The position numbers were made by a program, and so were the translations under genes. From NCBI RefSeq assembly GCF_000253115.1, contig NC_014145.1:434001-498000 (forward strand): DNA of 64,000 bases. The letters are read 5' to 3'. How positions within the stretch are numbered: the first letter of the stretch is position 1; every line of letters starts with the position of its first letter. The notes beneath the pieces were generated by a model that was given only the letters and a program-made list of their open reading frames with translations, was not told the origin of the DNA and made no database searches. Source of the stretch: Thiomonas arsenitoxydans. Its GTDB lineage: Bacteria; Pseudomonadota; Gammaproteobacteria; Burkholderiales; Burkholderiaceae_C. Shown in pieces: positions 1 through 64,000 of this stretch.

Positions 1-42
1 CAGGCCAGATCCGCCCCACAGAACGGCGCAGAACCCTGGGAA

Positions 43-981
43 ATGATCGCGCACAAGAGCCCTGCTGCGCCGGATGCGCAGCCTGCTCCCGCGCCGACAG
101 GCTTGCCCTGTCCACCGGCGTCCATCGGCGCCATCGACGATGAATCGGGCGTCAGTGCCCTGCAGGCCTATCTCAACCACATCCGCGCCAAACCGCTTTT
201 CACGCCCGAGCAGGAATTTGAGACGGCGACCCGCGCCAAGGCGGGCGATTTCGAGGCGCGTCAGGCGATGGTGGAGCACAACCTGCGACTGGTTGTGAGC
301 ATCGCCAAAGCCTATGTCGGCCGCGGCGCGGCACTGGGCGATTTGATCGAAGAGGGCAACCTCGGCCTGATTCACGCCATCGAAAAATTCGAGCCCGAAC
401 GCGGGTTTCGTTTCTCCACCTATGCAAGCTGGTGGATCCGCCAAAGCATCGAACGCGCGCTGATGCAACAGGTGCGCACCATCCGCCTGCCGGTGCACGT
501 CATTCGCGAACTCAACCAGGTGCTGCGGGCGCGCAAGCATCTGGAACAGGCGGCCGACTATCGCGGTCAGACCTCCGACGAAGACGTGGCCGCGCTTCTG
601 GGGCGCAGTACGGAAGAGGTGACGGACTTGCTCGCCCTGGCCGAGCAGCCGACTTCTCTGGACGCCCTGCGCGAAACCCAGAGTGGCGAGAGTTACGCCG
701 ATCAGTTCGCCGACCAGAACGCGCTCAGCATGGAAGAGCAGACGCAGACCCGCGAAGTCGAGGCCCTGGTCGATTCCTGGGTAGGGGAGTTGGCCGAGCG
801 TGAGCGCGAAGTGATCGAAGCTCGTTTTGGGCTGCACGGACGCGAGTTGGAAACCTTGGAGTCACTGGCGCAGCGCCTCGGCCTCACGCGCGAGCGCGTG
901 CGCCAGATCCAGCAGGAGTCCTTGCTCAAACTCAAGGGACGACTGGCGCGCAACGGGGTCGACCGAGGTTCGCTGCTTTAA
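43..981 (+). CDS. rpoS: RNA polymerase sigma factor, RpoS type
   Basis: A primary-like sigma-70 factor, best matched to stationary-phase sigma-S. Region 1.2 begins near residue 37. Region 2 holds [17 protein letters not shown] (about 100-116) and the [18 protein letters not shown] core-binding and -10 recognition helix (123-140). Region 3 follows, and region 4 ends with a helix-turn-helix reading [11 protein letters not shown] near residue 285. There is no long acidic region 1.1, which argues against RpoD. The usual role is to direct core polymerase to general-stress and stationary-phase promoters. The reading frame stays open upstream to base 1 of the window, so the true start may lie outside and the N-terminus may be longer than shown. 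The exonuclease gene follows after about 60 bases on the same strand. RpoS is favoured over another group 2 sigma factor. Confidence 0.85.
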
Positions 982-1039
982 GGCTGGCGAAACTGGCTTG
1001 CTCTGGCTGGTTCTGCCTTTTTGATTTTTGCTTCCCGCC

Positions 1040-1849
1040 ATGATTCGCACGCCCATCGTCACCTTTGATATTGAAACCATCCCCGACCCCGCCGCGTTGC
1101 GCGCTGCGGGTCTGGCCGACCCCGAGCTTGACGACGCAGCCGCCGTGCTTCAGGCGCAGGCCCGCCGTCTGGAAAAGACCGGGAGCGATTTTCTCCCGGT
1201 GCATTGTCAGCGCGTGCTGGTCATCTCGTGCACCTTTCGCAATCACGAGGGGCTGAAAATCCACTCCTTCGTCGATCAAGGTGGACAGGAAGGGCAGGTG
1301 GTGCAGAGCTTTTTCCGCGTGATCGAAAAGCACGCGCCTCAGCTCGTTTCCTGGAACGGGGGCGGTTTTGACCTGCCCGTGCTGCACTACCGTGGCCTGG
1401 TGCACGGGGTGACGGCGCCGAAATACTGGGATATGGGAGAAGATGACCGCGAGATGAAGTGGAATAACTACATTTCCCGCTACCACACCCGGCATCTCGA
1501 CCTGATGGACCTGCTGGCGCTCTACCAGCCGCGCGCCAATGCGCCGATGGACGTGCTTGCCAAGCTGTGCGGCTTTCCCGGCAAGCTGGGCATGGACGGC
1601 AGCAAGGTTTTTGATGCCTGGCTTGCCGGGCAGACCGACGACATCCGCCGCTATTGCGAGACCGATGTCATGAACACCTATCTGCTGTATTGCCGCTTTC
1701 AGCTCATGCGCGGGGCCTTGTCCGCGAGCGAATACGCCGACGAAATCGACCTGGTGCGACACACCCTGGGCACCCTCGCGGCGCAGGAATCGCACTGGCA
1801 GGAATATCTCGCAGCCTGGCCGGAGCAAGCCGCCGCGCGGGAAGGCTAG
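1040..1849 (+). CDS. Predicted 3'-5' exonuclease of the PolB-like (DnaQ-fold) family
   Basis: About 269 residues, cytoplasmic. The N-terminus reads [12 protein letters not shown], the Exo I motif with the D and E metal ligands of DEDD exonucleases. [12 protein letters not shown] near residue 110 is Exo II, and a C-terminal [10 protein letters not shown] block is Exo III with the last acidic ligand. The length and motif set match the stand-alone PolB-type exonuclease family (Pfam DNA_pol_B_exo2), thought to trim 3' ends in DNA repair; no exact substrate is established. The ATG at 1040 is preferred to an in-frame TTG at 1028 because the homology begins right after it. rlmD starts 20 bases downstream on the same strand, so the two may be co-transcribed. 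Confidence 0.8.
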
Positions 1850-1868
1850 GGTCTGTTCCAATAGCCGG

Positions 1869-3281
1869 ATGGAACAACGATTGGAATGGCTGCAGATCGA
1901 CAGCCTGGATCTTGAGGCCCGCGGGGTCGGGCGCAGCGAAAACGGCAAAGTGGTGTTCGTCGCCAATGCCTTGCCCGGAGAACGGGTGCAGGCGCGCATC
2001 CACCGCAGCAAGCGCAACTGGGAGTCTGGCGAGGCAGTGGCCTGGGCCAGCACGGCGAGCAGCCGGGTGACGCCGCGATGCCCCCATTTCGGCGTTTGCG
2101 GCGGCTGCAGCATGCAGCATGTCGATCCGGCCGCGCAGTTGGCGTTCAAACAGCGCATTCTCGAAGATGACTTTTGGCATTTGAGCCGCCTGAAGCCGCA
2201 ACTCCTTCTGCGGCCCATCGCCGGGCCCAACTGGGGCTATCGCACCCGCGCGCGGCTGACCGTTCGCCTGGTGGTGAAAAAGGGCGGGGTGTTGGTCGGT
2301 TTTCACGAAAAAGGCTCGAGCTACGTTGCGGATATGCGCAGTTGCGAAGTTTTGCCGAGGGCAGTGTCCGATCTGTTGCTGCCCTTGCGCGAGCTGATCG
2401 CCGGCCTGTCCCGGCCTGAGCGCGCGCCGCAGATCGAACTGGCGATGGGCGATCGGGTGACCGTTCTGGTGTTGCGCCACCTCGAACCCTTGACCGACGC
2501 GGATCGGCAACGCCTGCGCGACTTTGGACAACAGCATGGCGTGCAGTGGTGGCTTCAGCCCAAAGGGCCCGATTCGGTGGCGCCGCTAGACCCCGACGCC
2601 GAACCCCTGAGCTATGCCTTGCCCGAGTTCGGCATCGTCATGCCGTTTCGCCCGACCGATTTCACCCAGGTGAATCCGCAGATCAACCGCGTGATGGTGG
2701 CGCGGGCCTTGCGTCTGCTGGGCGCCCGGCGTACCGACCGGGTGATCGACTGGTTTTGCGGTCTGGGCAATTTCACCCTGCCCATCGCCACGCAGGCGCG
2801 GCAGGTGCTGGGCGTGGAGGGCAGCGCCACGCTGGTGGCACGGGCGCTCGACAACGCCTTGCACAACGATCTGCAAGACAAAGTCGTGTTCACCGCCCGC
2901 AACCTGTTCGAGATGGATGCGGACGATCTCAGAGCCTACGGCGAGGCCGACCTGTGGTTGGTGGACCCGCCGCGCGATGGCGCGCTGGCACTGTGCAAGG
3001 CGCTGGCCGAGGCAGTGAACGGGCCGCTGGGAACGCCGGGCGAGGAGGAGACGCGGGCCGCAGGGGAGGCAAGCGCGGCGCCCAAGCCGGTCGCACCCCC
3101 GGTCGCACCATTCAAACCGCCGCGCCGCATTGTTTATGTGTCCTGCAATCCGGCAACCTTGGCGCGTGATGCCGGCCTGCTGGTGCATCAGGCGGGTTAC
3201 ACCTTACGTGCCGCAGGGGTGATGAATATGTTTCCTCACACGGCCCATGTGGAATCGATGGCGGTGTTCGAGCGCGATTGA
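1869..3281 (+). CDS. rlmD: 23S rRNA (uracil-1939-C5)-methyltransferase RlmD
   Basis: An S-adenosylmethionine-dependent enzyme that makes 5-methyluridine at position 1939 of 23S rRNA. An N-terminal TRAM domain (about 1-60) is followed by the iron-sulfur ligands C71, C77 and C80, with C159 as the fourth. The SAM-binding motif [12 protein letters not shown] lies near residue 300, and LVDPPRDGA follows. The catalytic Cys426 sits in [13 protein letters not shown]. Between the last two motifs is an inserted Ala/Pro/Glu-rich stretch of roughly 35 residues that is usually short in RlmD; it looks like a flexible surface loop. A strong terminator follows directly after the gene. Confidence 0.93.
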
Positions 3282-3299
3282 GCCCATCGTTGCCCATAA

Positions 3300-3327
3300 A
3301 AAAACGCCCGCAATTGCGGGCGTTTTT
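3300..3327. terminator. Bidirectional rho-independent terminator between rlmD and the BI-1 gene
   Basis: A perfect palindrome with a 12-bp stem: A-rich lead, ACGCCCGC, tetraloop AATT, GCGGGCGT, then a T run. Because it has A's before and T's after the GC stem, it works on both strands. It lies between the convergent rlmD (plus) and the Bax-inhibitor-like gene (minus). Confidence 0.92.
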
Positions 3328-3345
3328 CGTGGGACTGTTTCGCGC

Positions 3346-4047
3346 TTACCGGCGCCCGCCGCCGCTGAAAAAGCTCAGAATGGACAGCAGGTTGACGAAC
3401 ACGTTGTAGATGTCGAGGTAGATCGCCAGCGTGGCGGTGATGTAGTTGGTTTCGCCGCCGTTGATCACCCGCTGCACGTCGATCAGCATGAAGGCCGAGA
3501 AAATCACAATGGCCACGACCGAGAAGGTCAGCATCAGCGCAGGCAGTTGTAGCCAGATATTGGCGATGCCCGCGAGGATGAGCAGGATCACGCCGACGAA
3601 CAGCATTTTCGACAAGCCGGACAAATCACGCTTGACCACATTCGCCAGCGTGGCCATGGCGCCGAAAATCACCGCCGTGCCGCCGAAGGCCAGCATGATG
3701 AGCTGCGGCCCGTTGCTCATGCCCAGCACGAAGCCGAGCATTTGCGACAGCATGACCCCCATGAAGAAAGTGAACAGCAGCAGCAGCCCCACCCCGGCGC
3801 TGGAATTTTTGGTGCGCTCAATGGCGAACATCAGGCCGAAGGCGCCGACCAGGAAGACGATCATGGTCATGCCGGGGCTTTGCGCCATGGCCAGATTCAG
3901 CCCCGTGGCCATGCCGACCCACGCGCCGATCACGGTGGGAATGAGAGAGAGGGCCAGCAGCGAATACGTCTGCCGCAGTACCTTGTTGCGCACAGTCGCA
4001 GCGCCGCCGGGTTGGGCGTAGATGGTGTAATCGCGTTGTTCATTCAT
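3346..4047 (-). CDS. Bax inhibitor-1 (YccA/BI-1) family membrane protein
   Basis: 233 residues with about seven hydrophobic segments spread from residue 30 to the end. This is the topology of the TMBIM/BI-1 family of inner-membrane proteins. In E. coli the relative YccA modulates the FtsH protease; other members act as pH-gated calcium leak channels. The carboxyl end reads AIYLDIYNVFVNLLSILSFF, a family hallmark with the conserved aspartate. The start ATG is followed by a hydrophilic N-terminus with an NEQRDY stretch. Gene-specific function cannot be set from context: the neighbours are unrelated. Confidence 0.88.
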   Translation of the reverse strand: MNEQRDYTIYAQPGGAATVRNKVLRQTYSLLALSLIPTVIGAWVGMATGLNLAMAQSPGMTMIVFLVGAFGLMFAIERTKNSSAGVGLLLLFTFFMGVMLSQMLGFVLGMSNGPQLIMLAFGGTAVIFGAMATLANVVKRDLSGLSKMLFVGVILLILAGIANIWLQLPALMLTFSVVAIVIFSAFMLIDVQRVINGGETNYITATLAIYLDIYNVFVNLLSILSFFSGGGRR

Positions 4048-4184
4048 GGCAAAACTCCGTTCCTGGAAGTGGACGCTGACAGTCAGACTAACACAGGCTA
4101 AATACGTTCCACGGCTTGCATTTCAATCCCGCGCGCATGAATTTGCAAGCCTTGTGATCGCGGGTTAAGCCCGGGTTCAGGCCG

Positions 4185-5129
4185 TTAGGCCGCTTGCGGG
4201 GCGCTGCCATAGACGGTTTGCAGGCGTTCGAGCGCGCCCTGCAGGGTGATGTGGTGATTTTGCGGGCCGTGCACGGCGATTTTTTCCGCGCCGAGCACAT
4301 TGCCCAGGCGGGTGCTGTCGGCCAAGGCCCAGCCTTTGGACAGCCCGAACAATAAACCGGCGCGGAAGGCGTCGCCGCAACCGGTCGGGTCGAGCACCTG
4401 GCTGGCGGGGGCGCCGGGAATGTCGGTGGCGCCGCCGCCTTCGCTCCAGATGCGGCAGCCGTGTTCGCCCCGCGTGACGATCACTCCGCGCACTTGGGAG
4501 GCGATGTGGTCGAGGCTCCAGCCGGTGCGCTCCACCAGTAGCTCGGCCTCGTAGTCGTTCACCGCCACCCAACTGGCTTTGGCGATGAAATCGCGCAGAT
4601 CGGCGCCGTCGAACAGCGGCATGCCCTGACCCGGATCGAAGATGAACGGGATGCCCGCTGCGGCAAGCTGCGCGGCATGGTCGATCATGGCCGAGCGGCC
4701 GTCTGGCGCGATGATGGCGAGATCGACCCCGGCGTCCAGTGGCACGGGCAGCTCGTGCGCCCGGCCCATGGCGCCGGGGTGGAAGGAGGTGATCTGGTTG
4801 TTGTCGCGGTCGGTGATGATGTGCGCCTGCGCGGTAAAACTGTCGGCCAGTTGCCCGACGTAAGTGCGGGCAATGTGCAGCGCATCAAGGCGGTCGAGAT
4901 AGCTCTGGCCGTCCGCGCCCAGGGCGCCGAGGATGAGCGGGTCACCCCCCAGCAGCGCCAAGCTGTAGGCGATATTGCCCGCGCACCCGCCAAACTCGCG
5001 CCGCATGGTGGGCACCAGAAAGCTGATGTTCAGAATATGCACTTTGTCGGGCAGGATGTGCTCGGCAAAGCGGCCGTCGAAGGTGGTGATGGTGTCGAAG
5101 GCGAGCGAACCGCAGATGAGGGTGGACAT
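4185..5129 (-). CDS. PfkB-family carbohydrate/adenosine kinase
   Basis: 314 residues of the ribokinase/PfkB fold. The N-terminus MSTLICGSLAFDTI is the usual first strand. GGCAGNIAYSLALLGG near residue 45 is the first PfkB signature with the substrate-binding GG. DPTGCGDAFRAGLLFGL near residue 255 is the second signature, with the catalytic aspartate and the anion hole. Close betaproteobacterial relatives are usually called adenosine kinase or generic PfkB kinases. The phosphate acceptor cannot be told from the motifs, although the DRDNNQITSFHPGAM stretch is typical of adenosine-kinase-like members. The start lies 14 bases after lysS, so the two are probably one operon. Confidence 0.85.
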   Translation of the reverse strand: MSTLICGSLAFDTITTFDGRFAEHILPDKVHILNISFLVPTMRREFGGCAGNIAYSLALLGGDPLILGALGADGQSYLDRLDALHIARTYVGQLADSFTAQAHIITDRDNNQITSFHPGAMGRAHELPVPLDAGVDLAIIAPDGRSAMIDHAAQLAAAGIPFIFDPGQGMPLFDGADLRDFIAKASWVAVNDYEAELLVERTGWSLDHIASQVRGVIVTRGEHGCRIWSEGGGATDIPGAPASQVLDPTGCGDAFRAGLLFGLSKGWALADSTRLGNVLGAEKIAVHGPQNHHITLQGALERLQTVYGSAPQAA

Positions 5130-5143
5130 GAGTTTTAGGGGCT

Positions 5144-6673
5144 TTAGCCTTCGAAGCGCAGGGCGGGGAAGAGAATGACGTCGCGGATGCTGGGCGCGTC
5201 GGTGAGCAGCATGACCAGCCGGTCGATGCCGATGCCGCAGCCCCCGGCGGGCGGCATGCCGTATTCCAGTGCCCGTACATAATCGGCGTCGAAATACATG
5301 GCTTCGTCGTCGCCGGCTTCCTTGGCCTGCACTTGCGACTGAAAGCGGGCGGCCTGGTCTTCGGGGTCGTTCAGCTCGGAGAAGCCGTTGGCGATTTCGC
5401 GGCCGGTGATGAACAGCTCGAAGCGCTCGGTCGTGTTCGCATCGGCATCGGCGGCGCGGGCCAGGGGCGACACTTCCACCGGATAATCGACGATGAAGGT
5501 CGGCTCCCACAGCATATGCTCGGCGACTTGCTCAAACAGCGCGAGTTGCAAAGCGCCCAGTCCCATGCCCTTGAGTTTGTGCGGGGCGTGATCGGCGTCG
5601 AGACGGCGCAACTCGCCGCGCAAAAAGCCGTCATCGGCCAGTTGCGCGTCGGTGTAGTCGGGGGCGTGCTTCTGGATGGCCTGCGTCAAGGTCAGCCGAG
5701 CAAACGGCGCGCTCAAGTCCAGCGTGCGCCCTTGGTGGGTGAGCACCGCAGTGCCGCAGGTGAGTTGCGCGGTGTTGCGAATCAGCGCCTCGGTGAAATC
5801 CATCTGGTCGCGGTAGGTCCACCAGGCGGCGTAGAACTCCATCATGGTGAACTCGGGGTTGTGCCGCGGGCTCAGGCCTTCGTTGCGGAAATTGCGGTTG
5901 ATCTCGAACACCCGCTCGAAGCCGCCCACCAGCAGGCGCTTGAGGTAAAGCTCGGGCGCGATGCGCAGATACATCTGCTGATCGAGCGCGTTGTGGTGCG
6001 TGATGAACGGTTTGGCCGCAGCACCTCCGGGAATGGGGTGCAGCATGGGCGTCTCAACCTCCATGAAACCCGCTGCCAGCATTTCGTTGCGCAGCGCCGC
6101 GATGGCCTTGCTGCGCAGCGCGAAGCGTTCGCGCGATTCTGGTGTGACGATGAGATCGACATAACGCTGGCGGTAGCGCGTTTCCACGTCTTCGAGGCCG
6201 TGAAACTTGTCGGGCAAGGGGCGCAGCGACTTGACCAGCAATCGCACCTGCTCGGCCCGAATGGTCAGCTCGCCGGTGCGCGTTTTGAACAGCACGCCGT
6301 CGCAACCGATCCAGTCGCCCAGGTCGTAGTGTTTGAAGGCGGCATGGGCCTCTTCACCAGTGACATCGTTGGAAACGTGGATCTGAATGCGCCCCGTACC
6401 GTCCTGCAAAGTGGCAAAACTGGCCTTGCCCATCACGCGCTTGAGCATCATGCGGCCCGCCACCCGCACCCGCACGCCAGCCGCTTCGAGCGCGTCGGGC
6501 GCGTCGGGCTCGTCGCCCCCAAGTTGCGCCTGCAGGCTGGCTGCCTGGTGCGTGGGCTTGAAATCATTCGGAAACGCCGGACCGACCTCGCGCAACGCGG
6601 CGAGTTTGGCGCGGCGCTCCGCGATGAGGTGGCTGTCGTCAGCGGCGGGCGGATGGGGGGCGTCAGTATTCAT
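5144..6673 (-). CDS. lysS: Lysyl-tRNA synthetase, class II
   Basis: 509 residues, the normal length. An N-terminal OB-fold anticodon-binding domain includes [21 protein letters not shown]. The class II catalytic core has motif 1 near residue 205, motif 2 [20 protein letters not shown], and motif 3 [20 protein letters not shown] near the end. It charges tRNA-Lys in the cytoplasm. It is the first gene of a probable two-gene unit with the PfkB kinase. Confidence 0.96.
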
Positions 6674-6783
6674 GCGGGATGGAGGGACGGTTTCTCGGAA
6701 ATGTCCACGATGTCAAGCGGTGCGGGGTGGTGGGGCGGCTTGCGCGCAGTACGCGCGCCAAACCGACCGATTTTAGCCACCCC

Positions 6784-8034
6784 TTACGCCTGAGCATTCC
6801 CCAGCCACAACCCCAGCCAGAACAAGCCGATCAGGCCGAACTGAGCGGCGAGATTGACCACGCCAAAAGTCCACTGCGCCCCGGCGAATCCGGCGACGAT
6901 TTTGCTCACCGCGTTGGTCGCCAGGGCAAGGCCGATGGCGAGCAAGGCCTGCCAGGACGAAAAAGCGCCATTGACCGCCATTTGCGCGGCAGAAGCTGCC
7001 GCTGCGTGCGCGTCGGCAAATCCTGCCAGCCCGGTTGCCGCCAGTGCCGCATCGCTACCCAGCATGCTGCGCGCGGCCTCGGCAGCCAGCAGCACGCCCG
7101 CAAGAAGAGCCGCAAACAACAACGCCTGCAGCGGCTGGAACGGACGCCGCGCTGCCTCTGCTTGGTCAGACAAGGCCGAACTCTGCGGCGCGCTTCGCGC
7201 CAGACGCCATGTCGCGCCCACCGCCAGCAGCGCGCCCGCCCCGTACAGCCCCACGGCGGGCAGCAGACCAGGGAGCAAAGCCGGATCGATCAGCGCGATG
7301 AGCACGCTCAACTCCACCACGGTAGCCAGATTCGACAACAAAGCCGCCCGCAGGCAATCGCCCTGCAGGGAGGCATCCAGCCGTGCGCGTTGCGCCATGC
7401 TGGCAATGGTGGCTGTGCTGGAAACAAACCCGCCGGCCAGCCCGGAAAGCGCCAGACCGCGCTGACTGCCAAACGCCCGCACCGCCACATGCCCCACCGA
7501 CTGAATCGCCATCACCAGCACCGCTAGCAGCCACAGGGTATGCAGGTTCAGCCCCGCCAACCACGCGATGGGCTGATCGGGCAACAGTGGCAGCACGACC
7601 AGCGCCGCGGCTGCCAGCAACAGACCGGATTCCAGTTCCTGCGTGCTCAAAACATGACGCACGAACCCATGCAGCGTCGTTTTGGCCGCCAAAATCCCCG
7701 CGACCACGACGCCCAGCCCCGCAGCCCAACCGGGCGACTGCTGGGCGAGCGCGCCAATCAGCACCGTGAGCAGCAGGGCGAATTCCGTCGTCAGCCCTGG
7801 ATCGGCTTTGCGCGTTTGCGTATATCCCGCAAACGTCAGCAAGGCAAAAGCCGCGAGCACCACCCCCAGCGCCGCCGGCCCTAGCACGCCCGCAGTCGCA
7901 CCCGCAAGCGCCGCCAGCACAAAACTGCGCAGGCCCGCAGGCGATTCAGGCGGCTGACTGCGCTCGCGCTCGATGCCGATCAGCAGGCCGACGCCGAGGG
8001 CGGCGATCCAGGGAAGGACGGAAGACTCGATCAA
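6784..8034 (-). CDS. MgtC/DUF4010 family integral membrane protein
   Basis: 416 residues, almost entirely hydrophobic, with about a dozen predicted membrane helices. The N-terminal 130 residues follow the MgtC/SapB pattern (GLLIGIERER, then LRSFVLAALAGA). The C-terminal part matches DUF4010, with SGLAGGFVSSTATIASMA near residue 235. Proteins of this fused layout are widespread and of unknown function; a role in ion or envelope homeostasis is only inferred. It sits between lysS and the pilin operon and is not obviously co-regulated with either. Confidence 0.82.
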   Translation of the reverse strand: MIESSVLPWIAALGVGLLIGIERERSQPPESPAGLRSFVLAALAGATAGVLGPAALGVVLAAFALLTFAGYTQTRKADPGLTTEFALLLTVLIGALAQQSPGWAAGLGVVVAGILAAKTTLHGFVRHVLSTQELESGLLLAAAALVVLPLLPDQPIAWLAGLNLHTLWLLAVLVMAIQSVGHVAVRAFGSQRGLALSGLAGGFVSSTATIASMAQRARLDASLQGDCLRAALLSNLATVVELSVLIALIDPALLPGLLPAVGLYGAGALLAVGATWRLARSAPQSSALSDQAEAARRPFQPLQALLFAALLAGVLLAAEAARSMLGSDAALAATGLAGFADAHAAAASAAQMAVNGAFSSWQALLAIGLALATNAVSKIVAGFAGAQWTFGVVNLAAQFGLIGLFWLGLWLGNAQA

Positions 8035-8053
8035 GCCGGACTTCCACGACGGA

Positions 8054-8629
8054 TCAAGGACGCGCGCAATTTCCGGCCGAATGGTGTGGCTGAGCGCGGA
8101 TATTGCCTGATTTGGACAAGATCAGATCGACACCCAAAACCGTGTTCAACGTGTTGCTGCATAGACGCAACGTTCCCGCTGCAAATGCGCCACTGGGTTG
8201 CTCGGCATGCCCAATGGGCTGGAAAAGAACGGGCTTCTGCATGGGGCGATTGGGCAGAATTTGAATGCCACTCTCCTGCGCCGTAGATCCGCTCTGAATC
8301 AAAGTGTCGTCGGCGTCACGGGCTCCATTTTGGTTGCGATCCGTGAAAATGAGCCATTCACCGCTCCCCCAATCTGAATGGCATCCTGACTCTGGGTTAC
8401 CCGCGCAGAGCGCCACAACCTGATTTTGGGTGATGGCAGACTGTCGCGCCATCATGAAGGCGCTCATCAAGGCATTGCTGCTGACGGTGAGGCGATGCTG
8501 AGCAAGCAGATGAGAAAACGCAGGCGCTGCGAGTGCAGTCATCAACCCCCCGAGAGCCACGACGACCAACAACTCCGCATAGCTGACGCCACGGCAGTTG
8601 TCGATTCGAGATGGGTATGAACTCCGCAC
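8054..8629 (-). CDS. GspH/FimT-type minor pseudopilin
   Basis: 191 residues. A type III signal is present: a short basic leader ends in Gly before VSYAELLVVVALGGL, so the prepilin peptidase would cut after that Gly, with Glu at +5. The rest matches the GspH/FimT globular domain, including SAFMMARQSAITQNQVVALC and a Cys-containing C-terminus. It is the last gene of the minus-strand pilus operon, separated from pilE by about 100 AT-rich bases that may hold its own promoter. It is the second FimT-like protein of the locus and likely primes pilus assembly. The leader deviates from the usual GFTLIE (Gly-Val-Ser-Tyr). Confidence 0.8.
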   Translation of the reverse strand: MRSSYPSRIDNCRGVSYAELLVVVALGGLMTALAAPAFSHLLAQHRLTVSSNALMSAFMMARQSAITQNQVVALCAGNPESGCHSDWGSGEWLIFTDRNQNGARDADDTLIQSGSTAQESGIQILPNRPMQKPVLFQPIGHAEQPSGAFAAGTLRLCSNTLNTVLGVDLILSKSGNIRAQPHHSAGNCARP

Positions 8630-8730
8630 TGTGAGACCCTCTGAATGGTTGAGGCAGCCTCAATTATGGCAAGTTCAATCACTGAAAGCAAAATATTCTC
8701 TTGATTTTTTGACAAATTAAAAAATTTTTC

Positions 8731-9198
8731 TTACCAGCAGGAGGCCACCGTGCCTGTGCCGCTTATTGTTTTTGTTCCCGCCTGATTCAGTGAAATTGTG
8801 TTGCATTCAGTATCACGGCTAGCTTGAGATCCCTGCGGCACGGCATTCACTTGATAAGTGGACTGGCCGGGCGTGGCGGCAAAGCTGAATTTGTAATCAG
8901 CACTCAGATCTGAAGCGCATGAAAGTGTGGGGAGCGTGTTTTTATCTCCTGCCGAATCTTGGTCATATCGCAAGTTGGTCGAGTAATACCGTTCCATATA
9001 GTTGGCATACTCACTGAGACAGGCTTCAGCGGCTACTCGTTTGGTTTTGGTGATATGGCTGATGTAGGAGGGGTAGCCGACAGCCGCGATGATGGCCACG
9101 ATGGCCACGACGATCATCAGTTCGATCAGCGTAAAACCCCGTAGAGCCAGCTGGCGCGCACGGCCGGGGGCAAAAATTGCTCGGTTGAAATGCCGCAT
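8731..9198 (-). CDS. pilE: Type IV pilin, PilE type (minor or structural)
   Basis: 155 residues. The class III leader ends RG before FTLIELMIVVAIVAIIAAVGYPSY, the classic type IV pilin N-terminal helix with Glu5. The globular part has two pairs of cysteines, including a C-terminal Cys-Trp end typical of PilE-like proteins. The start ATG at 9198 is chosen because it gives a leader of about 20 residues; upstream sequence in the same frame belongs to the end of pilY1. It follows pilY1 by 14 bases in the same operon. By operon position it is the PilE minor pilin rather than the major subunit PilA. Confidence 0.88.
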   Translation of the reverse strand: MRHFNRAIFAPGRARQLALRGFTLIELMIVVAIVAIIAAVGYPSYISHITKTKRVAAEACLSEYANYMERYYSTNLRYDQDSAGDKNTLPTLSCASDLSADYKFSFAATPGQSTYQVNAVPQGSQASRDTECNTISLNQAGTKTISGTGTVASCW

Positions 9199-9212
9199 GA
9201 ATAAGCCTCCGC

Positions 9213-12200
9213 TCAGGGGTTGATGAGTTCTGCCCAGGAAACCCGCCCGGGGTTGGAAACCTGCGGATTGACCTGGGTATTGAAAATGGTGCCGTTTTGA
9301 TTGGCCAGAAGCGTCGTACTGATGAAATTGCTCAAGCCGGTGAGCCCCGTAAGCCCGATGCCTGCAATTGGGATGAGGGTTTGGTCGCTCATGGTGACTT
9401 TGTCTGAGTCGTTGAAACGGCGATCTCCGTTGCGGTCGAAAAAGATGTCGGTCGGGTTCGTGCCCGTGAACGGATTGACTGCCATGATCCAGCCGCGGCC
9501 TGATGGGGCGCACACATCAGCGTTGTCTGGAATGAGCGTGCTGCCAACGAGCAGGTTCTGATATGCCTGGTTCGCAACGATCATGCGCTCACCTTGGGCG
9601 GTATTAGAGGGAGGCAAGAGGTTCATGTACCAGCCTTTTTTGGTGGCCATGTCACCAGCAGTTCCCACGCTGACAGTGCGTGCGGGCAAAGTTGCGGCGA
9701 CTGGCGGAGTGGCGGTCGGATCGGCCGCTGTGCCAGCGATTTCTGCGGTGATGCTGCGCTGGATAAGATCGTTTTTGACAATCGGAAAACTGGTCTGCGA
9801 CACATTCAGCCCATACCAGCTCTGTACATCCTTATTCGCGAGGTCGTCCTGGCCCAAATAGCGCCCGGTGCCAAAAAACAGCCAGAGATTTCTGGTGTCT
9901 GGGTCTTTGGCGGCAAACATGGGCGCGGTAATGGGTTGGGCCTTGTTGCTGGCGTCTTTTGCGGTGAACAGCAGGGTGCCCGCGCTGGTTGCGCTGGCAA
10001 GATCGAATGACCAGACATTACCTTGCAGATCGCCGGCATAAGCCTTTGTACTGATGCCATTGGCAAGGTTGTCGATCCAGACCGCAGGCGTGGAGAGCCC
10101 GTTGTCTGTTGCGGTGTTTGTTGCATGACGGGAGACGGTGCCGTCGTTCAGGCTGATCTGCAACAGTTCGGCAGTGCCGCTGTCACTGTTCATGCCGTTG
10201 CCCACCAGAACTGACCATTGACCGTTCGCCGTCTGGGCGATGATGGGTTTGCCGATGATCTGCCCGAGATACCCAGCGGAAACTTCCCAGAGAAATTTCA
10301 CAGATGCGGGGTCGGTGATGTCCAGGGCGTAGATGGTGCGCGTCGTGCCGCGGCCTGTTGTGCCGACCAGTACCGTGCGCCATGCTGCGGGCGAGCCGGC
10401 ATAGACGTCCGCCACGGTGATCTCACCGTCGTTGAAATATTGATGGGGGTTTAGCCCAGAGCCATAACTCTTTTGAGCCAGCACACTGGGGTTGGTGGAG
10501 GCCGCGAGCACCGCGCCGGGCATGAAGGCGAAGGTTTCCACACCGGTGTTGGCATTGAAGCCATGCAGCATGCCGTCGTTGGCCGAGACATAAATAGTGG
10601 GCGTGCGCGTTGCCTGGGTTGCGGCGAAGGTTTTGAAACTGGCGGAGCCGGTGAACTTAGCGTTGGCATAGGGGCCCGCTTCGGGCTTGCCCACATAGAT
10701 CGGCTGCGAGTTGATGATGTCGCCCAGCGCCGTGGTGCGGTTGCGATAGGCGCCGCCGTTGCGAATTTCGTTCGAGGCGTCGCCACGGATGTAATTCACC
10801 AGGTCGGTAGTCCAGCCGTACTTGCCGTTGACATTGGTGCTGTTGAATTCCACATAACTGCCGCCGACCGCCGTGTAGACGGTACGGGCGCCCGCTGCGG
10901 GCAGTTGGAGAGCCGCGTCCCAAGCCTCAGTGGTTGCGGCGCCGGTGGTTGCATCGATGTTGAAGGCTTTGAGCGAACCACTCCAGACACCCTCTTTGTA
11001 GCTCGCCTGGTAGACACGGCTGCCGCTGTTGAGCTGCGTGGAGTTGGTGGAAAGCGAAGCCGTGCTGCCGACGTTTTCGCTGGCAATCGCCGAGAAGGCC
11101 GCCTCGAGAGAGTCCTTCATGGTTTTGGCGTCGCCACCCGTGAAGAAATTGTCTGGGCGATAGTCGCCTGTGCTCAGCTTCTGGCCGTTGGTCCACCACG
11201 AAGAGTCTGGAAGCGCCGTTGTGTTGGCATAGGGGTCGTAGTTGGCCGGTACAGAGAAGCCACCGTACTTGGCCGCAAGCCAGTATTGGTTCTTGGCCTT
11301 GCCTTCCAGAACCTGGTTTTCCATCACATCGACCCAGTAGGTTGAGACGGTCTGCTTGCCGCTCAGGTCTGGCCGCAGATCGACGGTATGGGCGTCGTAG
11401 GCTAGGCCGGCGATATAGGCGGAGTTAGAGCGGCCGCTGAAACCGGTACTGTCGTCAGCTGTCATGCCTTTGATGGTGATGCCTTCCAGCGCTGCCACTT
11501 TTTGTGTAGCTGTGACGACATTAACTGTCGTGTCGGCGCTGACTTCGCTAGGTACCGCGGGTTCGTCATTGCGATTTCCGTTGCCCGGCAGGTTTTTGTC
11601 ACGGTGGGTGTTCACGTCGCCGATGCCCAGAATGAAGCTACGCTGGCAAGAGTATTTCCAGGGGTCGGTCCAGGTGCGGACGACGGGGAAGCCGTCGGTC
11701 ATCTTGTAAGCCGTGCCATCCGGATAGTTGCTGATGCTGTTGTACGACTCGACCGGGCCTTGATGTTTCAGGTAGCGCAGCGCGGCGTAATACATCTCGC
11801 TTACCGGGTCGTAGCTCTTGTCACTGGCCGTGGTCATCTGACCGAATTTGTTGATGTAATTGATGACTCCACTGTCTTGGATGGCCGGGACTGCAGAATA
11901 TGCGCTGGTTGTGTCGGATGCGGCAGTGGGTTGCGGGTTACGGATGAAGGTGCCGTCGGTGGCACTCCATTCGGCCTGAGCGTTAGTGGTAGGCGTGGCT
12001 CCGGGTTCATAGGTATACGGGCCGACAAAGCCTTGCTGCGCTCGAAGCGCCGCGCTGTCCTGCAGCACCTTGGAAATATTGAGATAGCCGAAGACGCTGT
12101 AAGTGAATACGGAGGCGTATTTCTGGATCAGCCCTTCGGGCTTGGCATTGCTGCCATAAGCGACGCAGTTGTCTTCAAGCATGCCGCTTTTGCAGACCTG

Positions 12201-12983
12201 CACGTCGATGTTGACGGAATAGACCCAGCCAGACTTCACACCCTCAGACGGATCGAATTCGACTGCGCCTTTGCTCTGCGCGACGGCCGGATTATCGAGC
12301 AGATAGCGCAAGCTGCGGGATGTGCCGTCTTTGTCGTCGGCGCTAGTGCTATTAGCCGAGATGAAGTACATCCGGTTTCCCAGGCCACTGAGTTTTGTCG
12401 AAAAGTAGCTAAAGCTGGAAGGAGTGTTGTTCGCTACCGTGGACGCACCCGAGATGTTGAGAGCGCCCGTCGGGGTTTGACCGGTATGCCGCGCCTTTTC
12501 CAGAATGGTGAGATTGGCTGTGTCCACCACCCGGTTGCCACCGGTCAGCGTTGAACGAAAGACATCGATGGTTTGGGTGGCGGCCCAGTTCAGGTAATTG
12601 CCGCTCCATGCTTTGGAGCATGTGCGACTGGTCGTGACGCTGGCTGGCGCAAAGTAGTTGTTGGTGCTGCCGTTAACGCCCGCGAAGGCTGGCACCGATG
12701 CATCTGCGATGGTGTAGCCGTAGCACTTGTTGGGGTCAAAGTAGCCGTAATAGGTTTTGGTCGTATCGAAAGCACCGACGTTGGCCATGCTCATGACCGT
12801 AGGCCATTCCACCGAGGGCGTGAGCACGAGATTGCCGGGGACGTTATTGCTCAGCGTCAACGGTTGCTGGGCTATCGATACCGCAGCCTGTGCGATGGGC
12901 GCGGTCAACAAGCCCCAGGTAACGCCAAGCAGGACGAATTTCTTCCAAAGTGGGGGACGATGGGGCATTGCTTGCGGGCTCAT
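9213..12983 (-). CDS. pilY1: Type IV pilus tip adhesin PilY1
   Basis: 1256 residues with an N-terminal signal peptide ending at AQA near residue 33. The C-terminal half (about 680-1250) is the PilY1 beta-propeller domain, with repeated blades such as YVSANDGMLHGFNANTGVE and VGTTGRGTTRTIYALDI. A calcium-binding loop of EF-hand type, DRNGDRRFNDSD, lies at 1183-1194. In Pseudomonas such a site controls pilus extension and retraction. The N-terminal half is variable and lacks an obvious von Willebrand A domain. An AAGGGA ribosome site precedes the ATG at 12983. It sits between pilX and pilE, the standard place. Confidence 0.92.
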   Translation of the reverse strand: MSPQAMPHRPPLWKKFVLLGVTWGLLTAPIAQAAVSIAQQPLTLSNNVPGNLVLTPSVEWPTVMSMANVGAFDTTKTYYGYFDPNKCYGYTIADASVPAFAGVNGSTNNYFAPASVTTSRTCSKAWSGNYLNWAATQTIDVFRSTLTGGNRVVDTANLTILEKARHTGQTPTGALNISGASTVANNTPSSFSYFSTKLSGLGNRMYFISANSTSADDKDGTSRSLRYLLDNPAVAQSKGAVEFDPSEGVKSGWVYSVNIDVQVCKSGMLEDNCVAYGSNAKPEGLIQKYASVFTYSVFGYLNISKVLQDSAALRAQQGFVGPYTYEPGATPTTNAQAEWSATDGTFIRNPQPTAASDTTSAYSAVPAIQDSGVINYINKFGQMTTASDKSYDPVSEMYYAALRYLKHQGPVESYNSISNYPDGTAYKMTDGFPVVRTWTDPWKYSCQRSFILGIGDVNTHRDKNLPGNGNRNDEPAVPSEVSADTTVNVVTATQKVAALEGITIKGMTADDSTGFSGRSNSAYIAGLAYDAHTVDLRPDLSGKQTVSTYWVDVMENQVLEGKAKNQYWLAAKYGGFSVPANYDPYANTTALPDSSWWTNGQKLSTGDYRPDNFFTGGDAKTMKDSLEAAFSAIASENVGSTASLSTNSTQLNSGSRVYQASYKEGVWSGSLKAFNIDATTGAATTEAWDAALQLPAAGARTVYTAVGGSYVEFNSTNVNGKYGWTTDLVNYIRGDASNEIRNGGAYRNRTTALGDIINSQPIYVGKPEAGPYANAKFTGSASFKTFAATQATRTPTIYVSANDGMLHGFNANTGVETFAFMPGAVLAASTNPSVLAQKSYGSGLNPHQYFNDGEITVADVYAGSPAAWRTVLVGTTGRGTTRTIYALDITDPASVKFLWEVSAGYLGQIIGKPIIAQTANGQWSVLVGNGMNSDSGTAELLQISLNDGTVSRHATNTATDNGLSTPAVWIDNLANGISTKAYAGDLQGNVWSFDLASATSAGTLLFTAKDASNKAQPITAPMFAAKDPDTRNLWLFFGTGRYLGQDDLANKDVQSWYGLNVSQTSFPIVKNDLIQRSITAEIAGTAADPTATPPVAATLPARTVSVGTAGDMATKKGWYMNLLPPSNTAQGERMIVANQAYQNLLVGSTLIPDNADVCAPSGRGWIMAVNPFTGTNPTDIFFDRNGDRRFNDSDKVTMSDQTLIPIAGIGLTGLTGLSNFISTTLLANQNGTIFNTQVNPQVSNPGRVSWAELINP

Positions 12984-13035
12984 GGTGGGTCCCTTGGGGA
13001 ATAGATTTATGAAATTGCTTGGCGATCAACTGGCG

Positions 13036-13623
13036 TTATTTGCGTACCCAGGCTTGCAGGGTGACGGTGGCCCGATCGGGCAACGTGCTTGGGTCGGCGC
13101 TGCGCGCGGTGATGCGGTAGAAATGCGCCGTTGGGACAACCGGGGCAGCCCCGTACTGCGCGCTGTTGGCCGTTTGCTGGGGGCCAAGGGCTGTGCGGCG
13201 GTCATTCCAGAGGCCCATGTCTTCGATCACATACTGCGGCTGTCCCGCTGCATTGCTGCCCGCGGTGTACTGATTAGCGCCCGTGCCGGTCGGTACTGTC
13301 TGCCAAGCGTTGGCGATGGTTGCCTGTGCGGAGGGGTTGTTGTCGCACTGGGTGGCGGCGACGGTGCAGTCGCGCCAGATCACTGCGGTATTCGCTTGCA
13401 GCAATCCTTGCGCAACGCGCAGCCCGGCTTCACTGTTCTGCAGCGCGATTTGGCGGTCCTGCAGATTGCTGGACATCTTTTCCTGCAGGGTGGTGCTGCG
13501 GATGGCCGCCAGACCGATGACCATGACGATGAGCAGCAAAATCAGCGAGACGATGAGCGCCACGCCACGCTGGCGCTGCACGGCGCCTGCTTCAAATGAA
13601 TGGGTCGAATAGATCGATTGCAT
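13036..13623 (-). CDS. pilX: Type IV pilus assembly protein PilX
   Basis: 195 residues. The N-terminus has QRGVALIVSLILLLIVMVIGLAAIRST, the PilX_N hydrophobic helix that follows a Gly cleavage site. EKMSSNLQDRQIALQNSEAGLR is also characteristic of PilX. It is a minor pilin of the assembly-priming complex. The stop of pilW lies 3 bases upstream of its start, so translation is nearly continuous. Confidence 0.88.
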   Translation of the reverse strand: MQSIYSTHSFEAGAVQRQRGVALIVSLILLLIVMVIGLAAIRSTTLQEKMSSNLQDRQIALQNSEAGLRVAQGLLQANTAVIWRDCTVAATQCDNNPSAQATIANAWQTVPTGTGANQYTAGSNAAGQPQYVIEDMGLWNDRRTALGPQQTANSAQYGAAPVVPTAHFYRITARSADPSTLPDRATVTLQAWVRK

Positions 13624-13626
13624 GGC

Positions 13627-14676
13627 TTAACTCAAACGGTTACGCAGCGCGATGACGGTCGTCACGGTGCGGTTGAGGGATTTGGCGTTGCTATCCGTCA
13701 CCGTTTGTTTGGTGGTGCTGGCCAGAGTCAGGGTGACCTGCATCGCATCAACTTCATTCCAGTCGGTCACAGAGTTGGCATCGATGTAATCTGCGGGAGG
13801 ATTTACACCAGGCTGGTGATAGAGGATTTGCATGTCTGTGACATTGCGCACGATTTCCTGCGCAGTCGCTGCCAGGCTGCCGCCGCTATTGCTTAGCGTC
13901 ATGCGGTAGAGCGACTGCCCGCCCGTCGGGTTGGTGCCTATGTACCAGTCTGCCGCATTGAGGCGCGAGACCTGGGCATTCGTGCGGAAGGTGTAGGGGT
14001 CTGTGGTGCACGCGGTGGCGGGCGGAACTGGAGCGGCTGTTGGCAAGCCGAGGTCGGCGGTGCAGTTTCCAGGGTTGGCGCCTGTGGCGGCCCAAGTCAG
14101 CGTTGCGGTGCCTTCGCCGCCGCCCAACTGAACCAGTGCCGCGTGATCCGGGTCGCAGATCAGCAGCGCGTCGCCGTTCTTCCAATCGGTTGCTGCCGAC
14201 CACAGGGTGATGCTGTTTGCTGTCGCAGTTTTAATGCTCAAGCCGCCGTTTTCGCTGCCGATAAATTGCACCGAATCGGTAGCGGCGAGCCTGTTGCCTG
14301 TTGCTGCGCCAGTGGTGACGGCCGGATCAGCAGAATTAGCTTCGTAGCCGCGGACCGCATTGCCCCAGTTTGCCCACCAGTCTGTACCGCTGTTTTTCAG
14401 CACGTTGGCAATAAAGGTGCCGTTGCCGCAGCCGGTCAACAATGCCTGGCGAGCATCGCGTGTCAGCAATTCAAAGGCGATGCGTGAGCCATCCTGCACT
14501 TCACCGATCGCCATATTGGTCTTGAAGGAGCTGCGACTGGCCAGAAAGACGCTGACCGCCACACCGGTCACGACCAGACCAAGCAACATGGCCACCATGA
14601 GTTCGACGAGGGTCATGCCGCGCTGGCGGCGCGGTAACGCACCCTGTGCTTTGATGTGGGTAGAGATTGGGTTCAT
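13627..14676 (-). CDS. pilW: Type IV pilus assembly protein PilW
   Basis: About 349 residues. RRQRGMTLVELMVAMLLGLVVTGVAVSVF is a class III pilin leader and helix with Glu5, followed by the PilW-type globular domain. The start ATG at 14676 overlaps the pilV stop as ATGA, so translation is coupled to pilV. Upstream in-frame codons exist but lie inside pilV. PilW is a minor pilin that helps incorporate PilY1 into the pilus tip complex. Confidence 0.9.
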   Translation of the reverse strand: MNPISTHIKAQGALPRRQRGMTLVELMVAMLLGLVVTGVAVSVFLASRSSFKTNMAIGEVQDGSRIAFELLTRDARQALLTGCGNGTFIANVLKNSGTDWWANWGNAVRGYEANSADPAVTTGAATGNRLAATDSVQFIGSENGGLSIKTATANSITLWSAATDWKNGDALLICDPDHAALVQLGGGEGTATLTWAATGANPGNCTADLGLPTAAPVPPATACTTDPYTFRTNAQVSRLNAADWYIGTNPTGGQSLYRMTLSNSGGSLAATAQEIVRNVTDMQILYHQPGVNPPADYIDANSVTDWNEVDAMQVTLTLASTTKQTVTDSNAKSLNRTVTTVIALRNRLS

Positions 14677-15200
14677 AGCATGGCCTTGGTGACGAAGGTC
14701 TGTGTACTTGAACCGGCAGTGGCGCGACTGTCGTCGAAAGTAACGGTCACGGTGCAATCGCCGTTGCTGGTGCAGTCAATTTTTCCGGTGGCGCCATTTC
14801 CCAGGGCGGCTAGTCCGCCTGGTGGCGTGCCGCCAGAGCCCAAACACCATGCTTCAACATCGCGGTCGGGCCTGCCCGTCAGATTTGTGGATAGCGAACA
14901 GCTTGGCGTGCTATCTGTCAACTTGAAGGTGGCGGTCGTGTTGTAGTCGCCGTTGAGTGCGGCGGTTCGATTGGCGCGCAACGAATCGAGAATGGCGTAG
15001 GTGATCACGGAGGTTTGGGTGTGCGCCATGGCGCTGTTGTTGTTGGTCATCGACCGCACCAGCAATGTGGACATGCCGAGGAAACCAATGGACAGCACCA
15101 GTACTGCGATCAGGATTTCCAGCAAACCGGCGCCGACCTGAGACTGATGGCCTTTTTCAAAAGGCGCCGATTTACTGTTGGCAAGGGTTGGGTTGCGCAT
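14673..15200 (-). CDS. pilV: Type IV pilus modification/assembly protein PilV
   Basis: 175 residues. The leader ends at Gly before AGLLEILIAVLVLSIGFLGM, with Glu at +5, and is followed by the PilV domain and several cysteines. Its start overlaps the end of the fimT-like gene by about 29 bases, and it ends in an ATGA overlap with pilW. It is a minor pilin of the same initiation complex. Confidence 0.88.
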   Translation of the reverse strand: MRNPTLANSKSAPFEKGHQSQVGAGLLEILIAVLVLSIGFLGMSTLLVRSMTNNNSAMAHTQTSVITYAILDSLRANRTAALNGDYNTTATFKLTDSTPSCSLSTNLTGRPDRDVEAWCLGSGGTPPGGLAALGNGATGKIDCTSNGDCTVTVTFDDSRATAGSSTQTFVTKAML

Positions 15201-15675
15201 TGGGACAATTTCCAGTTCCGTTCACCGTGCAGGTCACGGCAGTGATGCCGGTAATCAAATAGACGCAGCGGTGTTGATTACTCGGTAGATTGCTGGCGTA
15301 GAGATCCATCACCAAGCCTGAGAATCCGGCGTTTGCCGTCGACTGTCTCAGGAATCCGGCTGGCGAAGCGATCAACGCCTTTCCGCTGACTTTTTGAACG
15401 CCCGCTGGCAGCGCTGGGGCGGCGGCGAGCGTTGTTCCGGCGGCGTCGGTGTTTTTGATCTGCGCGCTGTTGGTGAAACTGACATCCTGATTGCGTTTGA
15501 CGGCTTCGGATTTGGCTAAATTCAGTGCATACACCACGGCGTTGGCGCTGGTGCTCAGTTTGTTGCTGAGCATCAGATTCTGAAAGTTGGGGACGGCAAC
15601 CGCCAAAAGAACTGCTGCGACCGTGATGGTGACGAGCAATTCGATCAACGTGAAGCCAGAAATTCTGTGGTTCAC
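15172..15675 (-). CDS. fimT: GspH/FimT-family minor pilin, first gene of the pilus operon
   Basis: About 167 residues from a GTG at 15675, which gives the short leader NHRISG before FTLIELLVTITVAAVLLAVAVPNF. This is the standard pilin cleavage site with Glu5. A weak GGAAA lies about 6 bases upstream of the GTG. An in-frame ATG at 15801 would add 42 residues without any match to the family, so the GTG is preferred. The body matches FimT/GspH. It opens the operon fimT-pilV-pilW-pilX-pilY1-pilE, and its promoter should lie between 15,680 and 15,830. Confidence 0.8.
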   Translation of the reverse strand: MNHRISGFTLIELLVTITVAAVLLAVAVPNFQNLMLSNKLSTSANAVVYALNLAKSEAVKRNQDVSFTNSAQIKNTDAAGTTLAAAPALPAGVQKVSGKALIASPAGFLRQSTANAGFSGLVMDLYASNLPSNQHRCVYLITGITAVTCTVNGTGNCPNAQPNPCQQ

Positions 15676-15838
15676 AGTGGTTTCCAAATTGAAACAATGT
15701 GACCAAAGTTTTCCATGCCTCGCAGGCTCGTGCGCAGACTTTCCGACGAACGGTCGTTTATGGCCGACGAACGGTATTTTTTGTATCAATCTGTGCAACA
15801 ACCCCCCAGCCTGTGCGCTGGAGGGGGGTGAAAAGACG

Positions 15839-16702
15839 TCAGTCGCAGCGCTGGCTGCTGACTTCGATTCCTTGGCCCTGGGCGCTGAGCCAGAGGGCCT
15901 GCGCGCGGGGCGGGGTGCTGTGGGGGGTGTCGCAGTCCCAGTCGGAGAGGACTTGCCGGAGCTCTCCGCCTTGCCAGTGGTTGCGCGGGCGGTGGGTGTG
16001 GCCGTGGATCATCCAGGTGCAGGCGGCGCGGGTCAGCCAGCGGTGGGCCTCGGCGGGATCGGCGTCGGCCCAGTTTTCGGGGCGGGCTTGCGCGGCGTGG
16101 CTGGCGGCGCGCATGGCGCGGGCCTGCAGCACGCGGGCAGCGAGCGGCTGGGCCAGCACTTGCCGCTGCCACTCGGCGTTGCGCACGGTGGCGCGAAATT
16201 GTTGGTAGGCGGTGTCGGCGGTGCAGAGCTGGTCGCCGTGGGTGAGGAGGATGCGCTCGGCCTGAAACGTGAGCACGACGGGGTCGGGCAGGATTTGCGC
16301 GCCGGTGGCTTGCTGGAACCGCTGGCCAAGCAGAAAGTCGCGGTTGCCGTGCTGCACGAACAGGGCGCGGCCCGAGTCGGTGTAGGCGCGCAGCGCGCCC
16401 GCGATGTCGTGGGCGCAGGCGGCGTCTTCAGGTGCGACGGCCAGCGCGGCGGGGTCGAGCAGATCGTCGCCGATCCAGGCCTCGAACAAGTCGCCCAGGA
16501 TGAACAGGGCGTCGGCCGCGCGGGCGGCGTCGGCTAGCCAGGCGATGAAAGTTTGCGTGGTGCGCGGGGCCTGCGCACCTAGATGAAGATCGGAGACGAG
16601 GGCGATGCGCCGCCAGGCGGGCAGGGCAATCAGGCTGGGGAACGCGGGCTCGGGGTGGGGGGCGTGCGCGGCGTCCTCTGCGGACAAGGTGTTAGCCGAC
16701 AC
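15839..16702 (-). CDS. lpxH: UDP-2,3-diacylglucosamine diphosphatase LpxH
   Basis: 287 residues of the calcineurin-type metallophosphoesterase fold. The metal ligands appear in order as DLHLG, GDLFEAWIG, GNRDFL, HGD and a C-terminal HGHTHRP. It hydrolyses UDP-2,3-diacylglucosamine to lipid X in lipid A synthesis, at the cytoplasmic side of the inner membrane. The two cyclophilin genes lie upstream on the same strand. A short imperfect GC hairpin after the stop (about 15,800-15,828) could terminate it but lacks a clear T run. Confidence 0.93.
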   Translation of the reverse strand: MSANTLSAEDAAHAPHPEPAFPSLIALPAWRRIALVSDLHLGAQAPRTTQTFIAWLADAARAADALFILGDLFEAWIGDDLLDPAALAVAPEDAACAHDIAGALRAYTDSGRALFVQHGNRDFLLGQRFQQATGAQILPDPVVLTFQAERILLTHGDQLCTADTAYQQFRATVRNAEWQRQVLAQPLAARVLQARAMRAASHAAQARPENWADADPAEAHRWLTRAACTWMIHGHTHRPRNHWQGGELRQVLSDWDCDTPHSTPPRAQALWLSAQGQGIEVSSQRCD

Positions 16703-16738
16703 GCGAACTGCCGCCCCGATCTTGGGGTGATGCCGTTG

Positions 16739-17230
16739 TCAAACTTCGACGGCTTTGAGGATGACCACGTCTTCTTGCGGCACGTCGTCGTGAAAGCCCT
16801 TGCGGCCGGTTTTCACGCTCTTGATCTTGTCCACCACGTCTTGTCCTTCGACCACTTTGCCGAACACGGCGTAGCCCCAGCCTTGCGCCGTGGGGGCGGT
16901 GTGGTTGAGGAAGGCGTTGTCGGCGACGTTGATGAAAAACTGCGCGGTGGCCGAATGCGGATCGGAGGTGCGGGCCATGGCGAGGGTGTAGCGGTCGTTT
17001 TTGAGGCCGTTGTTGGCTTCGTTCTGAATCGGGGCGAGGGTGGGCTTTTGCTTCATGCCGGGCTCGAAGCCGCCGCCCTGGATCATGAAACCGTCGATCA
17101 CGCGGTGAAAAACGGTGCCGTCGAAGTGGCCCGAGCGCACATAGGCGAGGAAGTTTTCGCTCGACTTGGGGGCGTGCTCGGTATCGAGTTCGATGCGGAT
17201 GTTGCCGTGGTTGGTTTGGAGTTCGACCAT
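16739..17230 (-). CDS. ppiB: Cytoplasmic peptidyl-prolyl cis-trans isomerase (cyclophilin)
   Basis: 163 residues of cyclophilin with no signal peptide. [19 protein letters not shown] carries the catalytic arginine, and [18 protein letters not shown] and [18 protein letters not shown] are standard. It speeds proline isomerisation in cytoplasmic proteins. It follows a secreted paralogue by 22 bases, and the pair is probably one transcript. Confidence 0.93.
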
Positions 17231-17252
17231 GATGGGCTTTCTGTTTTCAGCT

Positions 17253-17897
17253 TTAGTTGAGGAGTTTGGCGTCTTCGATGACGATGGGCTTGACGGGAAC
17301 GTCCTGGAACATGCCTTCGTTCTTGGTCGGCACGGCCACGATCTTTTCGATCACGTTCATGCCTGAAATGACCTTGCCGAACACGGCGTAGCCGTAGCCG
17401 TCGGGCTTGGGATAGTCGAGGCTGGGGTTGTCGACCACGTTGACGAAGAACTGCGAGGTGGCCGAGTTGGGGTCGGAGGTGCGCGCCATGGCGATGGTGC
17501 CCTTGAGGTTGCGCAGGCCGTTCTGACTCTCCAGCGGAATGGGCGCGCGGGTAGGTTTTTTCTGCATGTCGGCGGTGAAGCCACCGCCTTGCACCATGAA
17601 GCCGGGAATCACGCGGTGAAAAATGGTGCCTTTGTAGAAGCCGCTTTTCACATAGTCGAGAAAATTGGCCACGGTTTTAGGCGCCCGGGCCGGGTCGAGC
17701 TGCACCACGAAATTGCCCATGGTGGTGACGAATTCCACCTTGGGTTGCGCGGCGGGGGCTTTGGCAGCGTGTGCTGGGGGCAGGGCCGCTGCGGACACCA
17801 AGCTCAGCGCGGCGAGTATGGGGGCGATGTGCTGCCGCATGATGCGTCGCCAATTGGGGAGTGATGAGTGGGACGGGGTGGTCAGGCTGGAATTCAT
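17253..17897 (-). CDS. ppiA: Periplasmic peptidyl-prolyl cis-trans isomerase (cyclophilin)
   Basis: 214 residues. A signal peptide ([19 protein letters not shown], cut near AHA) precedes a cyclophilin domain with [19 protein letters not shown] and [13 protein letters not shown]. The ATG at 17897 overlaps the stop of the L,D-transpeptidase as TAATG and has an AGGAA ribosome site. An internal ATG at 17840 would give a shorter, equally good signal. It folds periplasmic proteins. Confidence 0.9.
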
Positions 17898-19270
17898 TAC
17901 GAAACGCTTCCTTGAAAAATGAGTTGCCACTGGTTGTTGCGCTGGGCCCAGTACTGACGATAGAGCGGGCTGGAGGGCGCACCGGCCGCACTGTACTGCA
18001 CCACCCTTTGCCCCGGGTATTGCAGGACGGTGAGCGCGCCGGGGGTGATGGATGGGTTGCGCGCAGGCGCGTGCGCAGTATTCGGCGCCGAGGCGCTGGC
18101 GGCGAGCGTGTCTTGCGGACGCGCACCTTGCGCAGCCGCCTGAACGACGTCGGTCTGCAACTGCGCCGTGATGCGCTGGCGCTGGGCAGTCCACTGCGAG
18201 ACGCTCAGCCATTGCACATGGCGGGTGATGACCACCGGGGTGCTGCCCGCCGGGGTGTCGGCCATGAGGCTGAGCACGTCCGGGTTGGACAGCACCACGC
18301 AGCCGTCAGACGCCAGGGGAACCCGGGCATAGCTGCCCGGCGGTGTGCCGTGCAGCCAGACGCCAAAGCCGGTGTGGCCTTGCTGCTTATCCCACTCGTT
18401 GGGGTAGTTCAGCGTGAGCGCGCCGGCGCCGTAGAGCGGTTTGAGGTCTTTGGCGCCGATTTTGCGGGTGATGAAGTAAATGCCCAGCGGCGTTTTCATA
18501 TCGCCGATCTGGGTCTTGCCCGCGCCGAATTTGCCCTGGCTGAAGTAGTAGCTCGCCTCGAGCTGGGGCACGCCGTTGCGCTGCTCAAAAAGATACAGAC
18601 GCGAACGGGCGGTATCCACCACGATGGCGCGCTGCACGTCGGGCGCCAGCGCCACCAGATTGGCGGCAATCGCCCCGGTCGGGGGCGGTGCGGTGTAGGC
18701 GGCGAGGCGGGCCAGTGCCTCCGCCCGAAGTTCCAGAACGCGGGCGTGTTGCTGCGCCTGTTGTTCCGAAAGCGCGGGTGGCGGGGCCGCGGCGAAGCCC
18801 GCAGGATTTCCGGCGCTGGCTTGCATGACATCGCCCAGAAGCAATTGCGCCAGGGAGAAATGCGGGTAGTCCCGCGCCAGTTGCTCGGCTTGCGCCCGCG
18901 CCGCATCGAGGTGGCCGGCAGCGACTTCGGCGTAAGCGTGGAGCAGGCGCCGTTCCGCGCCGTCCTGGTTGGGGGGTGCGCTCAGCGAGGTGGTGAGTTT
19001 GAGCAGGGTGCGCGCCGAAACGACGGGTTGCTGCACTGAACCGGTGGACGGGCCTGCGGCGTTGCTGGCCAACTCGCCTGCCGGTTCGGCCGCCAGGTCA
19101 TGCAGCAGGCGACTGCCCGGTGCGGCGCTGGGCATCGCGTTGTAGTCGGTCGCGGCGCGGGCCGCGAACACCAGCGGCACGCACAGCAGCGCCCAAGGCA
19201 ACAACTTGCGCAGAGGAGGGCGGCGGAATGCGGGCTTCACAGCGGATCGATGCGAGGCGCTTGAAATCAC
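17897..19270 (-). CDS. L,D-transpeptidase family protein (YkuD domain)
   Basis: 457 residues. An N-terminal membrane anchor or uncleaved signal lies near residues 22-40. A helical middle region follows, and the YkuD domain spans about 210-370. The active-site block reads HGTPPGSYARVPLASDGCVV: the histidine and the nucleophile cysteine are present, but the usual S/T-H-G-C is S-D-G-C. Such enzymes cross-link peptidoglycan or attach proteins to it in the periplasm; which reaction this one performs is not decided. It is translationally coupled to the periplasmic cyclophilin. Confidence 0.82.
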   Translation of the reverse strand: MISSASHRSAVKPAFRRPPLRKLLPWALLCVPLVFAARAATDYNAMPSAAPGSRLLHDLAAEPAGELASNAAGPSTGSVQQPVVSARTLLKLTTSLSAPPNQDGAERRLLHAYAEVAAGHLDAARAQAEQLARDYPHFSLAQLLLGDVMQASAGNPAGFAAAPPPALSEQQAQQHARVLELRAEALARLAAYTAPPPTGAIAANLVALAPDVQRAIVVDTARSRLYLFEQRNGVPQLEASYYFSQGKFGAGKTQIGDMKTPLGIYFITRKIGAKDLKPLYGAGALTLNYPNEWDKQQGHTGFGVWLHGTPPGSYARVPLASDGCVVLSNPDVLSLMADTPAGSTPVVITRHVQWLSVSQWTAQRQRITAQLQTDVVQAAAQGARPQDTLAASASAPNTAHAPARNPSITPGALTVLQYPGQRVVQYSAAGAPSSPLYRQYWAQRNNQWQLIFQGSVS

Positions 19271-19308
19271 AGCTAAATGAGGCAGCCTTCAGTGGCTAGA
19301 GTGGCCGT

Positions 19309-20403
19309 TCAGCCGACGATCTCGCGCACGATCAGCCACTTGCCGTTTTCACGCTGCATTTGCAGGGTTTTCGGGCCGTCAAAATCGAGCGAACCGGAGG
19401 TATAGTGCTGCCGGAAGCGCGCGGTGGCTTCGTCACCGTCGATCTGCACCTTGAGCGCGTGCACTTTCACCGTGATCTTGGCTTTGTCGGAAATGCGTGC
19501 TCGACGCTGATCCTTCCAGGCGCTCAAGCTCATGCCCTTCTCCGGCTTGAAATTGGGGGCGTAGGCGGCGAAATAGCCTGGCAGATTCTTGTTTTGCCAA
19601 GCGTCGGCCCAGCGCTCAACAGCTTCGGACACCGCGGCCTGTTCGCTGGCGTTGGTCTGCGCAGGCGCAGCGGCGGGCGCCGATTTGTTTTCAGCGGGTG
19701 CGGGCGCGGCAGGCTTGGTGGCAACCGGGGCCGTCGGCGCGGGCTTGGGTTTGGCCGCGGGTTTTTCGGCGGCCACCACTACCGGCTTCGGCGCAGGCGC
19801 GGCCGCAGCGGGCTTGGCCTCGGCTTTGGTTTCTTTCGCGGGCTGCGCCGTGGTCACTTTCAAGGGCGCCGCAGAGGCGGTTTGAACGGCGGGATTTTTG
19901 CCCTGCTCGAACAATTCGCGAATCAGGTTGAGCTTGACTCGGGCGCTGGCGTTTTCGTCGGGGGCGAGTTGCAGCGCCTTTTGGTAGGCTTGGCTAGCGA
20001 GCTTGGCGTAAATATCGCCCAAGTTGGCCTGCGCGGTGGCGTAGCTCGGGTTAGTGCGAATGGCCATGTCGAGCGCGGCGCGGGCCTTGTCGTACTGCCC
20101 TTGCTGGGCGTAGAGCACGGCCAGATTGTTGTAGGGCTCGGGCAACTCGGGATATTGTTCAGTGAGCGACTGAAAGATTTTGATGGCCTGGGCGTCTTTT
20201 TTCTGCTCGGTGAGGATGACGCCCTTCAAAAACTGGTACTGCGGGTCTTTGGGCTTTTGCGTCAGCAGCGTGTCCACCTGCGTCAGCGCACTGCTCAGAT
20301 CGCCTTTTTGCAGGCTTTGGCTGACACTGGCCGCGTCTGCCGCCCAGACGGTTGGTGCACCCAGCGTGAGGGCGATCAGGGTGGCGAGAAGGCGATTTCG
20401 CAT
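19309..20403 (-). CDS. Secreted TPR protein with C-terminal NTF2/SnoaL-like domain
   Basis: 364 residues from ATG 20403, chosen because it gives a clean signal peptide ending near VWAADA. Three or four TPR motifs run from about 30 to 165 (EPYNNLAVLYAQQGQYDKARAALDMAI is typical). A long Ala/Pro/Lys-rich linker (about 185-255) follows. The last 105 residues form a SnoaL/NTF2-like fold (VERWADAWQNKNLPGYFAAYAP). It is probably a periplasmic scaffold protein; this arrangement occurs in many betaproteobacteria without a defined role. It is divergent from cysS, so bases 20,404-20,579 should hold both promoters. Confidence 0.8.
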   Translation of the reverse strand: MRNRLLATLIALTLGAPTVWAADAASVSQSLQKGDLSSALTQVDTLLTQKPKDPQYQFLKGVILTEQKKDAQAIKIFQSLTEQYPELPEPYNNLAVLYAQQGQYDKARAALDMAIRTNPSYATAQANLGDIYAKLASQAYQKALQLAPDENASARVKLNLIRELFEQGKNPAVQTASAAPLKVTTAQPAKETKAEAKPAAAAPAPKPVVVAAEKPAAKPKPAPTAPVATKPAAPAPAENKSAPAAAPAQTNASEQAAVSEAVERWADAWQNKNLPGYFAAYAPNFKPEKGMSLSAWKDQRRARISDKAKITVKVHALKVQIDGDEATARFRQHYTSGSLDFDGPKTLQMQRENGKWLIVREIVG

Positions 20404-20579
20404 TGGGTGACTGGATGAGTGGTTTGAAGTCTGGACAAACGCCGTGCGGACTGGCGACGCGCAGCGCGGATTCAAGTGCAGCGCGTCAAGCCGGAAACTG
20501 GCTGCTTGTGCTAAGTTTTTAATTTTATCTGGGGACATGGCGCGCCCGCGCACAAACCGCTGTTCCCAAACCCAATTCC

Positions 20580-21962
20580 ATGACTGCGTTGCATCTACAC
20601 AATACCCTCACCCGCGGGAAAGACCGTTTCGTGCCCATCGAGCCCGGCCATGTCCGCATGTATGTCTGCGGCATGACGGTGTACGACTACTGTCACATCG
20701 GGCACGCGCGGGTGATGGTGGTGTTCGATCTGCTGCAGCGCTGGCTCAAGGCGCAGGGCTTGCGCGTGACTTATGTGCGCAACATTACTGATATTGACGA
20801 CAAAATCATCCGGCGCGCGCAGGACAACGGCGAGACCATCCGCGCGCTCACCGACCGCTTCATCGCCGCCATGCACGAAGATGCCGACGCCCTCGGCGTG
20901 GAGCGTCCCACCCATGAGCCGCGCGCCACCGACTATGTGCCGCAGATGCTCGACCTGATCGGCAAGCTCAAAACGCGCGGTCTGGCCTATCGCGACAGCG
21001 CGGGCGATGTGAACTTTCATGTGCGCGCGTTTCCCGGCTACGGCAAGTTGTCGGGCAAGTCGCTCGATGAACTGCGCGCGGGCGAGCGCGTGGAGGTCGA
21101 TACCGCCAAGCAAGATCCGCTGGACTTTGTGCTGTGGAAAGCGGCCAAACCCGCCGAGCCCGAGGAGGTGAAATGGCCTTCCGATGACGGCCCGGGCCGT
21201 CCCGGCTGGCATATCGAATGTTCGGCCATGAGCTGCGCGCTGCTGGGCGAGACTTTCGATATTCACGGCGGCGGGGCCGATCTGCAATTTCCGCATCACG
21301 AGAACGAAATCGCGCAAAGCGAGGGCGCGAGTGGCAAGCCCATGGCCAATGTCTGGCTGCACAACGGTTTCGTGCGGGTGGACGGCGAGAAGATGTCCAA
21401 ATCGCTGGGTAATTTTTTCACCATCCGCGACATCCTCCAGCATGTGGACGCCGAAACCGTGCGGCTGTTCATCGTCCGTGCGCACTATCGCAGCCCGCTG
21501 AACTACAGCGACGAACACCTGCAAGACGCCCACGCTGCGCTCACCCGACTCTACACCGCGCTCGACCCGTTCGCCGAGCTACCCGCGCGGCTCGACTGGA
21601 GCCACCCTCGCGCGCAGGCCTTTGCCGCCGCGATGAATGACGATCTCAATACGCCCGAGGCCATGGCGGTGTTGTTCGAGCTGGCGACCGAGGTCAACAA
21701 AACGGGCGATGCCGATCTGGCGGCGCTGCTCAAGGGGTTGGGCGGCGTGCTCGGTCTGCTGCAGCAGAATCCGCGCGAGTTCCTGCAAAGCAAGGCCGCC
21801 GCGGTGGATGCGGCGTGGGTGGAGCAGTTGGTGCAGGCCCGCATCGCCGCCAAACAGGCGCGCAACTTTGCCGAGGCCGATCGCATCCGCGCCGAGCTCA
21901 GCGCCAAGGGCATCGTGCTCGAAGACAAGCCGGGCGGGATCACGGTGTGGAGGGCGGCTTGA
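20580..21962 (+). CDS. cysS: Cysteinyl-tRNA synthetase
   Basis: 460 residues, normal length. The zinc and HIGH motifs are [18 protein letters not shown], and KMSKSLGN is the second class I signature. [10 protein letters not shown] and [12 protein letters not shown] carry the zinc ligands. It charges tRNA-Cys. Its stop overlaps the next gene as TGATG, so the downstream DNA glycosylase is translationally coupled. Confidence 0.96.
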
Positions 21963-22627
21963 TGGCGCGAGCACCGGCTTGGTCGGATACGGTCGTCTCC
22001 ACCAAAGGCCCCATCCCGCTCGATTGGGACAAGGCCTGCGCCCACCTGCAGCGCACCGATCGCGTGATGCGCAAACTCATCAAGACGCATGCGGGCACGC
22101 GGCTGCAAAGCCGGGGCGATCCGTTTCAGACTTTGGCGCGTTCCATCATTGGTCAGCAGATTTCCGTCAAGGCGGCGCAGACGGTCTGGGATCGGCTCTG
22201 TGCCGCCGTGCCCCAAGTCGCGCCGGAACATCTGGTCGGCCTCGATGACGAGGCTCTGCGTGCTTGCGGCCTGTCGGGTCGCAAGGCGGGCTATGTGCGT
22301 GACCTCGCCGTCAAATTCCACGCCGGGGAGGTGCATCCGGATCAATGGCAAGAGATGCCCGACGAGGCCATCGCCGCTGAACTGCTGACCATCCGCGGGA
22401 TTGGCCGCTGGACGGCGGACATGTTTCTGATCTTTCACCTGATGCGCCCGGACGTCCTGCCCTTGGGCGACCTGGGGCTGATCAAAGGCGTGAGCCAGAC
22501 TTACTTCGCCGGCGAGCCCGTGACCCAGAGCGAGGTGCGCGAAGTGGCCGCCGCCTGGGCGCCGTGGCGTTCAGTGGGGACTTGGTATATTTGGCGCAGT
22601 CTGGACCCGTTGCCGGTTGCGTATTGA
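21962..22627 (+). CDS. DNA-3-methyladenine glycosylase, AlkA/HhH-GPD type
   Basis: 221 residues. The helix-hairpin-helix and Gly/Pro-Asp active site are visible: LTIRGIGRWTADMFLIF followed by the catalytic aspartate in LPLGDLGL. SIIGQQISVKAAQTVWDRL is the family entry motif. It removes alkylated purines in base excision repair. It lacks the N-terminal TATA-box-like domain of E. coli AlkA, as in many short bacterial homologues. Start ATG 21962 overlaps the cysS stop. Confidence 0.88.
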   Translation: MARAPAWSDTVVSTKGPIPLDWDKACAHLQRTDRVMRKLIKTHAGTRLQSRGDPFQTLARSIIGQQISVKAAQTVWDRLCAAVPQVAPEHLVGLDDEALRACGLSGRKAGYVRDLAVKFHAGEVHPDQWQEMPDEAIAAELLTIRGIGRWTADMFLIFHLMRPDVLPLGDLGLIKGVSQTYFAGEPVTQSEVREVAAAWAPWRSVGTWYIWRSLDPLPVAY

Positions 22628-22672
22628 TTTGCGCGTTTGCAACGCAGGAGCGGATCATTTCCCGAGGTGAAT

Positions 22673-23650
22673 ATGAGCAAAAAAGTCTTTCTCGATTTCG
22701 AGCAACCGGTTGCCGAACTCGAGAACAAAATCGACGAACTGCGCTTTGTGCAGGATGAATCGGCGGTCGATATTTCCGAAGAAATCGGGCGCTTGCAGAA
22801 AAAAAGCCAGCAGCTCACCAAAGACCTCTACGCCAAGCTCACGCCCTGGCAGACCACGCAGATTGCGCGGCACGCCCAGCGGCCTTACACCCTCGACTAC
22901 GCCCACCAGATCTTCACCGACTTTCACGAGCTGCACGGCGATCGCGCCTATGCCGACGACCTGTCCATCGTGGGCGGCCTGGCGCGTCTGGGCGGGCAGG
23001 CCTGCATGGTGATCGGCCACCAGAAGGGGCGCGACACCAAGGAGCGCGCGATGCGCAACTTCGGCATGCCCAAGCCCGAGGGCTATCGCAAGGCGCTGCG
23101 GCTGATGAAACTGGCCGAAAAATTCCACCTGCCCATCTTCACCTTTGTCGATACGCCCGGCGCCTATCCCGGCATCGACGCCGAAGAACGCAGCCAGTCC
23201 GAAGCCATTGGCCGCAATATCTACGAGATGGCGCAGCTCGAAGTGCCCATCATTTCCACCATCATCGGCGAAGGCGGATCGGGCGGGGCGTTAGCTATTG
23301 CGGTGTGCGACCAGTTGCTCATGCTGCAGTATTCGATCTACTCGGTGATTTCGCCCGAGGGCTGCGCCTCCATTCTTTGGAAGAGCGCGGAAAAAGCGCC
23401 GGAAGCCGCCGAGGCGCTGGGCCTCACCGCGCACCGCCTCAAGGCGCTGGGCCTGGTGGACAAGATCGTCAGCGAGCCGGTTGGTGGCGCACACCGCGAC
23501 CCTGTGGCGATGGCGGCTTCGCTCAAGCGCGCGCTGGGCGAATCGCTGCGCCACTTCCAGCACACCAAGCCGGCCGATCTGGTGAAGCAGCGGCTGGAGC
23601 GGCTGCAGGGCTTTGGCAAATTCGAAGACACCAAGACGGCGGGACGTTGA
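22673..23650 (+). CDS. accA: Acetyl-CoA carboxylase carboxyltransferase subunit alpha
   Basis: 325 residues. With AccD it transfers carboxyl from biotin to acetyl-CoA in fatty acid synthesis. The crotonase-like carboxyltransferase core includes [19 protein letters not shown] and [13 protein letters not shown]. The ATG at 22673 has a GAGGTGA ribosome site and gives the usual [12 protein letters not shown] start; an in-frame codon upstream is not used. It is followed by tilS with a 4-base overlap, as in many Burkholderiales. Confidence 0.96.
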
Positions 23651-24699
23651 CCGCCTTCGTCGGTTCACTTGATGGGTCCACCTCGTCGGCTTCACAGTCG
23701 GCGCTGCCCTTGCTGAACAACCCCGCGCTTGCCGCGCTCAGGCGTTTCGCGTCGCAGAACCCCGGCGTCGCCCAGGCCGAGCGAATCGGCATTGCCTTCA
23801 GCGGCGGGGCCGATTCCACGGCTTTGCTGCTTGCGGCCCGCACGCTCTGGGGCGGTGGACGGCTTTGTGCCTTGCACGTCAATCATGGCTTGCAAACCTC
23901 GGCCCAGTTGTTCGCGCAACATTGCGCTCAAGCCTGCGCCGCCCTCGATGTGGCGTATGCCGAGGCCACTCTGCAGGTCGATGTGGCGCGGGGACAGAGC
24001 TTGGAAGAAGTCGCGCGCGAGGCCCGCTATTTGGCGCTGGCCAAGCTTGCGCGCGAGCAGAACTGCGCGGTGGTTCTGCTTGCGCAGCATGGGGACGATC
24101 AGGTCGAGACGCTCTTGCTCGCCTTGTTGCGCGGGGCAGGGCCGCGCGGCTTGGCGGCGATGCCCGCGCAGATGCAGCGTCACGGCTGCAGCTTTGCGCG
24201 ACCCTTGCTGGACTGCGGCGCGGCCGAATTGCGGAGCTGGCTCAAGGCGCAGGCGGTGAGCTTTCTGGACGATCCGATGAATGCCGACCCCGCGTTTCGG
24301 CGCAGCCGCATTCGGCATGAACTGGTGCCGGTTCTCGCCCGGCTCGAACCCGCCTATCGGCAGACGCTGGGCCGCAGCGCCGCCTTGTGCGCAGCGGCCG
24401 ACGCGCAGATTCAATCGACGGCGGCGCAGCAATTGCGCCTTTGCATGCAACCCCAGGGGTTGGATCTTGCCGCCTTGCGCGCACTGGGCGCCGTATCTGC
24501 TAGCGAGGTCTTGCGGCTTTGGCTGCGGCAAAACGGGCAGCGACTGGACCGTGCGCGGACCGACGAACTAGTGCGACAAGTCTTGCGGACCGGGCAGGGC
24601 GCGCATCGCCTCGAACTGCGTCTGCCAGGCTGCATCCTTCAGCGTCAGGGGGCTTGTCTGCGTTTGAAATGGGGCGATGCCGCAGCAGAGAAAGCCTAG
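23647..24699 (+). CDS. tilS: tRNA(Ile)-lysidine synthase TilS
   Basis: About 350 residues. The PP-loop [16 protein letters not shown] near residue 55 is the ATP-binding motif, and [20 protein letters not shown] is the TilS hallmark. The C-terminal substrate domains are present. It converts the wobble cytidine of tRNA-Ile(CAU) to lysidine and is essential in most bacteria. The start is not certain: a TTG at 23647 overlaps the accA stop (TTGA) and gives good length. No ATG lies between it and the conserved domain. Confidence 0.88.
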
Positions 24700-24780
24700 A
24701 ATGCGAAGCCTTGCAGCGAAACGGTCAGGTGCATCGTGCGCCGGGCAAAGAGACTTTCGCAGCTCTCGAACGCATTTCTC

Positions 24781-26034
24781 ATGGCACTCATCGTCCAGAA
24801 ATACGGCGGCACCTCGGTGGGGTCAGCCGAACGGATCAAAAACGTGGCCAGGCGCGTGGCCAAGTGGCACGAAGCCGGGCATCAGGTCGTGGTGGTGGTC
24901 TCTGCGATGTCGGGTGAAACCAATCGCCTGATCGCGCTGGCCAAAGAAATCCAGCCCCAGCCCGATCCGCGCGAACTCGACGTCGTGGCTTCGACCGGCG
25001 AGCAGGTCACCATCGGCCTGCTGTCCATGGCGCTGCAGGCGCTGGGACACAAAGCTCGAAGCTACACCGGCGCGCAGATCGCCGTGCATACCGACAGCGC
25101 CTTCACCAAGGCCCGCATCGAGTCCATCGACGCCGACAAACTCAAGGCCGATCTCGCTCAGGGCATCATCCCCGTCGTTGCCGGGTTTCAAGGCGTGGAC
25201 GCGCAGGGCAACATCACCACCCTGGGCCGGGGCGGCTCAGATACCTCGGGCGTGGCGCTCGCAGCGGCCTTGCAAGCCGACGAATGCCAGATCTACACCG
25301 ACGTCGACGGCGTCTACACCACCGATCCGCGCATCGTGCCCGAAGCCCGGCGGCTCGACACCATCACCTTCGAAGAAATGCTGGAGATGGCCAGCCTCGG
25401 CTCCAAGGTGTTGCAAATCCGCTCGGTGGAATTCGCGGGCAAGTACAAGGTTCGCCTGCGCGTGCTCTCCAGCCTGACCCCGTGGGACCTGCCGCTGGAG
25501 CAAGAGTCGCGCAGCGGCACACTCATCACCTTTGAGGAAGACGAAAACATGGAACAAGCCGTGGTGTCGGGCATCGCCTTTGCCCGCGACGAAGCCAAGA
25601 TCATCGTGGTTGGCGTGCCCGACCGGCCCGGCATCGCCTATCAGATTCTCAGTGCCGTGGGCGAGGCCAATATCGAAGTCGACATGATTCTGCAAAACCA
25701 GAGCGTGGCCGGTTTCACCGACTTCACCTTCACCGTGGGCCGGGGCGATTACGCGCGCGCGCTCGACATTCTCAAGTCCAGCGTGCAGGCCCACATCGGC
25801 GCCAAGGAAATTCTCGGCGATCCGAAAGTGTGCAAGGTTTCCATCGTGGGCATGGGCATGCGTTCGCACGCCGGCGTGGCCAGCAAAATGTTCCGCACCC
25901 TGTCGGAAGAAGGCATCAACATCCAGATGATCTCCACCTCGGAAATCAAGGTCTCGGTGGTCATCGAAGAAAAGTACATGGAGCTTGCGGTGCGCTCCTT
26001 GCACAAGGCCTTCGACCTAGAACAAAGCGCCTGA
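24781..26034 (+). CDS. lysC: Aspartate kinase
   Basis: 417 residues. The amino acid kinase domain begins [16 protein letters not shown] and holds the substrate-binding VASTGEQVT. Two ACT domains at the C-terminus (about 265 on) mediate feedback control, probably by lysine and threonine. It phosphorylates aspartate at the entry to the lysine, threonine and methionine pathways. ATG 24781 starts exactly at the family N-terminus. The serine tRNA follows about 115 bases later. Confidence 0.95.
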
Positions 26035-26148
26035 GCCGCGACGTTTTCCGTCAAGGTGGCGATCGCAGGTGAATGCGTGTAATAATTGCCGACTTTGCTG
26101 AACGCATGAAGCCACAAGCAATTTGCCAAAAGGAAACTTGAGGCAACT

Positions 26149-26239
26149 GGAGACGTGACCGAGTGGCCGAAGGTGCTCCCCTGCTAAGGGAGTATGTGCC
26201 AAAAGCGCATCAAGGGTTCGAATCCCTTCGTCTCCGCCA
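26149..26239 (+). tRNA. tRNA-Ser (anticodon GCU)
   Basis: A complete class II tRNA. The acceptor stem GGAGACG pairs with CGTCTCC, the discriminator is G and CCA is encoded. The anticodon stem CTCCC/GGGAG encloses the GCT at 26183-26185. A long variable arm and the TTCGAATC T loop are present. It decodes AGC and AGU. Mobile DNA begins immediately behind its 3' end, a typical island insertion position. Confidence 0.97.
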
Positions 26240-26273
26240 GAATACTAATAAAAACAATAACTTAGCTGTACAT

Positions 26274-26293
26274 TCCCACAATTTATCCCACAA
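26274..26293. repeat. Two direct copies of TCCCACAA behind tRNA-Ser
   Basis: TCCCACAA occurs at 26274-26281 and 26286-26293, 12 bases apart, in AT-rich DNA 35 bases after the tRNA end. Such spacing resembles arm-type recombinase sites or an element end, but no integrase remains in the window. Confidence 0.4.
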
Positions 26294-26349
26294 GTCGGCG
26301 CGGGCTAGCAGCTCGTTTGGCCGACATAGTTGCGAGATAGGTAGTCAAC

Positions 26350-26445
26350 TTGGGCTGCAATCGCCTCAATGGCGCTCTGGGCGACGAGCAGCATGCGGTA
26401 CTGTGCGGCGCTGCTCACAACATTCGCCTGCTGCTGAGGAGGCGA
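26350..26445 (+). pseudogene. C-terminal remnant of an IS5-type transposase
   Basis: The plus-strand frame reads NGALGDEQHAVLCGAAHNIRLLLRR. It parallels the LKGALGDALHAISCAAGYNI segment of the transposase fragment at 27,778-28,300 on the other strand. Only the tail survives: no catalytic part, no start. The left IS3-family element begins 43 bases further on. This is the scar of an older insertion behind the tRNA. Confidence 0.6.
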
Positions 26446-26527
26446 GGGGCGGGGTGGTATGACGCGATGATTGGCAGGCGTCGCCAAATGAGGTGCCCGT
26501 CGAATTTCGCCTTCCAGATGGCCGCTC

Positions 26528-27721
<1,194 letters not shown>

Positions 27722-27777
27722 TCAGGTCTCGATGCTACACATCGGCTCCTGGAAGACGAAAAACGGCAGGCAGCTCA

Positions 27778-28300
27778 GACTGGTGTCGCCAGGGCGGGCC
27801 CGATGACGCCCTGCGCAAAGCAAATGCCTGAGCAGTTGGGCTCTGATCGCGAGGCACTGGCCGCCCGCAAAACCCCAAGCCTTCTGTGCAGCAGGCGCAA
27901 AAAAACCGGCCCCAGCCCCAGACGGACAATAGCGCAGCAGCCACTGGATGTTGTAGCCCGCCGCGCAACTGATCGCGTGCAGCGCGTCGCCCAGCGCCCC
28001 TTTGAGCCAGCAGCGATCCAGGCGGTGATCGGCCTTCAGATGTCCGATGGCGGGCTCCACCGCCGAGCGACGGCGCAGCCAGGTGCGGTGCTGCGGGCTC
28101 AGACGCTTGAACTTGCCGCGGTGGATGAGGTGTTGATCGGGGTTGTCGGCGTCCACCCCGCGAAAGCCCAGATCGACCACGACGTGCTCAATCGCCACGG
28201 CCCAGTCCTGCATCAGAATGGTGGCCTGCTCCAGTGTGGCGAGCAGGATGTGGCCGTCATGCCCAAGGGATTCGGTGGACAAGAAAACACAAAAAAGTGA
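27778..28300 (-). pseudogene. IS5-type transposase fragment, both ends lost
   Basis: The frame reads an IS5-like C-terminal half: HDGHILLATLEQA, then DLGFRGVDADNPDQHLI, LRRRSAVEPAIGHLKADHRL and GALGDALHAISCAAGYNIQW. The N-terminal half with the first two acidic residues is missing at about 28,300. The 3' end is cut by the right terminus of IS3 copy A at 27,777, which supplies the present stop. Confidence 0.72.
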
Positions 28301-28339
28301 GCGTTTATGCGGGTCACAGGGGTTTTTCAAGGGCGACCA

Positions 28340-28470
28340 AGTAAATGTTGCTTGCTCACAGCTTGACCCTCCCGTTCAGTCGATGAACGGTCAATGGGCC
28401 GCCTGTGGTTGACGTGAGCCGTTCACGCGAACCATCCCCTGTCCACCAGAATGCGGGTGGTGCGCGCACT
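28340..28470 (-). pseudogene. Diverged second copy of a DUF3987 gene end
   Basis: On the minus strand, one frame gives ILVDRGWF and, after a one-base shift, GGPLTVHRLNGRVKL and a TGA, followed by GTGAGCAA. This repeats the end of the DUF3987 gene 210 bases away (YLVDMGWL, then GRPSTIYTLNGRAKL, TGA, GTGAGCAA). It is a partial, decayed duplicate of that 3' end and of the start of the small gene behind it. Confidence 0.55.
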
Positions 28471-28569
28471 GCCAAAACTGCCAAAAGCCCCTTTTGACAC
28501 TTTTGACAGTTCCTGCACGGGCGGCTTCCCAGAAATTGAGCGCAGGCGGTCGAGGTAGATATTGCTCAC
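28423..28569 (-). CDS. Small protein downstream of the DUF3987 gene
   Basis: 48 codons from a GTG at 28569 that overlaps the DUF3987 stop as GTGA. The protein begins VSNIYLDRLRSISGKPPVQE and continues LSKVSKGAFGSFGS. Short proteins with an L-x-K-x-x-K-x-x-F-x-S-F-x-S segment commonly follow DUF3987 genes in islands; their function is unknown. The last third runs into the duplicated DUF3987 end (RILVDRGWFA), so the natural C-terminus has probably been replaced. Confidence 0.5.
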   Translation of the reverse strand: MSNIYLDRLRSISGKPPVQELSKVSKGAFGSFGSARTTRILVDRGWFA

Positions 28570-29192
28570 AGCTTCGCCCTCCCGTTCAGCGTGTAGATGG
28601 TCGAGGGTCGGCCTGCGGTCGGTTCGCGTCGCTGGTGCAACCAACCCATGTCCACCAGATAACCCAGCGCGGCCATGACCAGATCGCGGTCGCTCAGTCC
28701 TGTCCAATTCGGTCGCCACACATCCCTGCTGCCGAATCCATCGCGGGGCAGATCACCCTTCTTGATGCGCCGCAGGATGGCGCGGGCGGCCTCCACTTCG
28801 GGCGATACTGCACCGCCGTAGATTCGCCGGGCATGCGACTCCAGGTAGGTCGCCCAGCCTAATGCGCGCAGCATGGCCGTTTCACTCACCGGGCCGCTGC
28901 CGTCATCGGCCAAGTGGCAGATCAGCGCCAGGGCAGGCACCAGCTTGCGATACTTCGCCAAGTGGCTCTCAACGGCGGGATGCAGGTCGGCACTGCGAAG
29001 ACGGCTTTCGAGTTCGGTGCGCCATTGCACGAACAGCGCCAGTGCCGCCTCGCTTAGGCGTAGGTAGGTTGTGCCTTCGGGGTTGCCGTCTAGGCCGGTG
29101 TCTTGCATCGCACCGATGGCCTGCGGGTCGAGCGTGTCCAGGCGGTCGAAGACGGCCCATGCGGCCTTTTTCGCGGCTCCGTCAGGCCAGTG
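28566..29192 (-). pseudogene. 3' part of a DUF3987 island gene, 5' end removed by IS21
   Basis: About 208 codons remain. They read AVFDRLDTLDPQAIGA, ALFVQWRTELESRLRSADLH, LVPALALICHLADD and YLESHARRIYGGAVSPEVEA, the C-terminal part of DUF3987 proteins found in phage-like and plasmid-like islands. The N-terminal part, which usually carries a primase/helicase-like region, is gone: the left end of the IS21 element begins at 29193. The stop overlaps the start of the small downstream gene. Confidence 0.7.
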
Positions 29193-29300
29193 TGTTGATT
29201 TCCATCCAGAACTGACCCAGTAACCCCCAGGATTTCCATCTAAATCTGACCCACGTACTAACCCTAACCTGCTGCTTTGTTTAGCAGCAGGAGACCAGGA

Positions 29301-30827
29301 GTGATAGACGTGGCAACACTGAGTGTTATCAGACGCTGTGCCCTGCGCGAGCAGATGTCCATCCGCGAGATCTCCCGCCGCACCGGCCTTTCTCGCAACA
29401 CCATCCGCAAGTACCTGCGCGCAGGCGAGTCCGAACCGCACTACGCCAAGCGGGTTAGCCCCAGCAAGCTCGATCCTTTCGCTGGCAAACTCGCTGGCTG
29501 GCTCAAGGCCGAGGCTGGCCGATCACGCAAGCAGCGGCGCACCGTCAAGCAGATGCACGCGGATCTACAGACCCTGGGCTACCCGGGCTCCTACAACCGC
29601 GTCGCGGCCTTCGTCCGGCTTTGGCACGAGGAGCGCCTGGTGGCCCAGCAGACTACGGGCCGTGGCACCTTCGTGCCCCTGACCTTCGGCCCAGGTGAGG
29701 CCTTTCAGTTTGACTGGAGTGAGGACTGGGCGGTTATTGCCGGAGTGCGCACCAAGCTGCAGGTGGCGCACTTCAAGCTCAGCCACAGCCGGGCGTTCTA
29801 CCTGCGCGCCTATCTGCTGCAGACCCACGAGATGCTGTTTGACGCGCACAACCACGCCTTTGCGGTGTTCGGTGGCGTGCCGCGCCGGGGTATCTATGAC
29901 AACATGCGCACCGCTGTGGATCGGGTTCGCAGGGGTAAGGAACGTGATGTCAACGCACGCTTTGCGGCCATGGCCAGCCACTTCTTGTTCGAGGCCGAGT
30001 TCTGCAACCCCGCCTCCGGCTGGGAGAAGGGCCAGGTGGAGAAGAATGTGTGTGATGCGCGCCACCGGCTGTGGCAAGTCGTGCCGGCCTTCCCGGCCCT
30101 CGACGATCTCAACGTCTGGCTGGAACAACGCTGCCAGGCGCTATGGCGCGAGATTGCGCATGGCAAGCTGCCGGGTACCGTAGCTCACGTCTGGGCCCAG
30201 GAGCGGGCCGCCTTGATGCCGGTGCCACGGCCCTTCGATGGCTTTGTGGAACACACCAAGCGGGTCTCGCCCACCTGCCTGATCCACTTCGAGCGCAACC
30301 GCTACAGCGTGCCAGCGCCGTAGGCCAATCGGCCTGTGAGCCTGCGGGTCTACGCGGATCGCCTGGTTGTCGCGGCCGAGGGCCAGATCGTCTGTGAGCA
30401 TCAGCGCCTGATCGAGCGCAACCACCATGGCGCTGGCCAGACCGTCTACGACTGGCGCCACTACCTGGCGGTGCTGCAGCGCAAGCCCGGGGCCCTGCGC
30501 AACGGTGCTCCGTTCCTGGAGCTGCCTGGAGCCTTCAAGCGACTGCAGGCTGCACTCGTGAAACAGCCGGGTGGAGATAGGGAGATGGTGGAGGTTATGG
30601 CGCTGGTGCTGCACCACGACGAGCAGGCTGTGCTGGCGGCGGTGGAACTGGCCTTGGAGGCCGGAGCCGCCAGCAAGACCCACATCCTGAATGTCTTGCA
30701 CCGCTTGCTCGATGGCAAGCCGGCCCCGGCGCCTGTCACCTCTCCCCAGGCACTCAAGCTGTCTGTGGAACCCCAGGCCAACGTGCTTCGCTATGACCAA
30801 CTGAGGGAGGTCCGCTATGCGTCATGA
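29301..30827 (+). pseudogene. istA: IS21 transposase IstA, interrupted by an in-frame amber codon
   Basis: The frame starts at GTG 29301 (AGGAGA upstream), reads the N-terminal helix-turn-helix (REQMSIREISRRTGLSRNTIRKYL) and the rve catalytic domain (AFQFDWSEDWAVI, YDNMRTAVD, EKGQVEKNV). It stops at TAG 30321-30323 after YSVPAP. The same frame continues without another stop as ANRPVSLRVYADRLVVAAEG and on to 30827. Reading through gives about 508 residues, the usual IstA size. The single stop therefore cuts off the C-terminal third. Confidence 0.85.
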
Positions 30828-31620
30828 CCCTGCCATCGCTTCCATCGTGATCATGCTGCGCGAGCTCAAGATGCACGGCATGGCCCAGGCGGTCACTGAA
30901 CTGGCCGAGCAAGGTGCTCCCGCTTTCGAGGCAGCCCAGCCGATCCTGTCGCAGTTACTCAAAGCGGAGACCGCCGAGCGAGAAGTGCGCTCGGTGGCCT
31001 ACCAGTTGAAGGGGGCAAGATTCCCGGCGTATCGGGACCTGGCAGGCTTTGACTTCTCGCACAGCGAAGTGAACGAAGCCCTGGTGCGCCAGTTGCATCG
31101 GTGCGCGTTCCTGGAGGATGCCAACAACGTGGTCCTCGTGGGCGGGCCCGGCACTGGCAAGACCCACATTGCCACAGCCCTCGGTGTGCAGGCCATTGAG
31201 CACCATCACCGCAGGGTTCGGTTCTTGTCCACGGTGGAGCTGGTCAATGCATTGGAGCAGGAGAAGGCCAACGGCAAGTCCGGACAGTTGGCCCACCGGC
31301 TGGCCTATGCCGATCTGGTGATTCTCGATGAGCTGGGTTACCTGCCGTTCAGCGCTTCAGGCGGTGCCTTGCTGTTTCACCTGCTGTCCAAGCTGTACGA
31401 GCGCACCAGTGTCGTGATCACCACCAACCTGAGCTTCAGCGAATGGGCCGGCGTGTTCGGGGATGCCAAAATGACCACGGCACTGCTAGACCGGCTCACG
31501 CATCACTGCCATATTCTGGAAACCGGTAACGACAGCTTCCGGTTCAAAAACAGCTCTGCACAGCAACCCCCACAGACGACCAAGAAGGAGAAGATACCCA
31601 AGAACTTATCCACAACGTGA
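30817..31620 (+). CDS. istB: IS21 helper ATPase IstB
   Basis: 267 residues of the AAA+ DnaC/IstB family. Walker A is [11 protein letters not shown] near residue 112 and Walker B is [14 protein letters not shown]. It loads the IstA transposase on target DNA and stimulates strand transfer. The ATG overlaps the istA end by 11 bases. The gene is intact although its partner carries an amber codon. Confidence 0.93.
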
Positions 31621-31693
31621 GCTTCAAGTTCACAAACAAGGGTGGGTCAGATCGAGATGAAAATAGTGGGTCAGGTTTGCATGGAAATCAACA

Positions 31694-32196
31694 CCTACGT
31701 CGCAGCCTGTGGGGGCGGCATCGTGCGTGACCTCTGTCTGGGCTTCGTGCCACCGGCGGGAATTTCACAGTGGCGCTACGCAGCCCTGGCGATCCTTGCT
31801 GCCGCCATGTCAATATGGTCGCAGACGCTGATCCAGCGTCTGCGGCACCCGGTGATCTTCTTCGACGCCCTCGGGCTTGGGTTTTTCGCCGTTGCGGGCG
31901 CCCACAAGGCCATGGTGATGACCCACAATGTGGAAGTCTCCATCGTGCTTGGCGTCGTCACGGCAGTCGGCGGCGGCGTCATGCGTGACGTGCTGCTCAA
32001 TCGCGTTCCAGTCATCCTGCAGCGGGAAATCTACGCACTGGCGGCACTCATTGGCGCTTGCGTGCAGGTGCTCGGGCAGGTGCGCGGATGGAACGTGATG
32101 CTCACCCCCTGGTTGGGCGCGGGCAGTTGCGCGCTGATCCGCTTTCTGTCGCTGCGGCGCCGATGGAGTCTGCCTGTTTACGGCAAATCGCCATGA
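31694..32196 (+). pseudogene. TRIC/UPF0126 membrane channel gene, cut at both ends by insertion sequences
   Basis: The sequence encodes the C-terminal two thirds of a trimeric intracellular cation channel family protein. CGGGIVRDLCLGFVPPA and GGGVMRDVLLNRVP are the two repeated Gly-Gly-Gly motifs with Arg-Asp. About five membrane helices remain. The first roughly 50 residues were replaced by the right end of IS21 (up to 31693). The TGA that closes the frame (32194-32196) is the first codon of the IS3 copy B terminus, so the original C-terminus may also be lost. Confidence 0.75.
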
Positions 32197-33500
32197 ACTT
32201 GCCCCCGAAAAATGTACTCCATAGCTGAGGCTGAAAATGTATCCATGGAGCACGAAAGATGAGCAAGACAGATCAAGGGCAGCACCGAGCGCGGTACACA
32301 CTGGAGTTCAAGCTGGAGGCCGTTCGGCTGGTCAAGGCCGGGCAGGAAGCGTCGGTGACGGCGCGCGTGCTGGGTCTACCGAAGCAGACGCTGAGCAACT
32401 GGGTTCGGCTGGCCGAGAAGGGGGCGCTGCAGGGCGTCGGCGAACGACCGGTGAGCGCCGAGCAGATGGAGCTGGCACGATTGCGTGCCGAGCTGGCGCG
32501 CGTGAAGATGGAGCGCGACATCCTAAAAAAAAGCGACGGCGTACTTTGCAAAGGAATCGCTGTGAAGTACGCCTGGATCGGCAAGAACAAGGCGGCGTGG
32601 CCCGTCACCGTGATGTGCGATGTGTTGGGCGTGAGCCCCAGCGGCTACTTCGCTCATCAGCGTCGGCGGCGCAGCGCGCAGCCCTGTCCGCCTCGCGGTA
32701 CGCGGCTCAGCAACGAGGCTCTGCTGGCTCACATCCGAGCCATCCACGCCCAAGTCAAAGGCGAATACGGCTGGCCAAGAGTGTGGAAGAAATTGTTGGT
32801 GCGTGGTCTTCGCGTCGGCAAACACCGCATGCAGCGATTGATGCACACGCACGGCATCAAGGCGCGTAGCAAGAGGAAATTCGTGGTGACGACGGATAGC
32901 AAACACGATCTGCCGATCGCTGAGAACTTGCTGGCGCGCGACTTCACCCCGGTGGCGCCCGACCGGGTCTGGAGCAGCGACATCACCTACATCGCCACCG
33001 GCGAAGGCTGGCTGTATCTGGTTGCGGTGCTTGACCTGTTCAGTCGCCAAGTGGTGGGCTGGAGCATGCAGCCGCACATGCAGGCCAGTCTGGTGACGGA
33101 TGCGCTGCGCATGGCGTGGTTCAGGCGTCAGCCCGCGCCGGGCCTGATCTTCCACTCGGACCGCGGCAGCCAATACTGCAGCCACGCGTTCCAGGATGCG
33201 CTGGCCAGCTACGGCATGCTGTCGTTGATGAGTCGCAAGGGCAACTGCTGGGATCATGCGCCGACCGAGAGCCTGTGGGGCAGCCTGAAGGTGGGGCGCC
33301 TCTATGGCAGGACATTCGCCACCCGGCGCCAGGCGATGGATGAGGTGATCGACTGGTTGACGTTCTATAACCATCGCCGACTTCACTCCACGCTGGGCTA
33401 CATCAGCCCGATGAGGTTCGAAGCAAACTGGCACGCGGGCCAGTCAAAACAAGCCGCGTAACAAGGTGGCTATGGACTACGTCCAACAGGGGCAAGGTCA
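32194..33500 (+). mobile_element. IS3-family insertion sequence (copy B)
   Basis: 1307 bp. The left end TGAACTTGCCCC continues, after eight unlike bases, with GTACTCCATAGC. The right end complement reads TGACCTTGCCCC, then GTAGTCCATAGC at the same spacing: an imperfect inverted repeat of about 32 bases. It holds one long transposase frame. Left neighbour bases (GCCA) and right neighbour bases (GGTC) show no duplication. It differs in sequence from copy A and is a separate element. Confidence 0.85.
32259..33461 (+). CDS. IS3-family transposase, OrfA-OrfB naturally fused (copy B)
   Basis: 400 residues in one frame. Residues 1-90 are OrfA (helix-turn-helix, then EQMELARLRAELARVKMERDI). The rest is OrfB with an HTH_21 region and the rve core. 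The catalytic triad is D241 (SSDITYI), D301 (FHSDRGSQY) and E337 (PTESLWG), giving D-59-D-35-E spacing. At the junction an eight-A run (32525-32532) replaces the seven A's seen in copy A. The extra A puts OrfB in frame without ribosomal slippage, so full-length transposase should be made constitutively. Confidence 0.88.
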   Translation: MSKTDQGQHRARYTLEFKLEAVRLVKAGQEASVTARVLGLPKQTLSNWVRLAEKGALQGVGERPVSAEQMELARLRAELARVKMERDILKKSDGVLCKGIAVKYAWIGKNKAAWPVTVMCDVLGVSPSGYFAHQRRRRSAQPCPPRGTRLSNEALLAHIRAIHAQVKGEYGWPRVWKKLLVRGLRVGKHRMQRLMHTHGIKARSKRKFVVTTDSKHDLPIAENLLARDFTPVAPDRVWSSDITYIATGEGWLYLVAVLDLFSRQVVGWSMQPHMQASLVTDALRMAWFRRQPAPGLIFHSDRGSQYCSHAFQDALASYGMLSLMSRKGNCWDHAPTESLWGSLKVGRLYGRTFATRRQAMDEVIDWLTFYNHRRLHSTLGYISPMRFEANWHAGQSKQAA

Positions 33501-33562
33501 GGTCGGCTTGACCATCCGCCAGCTTGGCTATCCGACGAAAAACTCGATCTGTGAGCGCCGAG
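33501..33562 (+). pseudogene. Short remnant of another IS3-like OrfA
   Basis: Directly after the right end of copy B the plus strand reads GLTIRQLGYPTKNS before drifting to a stop. This matches the helix-turn-helix start of IS3/IS150-type OrfA proteins (TIRxLGYPTKN). Only about 14 recognisable codons remain. The rest up to the thiolase gene holds nothing that I can assign. Confidence 0.4.
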
Positions 33563-33616
33563 GCAATTTTTGAGCCACCGGCTCAATTTTCGGTTGGCGC
33601 AAACATGCACACGTCA

Positions 33617-34819
33617 TCAGACCCGTTCGATCACCACCGCGATGCCCTGCCCGACGCCCACGCACATGGTCGCGAGGGCGTAGCGGCCGCCGATGCGGTG
33701 CAGTTGATACATCGCCGTCATCACCAGTCGCGCGCCGCTGGCGCCGAGCGGGTGGCCGAGGGCGATGGCGCCTCCGTTGGGGTTGACGCGGGGATCCTCG
33801 TCGGCGATGCCCAGATCGCGCAGCACGGCCAGGCCCTGCGCAGCGAAGGCCTCGTTGAGTTCGATGACGTCCATGTCCTCCACGCGCAGGCCGGCGCGGG
33901 CGAGTGCCTTGCGGCTGGCGGGGGCGGGCCCCATGCCCATGATGCGCGGTGGCACCCCGGCCGTGGCCATCGCCACCACCCGGGCTTTCGGGGCCAGACC
34001 GTGGCGCCGTGCCGCCTCTTCGGTGGCCAGCAGCAGTGCGCAGGCACCATCGTTCACGCCGCTCGCGTTGCCGGCCGTGATAGTGCCGTCCGGGCGCACC
34101 ACCCCGCGCAGTTTGGCGAGAGCATCCAGGCTGGTTTCGCGCGGGTGTTCGTCGGTGTCGAAAATCTCCGGGTCGCCGCGCTTGCGCGGAATCTCGACCG
34201 GCACGATCTCTTCGGCCAGCCGGCCTGCGGCCTGGGCAGCGGCGGTCTTCTGTTGCGATCGTAGAGCCATGCGGTCCTGATCTTCGCGGGAAATGCCGAA
34301 TTCCTGTGCCACGTTCTCCGCGGTTTCGGGCATGGAATCCACGCCATACTGCTGGCGCATCAGCGGGTTGACGAAGCGCCAGCCGATGGTGGTGTCGTAA
34401 ACCGCGTTGGCGCGGCTGAAGGCGGCTTCCGCCTTGGGCATCACGAAGGGCGCTCGGCTCATACTCTCCATCCCGCCTGCGATGAGCAGATCCGCTTCGC
34501 CGGCGCGAAGGGCACGGGCGGCGGTGCCGACGGCGTCCATGCCGGAGCCGCACAGCCGGTTGATGGTCGTGCCGGGCACGCTGACCGGCAGGCCGGCAAG
34601 CAGGGCGCTCATGCGCGCGACGTTGCGGTTGTCCTCGCCCGCCTGGTTAGCACAGCCGTAGAACACGTCGTCCACCGCCTCCCAGTCGATGCAGGCGTGG
34701 CGCTGCATGAGCGCGCGGATCGGCACAGCGCCGAGGTCGTCGGCGCGGACGGAGGACAGGGCGCCGCCATAGCGGCCGAATGGCGTGCGCAGGGCGTCGC
34801 AGATGAAGGCGTCAGACAT
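33617..34819 (-). CDS. pcaF: 3-oxoadipyl-CoA thiolase
   Basis: 400 residues of the thiolase fold. The nucleophile is Cys90 in INRLCGSGMDAV. The active-site His lies in GGAIALGHPLGASGAR, and the second Cys in ATMCVGVGQGIAVV. The N-terminus AFICDALRTPFGRYGGALS is typical of the PcaF/PaaJ branch. It splits 3-oxoadipyl-CoA with CoA into succinyl-CoA and acetyl-CoA, the last step of the benzoyl-CoA epoxide route. It is the last gene of the minus-strand box operon and overlaps the preceding crotonase by 8 bases. paaJ would be an equal name; the context supports the reaction. Confidence 0.88.
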   Translation of the reverse strand: MSDAFICDALRTPFGRYGGALSSVRADDLGAVPIRALMQRHACIDWEAVDDVFYGCANQAGEDNRNVARMSALLAGLPVSVPGTTINRLCGSGMDAVGTAARALRAGEADLLIAGGMESMSRAPFVMPKAEAAFSRANAVYDTTIGWRFVNPLMRQQYGVDSMPETAENVAQEFGISREDQDRMALRSQQKTAAAQAAGRLAEEIVPVEIPRKRGDPEIFDTDEHPRETSLDALAKLRGVVRPDGTITAGNASGVNDGACALLLATEEAARRHGLAPKARVVAMATAGVPPRIMGMGPAPASRKALARAGLRVEDMDVIELNEAFAAQGLAVLRDLGIADEDPRVNPNGGAIALGHPLGASGARLVMTAMYQLHRIGGRYALATMCVGVGQGIAVVIERV

Positions 34820-35630
34820 GATGGGAACCGGTCACGGAAGGAAACTGGGGTACGCGACAGCTCTGCACGGCGGCGACGCATTCAGGCGCCGCCGCCCCGG
34901 CAAAACCGAGGATTTCCGACGCCAGGGGGTGTTCGAACATCGGCCACGCCATGCGTAGCCAGTCATTGAGGCTGCGCATGGTGAAGGTCAGCGCGGTGGC
35001 GCTGCCCCTAGCGAGTCGGCCGGCGATGTCGCGGGCGGTCTGCGGCAAGGCGTCGTCTTCGGCAACCAGGCTGACCAGGCCGATGCGCTCGGCCTTGGTG
35101 CCGTCGGTAGCATCGCACAGCAGCAGGTGCATCTTGGCCTTGGCCATGTCGCACAACAGCGGCCAGATGCGCGCGGCATGGTCGCCCGCGGCGACGCCGA
35201 TCTTGGTGTGGCCGTCGATGATCTTGGCCTTGCGTCCGGCGATGGAAATGTCCGCCAGCAGCGCCCTCGCCGCGCCCGCGCCGACGGCCGCACCTTTGAT
35301 CGCCGAGATGATCGGCAGGTCGCAATCGATCATGCCCTGCACGATGGCGCGGGCCTCGCGCATGATGCGCAGCCGCGTCTGCTCGCTGCCGAGCATGCCG
35401 TCCACCACGTCCGGCGAGCCGTCGGCGCAGCAGCCCTTGCCTTCGCTGCGCACGAGAACGCAGCGCACGTTGCCGCCGGCCGCCAACTGTGTCCAGACGG
35501 TGCCGAGCGCTGCATGGCCGTCCGCGTCGGTGGCTGGCATGCCGCCGGCCAGGCCAAAGACCAGTTCGGCGATGCCGTCGTCGCCGATGTCCACCCGCAG
35601 GTCGCAGGCGAGGTTGATCCGTTCGCTCAT
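34812..35630 (-). CDS. Enoyl-CoA hydratase/isomerase family protein (box cluster)
   Basis: 272 residues of the crotonase fold. The oxyanion-hole segment is GAAVGAGAARALLADISIAG. Both usual catalytic glutamates are absent: the first position lies in GAGAAR and the second block reads DGHTKIGVAAGDHAARIW. This marks a distinct subfamily also seen in other aromatic-CoA clusters. It probably acts on the C6 dicarboxylic CoA intermediates after BoxD, as hydratase or isomerase of dehydroadipyl-CoA. Its start overlaps the 3-hydroxyacyl-CoA dehydrogenase stop as ATGA, so both are translationally coupled. Confidence 0.78.
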   Translation of the reverse strand: MSERINLACDLRVDIGDDGIAELVFGLAGGMPATDADGHAALGTVWTQLAAGGNVRCVLVRSEGKGCCADGSPDVVDGMLGSEQTRLRIMREARAIVQGMIDCDLPIISAIKGAAVGAGAARALLADISIAGRKAKIIDGHTKIGVAAGDHAARIWPLLCDMAKAKMHLLLCDATDGTKAERIGLVSLVAEDDALPQTARDIAGRLARGSATALTFTMRSLNDWLRMAWPMFEHPLASEILGFAGAAAPECVAAVQSCRVPQFPSVTGSHHV

Positions 35631-37135
35631 GCGGCCTCCAGGTCGGCGCGTTCGCGCAGCCACGGGCTGACGCGGTAGCGTTCGCCGCGTTCGGCCGCGT
35701 CCAGGTTGTCGAGCAGCCGCGCCACGTTGGTAGCGCTCCAGCCGGTCAGCCAGGTGAACGGCCCGGCGGGGTAATTCATCCCGAGGCGCATCGCGGCGTC
35801 GGCATCGTCAGCGGTGCACACGCCCTGCTGCACGGCGTCTGCGGCCTCGTTGATCAGCATGGCAATGGTGCGGGCGACGACCAGCCCAGGCGCATCGGCC
35901 ACGCGCTGCGGGTTGAAGCCGAGGGCGCGCAGCCATTGGGGAGCTGCGTCGATCCAGGCGGCGTCGGCGCGGGCGGAAGGCGCCCAGGCGAGGGCCGCAC
36001 CGGGCGCGTCGGACAGCGGCAGGTCAAACACGGCCACAGCGCCGCCGAGGGCGGTGGCGCGCCGGCCGTCGGTGAGGCGTAGCTGCGCGTTGCCGATGCA
36101 CAGGCCGGTCCAGTCGCAGGTGGCATCGCACGTGGGTGCCGAGCCGTGTGCTTTAAGGGCGGCGGCCAGGCGGTCGGCCAGCGGGCCGCTGCCGCAAACC
36201 TGCGCGGTGCCGGCTGGCGGCGTGCCCGGTGCGAATTCAGCTACGCGGGGTATTTCCGCGCCCTCGGTGTAGTCGTAGAAGCCGCGTCCGGCCTTGCGAC
36301 CGAGCAGACCGCCGTCCATCAATTCGCCTTGCAGCAGCGAGGGCACGAAGCGCTTATCCTGGAAGTTCGCGGCGTACACAGCGCTGGTCACGGCGAAGTT
36401 GGTATCGTGGCCGATCAGGTCCATCAGCTCGCACGGTCCCATGCGAAAACCGGCGCCGCGCAGGCAGGCGTCGAGCACATGCGGTTCGGCGGCCTGCACC
36501 TGCAGCAGCGCGAGCGTCTCGGCATAGAAGGGGCGGGCGATGCGATTGACGATGAATCCGGGCGTGGAACGGGCATGCACGGCGGTCTTGCCCCAGCGCC
36601 GCGCGAGGGCGAACACGGCGTCGGCCACGGGCCGGGCGGTGCGCAGCCCCGATACCACTTCCACCAGCTTCATCAGCGGCACGGGGTTGAAGAAGTGCAT
36701 GCCCACCAGCCGTTCGGGACGGCGCATGTCGCGGCCGAGCGCGGTGATGGACAGCGAGGAGGTGTTGGTGGCGAGCACGCAGTCGTCGGCCATGACGGCC
36801 TCCAGCTCGGCGAGCACCGCGCGCTTGACGTCCAGGTTCTCGACGATGGCTTCGACCACCAGCCCGGCGTCGGCCGCGTTCTGCAGGCTGGCGACGGGCG
36901 CCATGCGCGCCAGCGCCGCCTTGGCCTGCTCGGCGGAGAGCTTGCCCTTGCGTTCGAGCATGGCGAAGGTCTCGCCCAGCCTGGCATACGCCTGCTCGGC
37001 GGCACCGGGACGGGTGTCGAACAGGGCCACATGCTGGCCGGCCTGTGCGGCGACCTGGGCGATGCCGCTGCCCATGATGCCGGCGCCGACCACCAGCACG
37101 CGCGCCTGGCTCAGGCCATTCGCGGACATGCTCAT
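35627..37135 (-). CDS. paaH: 3-hydroxyacyl-CoA dehydrogenase (PaaH type)
   Basis: 502 residues. An N-terminal Rossmann domain with VLVVGAGIMGSGIAQVAAQAG binds NAD. NTSSLSITALG and MHFFNPVPLMKLVEVV contain the catalytic Ser/His/Asn set. The C-terminal dehydrogenase domain is duplicated, as in PaaH/PaaC. It oxidises 3-hydroxyadipyl-CoA to 3-oxoadipyl-CoA. Its start overlaps the upstream crotonase stop (ATGA), and its stop overlaps the downstream crotonase start. Confidence 0.88.
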   Translation of the reverse strand: MSMSANGLSQARVLVVGAGIMGSGIAQVAAQAGQHVALFDTRPGAAEQAYARLGETFAMLERKGKLSAEQAKAALARMAPVASLQNAADAGLVVEAIVENLDVKRAVLAELEAVMADDCVLATNTSSLSITALGRDMRRPERLVGMHFFNPVPLMKLVEVVSGLRTARPVADAVFALARRWGKTAVHARSTPGFIVNRIARPFYAETLALLQVQAAEPHVLDACLRGAGFRMGPCELMDLIGHDTNFAVTSAVYAANFQDKRFVPSLLQGELMDGGLLGRKAGRGFYDYTEGAEIPRVAEFAPGTPPAGTAQVCGSGPLADRLAAALKAHGSAPTCDATCDWTGLCIGNAQLRLTDGRRATALGGAVAVFDLPLSDAPGAALAWAPSARADAAWIDAAPQWLRALGFNPQRVADAPGLVVARTIAMLINEAADAVQQGVCTADDADAAMRLGMNYPAGPFTWLTGWSATNVARLLDNLDAAERGERYRVSPWLRERADLEAA

Positions 37136-37926
37136 CGCGCGCTCCAGCTGGCCGGTCGCTTGTCCAGAAACGCGGCGAAGCCTTCCTTGGCCTCGGCACC
37201 GCCGCGCACGCGGCTGATGGTCTGGGCGGTGAGTTCGCGCACGTCCTCTGTGATGGGGCCAACGTCCAGCGCGGCGAACAGGCGCTTAATTCCGGCATGG
37301 GCGCCAGGCGCGCCGTTGAGCAGATCGGTGACTTGGGCATCGATCGCAGCGTCGAGTTCCTCGGTCGGCACGACTTGGTGCAGCAGTCCGATGGTGCAGG
37401 CCTCGTCGGCGCGGATGCGCTGCGTGGTGAGCGCGAGGCGGCGCGCTTGTCGACGACCGACAGCGTTGATGAGGTAGGGGCCGATCACCGACGGCAGAAT
37501 GCCGAACTTGGCCTCGCTGACGGCGAAGCTCGCGTTGTCCGTGGCGACTGCGATGTCGCAGGCGGACACCAACCCCACGCCGCCGCCCAGCGCTGCGCCC
37601 TGCACGCGGGCGATGGTTGGCTTAGGGCAGCAGTCGATGCGCCATAGCATAGCGGCGAAGCGGCGCGCGTCCTGCAGGTTCCATTCCTGCGTGGCATTGC
37701 TGGCACGGCGCATCCATTCGAGGTCAGCGCCGGCGCTGAAATGCTTGCCGTCTCCGGCGAGGACGATCACCCGCACCACGGGGTCGTCTGCGAGCTGGGT
37801 GAACACCTGGTCAAGCTCGCCGATCATGGCTTCGTCGAAGGCGTTGAACACGGCGGGACGGGACATGACCACGCGCGCCACGCCACGGTCTCTGCGCTCG
37901 ACGCGGAGGGTTTGCAGATCGGCCAT
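37132..37926 (-). CDS. Enoyl-CoA hydratase/isomerase family protein, LiuC/PaaG-like
   Basis: 264 residues of the crotonase fold, with HFSAGADLEWMRRA and GGGVGLVSACDIAVA. The position of the first catalytic glutamate holds glycine (GGVGLVSACD); the second glutamate is kept (FAVSEAKFGILPSVIGPY). One glutamate is typical of delta3-delta2-enoyl-CoA isomerases and of methylglutaconyl-CoA hydratase-like proteins. In this operon it is a good candidate for moving the double bond of 3,4-dehydroadipyl-CoA. The TGATG overlap with boxA couples translation. Confidence 0.8.
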   Translation of the reverse strand: MADLQTLRVERRDRGVARVVMSRPAVFNAFDEAMIGELDQVFTQLADDPVVRVIVLAGDGKHFSAGADLEWMRRASNATQEWNLQDARRFAAMLWRIDCCPKPTIARVQGAALGGGVGLVSACDIAVATDNASFAVSEAKFGILPSVIGPYLINAVGRRQARRLALTTQRIRADEACTIGLLHQVVPTEELDAAIDAQVTDLLNGAPGAHAGIKRLFAALDVGPITEDVRELTAQTISRVRGGAEAKEGFAAFLDKRPASWSAR

Positions 37927-39200
37927 CAATAAGTCTCCAGATGCAGGCGGCCTTGCGCCTTCAGCGCGGCGACGGTGTCGGCCCAAGGCAGGTCGGCCTG
38001 TTCGGCCACGTCGCGCAGGGCGAGCAACACGCCGTCTTCCATGGCCGTGAGGCCGCAGACGTAGATGTAGGTGTTGGGGTCGGTGAGCAGCTGCGCCACA
38101 TCGGCAGCACGCTCGCGGATCAGATCCTGCACGTAGCGCTTGGGCTGACCCGCGGCGCGCGAGAAGGCGAAGTTAATGTCGATGAAGTCCTTGGGCAGGT
38201 TTTGCAGCGGACCGAAGTAGGGCAGTTCCTCCTTGGTCCGCGCGCCGAAGAACAGCATGAGTTTGCCGCCGTCGAACTTGCCGCTTTTACGCAGGCGGCG
38301 GCGCCATTCGGTCATGGCGCGCATCGGAGCGCTGCCGGTGCCGGTGCAGATCATCACGATGTGGCTCTTGGGGTGGTTGGGCATCAGGAAGCTGGATCCG
38401 AACGGGCCGATGACCTGCACCGAGTCGCCCACCTTCAGGTCGCACATGTAGTTGCTCGCCACGCCGCGCACGGGGTTGCCTTGGTGGTCTTCCAGCACGC
38501 GCTTGATGGTGAGCGACACGTTGTTGTAGCCAGCGCGCTCGCCGTTGCGCGGGCTGGCCACGGAATACTGCCGCGCATGATGCGGGCGGCCCTGCTCGTC
38601 GGTGCCAGGCGGGATGACGCCGATGGACTGGCCCTCCAGTACCGGGAATGGCATGGCGCCGAAGTCCAGCATGATGTGGTGGGTGTCGTACTGCTTGCCC
38701 ACCTCGGTGACGCGCACGTTGCCTACCACCTTGGCAATAATGAACTTCTCCGCGGCCTTGGGGCCGTAGAGATTGGTGTAGGCATGGGCCGCGGACCACG
38801 GCGGCAGGCTGGCGCCGAAGCTGGCGCCGCGAAACACGTCGTGCGCTTCCGGTGCGACGGCGGCTCGCAGGGGCATGGCATCGACCTGCGCGGGCGCTTC
38901 GGCGTCGGCGCCTTCCCAGTCCTGCGGGTCGAGCGGTTCGGGGAGCACGTCCCATCCGAACTGTGCGTCCAGCGGGTAGGCCTGGTCGCGCGGCACGTCA
39001 CGCCAGTTGTCGATGGCGCCGGTGGGACAGGGCGGCACGCAGGCCATGCAGAAATTGCATTTATCCGCGTCAACCACATAGTTGTTGGCGTCATGGGTGA
39101 TGGCACCGACGGGGCAGGTGGCCTCGCAGGTGTTGCAGCGGATGCAGATTTCCGGGTCAATCAGATGCTGCCGCAGAACGGCGGGGGCGGCCATGTCCAT
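37926..39200 (-). CDS. boxA: Benzoyl-CoA 2,3-epoxidase, reductase subunit BoxA
   Basis: 424 residues. The N-terminus carries two 4Fe-4S ferredoxin motifs: C19, C22, C25, C29 and C48, C51, C54, C58. A long linker follows, then a ferredoxin-NADP reductase module: an FAD motif [18 protein letters not shown] and an NADPH motif [14 protein letters not shown]. It passes electrons from NADPH to BoxB for epoxidation of benzoyl-CoA. It lies downstream of boxB after a GC-rich hairpin. Confidence 0.95.
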
Positions 39201-39217
39201 GTGGGTCTCCAGGGGGA

Positions 39218-39237
39218 GGGGCGCGCCCGGGCGCCCC
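39218..39237 (-). promoter_or_regulatory. GC-rich hairpin between boxB and boxA
   Basis: GGGGCGC and GCGCCCC form a perfect 7-bp stem with a 6-base loop in the 48-base gap. No T run follows, so it is unlikely to terminate transcription fully. It could protect the upstream boxB message from 3' decay. Confidence 0.45.
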
Positions 39238-39248
39238 GCGGATGCTGC

Positions 39249-40676
39249 TTAGTTGAAGCGCACGTACTCGAAGTCGACGGGCTGGCGGTTGATGCCCATG
39301 ACAGGAGGCGCGATCCAGTTGGCGAACTTACCGGGGTCGACCACGCGGCCCATCAACGAAACGACGAAGTCGCGATCCTCGTCGGTCGGCAGCCATTCCT
39401 CCACCCGCTGGTTCCACTCGTGGTCGGTGATGGGGTTGCCCTTCGGGTTCACCTTCACGCCCGCTAGTGTGCCGATGCTGCGGTGGAATGCTTTGTGTGG
39501 AACGGTGAGGCGGAAGGGAATGCCGGCCTTGTCGATGACCTTGTTCCAGCGGTCGACGCCGCCGACGGAGTCCTTGATATAGTCATCGCGCAGCACCTCG
39601 TTGAGGGCGTTGAGCATCGGTACCTCCTTCTCCACCAGGTTGCCGTTCTGCACGTCGAGAATCTTGTAGCTGTGGCCCTTAAGCACATGGTCGTCGGTGC
39701 GCTTGGCTTCGTCGAAGCGACCCTTCAGGCCGGTGGAGTAGAAGGTGGCGGCGTTGCTCGACTGGTCGGCGCCGAACAGGTCTATGGTCACGCTGAAGTG
39801 GAAGTTCAGATAGCGCTGAATAGTCGGTAGGTCGATCACTCCGGCGGCGCGGAGCTCGGCCGGGTCGTCAGTCTTCATCTCGTTCATCACCTGGCAGGTA
39901 CGCTGAATCACGCGGCTCACGCCAGATTCGCCCACGAACATGTGGTGCGCTTCCTCGGTCAGCATGAACTTGGTGGTCCGGGCCAGCGGGTCGAAGCTGC
40001 TCTCGGCCAGGGCGCAGAGCTGGAACTTGCCGTCCCGGTCGGTGAAGTAGGTGAACATGAAATAGGACAACCAGTCGGGCGTCTTCTCGTTGAAGGCGCC
40101 GAGGATGCGCGGGTTGTCCTGGTCGCCGCTGCTGCGCTCCAGGAGGGCCTCGGCTTCCTCCCGGCCATCGCGGCCGAAGTACTTGTGCAGCAGGTAGACC
40201 ATGGCCCACAGGTGGCGGCCTTCCTCCACGTTCACCTGGAACAGGTTGCGCAGGTCGTACTGGCTAGGGCAGGTGAGTCCGAGGTGACGCTGCTGCTCGA
40301 CGGACGCGGGCTCGGTATCGCCTTGGGTCACGATGATGCGGCGCAGGTTGGCGCGATGCTCGCCGGGCACGTCCTGCCAGGCGTCCTCGCCCTTGTGGTC
40401 GCCGAAATGGATCTTGCGGTCCTTCTCGGCCGGGTTGAGGAAAATGCCCCAGCGGTAATCGGGCATCTTCACATGGCCGAACTGCGCCCAGCCCTGCGGG
40501 TCCACGCTCACGGCGGTGCGTAGGTACACGTCGAAGTTCTGCGAGCCGTCGGGCCCCATGTCCTGCCACCAGTTGATGTAGTTGGGTTGCCAATGTTCTA
40601 GGGCACGCTGCAGAGTGCGGTCCTCGCTGAGGTTTACGTTGTTGGGGATTTTTTCGCTGTAGTCGACGCTGGACAT
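39249..40676 (-). CDS. boxB: Benzoyl-CoA 2,3-epoxidase, oxygenase subunit BoxB
   Basis: 475 residues, the normal BoxB length. It is a class I di-iron protein. The paired helices with EEGRHLW (151-157) and LTEEAHHMFVGE (239-250) supply the E-x-x-H iron ligands. BoxB uses oxygen and electrons from BoxA to turn benzoyl-CoA into 2,3-epoxybenzoyl-CoA. It lies between boxC and boxA in the operon. Confidence 0.96.
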   Translation of the reverse strand: MSSVDYSEKIPNNVNLSEDRTLQRALEHWQPNYINWWQDMGPDGSQNFDVYLRTAVSVDPQGWAQFGHVKMPDYRWGIFLNPAEKDRKIHFGDHKGEDAWQDVPGEHRANLRRIIVTQGDTEPASVEQQRHLGLTCPSQYDLRNLFQVNVEEGRHLWAMVYLLHKYFGRDGREEAEALLERSSGDQDNPRILGAFNEKTPDWLSYFMFTYFTDRDGKFQLCALAESSFDPLARTTKFMLTEEAHHMFVGESGVSRVIQRTCQVMNEMKTDDPAELRAAGVIDLPTIQRYLNFHFSVTIDLFGADQSSNAATFYSTGLKGRFDEAKRTDDHVLKGHSYKILDVQNGNLVEKEVPMLNALNEVLRDDYIKDSVGGVDRWNKVIDKAGIPFRLTVPHKAFHRSIGTLAGVKVNPKGNPITDHEWNQRVEEWLPTDEDRDFVVSLMGRVVDPGKFANWIAPPVMGINRQPVDFEYVRFN

Positions 40677-40730
40677 GATGGATGTCTCCTTGGTAAGAAC
40701 TTGCGATGGGGGGCGATGCGGGGTCGGGGG

Positions 40731-42395
40731 TCAGACGCGGTTCCAGTCGAACTCGGCCTTGTCGCCCTTGCCGTAAACCTTGAGCGCTCCGTGTTCGCCA
40801 ACGGCGTTGGGGCGCTGGAAGATCCAGTTCTGCCAAGCGGTCAGGCGTCCGAACACGCGGGTGAACAGATTCTCCGGTCCGTTGAAGCGCAAATTGGCTT
40901 CCATGCCTGTGAGGGCGTCTGGCGACATGGCCACGCGTTCCTCGATTGCGATGCGCACTTCGTCGTCCCAGTCGATGTCGTCCGGGTTGCGGGTGTTCAG
41001 ACCAAGGGCGTTGGCGGCGTCGCCGTCGAGAGGCTTGCCGATGACTGCGCGCACCTTGTCGATTGCGGCCGCATCGCCATAGAAGCGGCGCTCCAGGCGG
41101 CTCTGGCTCGTGGCCATCGGGTAGAGGCCGAAGTTCACTTCGCCCACCACGATCTTCGGCGTGCGCTGCGCATCGTCGGGCAGCATGAGTTGGTAGATGC
41201 GGTCGGCGGTGAGCGCGATTTCCAGCAACGTGCCGGCAAAGCAGGAGCCCGGCTCGATCAGCGCGAACAGGCTGCGCGAGGACACGTCCAGACGGCTGAA
41301 GGCGCGGCGCAGCATGCCGATGGTTTCGCGCACCAGCCAGAAATCGCGGTTGGCGAGCAGTTGCTTGTCGAGCGCGAGCATGGCGTCGACGTCACCCTCG
41401 GTGCGCAGCAGCCAGGTGCCGATCGCCAGCTCGTTGGTGCGCATGCTCAGGATGGCGTCGTCCAGCTCGCGCGCCACGCGCAGAGGGTACCAGTTCGCTC
41501 CCTGCGCCAGCATCGCGGCCGTGTCGACTCGCTGTTCGCCACTCGGCCCCTTCACCACGAAGGTGGCGGTGCGATGGGCGCGGTCGATCTGCACGGTCAC
41601 GGCGGAATAGATCAGGGCATCGTCTTCGATGCGACGGTCCAGCGGGGTCAGCTTCACGCCCTGCGCGGCGGCCGGGCGGTTGCTATACGCGGCGAGTTCC
41701 ATCGCGCGGTCGTGCACGGCCTTGTCGAACACAGCGGGTTTGGCTACCGCGTCCACCAGGCCCCATTCGACCGCGCGCTGGCCGCGCACGCCTTCGGCGG
41801 TGGTGCAGAAGATGTCGGCAAGGTCGTGGCGAACGTGGCGCTTGTCGGTCACGCGGGTCAAGCCGCCGGTGCCGGGCAGCACGCCGAGCAGCGGCACTTC
41901 GGGCAGGCTGACGGCACTGGAGCGGTCGTCCACCAGCAGGATCTGGTCGCAGGCGAGGGCGAGCTCGTAGCCGCCGCCGGCGCAGGCGCCGTTGACCGCA
42001 GCGAGGAACTTCAGGCTGCCGTCGCGCGAGGAGTCCTCCATCCCATTACGTGTTTCGTTGGTGAACTTGCAAAAGTTCACCTTCCAGGCATGGCTGGACA
42101 GACCCAGCATGAAAATGTTCGCGCCGGAGCAGAACACCTTGTCCTTCAGGCTGGTGACCACCACGGTGCGCACTTCCGGATGCTCGAAGCGGATCCGGTT
42201 GAGCGCGTCGCTCAGCTCAATGTCGACGCCGAGGTCGTAGCTGTTGAGCTTAAGCTTATATCCTGAACGCAGGCCGGCGTCTTCATCGAAGTCGGCGGCC
42301 AGGGTGGCGATCGGGCCGTCGAACGTCAGGGTCCAGTGATGATACTGGGAGGGGTTGGTCTGGTAGTCGACGCGGGCAGGCTGGGTCACGAACAT
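40731..42395 (-). CDS. boxC: 2,3-epoxybenzoyl-CoA dihydrolase BoxC
   Basis: 554 residues: a double-length crotonase family protein with LALACDQILLVDD and LPEVPLLGVLPGTGGLTRV in the first half. It opens the epoxidised ring by hydrolysis to 3,4-dehydroadipyl-CoA semialdehyde and formate. It is the first gene of the catabolic operon boxC-boxB-boxA and onward. The ATG follows an AAGGAGA ribosome site, and BoxR-type operator sites lie just upstream. Confidence 0.96.
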   Translation of the reverse strand: MFVTQPARVDYQTNPSQYHHWTLTFDGPIATLAADFDEDAGLRSGYKLKLNSYDLGVDIELSDALNRIRFEHPEVRTVVVTSLKDKVFCSGANIFMLGLSSHAWKVNFCKFTNETRNGMEDSSRDGSLKFLAAVNGACAGGGYELALACDQILLVDDRSSAVSLPEVPLLGVLPGTGGLTRVTDKRHVRHDLADIFCTTAEGVRGQRAVEWGLVDAVAKPAVFDKAVHDRAMELAAYSNRPAAAQGVKLTPLDRRIEDDALIYSAVTVQIDRAHRTATFVVKGPSGEQRVDTAAMLAQGANWYPLRVARELDDAILSMRTNELAIGTWLLRTEGDVDAMLALDKQLLANRDFWLVRETIGMLRRAFSRLDVSSRSLFALIEPGSCFAGTLLEIALTADRIYQLMLPDDAQRTPKIVVGEVNFGLYPMATSQSRLERRFYGDAAAIDKVRAVIGKPLDGDAANALGLNTRNPDDIDWDDEVRIAIEERVAMSPDALTGMEANLRFNGPENLFTRVFGRLTAWQNWIFQRPNAVGEHGALKVYGKGDKAEFDWNRV

Positions 42396-42406
42396 CTCCT
42401 TGGGTT

Positions 42407-42477
42407 TGCATAAAACTGCATATCACTTGATGCGCACTTTAGTGCGCGCCTCGCCGCAAAGCAAGCACTTTAATGCA
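42407..42477 (-). promoter_or_regulatory. boxC control region with three NGCA-N6-TGCN sites
   Basis: Three 14-base quasi-palindromes lie between boxR and boxC: TGCATAAAACTGCA (42407-42420), CGCACTTTAGTGCG (42433-42446) and AGCACTTTAATGCA (42464-42477). The last two are 31 bases apart centre to centre, close to three helical turns. TGCA-N6-TGCA is the operator form described for BzdR/BoxR repressors. A possible minus-strand promoter (TTGCTT at 42459-42464, TAAAGT at 42436-42441, 17-base spacer) is overlapped by the second and third sites. Confidence 0.65.
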
Positions 42478-42493
42478 TTTTTTGTTTTGGTGA

Positions 42494-43432
42494 TTACCCT
42501 AGATTCAGGGCGTCGCGCACGGTCTGTCGAAGCAGCAGGAAGGTCTGATCCAGCGGCTGCGTACTGGTGTTCACCTGAAATTCCGCCTTGGAATAGAAGG
42601 CGGCGCGGCCGGCCAGGATGCTCTTCAAATCCTTCATGGCCTCGTCGCTCGCTGCCATTGGGCGCAGGTCGCCCTGGGCGACGACGCGCCTCATGTGGTC
42701 TTCCGGGCTGGCTTGCAGCCAGACCGTTGTGCAGTGGGCCAGCAACAGGTTGAAGGTGGACGGATCGGACACAAGGCCGCCGGGCGTGGCGATGACCGCC
42801 TCGGAATGAATCTGGATGGCCTCCTCCAGCGCCCGCCGCTCGTAGCGCCGATAGGCGTTCATGCCGTAGAGCGACTGGATCTCGGCGATGCTGCAGCCGG
42901 CGAACTGCTCAATCTCGCGGCTCAGTTCCACGAAGGGAAATCCCAGGTCTTCCGCCAGCATCTGCCCGAGGGTGGATTTGCCTGCGCCGCGCAGTCCGAT
43001 GAGGGCGACGCGCGAACTGCGGCCTGCGTTGTCGCCACCGGTGCCGAGCATCTCGCCCACGGCGGCGCGCACCCGATGCAGGGTCGCTTCGTCCCGGTGT
43101 TCGAGCAGCTCGCGCAGCAGCAGCCATTCCGGCGAGGAGGTGGTCACGTCTCCGATCAACTCGGCCAGACTGCATTGCAGCGCCTGGGCGACCTGCAGCA
43201 GGACCAGAATGGACGCGTTTCCCACTCCGCTTTCCAGGTTGGCGAGGTGGCGCTCCGAAACGTCCGAGGCGATGGCCACGGCCTTGCGCGTCAGGCCGCG
43301 GCGCGCGCGCAGGGCGCGCACCCGCTCTCCGAGTGCGATCAGGAAGGGGTGGCGCGCGTCCCCATGGGTGGCCCGGGCGGCGGCATCTTCGGGAGATCCC
43401 TCACGGGGAAGCTGCAATATATTGCTTGACAT
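42494..43432 (-). CDS. boxR: BoxR transcriptional repressor (HTH plus shikimate-kinase-like domain)
   Basis: 312 residues. An XRE-type helix-turn-helix lies at about 30-90 (LGERVRALRARRGLTRKAVA and DVSERHLANLESG). A linker follows, then a shikimate-kinase-like domain with the P-loop GLRGAGKS (146-153). This is the BzdR/BoxR architecture, in which the kinase-like domain binds benzoyl-CoA as inducer and releases DNA. It lies between the two divergent box arms and is transcribed toward boxC. One operator-like site covers its first codons, which suggests autoregulation. Confidence 0.93.
   Translation of the reverse strand: MSSNILQLPREGSPEDAAARATHGDARHPFLIALGERVRALRARRGLTRKAVAIASDVSERHLANLESGVGNASILVLLQVAQALQCSLAELIGDVTTSSPEWLLLRELLEHRDEATLHRVRAAVGEMLGTGGDNAGRSSRVALIGLRGAGKSTLGQMLAEDLGFPFVELSREIEQFAGCSIAEIQSLYGMNAYRRYERRALEEAIQIHSEAVIATPGGLVSDPSTFNLLLAHCTTVWLQASPEDHMRRVVAQGDLRPMAASDEAMKDLKSILAGRAAFYSKAEFQVNTSTQPLDQTFLLLRQTVRDALNLG
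43413..43426. promoter_or_regulatory. Candidate BoxR operator over the boxR start
   Basis: TGCAATATATTGCT fits the NGCA-N6-TGCN pattern. It lies within the first six codons of boxR and touches the -35 box of the divergent promoter. Confidence 0.5.
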
Positions 43433-43454
43433 CAGTGAAATCGGTTTCTATAGT
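43426..43454 (+). promoter_or_regulatory. Sigma-70 promoter for the DUF4863-boxD-bclA arm
   Basis: TTGACA at 43426-43431, a 17-base spacer and TATAGT at 43449-43454 give an almost perfect housekeeping promoter. Predicted initiation falls near 43461, about 55 bases before the first ATG. Operator-like sites overlap its -35 box and its start. Confidence 0.78.
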
Positions 43455-43459
43455 TTCAA

Positions 43460-43473
43460 CGCACAATACTGCA
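43460..43473. promoter_or_regulatory. Candidate BoxR operator at the transcription start
   Basis: CGCACAATACTGCA fits NGCA-N6-TGCN and covers the predicted +1 of the plus-strand promoter. A repressor bound here would block initiation. Confidence 0.55.
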
Positions 43474-43515
43474 CATTCGGCGTGGCGACAAGCCGCGTCG
43501 TCAAGGAGGCGACAG

Positions 43516-43998
43516 ATGGAAGCTGCCGATCTGCATCGACAGATTGCCAAGATCACCGAGCGCATCTCCGGCCAGCCGCTCGATACTAGGCTGCAGGATT
43601 GGCTGAACCAGGAGTTCGGCCCCGACACAGCGGCTTTTGCCGACCTGCAGCGCACCTGTGAAGCCGGCGTGGCGGAAGGCTGGCTATGCCAGCGCGAGGG
43701 CGGCGGCATCCGCTACGGTCGCGTGTTCAAGCCCGAAGTCGCGCTGCACGGATTCTCCGTCGATGTGGTGGAGATGGCTGATGTGGTAGGCCCGCACCAC
43801 AGCCACCCGAATGGTGAGATCGACCTGATCCTCCCGCGGGACGGCTCCGCGCGTTTCGATGCGCATCCTTCCGGCTGGCTGGTGTACGGTCCCGGCAGCG
43901 CGCATTGCCCCACGGTGAGCGGCGGCAGCGCCCTAGTGCTCTACCTGCTTCCGGAAGGCGCCATCTCTTTCACTCCGGCGGGGGAGGCACGCGCATGA
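43516..43998 (+). CDS. DUF4863 family protein (4-hydroxylaminobenzoate lyase-like)
   Basis: 160 residues, no signal peptide. The core reads VVGPHHSHPNGEIDLILP and HPSGWLVYGPGSAHCPTV, a cupin-like pattern of His and Glu that could hold a metal. The family includes PnbB, a lyase that acts on 4-hydroxylaminobenzoate in nitrobenzoate breakdown. No nitroarene genes are nearby; here it is the first gene of the BoxR-controlled plus arm, so its substrate may differ. The ATG at 43516 has an AGGAGG ribosome site. Its stop overlaps boxD as ATGA. Confidence 0.75.
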   Translation: MEAADLHRQIAKITERISGQPLDTRLQDWLNQEFGPDTAAFADLQRTCEAGVAEGWLCQREGGGIRYGRVFKPEVALHGFSVDVVEMADVVGPHHSHPNGEIDLILPRDGSARFDAHPSGWLVYGPGSAHCPTVSGGSALVLYLLPEGAISFTPAGEARA

Positions 43999-45554
43999 GC
44001 GAACTGCTCCCCAATCTGCTCGGCGACCGGTGGCAGACCGGGGCTGGCAGGGGCACACCATTGTTCGACCCCGTGCTCGGTGACGAACTGGTGCGCGTCG
44101 ATGCGGGCGGGCTGGACCTGCCCGCGGGTTTCACCTTTGCGCGCCAGACCGGCGGTGCCGAACTGCGGGCCATGAGCTACGCCGAACGTGCCGGGCTGCT
44201 GCGCGCCGTGGCCGATGTGATCAAGGTGAACCGCGACGACTACTTTGCCATTTCTACTGCCAACAGCGGCACGGTCTCCAACGACACCAGCGTCGACGTC
44301 GACGGCGCCGTCTACACCCTCGGCGTCTACGCAAAGCTCGGCGCAACGCTCGATGCTGGCTCCCTAATGGCCGACGGCGAGGCGGAAGGTCTCAGCCGCA
44401 ACGGCATCTTCCAGGCTCGCCACGTGTTCGCGCCGACGCCTGGGTTGGCCCTGCTCATCAACGCCTTCAATTTCCCCTCCTGGGGTCTCTGGGAAAAGGC
44501 GGCGCCCGCACTGCTTTCAGGCGTGCCGGTCGTGGTCAAGCCGGCCACGGCGACGGCCTGGCTCACGCAGCGCATGGTGGCCGACGTGGCCGCAGCGGGC
44601 GTGCTGCCGCCGGGCACCCTGTCCATCGTGTGCGGCAGTTCGGCCGGGCTGATGGATGCGCTGGAGCCGTTCGACGTGGTGTCGTTCACCGGCTCGGCGG
44701 AATCCGCGGCGGTCATCCGCTCGCACCCGGCGGTGACTCGTCGGTCGGTGCGGGTGAACATCGAGGCCGACAGCCTCAACTCCGCCTTGCTGCTGCCCGG
44801 CCGGGACGCCCAGGCACTAGCCCTGCTGGCCAAGGAAGTGGCGCTCGAAATGACCGTCAAGAGCGGGCAGAAATGCACAGCCATCCGACGGGTGCTAGTT
44901 CCTGCCGCGACGTACGGCGAGGCCGCCGCGGCCATCGGCGCGCGGCTTGAGAAGACGACGGTCGGCAATCCCCGGAACGCCGACGTGCGCATGGGTGCAT
45001 TGGTGAGCACGGCGCAGAAGGCCTCGGTGCTGGAGGGCTTGGCGCTGCTGCGCAACCAGACCGAAGTGCTGTTCGACGGCGGCTCGCGCCCGCTGATCGA
45101 TGCAGACCCCGAGCGCTCCTGCTGCGTCGCGCCGACCCTGCTCGGCACGCGCGACGCCGCGGGCAGCGATGCAGCGCATCTTGTGCATGACACCGAGGTG
45201 TTCGGCCCGCTGGCCACACTGGTGCCCTACAGAGACATGGAACACGCGCTGGCGCTCGCCCGGCGTGGCGAAGGCTCGCTGGTGGCTTCGGTCTACGGTA
45301 CGGACAACGTGGCGATGGCGGCAGCGGCCGCCGACCTAGCGAGCCATCATGGCCGGGTGCATGTGATCAGCCCCGACGTGGCTGCAACCCAGACTGGGCA
45401 CGGCAATGTGATGCCGCAATCGTTGCATGGTGGCCCCGGCCGCGCCGGAGGCGGCGAGGAACTCGGTGGTCTGCGGGCGCTGCGCTTCTATCACCGCCAT
45501 ACCGCCATCCAGGCCGCGACCAGCGTGCTCGACGCGCTGCCGCTGTCGGCCTGA
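43995..45554 (+). CDS. boxD: 3,4-dehydroadipyl-CoA semialdehyde dehydrogenase BoxD
   Basis: 519 residues of the aldehyde dehydrogenase superfamily. NAFNFPSWG (156-164) is the cofactor motif, E257 is the general base, and Cys294 in SGQKCTAIRR is the nucleophile. It oxidises the semialdehyde made by BoxC to 3,4-dehydroadipyl-CoA, with NADP as the usual acceptor. The ATG overlaps the DUF4863 stop, and bclA follows 30 bases later. Confidence 0.93.
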   Translation: MSELLPNLLGDRWQTGAGRGTPLFDPVLGDELVRVDAGGLDLPAGFTFARQTGGAELRAMSYAERAGLLRAVADVIKVNRDDYFAISTANSGTVSNDTSVDVDGAVYTLGVYAKLGATLDAGSLMADGEAEGLSRNGIFQARHVFAPTPGLALLINAFNFPSWGLWEKAAPALLSGVPVVVKPATATAWLTQRMVADVAAAGVLPPGTLSIVCGSSAGLMDALEPFDVVSFTGSAESAAVIRSHPAVTRRSVRVNIEADSLNSALLLPGRDAQALALLAKEVALEMTVKSGQKCTAIRRVLVPAATYGEAAAAIGARLEKTTVGNPRNADVRMGALVSTAQKASVLEGLALLRNQTEVLFDGGSRPLIDADPERSCCVAPTLLGTRDAAGSDAAHLVHDTEVFGPLATLVPYRDMEHALALARRGEGSLVASVYGTDNVAMAAAAADLASHHGRVHVISPDVAATQTGHGNVMPQSLHGGPGRAGGGEELGGLRALRFYHRHTAIQAATSVLDALPLSA

Positions 45555-45584
45555 CACAAGACAAGTACGAGGAGGAGACAACCC

Positions 45585-47171
45585 ATGACCGCAGCACTGC
45601 CCGCGCCCCCCTGGGGCGATCGCTTCAATATCGCGGAACACCTGCTGGCCTGCAACGCGGGGCGTCCCGACAAGCTGGCCTATGTGGACGATCATGCTTC
45701 GCTTACCTATGCCGAACTGGACACCCGGGTGCGTCAGATGGCCGCGGCGCTGCATGCGTTGGGCATCAAACGCGAGGAGCGGGTGCTACTGCTGATGCAG
45801 GACTGCTGCGACTGGCCGGTGGCCTTTCTCGGTGCCATCTACGCGGGGCTGGTTCCCGTCGCCGTGAACACCCTGCTCACAGCAGACGACTATGCCTACA
45901 TGCTCGAACATTCGCGGGCGCAGGCGGTGCTGGTATCCGGCGCGCTGCTTGCCACGCTCAATGCGGCGATGGTCAAGGCCGATCACGAGGTAAGCAAAGT
46001 CGTGGTATCCCGCCCGCAGGCACCGCTGCATCCGTCCGAAGTGGCGTTCGATGCCTTCATCCAGGGGCATGCACCAAAGCGCAAACCTGCGGGGACCGGG
46101 CCCGACGATCCCGCCTTCTGGCTTTATTCGTCCGGATCCACCGGACGGCCCAAGGGTGCGGTGCATTCGCAGGCCAACCCGTACTGGACCATTGAGCTCT
46201 ACGGCAAGGCGGTACTCGGTCTGTGCGAGGACGATGTGTGCTTTTCCGCCGCCAAGCTGTTCTTCGCCTACGGCTTGGGCAACGCCATCACGTTCCCGCT
46301 CGGTGTCGGCGCCACAGTGCTGCTGATGGCCGATCGCCCCACGCCAGAGGCGATTTTCATGCGCTGGATCGGCAGCGTCTGCGGCCTGAAGCCCACTGTG
46401 TTCTTCTGCGCACCCACGGGCTATGCGGGCATGCTGGCGCACCCTGACCTGCCCGACCGCGAAGCGGTGGCGCTGCGGCTCGCGTCCTCGGCGGGTGAGG
46501 CCTTGCCCGCGGAGCTGGGTCGTCGCTTCAAGGCGCATTTCGGGGCGGACATCGTCGACGGCATCGGCTCCACGGAGATGCTGCACATTTTCCTGTCCAA
46601 CCGCCCCGATCGCATCCGGTACGGCACCACCGGCTGGCCGGTGGACGGCTACGAAGTCATGCTACACGCCGACGACGGTGGGCCGGTACCCGACGGCGAA
46701 CCAGGGGACCTTTACATCCAGGGGCCGTCGAGCGCGCTGATGTACTGGGGCAACCGCGCTAAGTCGCGCGAGACGTTCCAGGGGACCTGGACGCGCAGCG
46801 GTGATAAGTACATCCGCAACACAGACGGCAGCTACACCTACGCCGGTCGCAGCGACGACATGCTAAAGGTAAGCGGCATCTACGTCTCGCCCATCGAAAT
46901 AGAGACCACACTGGCTCAGCATCCGGCAGTGCTGGAGGCCGCGGTCATCGGTGTCGCTGACGCAAATGGCCTGACCCGTACCAAGGCCTTCGTGGTCTTC
47001 AAGTCGGGGCAGCGGGCGGACGAGGCGACGCTCAAGGCCTTCGTCAAGGAACGTCTGGCGCCTTACAAATATCCTCGACTGATCGAATTCGTCGATGAAC
47101 TGCCCAAGACGGCGACCGGGAAGATCCAGCGCTTCAAGCTGCGTGACGCGGAGGTGACGCGTGCAGGGTGA
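45585..47171 (+). CDS. bclA: Benzoate-CoA ligase
   Basis: 528 residues of the adenylate-forming family. The ATP motif is YSSGSTGRPKGAVH, and GIGSTEM is the second core. The YAGRSDDMLKVSG hinge and PKTATGKIQRFKL with the catalytic lysine lie at the C-terminus. It activates benzoate to benzoyl-CoA, the substrate of BoxAB and the probable inducer of BoxR. No benzoate transporter is in the window. Confidence 0.95.
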   Translation: MTAALPAPPWGDRFNIAEHLLACNAGRPDKLAYVDDHASLTYAELDTRVRQMAAALHALGIKREERVLLLMQDCCDWPVAFLGAIYAGLVPVAVNTLLTADDYAYMLEHSRAQAVLVSGALLATLNAAMVKADHEVSKVVVSRPQAPLHPSEVAFDAFIQGHAPKRKPAGTGPDDPAFWLYSSGSTGRPKGAVHSQANPYWTIELYGKAVLGLCEDDVCFSAAKLFFAYGLGNAITFPLGVGATVLLMADRPTPEAIFMRWIGSVCGLKPTVFFCAPTGYAGMLAHPDLPDREAVALRLASSAGEALPAELGRRFKAHFGADIVDGIGSTEMLHIFLSNRPDRIRYGTTGWPVDGYEVMLHADDGGPVPDGEPGDLYIQGPSSALMYWGNRAKSRETFQGTWTRSGDKYIRNTDGSYTYAGRSDDMLKVSGIYVSPIEIETTLAQHPAVLEAAVIGVADANGLTRTKAFVVFKSGQRADEATLKAFVKERLAPYKYPRLIEFVDELPKTATGKIQRFKLRDAEVTRAG

Positions 47172-48003
47172 TCATTCCACAGTGGCCGCTGCCGATCAGC
47201 GCGTGCGGATCGACTGGGACGGCCGCCCAGTCGACATCGAGGTGCGGTGGGTCGGTGCCGAGGGTGACAGGCCGTTGCTCGTCTTCTTGCACGAGGGTCT
47301 CGGATCGGTGGCGATGTGGAAGAACTTTCCGTGTCAACTCTGCGAGGCGGTAGGTTGCCGAGGGCTCATCTACAGCCGCCCGGGCTACGGCCGGTCGACA
47401 CCGCGTCCGCCGAACGAACTGTGGGACCCGGACTTCATGCATCGCCAGGCCGAGCAGGTGTTGCCCGCATTGCTGCGGGCGTTGGGCGTCGCCGCGCCGT
47501 ATTGGCTGTTCGGGCACAGCGACGGCGGCTCCATCGCCCTCCTGCACGCCGCGCGCTTTCCCGACGCCGTGGCGGGCGCCGTCGTGCTGGCACCGCATAT
47601 CTTAGTGGAGCAGATCTCGGTTGACAGCATCGCCGCCGCGCGTGAGGCGTACGAACAGACCGACCTGCGCGGCAAGCTGGCGCGCTACCACGACGACTCG
47701 GATTCCGCCTTCTGGGGGTGGAACTGCATCTGGCTCGATCCGCGCTTTCGCGACTGGTCGATCGAAAATGACATCGCCACCATCCACTGCCCGCTGCTGG
47801 CGGTGCAGGGACTCGATGACGAATACGGCACGCTGGAGCAGATTCGCGGCATCGCGCGCCGGTTACCGCAGACGCAGTTACTCGAACTGCCCGATTGCGG
47901 CCACAGCCCGCACCGCGATCAGCCCGGTGCCGTGATCGCCGCGGCGCGGGCGCTGCTCTCGGGACACAGAGGGGAGAACCGCTCCGTCTGCGCAGCCCGA
48001 TGA
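47161..48003 (+). CDS. Alpha/beta-hydrolase at the end of the box plus arm
   Basis: 280 residues from a GTG that overlaps bclA by 11 bases. FLHEGLGSVAMWKNFP, the nucleophile elbow FGHSDGGS and the final CGHSPHRDQP give the Ser and His of the catalytic triad. Similar hydrolases accompany benzoate-CoA ligase genes elsewhere. A thioesterase or ring-product hydrolase role is possible but unproven. The last few codons (after about 47,990) seem to come from the ADP-ribosylglycohydrolase remnant behind it, so the C-terminus may be altered. Confidence 0.78.
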   Translation: MQGDHSTVAAADQRVRIDWDGRPVDIEVRWVGAEGDRPLLVFLHEGLGSVAMWKNFPCQLCEAVGCRGLIYSRPGYGRSTPRPPNELWDPDFMHRQAEQVLPALLRALGVAAPYWLFGHSDGGSIALLHAARFPDAVAGAVVLAPHILVEQISVDSIAAAREAYEQTDLRGKLARYHDDSDSAFWGWNCIWLDPRFRDWSIENDIATIHCPLLAVQGLDDEYGTLEQIRGIARRLPQTQLLELPDCGHSPHRDQPGAVIAAARALLSGHRGENRSVCAAR

Positions 48004-48543
48004 CACGGCCTGTGCGGATAGCGCCCGTTCCAGGGCAACGCGTGTTTCTTCGTGCCGCTCCTTGCGCGTCAGCAAAGGCGTGACCCGATCAATCGCCGCC
48101 GCAAGATCATTTCCGTCGAGGAGATCAAAGACCAGGGCGGCCATCACGCCAGCAGTCAGGAATCCCGTGGGATGTCCATGCGTCAGCGCTGCAGCTTCGC
48201 AGCCCAGGTCGAACGCGCGTGCGAGGTTTTCTGATCGGAGGGAAGGGTTGCTATGGGTCAGCGCGTGGAACAACATGCCGATCGGCACGACGCGCATTAC
48301 GCCACCACAGCCTTTGCTGTCATTCTGCGCCGGTTGGCCGATCTCGATGCCGCTGCGCAGCGCATCGATACAGGTACGGCCCGGCGCACGGCGGGAGAAC
48401 AATGCCTTCTGTCTGATCAGCCAGCCAGAAAGCAGGAATTCCTTGTCACGCGGCTCATGCTCGCCTTGGGTGTACAGCCAGCGCAGGTACGCGTAGTGGA
48501 TCACGCTCGGCGGGCTGCTAATGCCGCGCTGCGTCTCCCGCAC
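48000..48543 (-). pseudogene. ADP-ribosylglycohydrolase fragment, both ends lost
   Basis: The minus frame reads ISSPPSVIHYAYLRWLYTQGE, then RRAPGRTCIDALRSG, NDSKGCGGVMRVVPIGML and GCEAAALTHGHPTGFLTAGV. This is the middle of a DraG-like ADP-ribosylglycohydrolase. The N-terminal third with the first metal ligands is missing, and the C-terminal end breaks off where the hydrolase gene stops. It would not be active. Confidence 0.72.
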
Positions 48544-48560
48544 ATAAGCCCGAAGGGCTC

Positions 48561-50174
48561 ATGACCCTGGACCGAGACGGCAGTCGCGATCTCATGGGCG
48601 CGTTCGACCTGCTGTCGCGCGACTTCGCCTTGGCGATGATGCGCGCCGACGTCGATCTGTTCGATCTGCTGCGCAGCCGGGTGAGCGTTAGCGCGCGGCC
48701 CACGCTGAGCCTGGCTGACTATGCCCACCTCGGCGGCCAGGTTGATCTGATTCGCCGCTATCTGGCCAAGGCGCGCGCCCAGAAAAAAAGTGGGGTCAAT
48801 ATCTTGGCCTATGGCCCGCCCGGAACTGGCAAGACCGAATTGGCCAGGGCGCTCGGCGCGGCGCTGGATGTGACCTTGTTCGAGGTCAATACCGTCGACA
48901 GCGACGATGACCCGATCCGAGGCACCGAGCGCCTCAACGCTTTCCGCGCCGCGCAGCGCTTTCTGCGCGCCCAGAACGCGGTGATCCTGTTCGACGAGGT
49001 CGATGACGTGTTCGAGTCCGACGGCGCGGGCCTGGCGCGGCTGTTGGGTGCACAGGTGTTCCACAACAAGCACAAGGGCGCGATCGTCAAGATCCTGGAG
49101 AGCAACCCCGTGCCGACGATATGGCTCACCAATGACGTCAGGGCGCTCGATCCGGCGTTCATTCGTCGCTTCGACTGGGTGCTGGAGATGCCCGTGCCGC
49201 CGCGCAGCGTGCGGGAGCGACTAATCGCAACGCATTGCGACATGCTTGCCGACGCGCAGGCGCGGCAGCGCCTAGCCGAATCGGAGCATCTTGCCCCGGC
49301 AGTGCTGACGCGCGCAGCGGCCGTAGTCGGCACGCTCAAGGATGCGCTCGATCCGAAGTCCGCCAGCGACACCCTGGTCCAGATCGTCGACGGCACGCTG
49401 CGTGCGCAGGGACACCGGGCGCTGCGGTCTCAGGGCGCGCAGCCCTGTCCTGAGGCCTATGACCTGGCGTGCGTCCATGCCGATACGGATCTCGATAGCC
49501 TTGTCGAAGGTCTCAGCGGGACAGGTGGGGCCAGGCTGCTGCTGCACGGCCTTCCTGGGACGGGCAAGACAGCGTTTGCCCATCATCTCGCGCAACGACT
49601 GGATAAGCCTCTGCTGGTGCGGCGGGCGTCCGATCTGTTGTCGAAATGGGTGGGAGAGACCGAGCGCCAGATCGCCCGGGCATTCGCCCAGGCGCAGGAA
49701 GACGACGCTGTCCTGCTGATTGACGAGGTGGACAGCTTCCTCCAGGACAGAAGCCGGGCGCGTGCTTCGTGGGAGGTCAGCCAGGTCAACGAACTGCTCA
49801 CGCAGATGGAATCGTTTGATGGCGTGCTCATCGCAACGACCAATCTCCTGGAGGGCATCGACCCGGCCGCGCTGCGGCGTTTCGATCTCAAGGTTCGCTT
49901 CGAGGCCTTGCGCGCCGAGCAAGCTTGGGAGCTGCTGTGTCGGCATTGCACCTTGGCCAGTCTTGCGGAACCGCACAGCGGTCTGCGCGCGGCAATCGCG
50001 CACCTCGCGGGCAGGGTCACGCCCGGAGACTTTGCCGCGGTCGCCAGACGCAGCAGATTCCAGAAGTTCAGCGATGCGGGCGACTGGGTGACTGCGCTCC
50101 AGGGCGAGTGCGAACACAAACCGAAGACTTCCGTGCCGATCGGATTTGTCACCGCGCTGGTCAAGCGGGCGTGA
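48561..50174 (+). CDS. Double AAA-domain ATPase, probably shortened at the N-terminus
   Basis: 537 residues with two AAA modules. The first has Walker A YGPPGTGKTELA (near residue 90) and Walker B AVILFDEVDDVF; the second has LHGLPGTGKTAFA (near 325) and AVLLIDEVDSFL. A Sensor-like TIWLTNDV and a second ATTNLLEGIDPAALRRFD are present. The first residues (LDRDGSRDLMGAFDLLSRDF) already look like the interior of a protein, so a 5' part is probably lost. It is head to head with the ADP-ribosylglycohydrolase fragment, which also lacks its 5' end. The function is unknown; a remodeller of a stress or defence system is possible. Confidence 0.7.
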   Translation: MTLDRDGSRDLMGAFDLLSRDFALAMMRADVDLFDLLRSRVSVSARPTLSLADYAHLGGQVDLIRRYLAKARAQKKSGVNILAYGPPGTGKTELARALGAALDVTLFEVNTVDSDDDPIRGTERLNAFRAAQRFLRAQNAVILFDEVDDVFESDGAGLARLLGAQVFHNKHKGAIVKILESNPVPTIWLTNDVRALDPAFIRRFDWVLEMPVPPRSVRERLIATHCDMLADAQARQRLAESEHLAPAVLTRAAAVVGTLKDALDPKSASDTLVQIVDGTLRAQGHRALRSQGAQPCPEAYDLACVHADTDLDSLVEGLSGTGGARLLLHGLPGTGKTAFAHHLAQRLDKPLLVRRASDLLSKWVGETERQIARAFAQAQEDDAVLLIDEVDSFLQDRSRARASWEVSQVNELLTQMESFDGVLIATTNLLEGIDPAALRRFDLKVRFEALRAEQAWELLCRHCTLASLAEPHSGLRAAIAHLAGRVTPGDFAAVARRSRFQKFSDAGDWVTALQGECEHKPKTSVPIGFVTALVKRA

Positions 50175-50539
50175 GACGAGGTGTTGACGGCGAGCTCTGC
50201 GGGTATGTGCACCGGCTCATCCGCAAAGGAGGTTGCGGTCAGCGCAATGTATGCGTTTGCCTAACCCCTCTTTTCAATGAGTCTGAGCTGAGCGAAGCTT
50301 GAGTTTTTTCGGATGTCGCCTAGTCGGACGCGACAGCGCCACGCTTCATTTTTGCGATACTGATTTGAGCCATGCGCCGGGTTTGCAGTGAGCCGGTTGA
50401 GGCGCGCTGAAATTCAAGATTGGCGCCGCGCGCAGATCGTTTGCCATGGCTCAGTCGCCGATCGGCATGCGGCTCAAATTGGCATTGTCGCCAAAACTCC
50501 CAACCTCTCATCCGCATAAATTTGCGTAGACCCATAACG
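50175..50539. other. 365-base stretch without an assignable gene
   Basis: Only short open frames lie here, the longest a 71-codon minus-strand frame (50320-50535) rich in Arg with no recognisable motif. No tRNA, clear promoter or terminator is seen. It separates the truncated AAA gene from the acetoin operon and may be a recombination scar. Confidence 0.5.
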
Positions 50540-51304
50540 TCAGATTACTTGCGTAAGAGCATAGGCAAGCGCGCCCACCCATTGGCTTGATAGGTCGCTC
50601 GGCACCTGCGCCCCTGGATGAGCGGCGCGCCATGCCTTGGCCAGGCTGGTCAGCGCATCGGCACGGTACCGCCGATCGCTTCCGGAGGCGGCCTCGAACG
50701 CGTTGGCGCGCGCCGTCAGCTCCTGCGCATCGCAATCCACGAGGATGACAGCGTGCGCCAGAACTATCGGAGCATGCCCAATGCGGCGCCACGACTGCGC
50801 GGTGCCCACGAGTTTGCGGCCTTCAAACGCTAGGTTGAAGCGGCCGTCGCAGAAGGAGCCGTTAACGCCTTGTGGCACGACAAGAACGCCGCATTGCGCA
50901 AAGGCCACAGCGAGGCGGTGGCATAGAGTTTGGTAAACGGCATCGGTGTCTTTGGGTATCGCACTCGTGCTGGGCCACGTGAGGCTGAGGTTGAGCACGC
51001 CGGGGCCTTGCGGCACAACACCTCCCCCCGAGCTTCGAACTTGCACGGGCCATCCAGCTGCCGCCGATGTGGAGCATGCCGCGGCCCAGCGAGCAAGACG
51101 CTCGTAGCTGCGCGGCACAACTAGCGAAGCGGGTGCGCTCCACAGGTGGACCTGCGCACGTCCGGTGGCGGCTGTATCCGCCATCCATTGCGCTTCGCTG
51201 GCCACTCCATGCAGCAGCGGTGTGTCGTGCACCGTGAAGGCGCGGGGGCTTAACAGGGGCAAGGCTGTGCCGAGCCTGGGCACCTGCACATCGGCCATGG
51301 CCAT
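50540..51304 (-). CDS. Lipoate-protein ligase A family protein
   Basis: About 254 residues of the biotin/lipoate ligase fold. The lipoate-binding loop reads VRSSGGGVVPQGPGVLNLS, and the acceptor lysine block is GRFNLAFEGRKLVGTAQSWR. It would attach lipoate or octanoate to the lipoyl domain of AcoC. It closes the acoXABC operon after 49 bases. The ATG at 51304 avoids overlap with acoC; an in-frame ATG at 51385 inside acoC is possible. Neither has a strong ribosome site. Confidence 0.75.
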   Translation of the reverse strand: MAMADVQVPRLGTALPLLSPRAFTVHDTPLLHGVASEAQWMADTAATGRAQVHLWSAPASLVVPRSYERLARWAAACSTSAAAGWPVQVRSSGGGVVPQGPGVLNLSLTWPSTSAIPKDTDAVYQTLCHRLAVAFAQCGVLVVPQGVNGSFCDGRFNLAFEGRKLVGTAQSWRRIGHAPIVLAHAVILVDCDAQELTARANAFEAASGSDRRYRADALTSLAKAWRAAHPGAQVPSDLSSQWVGALAYALTQVI

Positions 51305-51353
51305 GGCCACACCGGGCGTGGGTGGGCCGCACACTTCGGGTGCCGCGCCCTGG

Positions 51354-52469
51354 TCAACCGGTGACGTGGCGTTTGAGCAGCGCATTGATCTCGTTGGCCC
51401 GCTCCATCATGGTCATGTGGCCGGCACCTTCCAGAACCTCCACGGTGGCGCCCGCAGGCGCGTGCACGGCGTGGGAGGAGGGGATGATCCGATCCTCGCG
51501 GCCCCAGACCACAAGCACGGGTTTGCCGACACCGCCCAAGCGCAAACCGGGCTGCTCGGCCTGCTGACCTGAGCCGAACTGAGCTGCGCTCAAGGCCTGC
51601 AGCAGCTCGGGCACACCGTCCAGCCGCTTGTACTTGAGCAGGTTCTCCAGCAACGAGCGGCTGACCAGTTCTGGGTTGGCAAACAACTGCTCGACCAAGG
51701 GCTTGAGCTCGCGGCGCGAGGTCGCGGCAACGAAGCCTTCGGTGTAGCCCGCGTTGATCTCGGTGCCAAGCCCTGCGCTGTTGATTAGCGCCAACGATGC
51801 CACCCGCCCGGGATAGTCCAGGGTCATCTGTGAGGCGATTGCGCCGCCCATCGAATGCCCCACCACGTGTACACGCTCGACGTGCAGTTCATCGAGAAAA
51901 TGCACGACAAAGCTGGCTAGGTCGGCAAGTGCGGTGCCTGGCAGCCTCGAAGTGGACTGTCCGTGCCCGGGCAGATCCAGCGCGATGACTGGAGCCACTT
52001 CGGCGAGTACGTCGAGATTGAACAGCCAGTTGTCGAGATCGCCGCCGAAACCGTGCAGGAACAGCACTGGCACGCCGTCGCCCAAACCCCGTCGCGCATA
52101 GCGCACGTGCAAGCCGTCGATGTCGGCGAAACTGTAAGGCGGCGGGTCGTCGTCTTCGCTCGTCGCGACAGCGGGCACCACATAGTTGGCGACGTAAGTA
52201 TCGATCTCGGCCTCGCTGACAGCCGCATCGGCCATTACGCCCAAGAGCGCCTTGACTGGCAGGGTCTGCCCCTCCTGCGCCACCTTGCGGCGCAGGAGGC
52301 CGGGATCGGGCGCCTCCACTGCGTTGGAGATCTTGTCGGTCTCGACTTCCATCAGCGGTGTGCCCACCTCGATGACCGCTCCAACATCGACCAGCCACGC
52401 CGTAATGGTGCCTTCCTTCATTTCCAAGCCCCATTTGGGCATGATGATGGGAGTGAGAGTAGTGCTCAT
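51354..52469 (-). CDS. acoC: Acetoin dehydrogenase complex, dihydrolipoyl acetyltransferase AcoC
   Basis: 371 residues. An N-terminal lipoyl domain (1-80) has the lipoylated lysine K46 in EVETDKISNAVEAP. The C-terminal two thirds are an alpha/beta-hydrolase fold with HVVGHSMGGAIA, replacing the usual E2 catalytic domain, as known for AcoC of Cupriavidus and Pseudomonas. It takes the acetyl group from AcoAB and hands it to CoA. The ATG overlaps the acoB stop as TGATG. Confidence 0.9.
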   Translation of the reverse strand: MSTTLTPIIMPKWGLEMKEGTITAWLVDVGAVIEVGTPLMEVETDKISNAVEAPDPGLLRRKVAQEGQTLPVKALLGVMADAAVSEAEIDTYVANYVVPAVATSEDDDPPPYSFADIDGLHVRYARRGLGDGVPVLFLHGFGGDLDNWLFNLDVLAEVAPVIALDLPGHGQSTSRLPGTALADLASFVVHFLDELHVERVHVVGHSMGGAIASQMTLDYPGRVASLALINSAGLGTEINAGYTEGFVAATSRRELKPLVEQLFANPELVSRSLLENLLKYKRLDGVPELLQALSAAQFGSGQQAEQPGLRLGGVGKPVLVVWGREDRIIPSSHAVHAPAGATVEVLEGAGHMTMMERANEINALLKRHVTG

Positions 52470-53493
52470 CAGTTGTGCCCTCCGGCAAACGTGCGTTTCA
52501 CAGCATCGGCAATCTGGGCCGCACTCGGGACGTACAGATCCTCTAGCACTGGCGAGAATGGCACAGGCACATGCGGTGGCGTGACCATCTCGATGGGCCC
52601 TTTCAGTGCTTTGAAGGCATGCTGCACCACTTGCGCGGAAACGTCGGCCGCGATACTGCAACGAGGTGAAGCCTCGTCCACGCAGACCAGATGGCCGGTT
52701 TTCTCGACGCTTTCCAGGACGGTATCGAGATCAAGGGGACTGAGCGTGCGCAAGTCGATGACCTCGCAATCGATGCCGGTTTGGGCAAGCGTGGTCGCTG
52801 CATCGAGGGCGCGCTGGACCATCTGGCCGTATGTGACGATGCTGGCATGCTTGCCCTCGCGCACGACGTTTGCCTCGCCAAAGGGAATGACATAGCTGGC
52901 TTCAGGCACCTCGCCCTGCACGCCGTAGAGATTCTTGTGCTCGCAGAAAATCACGGGATCGTTGTCACGAATCGATTGAATGAGCAAACCCTTGGTGTCA
53001 TATGGGCTGCTGGGACACACCACCTTGAGTCCCGGAATGTGGGTGAACAGCGGGGTAAGCATTTGCGAGTGCTGCGCTGCTGCGCGCATGCCTGCGCCCA
53101 CCATCGCGCGGATGACCACCGGGGTCTGCGCCTTGCCCCCGAACATGTATCTGAACTTGGCGGCCTGGTTGTAGATCTGGTCGAAGCACACGCCCATGAA
53201 GTCAATGAACATGAGTTCCGCCACGGGCCGCATGCCGCACGCAGCGGCACCAATGGCGGCGCCGACATAAGCGCTTTCCGACAGGGGCGTGTCCATTAGG
53301 CGGTCGCCGTGCTTGGCGTAAAGGCCCTTGGTCACACCGAGCACGCCGCCCCAGGCGTCGCGCTCGCCGTCCGCGCCGGCGGCGCCCACGATGTCTTCAC
53401 CCAACACGATCACCGAGGGGTCGCGCGACATCGCGACATCTCCTGGTCGAGTGCTTCGTTGATGGCTTGTTTCATGCTGATCTTGCGTGCCAT
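52469..53493 (-). pseudogene. acoB: Acetoin dehydrogenase beta subunit AcoB, frameshifted near its start
   Basis: The natural start is the ATG at 53493 behind GGAGAGCCACC, which reads MARKISMKQAINEALDQEMS, the proper AcoB N-terminus. An 8-base unit (CGCGACAT, plus strand) is then present twice, at 53424-53431 and 53432-53439. After it the frame turns to RCRATPR and stops at 53410. The rest of the protein (MSRDPSVIVLGEDIVG on, 320 residues, intact to 52469) is in another frame. It could be made only from the internal ATG at 53431 inside the repeat. One repeat copy fewer would restore a perfect gene. The body has the transketolase-like fold with the AcoB beta-subunit motifs. Confidence 0.85.
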
Positions 53494-53504
53494 GGTGGCT
53501 CTCC

Positions 53505-54488
53505 TTAATAGGCAACGTAAACGTCGGTGGTCAGATCGGCCAAGGTGGGCAGCGGTGCGGCCTTCGCCTCTGCCACGGAGCGCTCGATGAGCGCGGCAAT
53601 CTCGCGATCCATGGCCTTGAGCTCCTCCTCGGTGCTTACTCCGCCGCTGATGAGAGCCGCCGAGAATTTCTTAAGGCAGTCCTGATTGGCACGGATGTCA
53701 TCGAGCTCGCCGGGGCCCCGGTAGGTCTGCGCGTCGCCTTCGAAGTGTCCGAAGAAGCGCACCATTTTGCATTCCAGCAAAGCCGGTCCGCCGCCCGTGC
53801 GCGCCCGGTGGATGATCTCGCCCGCAGACTCGTGCACGGCGAAGAAATCCGTGCCGTCGACCGTCACTCCCGGGAGCCCGAAGCCGGCCGCGCGGTCCAC
53901 ATAGCTGTCCACGGCTACCCCGTAGTCGCGCGAGGTGGTCTCGGCATAGCCGTTGTTCTCGACTACGAAGACCACCGGCAGGTTCCACACCGCGGCTAGG
54001 TTCAGGCTTTCGAGAAAGGTTCCCTGGTTGGAGGCGCCATCGCCCACGAAACTCACGGCCACCTCGGACTTGCCGCGGAATTTCGCAGCCAGTGCCGCTC
54101 CGCACGCCAGGGGAGCTCCGGCGCCCACAATGCCATTAGCCCCCATCATGCCCTTGTCAAGATCGGCAATGTGCATAGAGCCACCTTTGCCATTGCAGGC
54201 GCCTCCTTGCTTGCCATAGATCTCTTTCATCATCGCCATCACGTCAACGCCCTTGGCGATGCAGTGCCCGTGACCGCGGTGCGTGCTGGCAATGCGGTCG
54301 CCGTCGCCAAGATGCATCATGACGCCGGTCGCAGCCGCCTCTTCACCGGCGTAGAGGTGTACGAAACCGGGAATGTCGCCCCGACCGAAGTCCACATGCA
54401 GACGGTCCTCGAATTCGCGAATCGTGCGCATGGTGCGGTAGGCCTGAAGCAGCTGCTCCCGGGACTGGGGAAAAGGATTGCCTGCCAT
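53505..54488 (-). CDS. acoA: Acetoin dehydrogenase E1 alpha subunit AcoA
   Basis: 327 residues, thiamine-diphosphate dependent. GDGASNQGTFLESLNLAAVWNLPVVFVVENN is the ThDP motif, with GDG at its start and NN at its end. AcoA and AcoB together cleave acetoin to acetaldehyde and an acetyl unit. The ATG at 54488 follows AAAGGAG and gives the standard N-terminus. acoB begins 11 bases downstream. Confidence 0.93.
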   Translation of the reverse strand: MAGNPFPQSREQLLQAYRTMRTIREFEDRLHVDFGRGDIPGFVHLYAGEEAAATGVMMHLGDGDRIASTHRGHGHCIAKGVDVMAMMKEIYGKQGGACNGKGGSMHIADLDKGMMGANGIVGAGAPLACGAALAAKFRGKSEVAVSFVGDGASNQGTFLESLNLAAVWNLPVVFVVENNGYAETTSRDYGVAVDSYVDRAAGFGLPGVTVDGTDFFAVHESAGEIIHRARTGGGPALLECKMVRFFGHFEGDAQTYRGPGELDDIRANQDCLKKFSAALISGGVSTEEELKAMDREIAALIERSVAEAKAAPLPTLADLTTDVYVAY

Positions 54489-54501
54489 GGTTGATCTCCT
54501 T

Positions 54502-55575
54502 TTAGTGATTAAGCGAAGAGGTGTAGCGCAGTAACTGTGCATTGGCGGCAAAGCCCATGCACCGGGCGACGTCTACGGTGAAAAATGCGTTCTCGCGAAG
54601 GGTCATATCCACACGCTGGCCGTGCTCGAAACCGAGTTCGCGTTCGCCGTCGAGGGCGACGGTGCCCGCTTCAGCCAGCACCGGCAGAGCCTCGCCGGCG
54701 ACCATGCGCTGCCAGCTGGCAATGTCCACGGGGCGCACCATGCCGGGTGCAATCGGCGCGTGCAGGCTCAGCAGGGCTTCGCGTCCGCCGTGCGCGAGCT
54801 GAACCGCCAGGCCACCGGACTCCAGCCGCCCTACGGGCTGCAACAGGCCGCCGATTGCCGACAATCCAATCGCCTGGGGATCGGCAAAGGCCAGATACAG
54901 CGCAACCAGAGAGTTGGTCTTCCACAGCGCGCGTGCACCCAAGCTGTGATCGTGGGTGATGGCTGCGTCGACGATAGCGATGTCGCGCCGGGTGCCTGCG
55001 CGTGCATCTTCGATGCGCACCTCTATCGCTTTGTTGCGTGCCAGCGCTTGGGCGCGCGCGATGCGCCCGCTGGCAAAAAGCCCGACGGCCATCCCAGTGA
55101 TCGTGGGCTCGCGCATCTCGGGAAAGGCGTTGTTCGTGCCCGTCGACAACCCGGCAATCGGCACGGCACTGTTATCGTCAACGAGCTGGCGCGCCACCGC
55201 GCGATGGGTGCCGTCGCCGCCCAGAACCACGATCGCCGACACGCCCATGCGCTGCAAAAGCCTGGTCGCGGTGAACGTGTCCTCGACCGTGGACGTGGGC
55301 TGCATATCCAGGAACTCGATGGCCGGCAGCGAGTGATCGGTGCCGCGCCTGATATGGCGCTCCAGAAGGGAGCGGATACCACCGCGGTCGGGCATGATCC
55401 AGGCCCGCTTGACGCCACAGGACGCTGCGGCGCTGAGCAGTCGAAGCACGATGTTCACCCTATCGGTGATCTGCAGGTTTCCGGCATTGGCCACAATGCG
55501 CCGGATGTCGCGCGCCGATACGGGGTTGGCGACAACACCAATGCTGGCTTCAAGAGCGTGGGCCACGCGAGTCAT
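54502..55575 (-). CDS. acoX: Acetoin catabolism protein AcoX
   Basis: 357 residues. The ATP-NAD kinase-like motif IVVLGGDGTHRAVAR lies near residue 115. AcoX proteins open the aco operon in Cupriavidus and Pseudomonas; their reaction has not been assigned. The start follows 38 bases behind a consensus sigma-54 promoter, making this the first gene of the transcript. Confidence 0.88.
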   Translation of the reverse strand: MTRVAHALEASIGVVANPVSARDIRRIVANAGNLQITDRVNIVLRLLSAAASCGVKRAWIMPDRGGIRSLLERHIRRGTDHSLPAIEFLDMQPTSTVEDTFTATRLLQRMGVSAIVVLGGDGTHRAVARQLVDDNSAVPIAGLSTGTNNAFPEMREPTITGMAVGLFASGRIARAQALARNKAIEVRIEDARAGTRRDIAIVDAAITHDHSLGARALWKTNSLVALYLAFADPQAIGLSAIGGLLQPVGRLESGGLAVQLAHGGREALLSLHAPIAPGMVRPVDIASWQRMVAGEALPVLAEAGTVALDGERELGFEHGQRVDMTLRENAFFTVDVARCMGFAANAQLLRYTSSLNH

Positions 55576-55612
55576 ACCGAAGTTCCAAGAGCGTAAGGTT
55601 GGTTCCTATTAC

Positions 55613-55627
55613 GCAACTCGCGTGCCA
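55613..55627 (-). promoter_or_regulatory. Sigma-54 promoter upstream of acoX
   Basis: On the minus strand, TGGCACG (55627-55621), CGAG and TTGC (55616-55613) match the -24/-12 consensus exactly. It lies between acoR and acoX and points into acoXABC. Enhancer-binding regulator genes lie directly upstream, as such a promoter requires. Confidence 0.9.
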
Positions 55628-55713
55628 TTGTTGCTTGGCCCCGTTGCTGAAGGGGGCCCGGGGCGCGAAGCGCCGTTGTGCACCTCGGCCAGATGTCACA
55701 TTTAGTATTCGGC

Positions 55714-57636
55714 CTAAGGCGTGTGCTTGGGCGAGTGGATACCCCATCGTTTCATGTGCCGGTACAGCGTCATGCGAGATTTGCCCATCTGTTGTGCAAC
55801 GGCGCTGATATTCCACTGCGCGGCACGAAGCGACTCAAGCAGTTGCTGGGCTGCGGGCGGGTGAAGCGCTGCGTCGGGGTGGGCGCGCACTGATGGCGCG
55901 GCTGCGCCCAGCAAGGTATCAGGCAAATCCTCGATCCGGATCACGCCATCGCGGCATACGGCACGGGCAAAGGCCAGCGTATTGTGCAATTCGCGCAAGT
56001 TCCCCGGCCAGCTGTAGCTGAGCAGCGCCGCCTCGGCCTCGCGCGACAGCACCACGGCAGGTTCTTCCTCGTGCAGTAACTTGTGCAGCAGCCACAGAAG
56101 ATCGCGCCGCTGGCGTATAGCGGGAAGTTTCACACGGGCACCGGCCAGCCGGTAGTACAGATCATCCCGGAAACGACCAGTTTTCACCAGCGTTTCAAGG
56201 TCGCAATGCGTGGCTGCGATCACGCGAATGTCCACGGGTAGGGGACGCGTGGCGCCAATGACTGGCACTTCGCGCTCGGCCAGTACGCGCAGCAACCGCC
56301 CCTGCAGGTCACGCGGCATATCACCGATCTCATCCAAGAACAGCGTACCACCGTCGGCTTCATGGATGAGGCCTCGCTTTCCCTTGCTACTAGCGCCGGA
56401 AAAGCTTCCGGGCAAGTAGCCAAAAAGCTCACTCTCGATCAGCGTCTCGGGGATGGCCGCGCAATTGACCGCGACGAACGGTTTGTTTCGGCGTTGGCTT
56501 GCCTCGTGCAGGCCTTTGGCAAGGTACTCCTTGCCGCTGCCAGTTTCCCCCGTGATGAGAATGCTGATAGGCGAGTCGACAAGCTTTGCCGCGCGCGCAA
56601 TTTGGCTATCCAGCGTCGGGTCGCCGCCAGAGAGCTGAGCCAGCGGCGCCGGCAGCACCGGCGCCACCATGTCGTCCGTCGCCGCAGCGCGGCGAGCAGG
56701 GGGCGGCAGCGCATGCAGAAACAGCACCTGCCCGCGGCCTACGAGGGTCACCGCGCGCCGCTCGTCGGGCGTGGCCCGCATGAACTGGCCCAGATCATCA
56801 AGTCGAATATTGAACGCGCTCTCTAAGGCCATGCCCAGAACAGGGCCGCTGTTTGCTGCCTGAAGGAGCAGCTGCGCCTGCCTGTTGTGCCCGATGATGC
56901 GTCCGCCCGCATCGACCGCCAGCAGGTAGTCAGGGCTGATCTCCACAAACTCCGGCGAAGGGTGCAGCTTGAGCACCCAGTCATTGCGAAACCAGCGCAG
57001 GAAGTTTGCGTTTTCCACGCGGCTTGCATAGACCTTGACCAACTGGAGTGCCAGATGCTGGCTCGTTTTCATTTTGGGCGACGTCAGCGCCGAGATATCT
57101 AGGACGGCATTAATCTGGCCAAATGGGTCATAGATAGGTGCGGCTGTACAGGTCAGCGGAATATGGGTCGCATCGAAGTGATCGTCCTGATGGACCGTTA
57201 GCGCCTCGCCTGTCATCAGGGCCGTGCCCACGCCACAGGTGCCAGCGTGGTATTCACTCCAGTCCGCGCCAAGGGACAGGCCGGCGTGGCGCAGGGTGTG
57301 GTCGAGCTGGATGTCCCCGATGAAATCCACCGTGATGCCGCGCGAGTCCGTGAGCAAAACGCAGTAGCCCATGCCGACGACCTGCTTATACAAGGACTCC
57401 AAGCCGTAGCGTGCCATATGCAGAAAATCGTCGATACGCTCCCGGTGCTCGCGCAGCTGCTGTTGATGCAGGATCACAGCGGGGCGCATGCAGGTGGGAT
57501 CTAGGCGGTGCTCGTGTACGCAGCGCGTCCATGACTCGCGAATCACCCCATCGAGGGCGAGGGACGTGCGAAGGGGGAGGCCCTCGCCGGCCAGAGTCAT
57601 GACCGTTTGGATGTGTTCACGCGCGCGCAAGTCCAT
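55714..57636 (-). CDS. acoR: Sigma-54 enhancer-binding regulator AcoR
   Basis: 640 residues. An N-terminal GAF-type sensory half includes [21 protein letters not shown]. The AAA+ domain has Walker [15 protein letters not shown] and Walker [14 protein letters not shown]. The sigma-54 contact loop reads GSFSGA instead of GAFTGA. A Fis-type helix-turn-helix ends the protein ([20 protein letters not shown]). It should activate the acoXABC promoter on sensing acetoin or acetaldehyde. The start ATG follows GGAGACAGCC; longer starts to 57771 are possible. Confidence 0.88.
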
Positions 57637-57778
57637 GGCTGTCTCCAGGGTCGGGCGCGTGGCCAGCGCCTCTAGCTCTGAAGGGTAAATGTACTCTGTC
57701 GCGGGCGCTGCGGGAATTGGGATCCTTGCACAACGAGGAATGAGCCTGAGCGAAGGTTGAGAGGCAGGCACTGACGCC

Positions 57779-59752
57779 CTACTTTTGTATTACGTGCCGG
57801 TAAAGCGTGCTGCGATGCACCCCTAACAGCCGCGCAGCGCGGCTGACGTTGCCGCCGCAGGACGCGATTGCTGCATGAATCGCGGTGTCGGTCATGGCGC
57901 GCAACGGAACTGGGGACGTTGTGGCTCCTTCCCACTCAGCATCCGGGCGCGTCAGCGCGCTTGACGGCGAGGGTGGCTGTTGGTGATGTGTTCGCCAGTC
58001 GCGCCGAATCTCATTGGGGAGATCGGCAAGCTCGATGCAACTCCCAGGTTCGGCCAGCGCCAGAAGCGTCTGCGCGACGGCAACGAGTTGCCGCCAGTTG
58101 CCTGGCCATGAATAGTCCAAGAGCGCATCGCGCGCCTGCGGACTGAGGCGGAGCCTGCCGGAAGGCAGGATGGTCTGCAGCAGTTCGTCAATGTGCGCCT
58201 TGGCGTCGGCATGCTCCCGCAGCGCTGGCAAGTCGACTACGAAGTGCTGCAGGCGATAGTACAGATCGCTTCGGAAACGCCCCTCGGCGGCCATCCTCCT
58301 AAGATCGCGATGGGTGGCACACATCAGCACAAAGTCCACGCTCTGCTGGCGCCCGCCACCAAGCGCCTTGACTTCATGATCCTGCAAGACCCGGAGGAGC
58401 CGGGCCTGCATCGACAACGGCATGTCCCCGATCTCATCCAGAAACAAGACGCCGCCGTGCGCCTCTCGAATCTGTCCCGCCTGACCCTTGCGTCGGGCGC
58501 CGGTGAATGCACCCTCCTCGTAGCCGAAAAGTTCGGCCTCGATCAGGCCTTCCGGAATTGCAGCGCAATTGACCGCGACAAAAGGCCCTTGGCTTCGCTG
58601 GCTAGCCTGGTGGACCTGCCTGGCAAACACTTCCTTGCCGACGCCCGACTCCCCCAGGATCAGGACCGGAATGCCGCAGTCCAGGACACGCACCGCGCGT
58701 TGCCGTTGTGCCTCTCTCTGCGGGTCGACGATGATGGGCGGTTTAGACGAGGGGATTTGGCGGACCTGCTCTGTGGATTCTTGCTCAACGGCCAGGGTGA
58801 GGCGATTCGAGGCGCTCTTGGGACCGACCCAGCCTGAAGCCCACGATGCTGATTGCCCTGGCCGTACGAGCCAGGGGTGAAGAGCGAGTTCAAACTGCTC
58901 CCGGTCGGTCGCAGGCAAGGCGCTAAACAGATCATCGACAAATCGGCCACGCAACTGTTCGAACGTCATCCCGAGGGCGCGCATCGCGGCGCGATTGGCG
59001 CCGACAATCGTTGCATTTCGGATCCACAGTAGAGCTTCGCGATGTGAGCCGATCAGGGCCGGGTCGCGTGCAAAGCGCAGGATTTCGGTATGCGCAGGAC
59101 AATTGTCCATCGCCATGCGGTGTTCGATCATCTGCCCTGCCATGCGCACAAGACCCACAGTCTGGGCTTGAATGCAGCGCGGATCGCCCGAAACATCCAG
59201 CACGCCCAGAACCTGCCCTTCCGAGCCCAGCAGCGGTGCGGCGGTGCAGCCCAAGGCGCCGTTTTGTTCGAGGTAATGCTGGAGTCCAAGAACGGTGATC
59301 GGCGAGCATTCCGTCAGCGCCGTACCAATCGCATTGGTCCCCCGCTGGACTTCGGACCATTCGACGCCTGGCATCAACGCCACGCGCTGGGCCTTGTTCA
59401 TGAACACATCGGATCCCGCTGCATCGAGAATCATGCCCTGTGGGTCGGCCAGCAGCACCATCACCCGTGAGGGTGACAGCGCTTCGGCCAAAGCCTCCAG
59501 CTCGGGCAGCGCGTGTCGGCGCAGCTGCCCCTGCGCGTCGCGCCGGGCTAACAACGCCTCTTGCGCCAGGGGTTCGGGAGTCCCACTGAGTGAGCAGGGC
59601 AGAGCAGAGCACCGCCGCCATGACCTTGCAATCAGCTCTGGCACCGAGCCCTGCGGATCGCTTCCATCTTCAAAAAAACGCTGTCGCGCCAACTGCAATG
59701 TGGTCGACAGCGTGGCGATTCCCGCGCTGTCCACTGGCCTGGACTGGTGCAT
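57779..59752 (-). CDS. Second AcoR-like sigma-54 enhancer-binding regulator
   Basis: 657 residues with the same layout: GAF-like sensor ([21 protein letters not shown]), AAA+ domain with [14 protein letters not shown] and the canonical EGAFTGA loop, and a Fis-type helix-turn-helix ([19 protein letters not shown]). The ATG at 59752 follows AGGAGA. It is divergent from the aldehyde dehydrogenase gene, so control of that gene is more likely than of aco. The sensor domain differs clearly from that of AcoR, so a different ligand, for example an alcohol or aldehyde, is plausible. Confidence 0.87.
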
Positions 59753-59812
59753 GTCTGTCTCCTGAGCTGGCGTGCCATCGAGGTCGTGGCAACCAATCTT
59801 GTATTGGCAAAG

Positions 59813-59826
59813 TGTCGCACTCGACA
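59813..59826. promoter_or_regulatory. Inverted repeat TGTCG-N4-CGACA, possible activator site
   Basis: A perfect 5-base inverted repeat with a 4-base gap lies between the divergent regulator and aldehyde dehydrogenase genes. It is about 150 bases upstream of the possible sigma-54 promoter, a normal enhancer distance. Confidence 0.35.
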
Positions 59827-59976
59827 GCCGCCATGTCACCTGTTGCAAGATGCGACGCTTGAGTGATGCGAATCGCGAATACAGCGCGAGGGCCCGTCTC
59901 CGGGTAACACCGGAGGCCTTCATCTAAGTGCTTGTTCTTGAACGCCTCAGATGTATCTTGATGTAAGAGACGGTGT

Positions 59977-59991
59977 TGGCACGGTTCCTGA
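59977..59991 (+). promoter_or_regulatory. Possible sigma-54 promoter of the aldehyde dehydrogenase gene
   Basis: TGGCACG at 59977-59983 is a perfect -24 box. The -12 box is CTGA instead of TTGC, so the conserved C is missing. It lies 62 bases before the ATG and beside an enhancer-binding regulator gene. Confidence 0.4.
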
Positions 59992-60052
59992 TAACGATGA
60001 GAGCACTGCATCTGCAGCGCAGCGCTTTTCCCAACAATCTCAGGAGACCTTC

Positions 60053-61573
<1,521 letters not shown>

Positions 61574-61676
61574 AGAGCGCCACGTGGCTGCGCGCTAACG
61601 CGAGTGGCGACTCAGGCGAACAGCAGCCCTTGCATTTCGCACGCAGCAACGTATCACGCCTTACGGATGCCCAGTA

Positions 61677-62090
61677 ATGAACACCGAGCACATCTTGCGA
61701 AACCCATCCGCGACAGCATTGACAGTCCCGCAAGTCGTGGCAACCCCAGCGACGCTAGAACTGATCGCCAAACTCAAAGCGGTCCACGGTGATTTGATGT
61801 TTCACCAGTCAGGCGGCTGTTGTGATGGCAGCGCTCCGATGTGCTTTCCTGCGGGAGAGTTTTTTGTTGGGGATGCTGACCGACTTTTGGGCGTGATCGG
61901 CGGGGTACCATTCTATATTGGATTTGCTCAGTTTGAATATTGGAAGCATACCCAGCTCATTATTGACGTTGTTCCTGGTCGAGGAGGGATGTTTTCCCTT
62001 GAGGGTGCAACGGGGCTACGTTTCCTTACACGATCTCGAATTTTTGGAGAGGACGAATGGGAAATTTTGAAAAAGGAGGGCCGCATCTAG
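61677..62090 (+). CDS. DUF779 family protein, partner of the aldehyde dehydrogenase
   Basis: 137 residues. HQSGGCCDGSAPMCFP is the hallmark Cys-rich motif, which could bind metal. DUF779 genes regularly follow AcoD/ExaC-type aldehyde dehydrogenases; no activity is proven. The second half is less GC-rich than its upstream neighbours. A nested GC hairpin lies in the 100-base gap before it (61578-61609). Confidence 0.85.
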   Translation: MNTEHILRNPSATALTVPQVVATPATLELIAKLKAVHGDLMFHQSGGCCDGSAPMCFPAGEFFVGDADRLLGVIGGVPFYIGFAQFEYWKHTQLIIDVVPGRGGMFSLEGATGLRFLTRSRIFGEDEWEILKKEGRI

Positions 62091-62225
62091 TAAACGAAGA
62101 ATTTAAAATAAATTATAAGGGAACTCCCTAGTTGATCTTTAGTTGTTCATCGAGTGCGTTAAACACGACTGTGGCGGCTGACTGCAGATTTTTTATAATT
62201 TAATCCATCACGTAAGGAGCAAGAA
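62091..62225 (+). promoter_or_regulatory. AT-rich leader of the alcohol dehydrogenase gene
   Basis: 135 AT-rich bases. TATAAT at 62194-62199 is an exact -10 box, but the -35 position (GTGGCG) is poor, so an activator may be needed. AAGGAGC lies just before the ATG. Confidence 0.4.
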
Positions 62226-63944
62226 ATGCTAATTCAGAATAGCGGAAATGCAAGATTATTGAGTATGACATTGGCCGTTTTCTGCCTGTCTATTGGGTAT
62301 GCGCCAGCTGCAACGACAGAGTACCCGGCAGTCACACAGCAGAGGCTTGATGACGCACACAAAAGTACGGATTGGTTGACGTACTATCATTCCTACGGTG
62401 GTGAAAGTAATTCACCAGCGACACAAATTGACCCGAGGAATGTCAAAAACTTAAAAATGGTTTGGTCGCACAAATTTCCGGCAGATCTAACGCAAGGTTT
62501 CGAGGCAACACCAATCGTCAATGGAAATTTCATGTTTGTGACGACTCCTAAGGATCACGTGTATGCCTTCGATGCCACCACAGGTAAAAAGCTATGGAGT
62601 TATGATCCACAACTCCCTCAAATTGCCTACAAAACAGTATGTTGTGATGTTGTAAACCGCGGCGTGGCCTTATATAAGGATAGCTTATATGTGGCAATGC
62701 TGAGTGGCGAAGTCGCTTCCTTTAACGCACAGGATGGCCAAATCAACTGGAAGAAACAACTTTTTGATCCAGGCATTGGCTATGCTTTCTCCTTAGCGCC
62801 ACTCGCCGCTAATGGAAATATCTATGTGGGCAGTGCTGGAGGCGAATATGGCGCGCGCGGATTTATTGCGGCGCTTGATGCGCATACTGGCGACACCGTT
62901 TGGAAAAAATATACAGTGCCGTCACCCGATGAAAAATACGGCGACACTTGGCCAAAGGGCATGTACACGCACTCGGGCTCTCCCGCATGGCTGACCGGAA
63001 CGTACGATCCTGAAAACCAAACACTTTACTGGGGCGTTGGTAACCCTGGGCCTTGGCTTGCAGAACTTCGCCCCGGGAAAAACCTCTATTCTGACTCGCT
63101 ATTGGCGATCAACGCTGGGAACGGGGACATTAAATGGCACTTCCAGTACACACAACATGACTCCTGGGATTATGACGGCGTAAATACAGCAATCAGGGCG
63201 AAAATCAATTACCAGGGCAAAGAATACGATGCTCTTATTCATGCTGACAGAAATGGATATTTTATCGCCCTAGATCAGAAAACTGGTAAGTTGATTTACG
63301 CAAAGCCGTTTGTTAAGACAACGTCTGTCCTTGGCTATAACAAGGAGGGCGAGTCAATTAATAATCCGAAGTCCTATCCGAAGGTAGGCGAGACGATCCA
63401 TACCTGCCCTCAATTCCTCGGAGGCAAAAATTGGTGGTCAATGGCATACGATCCGAAGACGCATATTGTCGTCGTTCCTTCGTTGCACGCTTGCGGTACT
63501 TACACGGGTTCAAAGGTTAGTTATATGCAAGGGCTGCCCTACTTGGGCGAAGGGTTCTCAATCTACCCTGAGCCGGGAAGCAAGGGGTATGGCGAAGTTC
63601 AGGGAATTGATGTCAATACCGGCAAGAAGGTATGGGGACATTGGAGCAAGATGCCTTGGAACGGTGGCGTAACCACTACAGCCAGCGGCATCGCCTTTAC
63701 GGGGTCGCTAGAAGGCCATCTCTATGCTTTCGAAACCAAGACTGGTAAGGTGCTTTGGAAGAGCCCAAAACTCGCAAGCGGAATCGTTGCGCAACCTTCT
63801 GTGTATGAGGTGGACGGAAAAGAGTATGTCGCAATTTTGGCCGGATATGGTGGTGCGAATCCGATTTGGGGCGGCCCAATGGCGACCATGACCAAGAACG
63901 TACCTCGTGGCGGCACGTTGTATGTTTTCAGCCTCAATAATTAA
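62226..63944 (+). CDS. PQQ-dependent alcohol dehydrogenase, predicted lanthanide type
   Basis: 572 residues, periplasmic, with a signal peptide ending near PAA at 29. The eight-bladed propeller repeats (for example VYAFDATTGKKLW) are visible. The adjacent disulfide Cys139-Cys140 (VCCDVVNRG) and metal ligands E207 (GGEYGARG) and N273 (GVGNPGPW) are present. The catalytic Asp315 is followed two places on by Asp317 (SWDYDGVN). That extra Asp marks the XoxF/PedH-like lanthanide enzymes; calcium enzymes usually have Ala or Ser there. It oxidises alcohols and passes electrons to a cytochrome c, not encoded here. The gene is much less GC-rich than the rest of the window, a sign of transfer. Confidence 0.9.
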   Translation: MLIQNSGNARLLSMTLAVFCLSIGYAPAATTEYPAVTQQRLDDAHKSTDWLTYYHSYGGESNSPATQIDPRNVKNLKMVWSHKFPADLTQGFEATPIVNGNFMFVTTPKDHVYAFDATTGKKLWSYDPQLPQIAYKTVCCDVVNRGVALYKDSLYVAMLSGEVASFNAQDGQINWKKQLFDPGIGYAFSLAPLAANGNIYVGSAGGEYGARGFIAALDAHTGDTVWKKYTVPSPDEKYGDTWPKGMYTHSGSPAWLTGTYDPENQTLYWGVGNPGPWLAELRPGKNLYSDSLLAINAGNGDIKWHFQYTQHDSWDYDGVNTAIRAKINYQGKEYDALIHADRNGYFIALDQKTGKLIYAKPFVKTTSVLGYNKEGESINNPKSYPKVGETIHTCPQFLGGKNWWSMAYDPKTHIVVVPSLHACGTYTGSKVSYMQGLPYLGEGFSIYPEPGSKGYGEVQGIDVNTGKKVWGHWSKMPWNGGVTTTASGIAFTGSLEGHLYAFETKTGKVLWKSPKLASGIVAQPSVYEVDGKEYVAILAGYGGANPIWGGPMATMTKNVPRGGTLYVFSLNN

Positions 63945-63960
63945 GGGCTATCGATTTCAA

Positions 63961-63985
63961 GGGGCGCCGCTGGCGCCCCATTTTA
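63961..63985 (+). terminator. Rho-independent terminator after the alcohol dehydrogenase gene
   Basis: GGGGCGCC, loop GCT and GGCGCCCC form a perfect 8-bp stem followed by ATTTTAA, 17 bases after the stop. Confidence 0.85.
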
Positions 63986-64000
63986 AGGATTTCCAAATGT

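Follow-up and report, generated by a model that had tools for sequence, protein, structure and literature searches.

In Thiomonas sp. 3As, a mine-drainage bacterium that we take to be Thiomonas arsenitoxydans, the E1 beta gene acoB is interrupted near its start by an 8-bp tandem duplication, and the ATG made by the repeat lies 8 nt behind a perfect AGGAG; the latter observation is new in this analysis. The account that we consider likely is that the duplication is recent and private to 3As, that a restart of translation gives a shortened AcoB which is inactive or strongly impaired, and that growth on acetoin is lost or poor. Replication slippage most likely made the duplication, after which ribosomes on the operon mRNA would start or restart at the new ATG (position 53431), yielding a 320-residue AcoB that lacks its first 18 residues and leaving acoC and the ligase gene behind it translated; the enzyme, however, would work poorly or not at all. 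All positions are those of the window, the whole 64,000-nt stretch of DNA that was analyzed. Its cysteinyl-tRNA synthetase has its best named matches in Thiomonas, and NCBI taxonomy places T. arsenitoxydans in the Burkholderiales.

The duplication and the probable start site it creates

The features at the lesion are the following.

53424..53440, unit CGCGACAT on the plus strand and GATGTCGC on the minus strand: 8-bp tandem duplication inside acoB, two full copies plus one base (found by TRF)
53410..53493, minus strand: 27-codon short ORF opened by the natural acoB ATG and closed by TGA at 53412-53410
52469..53431, minus strand: AcoB body, 320 aa, E1 beta without its first 18 residues, opened by the repeat-made ATG
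53440..53444, minus strand: AGGAG, Shine-Dalgarno-like, 8 nt before ATG 53431 and abutting the first-copy ATG at 53439

At 53424-53440, Tandem Repeats Finder reports a period of 8, 2.1 copies and a 100% match, with CGCGACAT as the unit. Minus-strand translation from the natural ATG at 53493 gives MARKISMKQAINEALDQEMSRCRATPR and then a stop; the first 20 residues of this short frame are the normal AcoB N terminus, and the frame is lost after residue 20. ATG 53431 stands 62 nt away from the natural ATG and thus lies in a different frame, which continues for 320 codons to a stop at 52471-52469, in frame with the AcoB body. The sequence-only reading had proposed that an 8-bp tandem duplication breaks the frame of acoB, that the natural ATG is read for 27 codons up to a stop ending at 53410, and that a second ATG supplied by the repeat is in frame with the body. 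Each of these statements held when checked with Tandem Repeats Finder, against relatives, which read through the site, and by translation, and so did the assignment of the gene as acoB, which lies in an acoX-A-B-C cluster.

Repeats of this kind are not rare. The window has three perfect 8-bp tandem pairs, against 1.3-2.0 expected from simulation (three Markov orders, 40 sequences per order), a number so close to chance that the tandem pair alone proves nothing and stands out only against the relatives. RNA folding across the repeat site was unremarkable (z of -0.42, 0.34 and 1.06). mutS1 is present and scores over its cut-off, so that no mutator state is indicated by this gene. A perfect 10-bp palindrome, GTCGCGCGAC, occupies 53420-53429 and has a second copy in the window at 48614; it might favor slippage at the repeat. 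The string CGCGACATC occurs seven times in the window, twice of these at the acoB repeat, against 1.6 expected, possibly reflecting coding bias.

The AGGAG at 53444-53440 is itself coding sequence, and it is the presence of two units that puts an in-frame ATG 8 nt after it. An AGGAG spaced by 5-9 nt precedes 16 of the 1905 ATGs on the two strands of the window, among them both ATG 53431 and the natural acoB start, where the spacing is 7 nt; the computed Shine-Dalgarno pairing is -7.4 kcal/mol for the repeat ATG versus -9.2 kcal/mol for the natural one. Sixteen in-frame starts fall in the first 110 body codons, and among them ATG 53431 alone has a Shine-Dalgarno-like 5-mer at 4-10 nt. Moreover, ATG 53431 lies 19 nt upstream of the TGA of the short frame, a distance within reach of re-initiation, so that, as in a translationally coupled pair, a second start with a ribosome-binding site stands near the first stop. 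This overlapping arrangement is not conserved among 100 related loci. A restart site of such strength exactly at the lesion makes a near-complete product likely, and strengthens the earlier suggestion that a shortened protein might be made. Read from the sequence, the duplication breaks the frame and simultaneously offers a new start; the 320-residue protein is probably made, with the downstream genes still translated.

The aco operon and its surroundings

The genes and sites around acoB, all on the minus strand, are listed here.

50540..51385, minus strand: last gene of the operon, lipoate/octanoate ligase-like, open (PF21948)
51354..52469, minus strand: acoC, acetoin dehydrogenase E2 with an alpha/beta-hydrolase domain, open (NF011457, 455 bits, cut-off 307)
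53505..54488, minus strand: acoA, E1 alpha, open (PF00676, 340.8 bits)
54502..55575, minus strand: acoX-like NAD-kinase-type gene, open (PF01513)
55613..55627, minus strand: sigma-54 (-24/-12) site, perfect match to TGGCACGnnnnTTGC, 37 nt to the acoX ATG
55714..57771, minus strand: sigma-54 activator, open (PF00158, GAF, HTH_8)
57779..59923, minus strand: second sigma-54 activator, open (PF00158, GAF, HTH_8)

acoB thus sits in an acoX-A-B-C cluster with a sigma-54 site and two activators, the latter presumably AcoR-like. The site upstream of acoX is the only match without mismatch in the window to TGGCACGnnnnTTGC, which we take to be the sigma-54 (-24/-12) consensus; matches with up to two mismatches are no more frequent than chance (35 versus 41 expected). 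A sigma-70 scan of 50400-58000 returned no site. Together, the perfect site and the activators suggest that the operon is under sigma-54 control. The acoC ATG (52469) overlaps the acoB stop (TGATG), and translation of acoC may therefore depend on ribosomes arriving from acoB.

A candidate second acoB elsewhere in the genome (G000:C2:526063-526953) was rejected: it is the next-best E1 beta, only 39% identical, in a pyruvate-dehydrogenase-like operon adjoining PEP-synthase- and enolase-like genes (names from reading the translations).

Divergent from the aco regulators, the acetaldehyde dehydrogenase ExaC (59951-61573; NF050026, 965 bits) is a plausible partner in acetoin breakdown. On the other side, 26149-33461 starts with a tRNA-Ser (GCT) and continues with IS3- and IS21-type transposase genes, after which come benzoate-type genes (33.6-47.2 kb) and the aco genes, an island-like layout; no exact repeat of the tRNA-Ser of 14 bases or more occurs elsewhere in the window. 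The IS21 istA-like gene (29277-30827) is apparently split into two same-frame ORFs by a stop at 30321-30323; only the first piece has a Pfam match, and the neighboring istB is matched as well. The cluster at 33617-47171 resembles aerobic benzoyl-CoA catabolism (presumably the box genes) and includes a fused HTH and shikimate-kinase-like regulator at 42494-43432.

The missing N terminus and the state of the AcoB body

To place the lesion among relatives, we compared 100 related loci, made up of the best 80 of at least 576 confirmed relatives, 18 loci from a family search and two from a relatives search. The search for related loci used the AcoB body alone, which makes the choice of relatives independent of the N terminus; records very near the window's own genome may be left out of the set, two loci (L084 and L119) belong to the same genome, and other species may likewise coincide. 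The N terminus of a full-length relative aligned in frame in all 100 loci, in 99 from residue 1 and in one from residue 4, and none of the 99 varies at R3, A10, N12, E13 or A14; the best 80 of the at least 576 relatives all have the segment in frame. The family search covered 299 genomes drawn from a larger group and found 19 with AcoB at E <= 1e-100. Alignments began at residue 1 in 17 of these, at residue 4 in one that is 64% identical, and at residue 16 in the window's own genome; the other 18 showed no stop.

Of 60 genomes searched for the duplication junction with up to three mismatches, only the window's own has it; its absence from the other 59 is a weak control, given that only G029 and G044 among them have an AcoB of at least 80% identity. 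One locus (L059) shares this stretch but has a single unit. The protein search scored 8000 candidates from a database clustered at 90% and listed 120; the top match among these is 96% identical and full length, and same-species alleles could hide inside its cluster of 10. Also in this search, one 518-residue E1 beta (P0005) repeats a long part of itself internally. Within the genus, represented by one genome per species, AcoB of this type occurs only in the window's genome among the 13 searched; in the other 12 (83-100% complete) the best match is 41% identical. Such a restricted presence fits the 3As genome paper, which counts acetoin degradation as one of the accessory metabolisms located on genomic islands (PMC2829063). 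No sibling allele turned up in plasmid collections, where eight records match at 60-80% identity, and a phage collection gave no match.

Truncated AcoB retains both domains, PF02779 (Transket_pyr, 143.7 bits) and PF02780 (Transketolase_C, 138.1 bits), with an incomplete N terminus of the former: its Transket_pyr match starts at position 17 of the 174-position profile, versus position 2 in the full-length relative, so that the first 16 profile positions are missing, and the score compares with 163.1 bits in that relative. The NCBIfam E1 beta model NF006667 gives 323.1 bits, just over its cut-off of 321, and 342.6 bits for the full-length relative. Among 25 solved sequences matched, 12 are E1 beta chains in which the missing segment is aligned; in the remaining 13, which are transketolase- and DXS-like, alignment begins no earlier than residue 45. 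Structure prediction, on alignments that were too shallow and too alike, gave a mean pLDDT of 48.9 for the full-length relative and 46.9 for the truncated protein. Since Transket_pyr is missing its conserved beginning, loss or strong impairment of function is to be expected and is the most likely consequence of removing these 18 conserved residues. In Parageobacillus, according to the available part of PMC10185769, deletion of acoB1 abolished growth on acetoin and 2,3-butanediol.

The body itself shows little decay. There is no further stop or frameshift beyond the duplication, and against eight chosen relatives its dN/dS is 0.063-0.143 (0.083-0.119 for acoA), with dS so near saturation that recent relaxation is not measurable. 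We further counted departures at near-invariant columns, excluding matches below 70% identity (50% for acoC) or 94% coverage and dropping two loci (L061 and L068) for acoB because their match held a stop, supposed to be the gene's own end. Such departures number 2 among 161 columns for AcoB (a tied rank 5 of 81; the others average 0.49), 0 among 164 for AcoA and 2 among 86 for AcoC; since AcoC also departs at two columns, AcoB is not singled out and no special decay is indicated. Little decay may point to a young lesion or to selection still acting on the shortened protein, and these data fit both equally; the open state of the other operon genes suggests that the lesion is young.

Alternative explanations and known systems

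The sequence-only reading had left the choice between a reversible switch and a recent loss. Recent loss fits best, and the switch finds no support, the tract having two copies only and the frame at this site being unbroken in all 100 related loci. A different objection to loss is that the duplication may simply have replaced the start, the shortened AcoB still working and acetoin use being kept, perhaps at a lower level. The AGGAG before ATG 53431, with its computed pairing and no equal among the early in-frame starts, would suit this idea, as would the open body, partners, promoter and regulators, the acoA-like dN/dS with little decay, and the score that still passes the NCBIfam cut-off. Against it, the lost residues are kept in every one of the 100 related loci and aligned in the 12 solved E1 beta chains, and Transket_pyr is left without its beginning; we thus judge a working shortened enzyme unlikely, if the strongest of the alternatives. 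Less probable again is a sequencing or assembly error, the real genome having one unit. Relatives reading straight through and a body under normal constraint are what an error would produce, and yet the 17-bp tract lies well within one clone-end read. We note in the same sense that the genome, a chromosome of 3,738,778 bases and a 46,756-bp plasmid (3,785,534 in total), was assembled from clone-end reads with Phred/Phrap/Consed and taken through a finishing phase, as described in parts of PMC2829063. Programmed recoding, in which a -1 shift at the overlap would join the two frames, deserves almost no credence: upstream of the overlap the body frame does stay open as far as a stop at 53533, but the zero frame holds no X XXY YYZ heptamer between start and stop, and none of the 100 related loci needs such a shift.

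A reversible phase switch, with gain and loss of one 8-bp unit turning acetoin dehydrogenase off and on in the population, appears to us very improbable. In its favor, the unit is not a multiple of three, so that copy number changes the acoB frame as it does in phase-variable genes, albeit with two copies only, and from a perfect tandem pair one copy can drop out. Comparable events are known. In pneumococcal capsule genes (the type 3 locus, cap8E and tts), as in acoB, a tandem duplication within the frame puts the gene out of action, and its later loss is possible; spontaneous duplications with reversible capsule loss, and hence phase variation, are reported there (a statement in PMC4243769 and the titles it cites), whereas acoB is a catabolic gene and its duplication, unlike those, brings with it a new start behind a Shine-Dalgarno site. 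The icaC tetranucleotide repeat of Staphylococcus aureus resembles acoB in having a unit length not divisible by three, with the frame set by copy number; passages of PMC4117637 describe switching of these 4-bp repeats in a tract of several units that varies in 9 of 103 genomes, with one revertant per about 45,000 cell divisions, in contrast to the two 8-bp units of acoB and the lack of a tract in its relatives. Salmonella mutL alleles, for which switching is likewise reported, share with acoB a few copies of a short tandem unit whose gain or loss changes function, although in mutL the unit is 6 bp, hence in frame, and the wild type has three copies (PMC2955026, in part). Conversely, PMC6786866 considers the lrp mutations of Xenorhabdus, three tandem duplications of 26-116 bp among them, to be a diverse and irreversible set. 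Short tandem duplications, then, are able to revert, and they arise by ordinary mutation too.

Weighing against a switch, a repeat with a frame transition shared by related genes was not found, none of the 100 related loci being broken at this place. Under the GeneTack scheme, a singleton frame transition counts as an indel or a sequencing error, and clusters of five or more were asked for to propose phase variation (PMC3711429, in the part seen). Among the loci examined, the acoB site is such a singleton; a switch is possible but unsupported. The more elaborate version, in which one unit gives full AcoB and two units give an AGGAG-started short AcoB without polarity on acoC, the two states interconverting in mine-drainage populations, is if anything slightly less probable than the simple switch. 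The arrangement at acoB is closer to that of indel pseudogenes (singleton frame transitions): among the loci examined it has a single private lesion with intact orthologues, as a recent indel pseudogene does, and differs from these in having a strong restart site exactly at the lesion. A strain difference in acetoin dehydrogenase genes also exists in Deinococcus radiodurans, where passages of PMC11219805 report acoA and acoB in one sequenced strain and their absence from another; an ISDra2 segment makes that difference, in place of the short duplication seen in acoB.

The acoB lesion may already be marked in database annotation. Among openly licensed full texts on Thiomonas and acetoin, PMC2829063 does not use the word "frameshift" and has "pseudogenes" only in a supplementary figure legend; in the openly licensed literature on acoB, acetoin and frameshifts, the lesion is not described in the accessible parts of PMC11219805 or PMC10185769. 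If acoB is out of action, as we consider likely, acetoin use would be wrongly predicted for Thiomonas 3As. If instead the restart protein were made and working, one short duplication would have both broken a reading frame and built a new start site.
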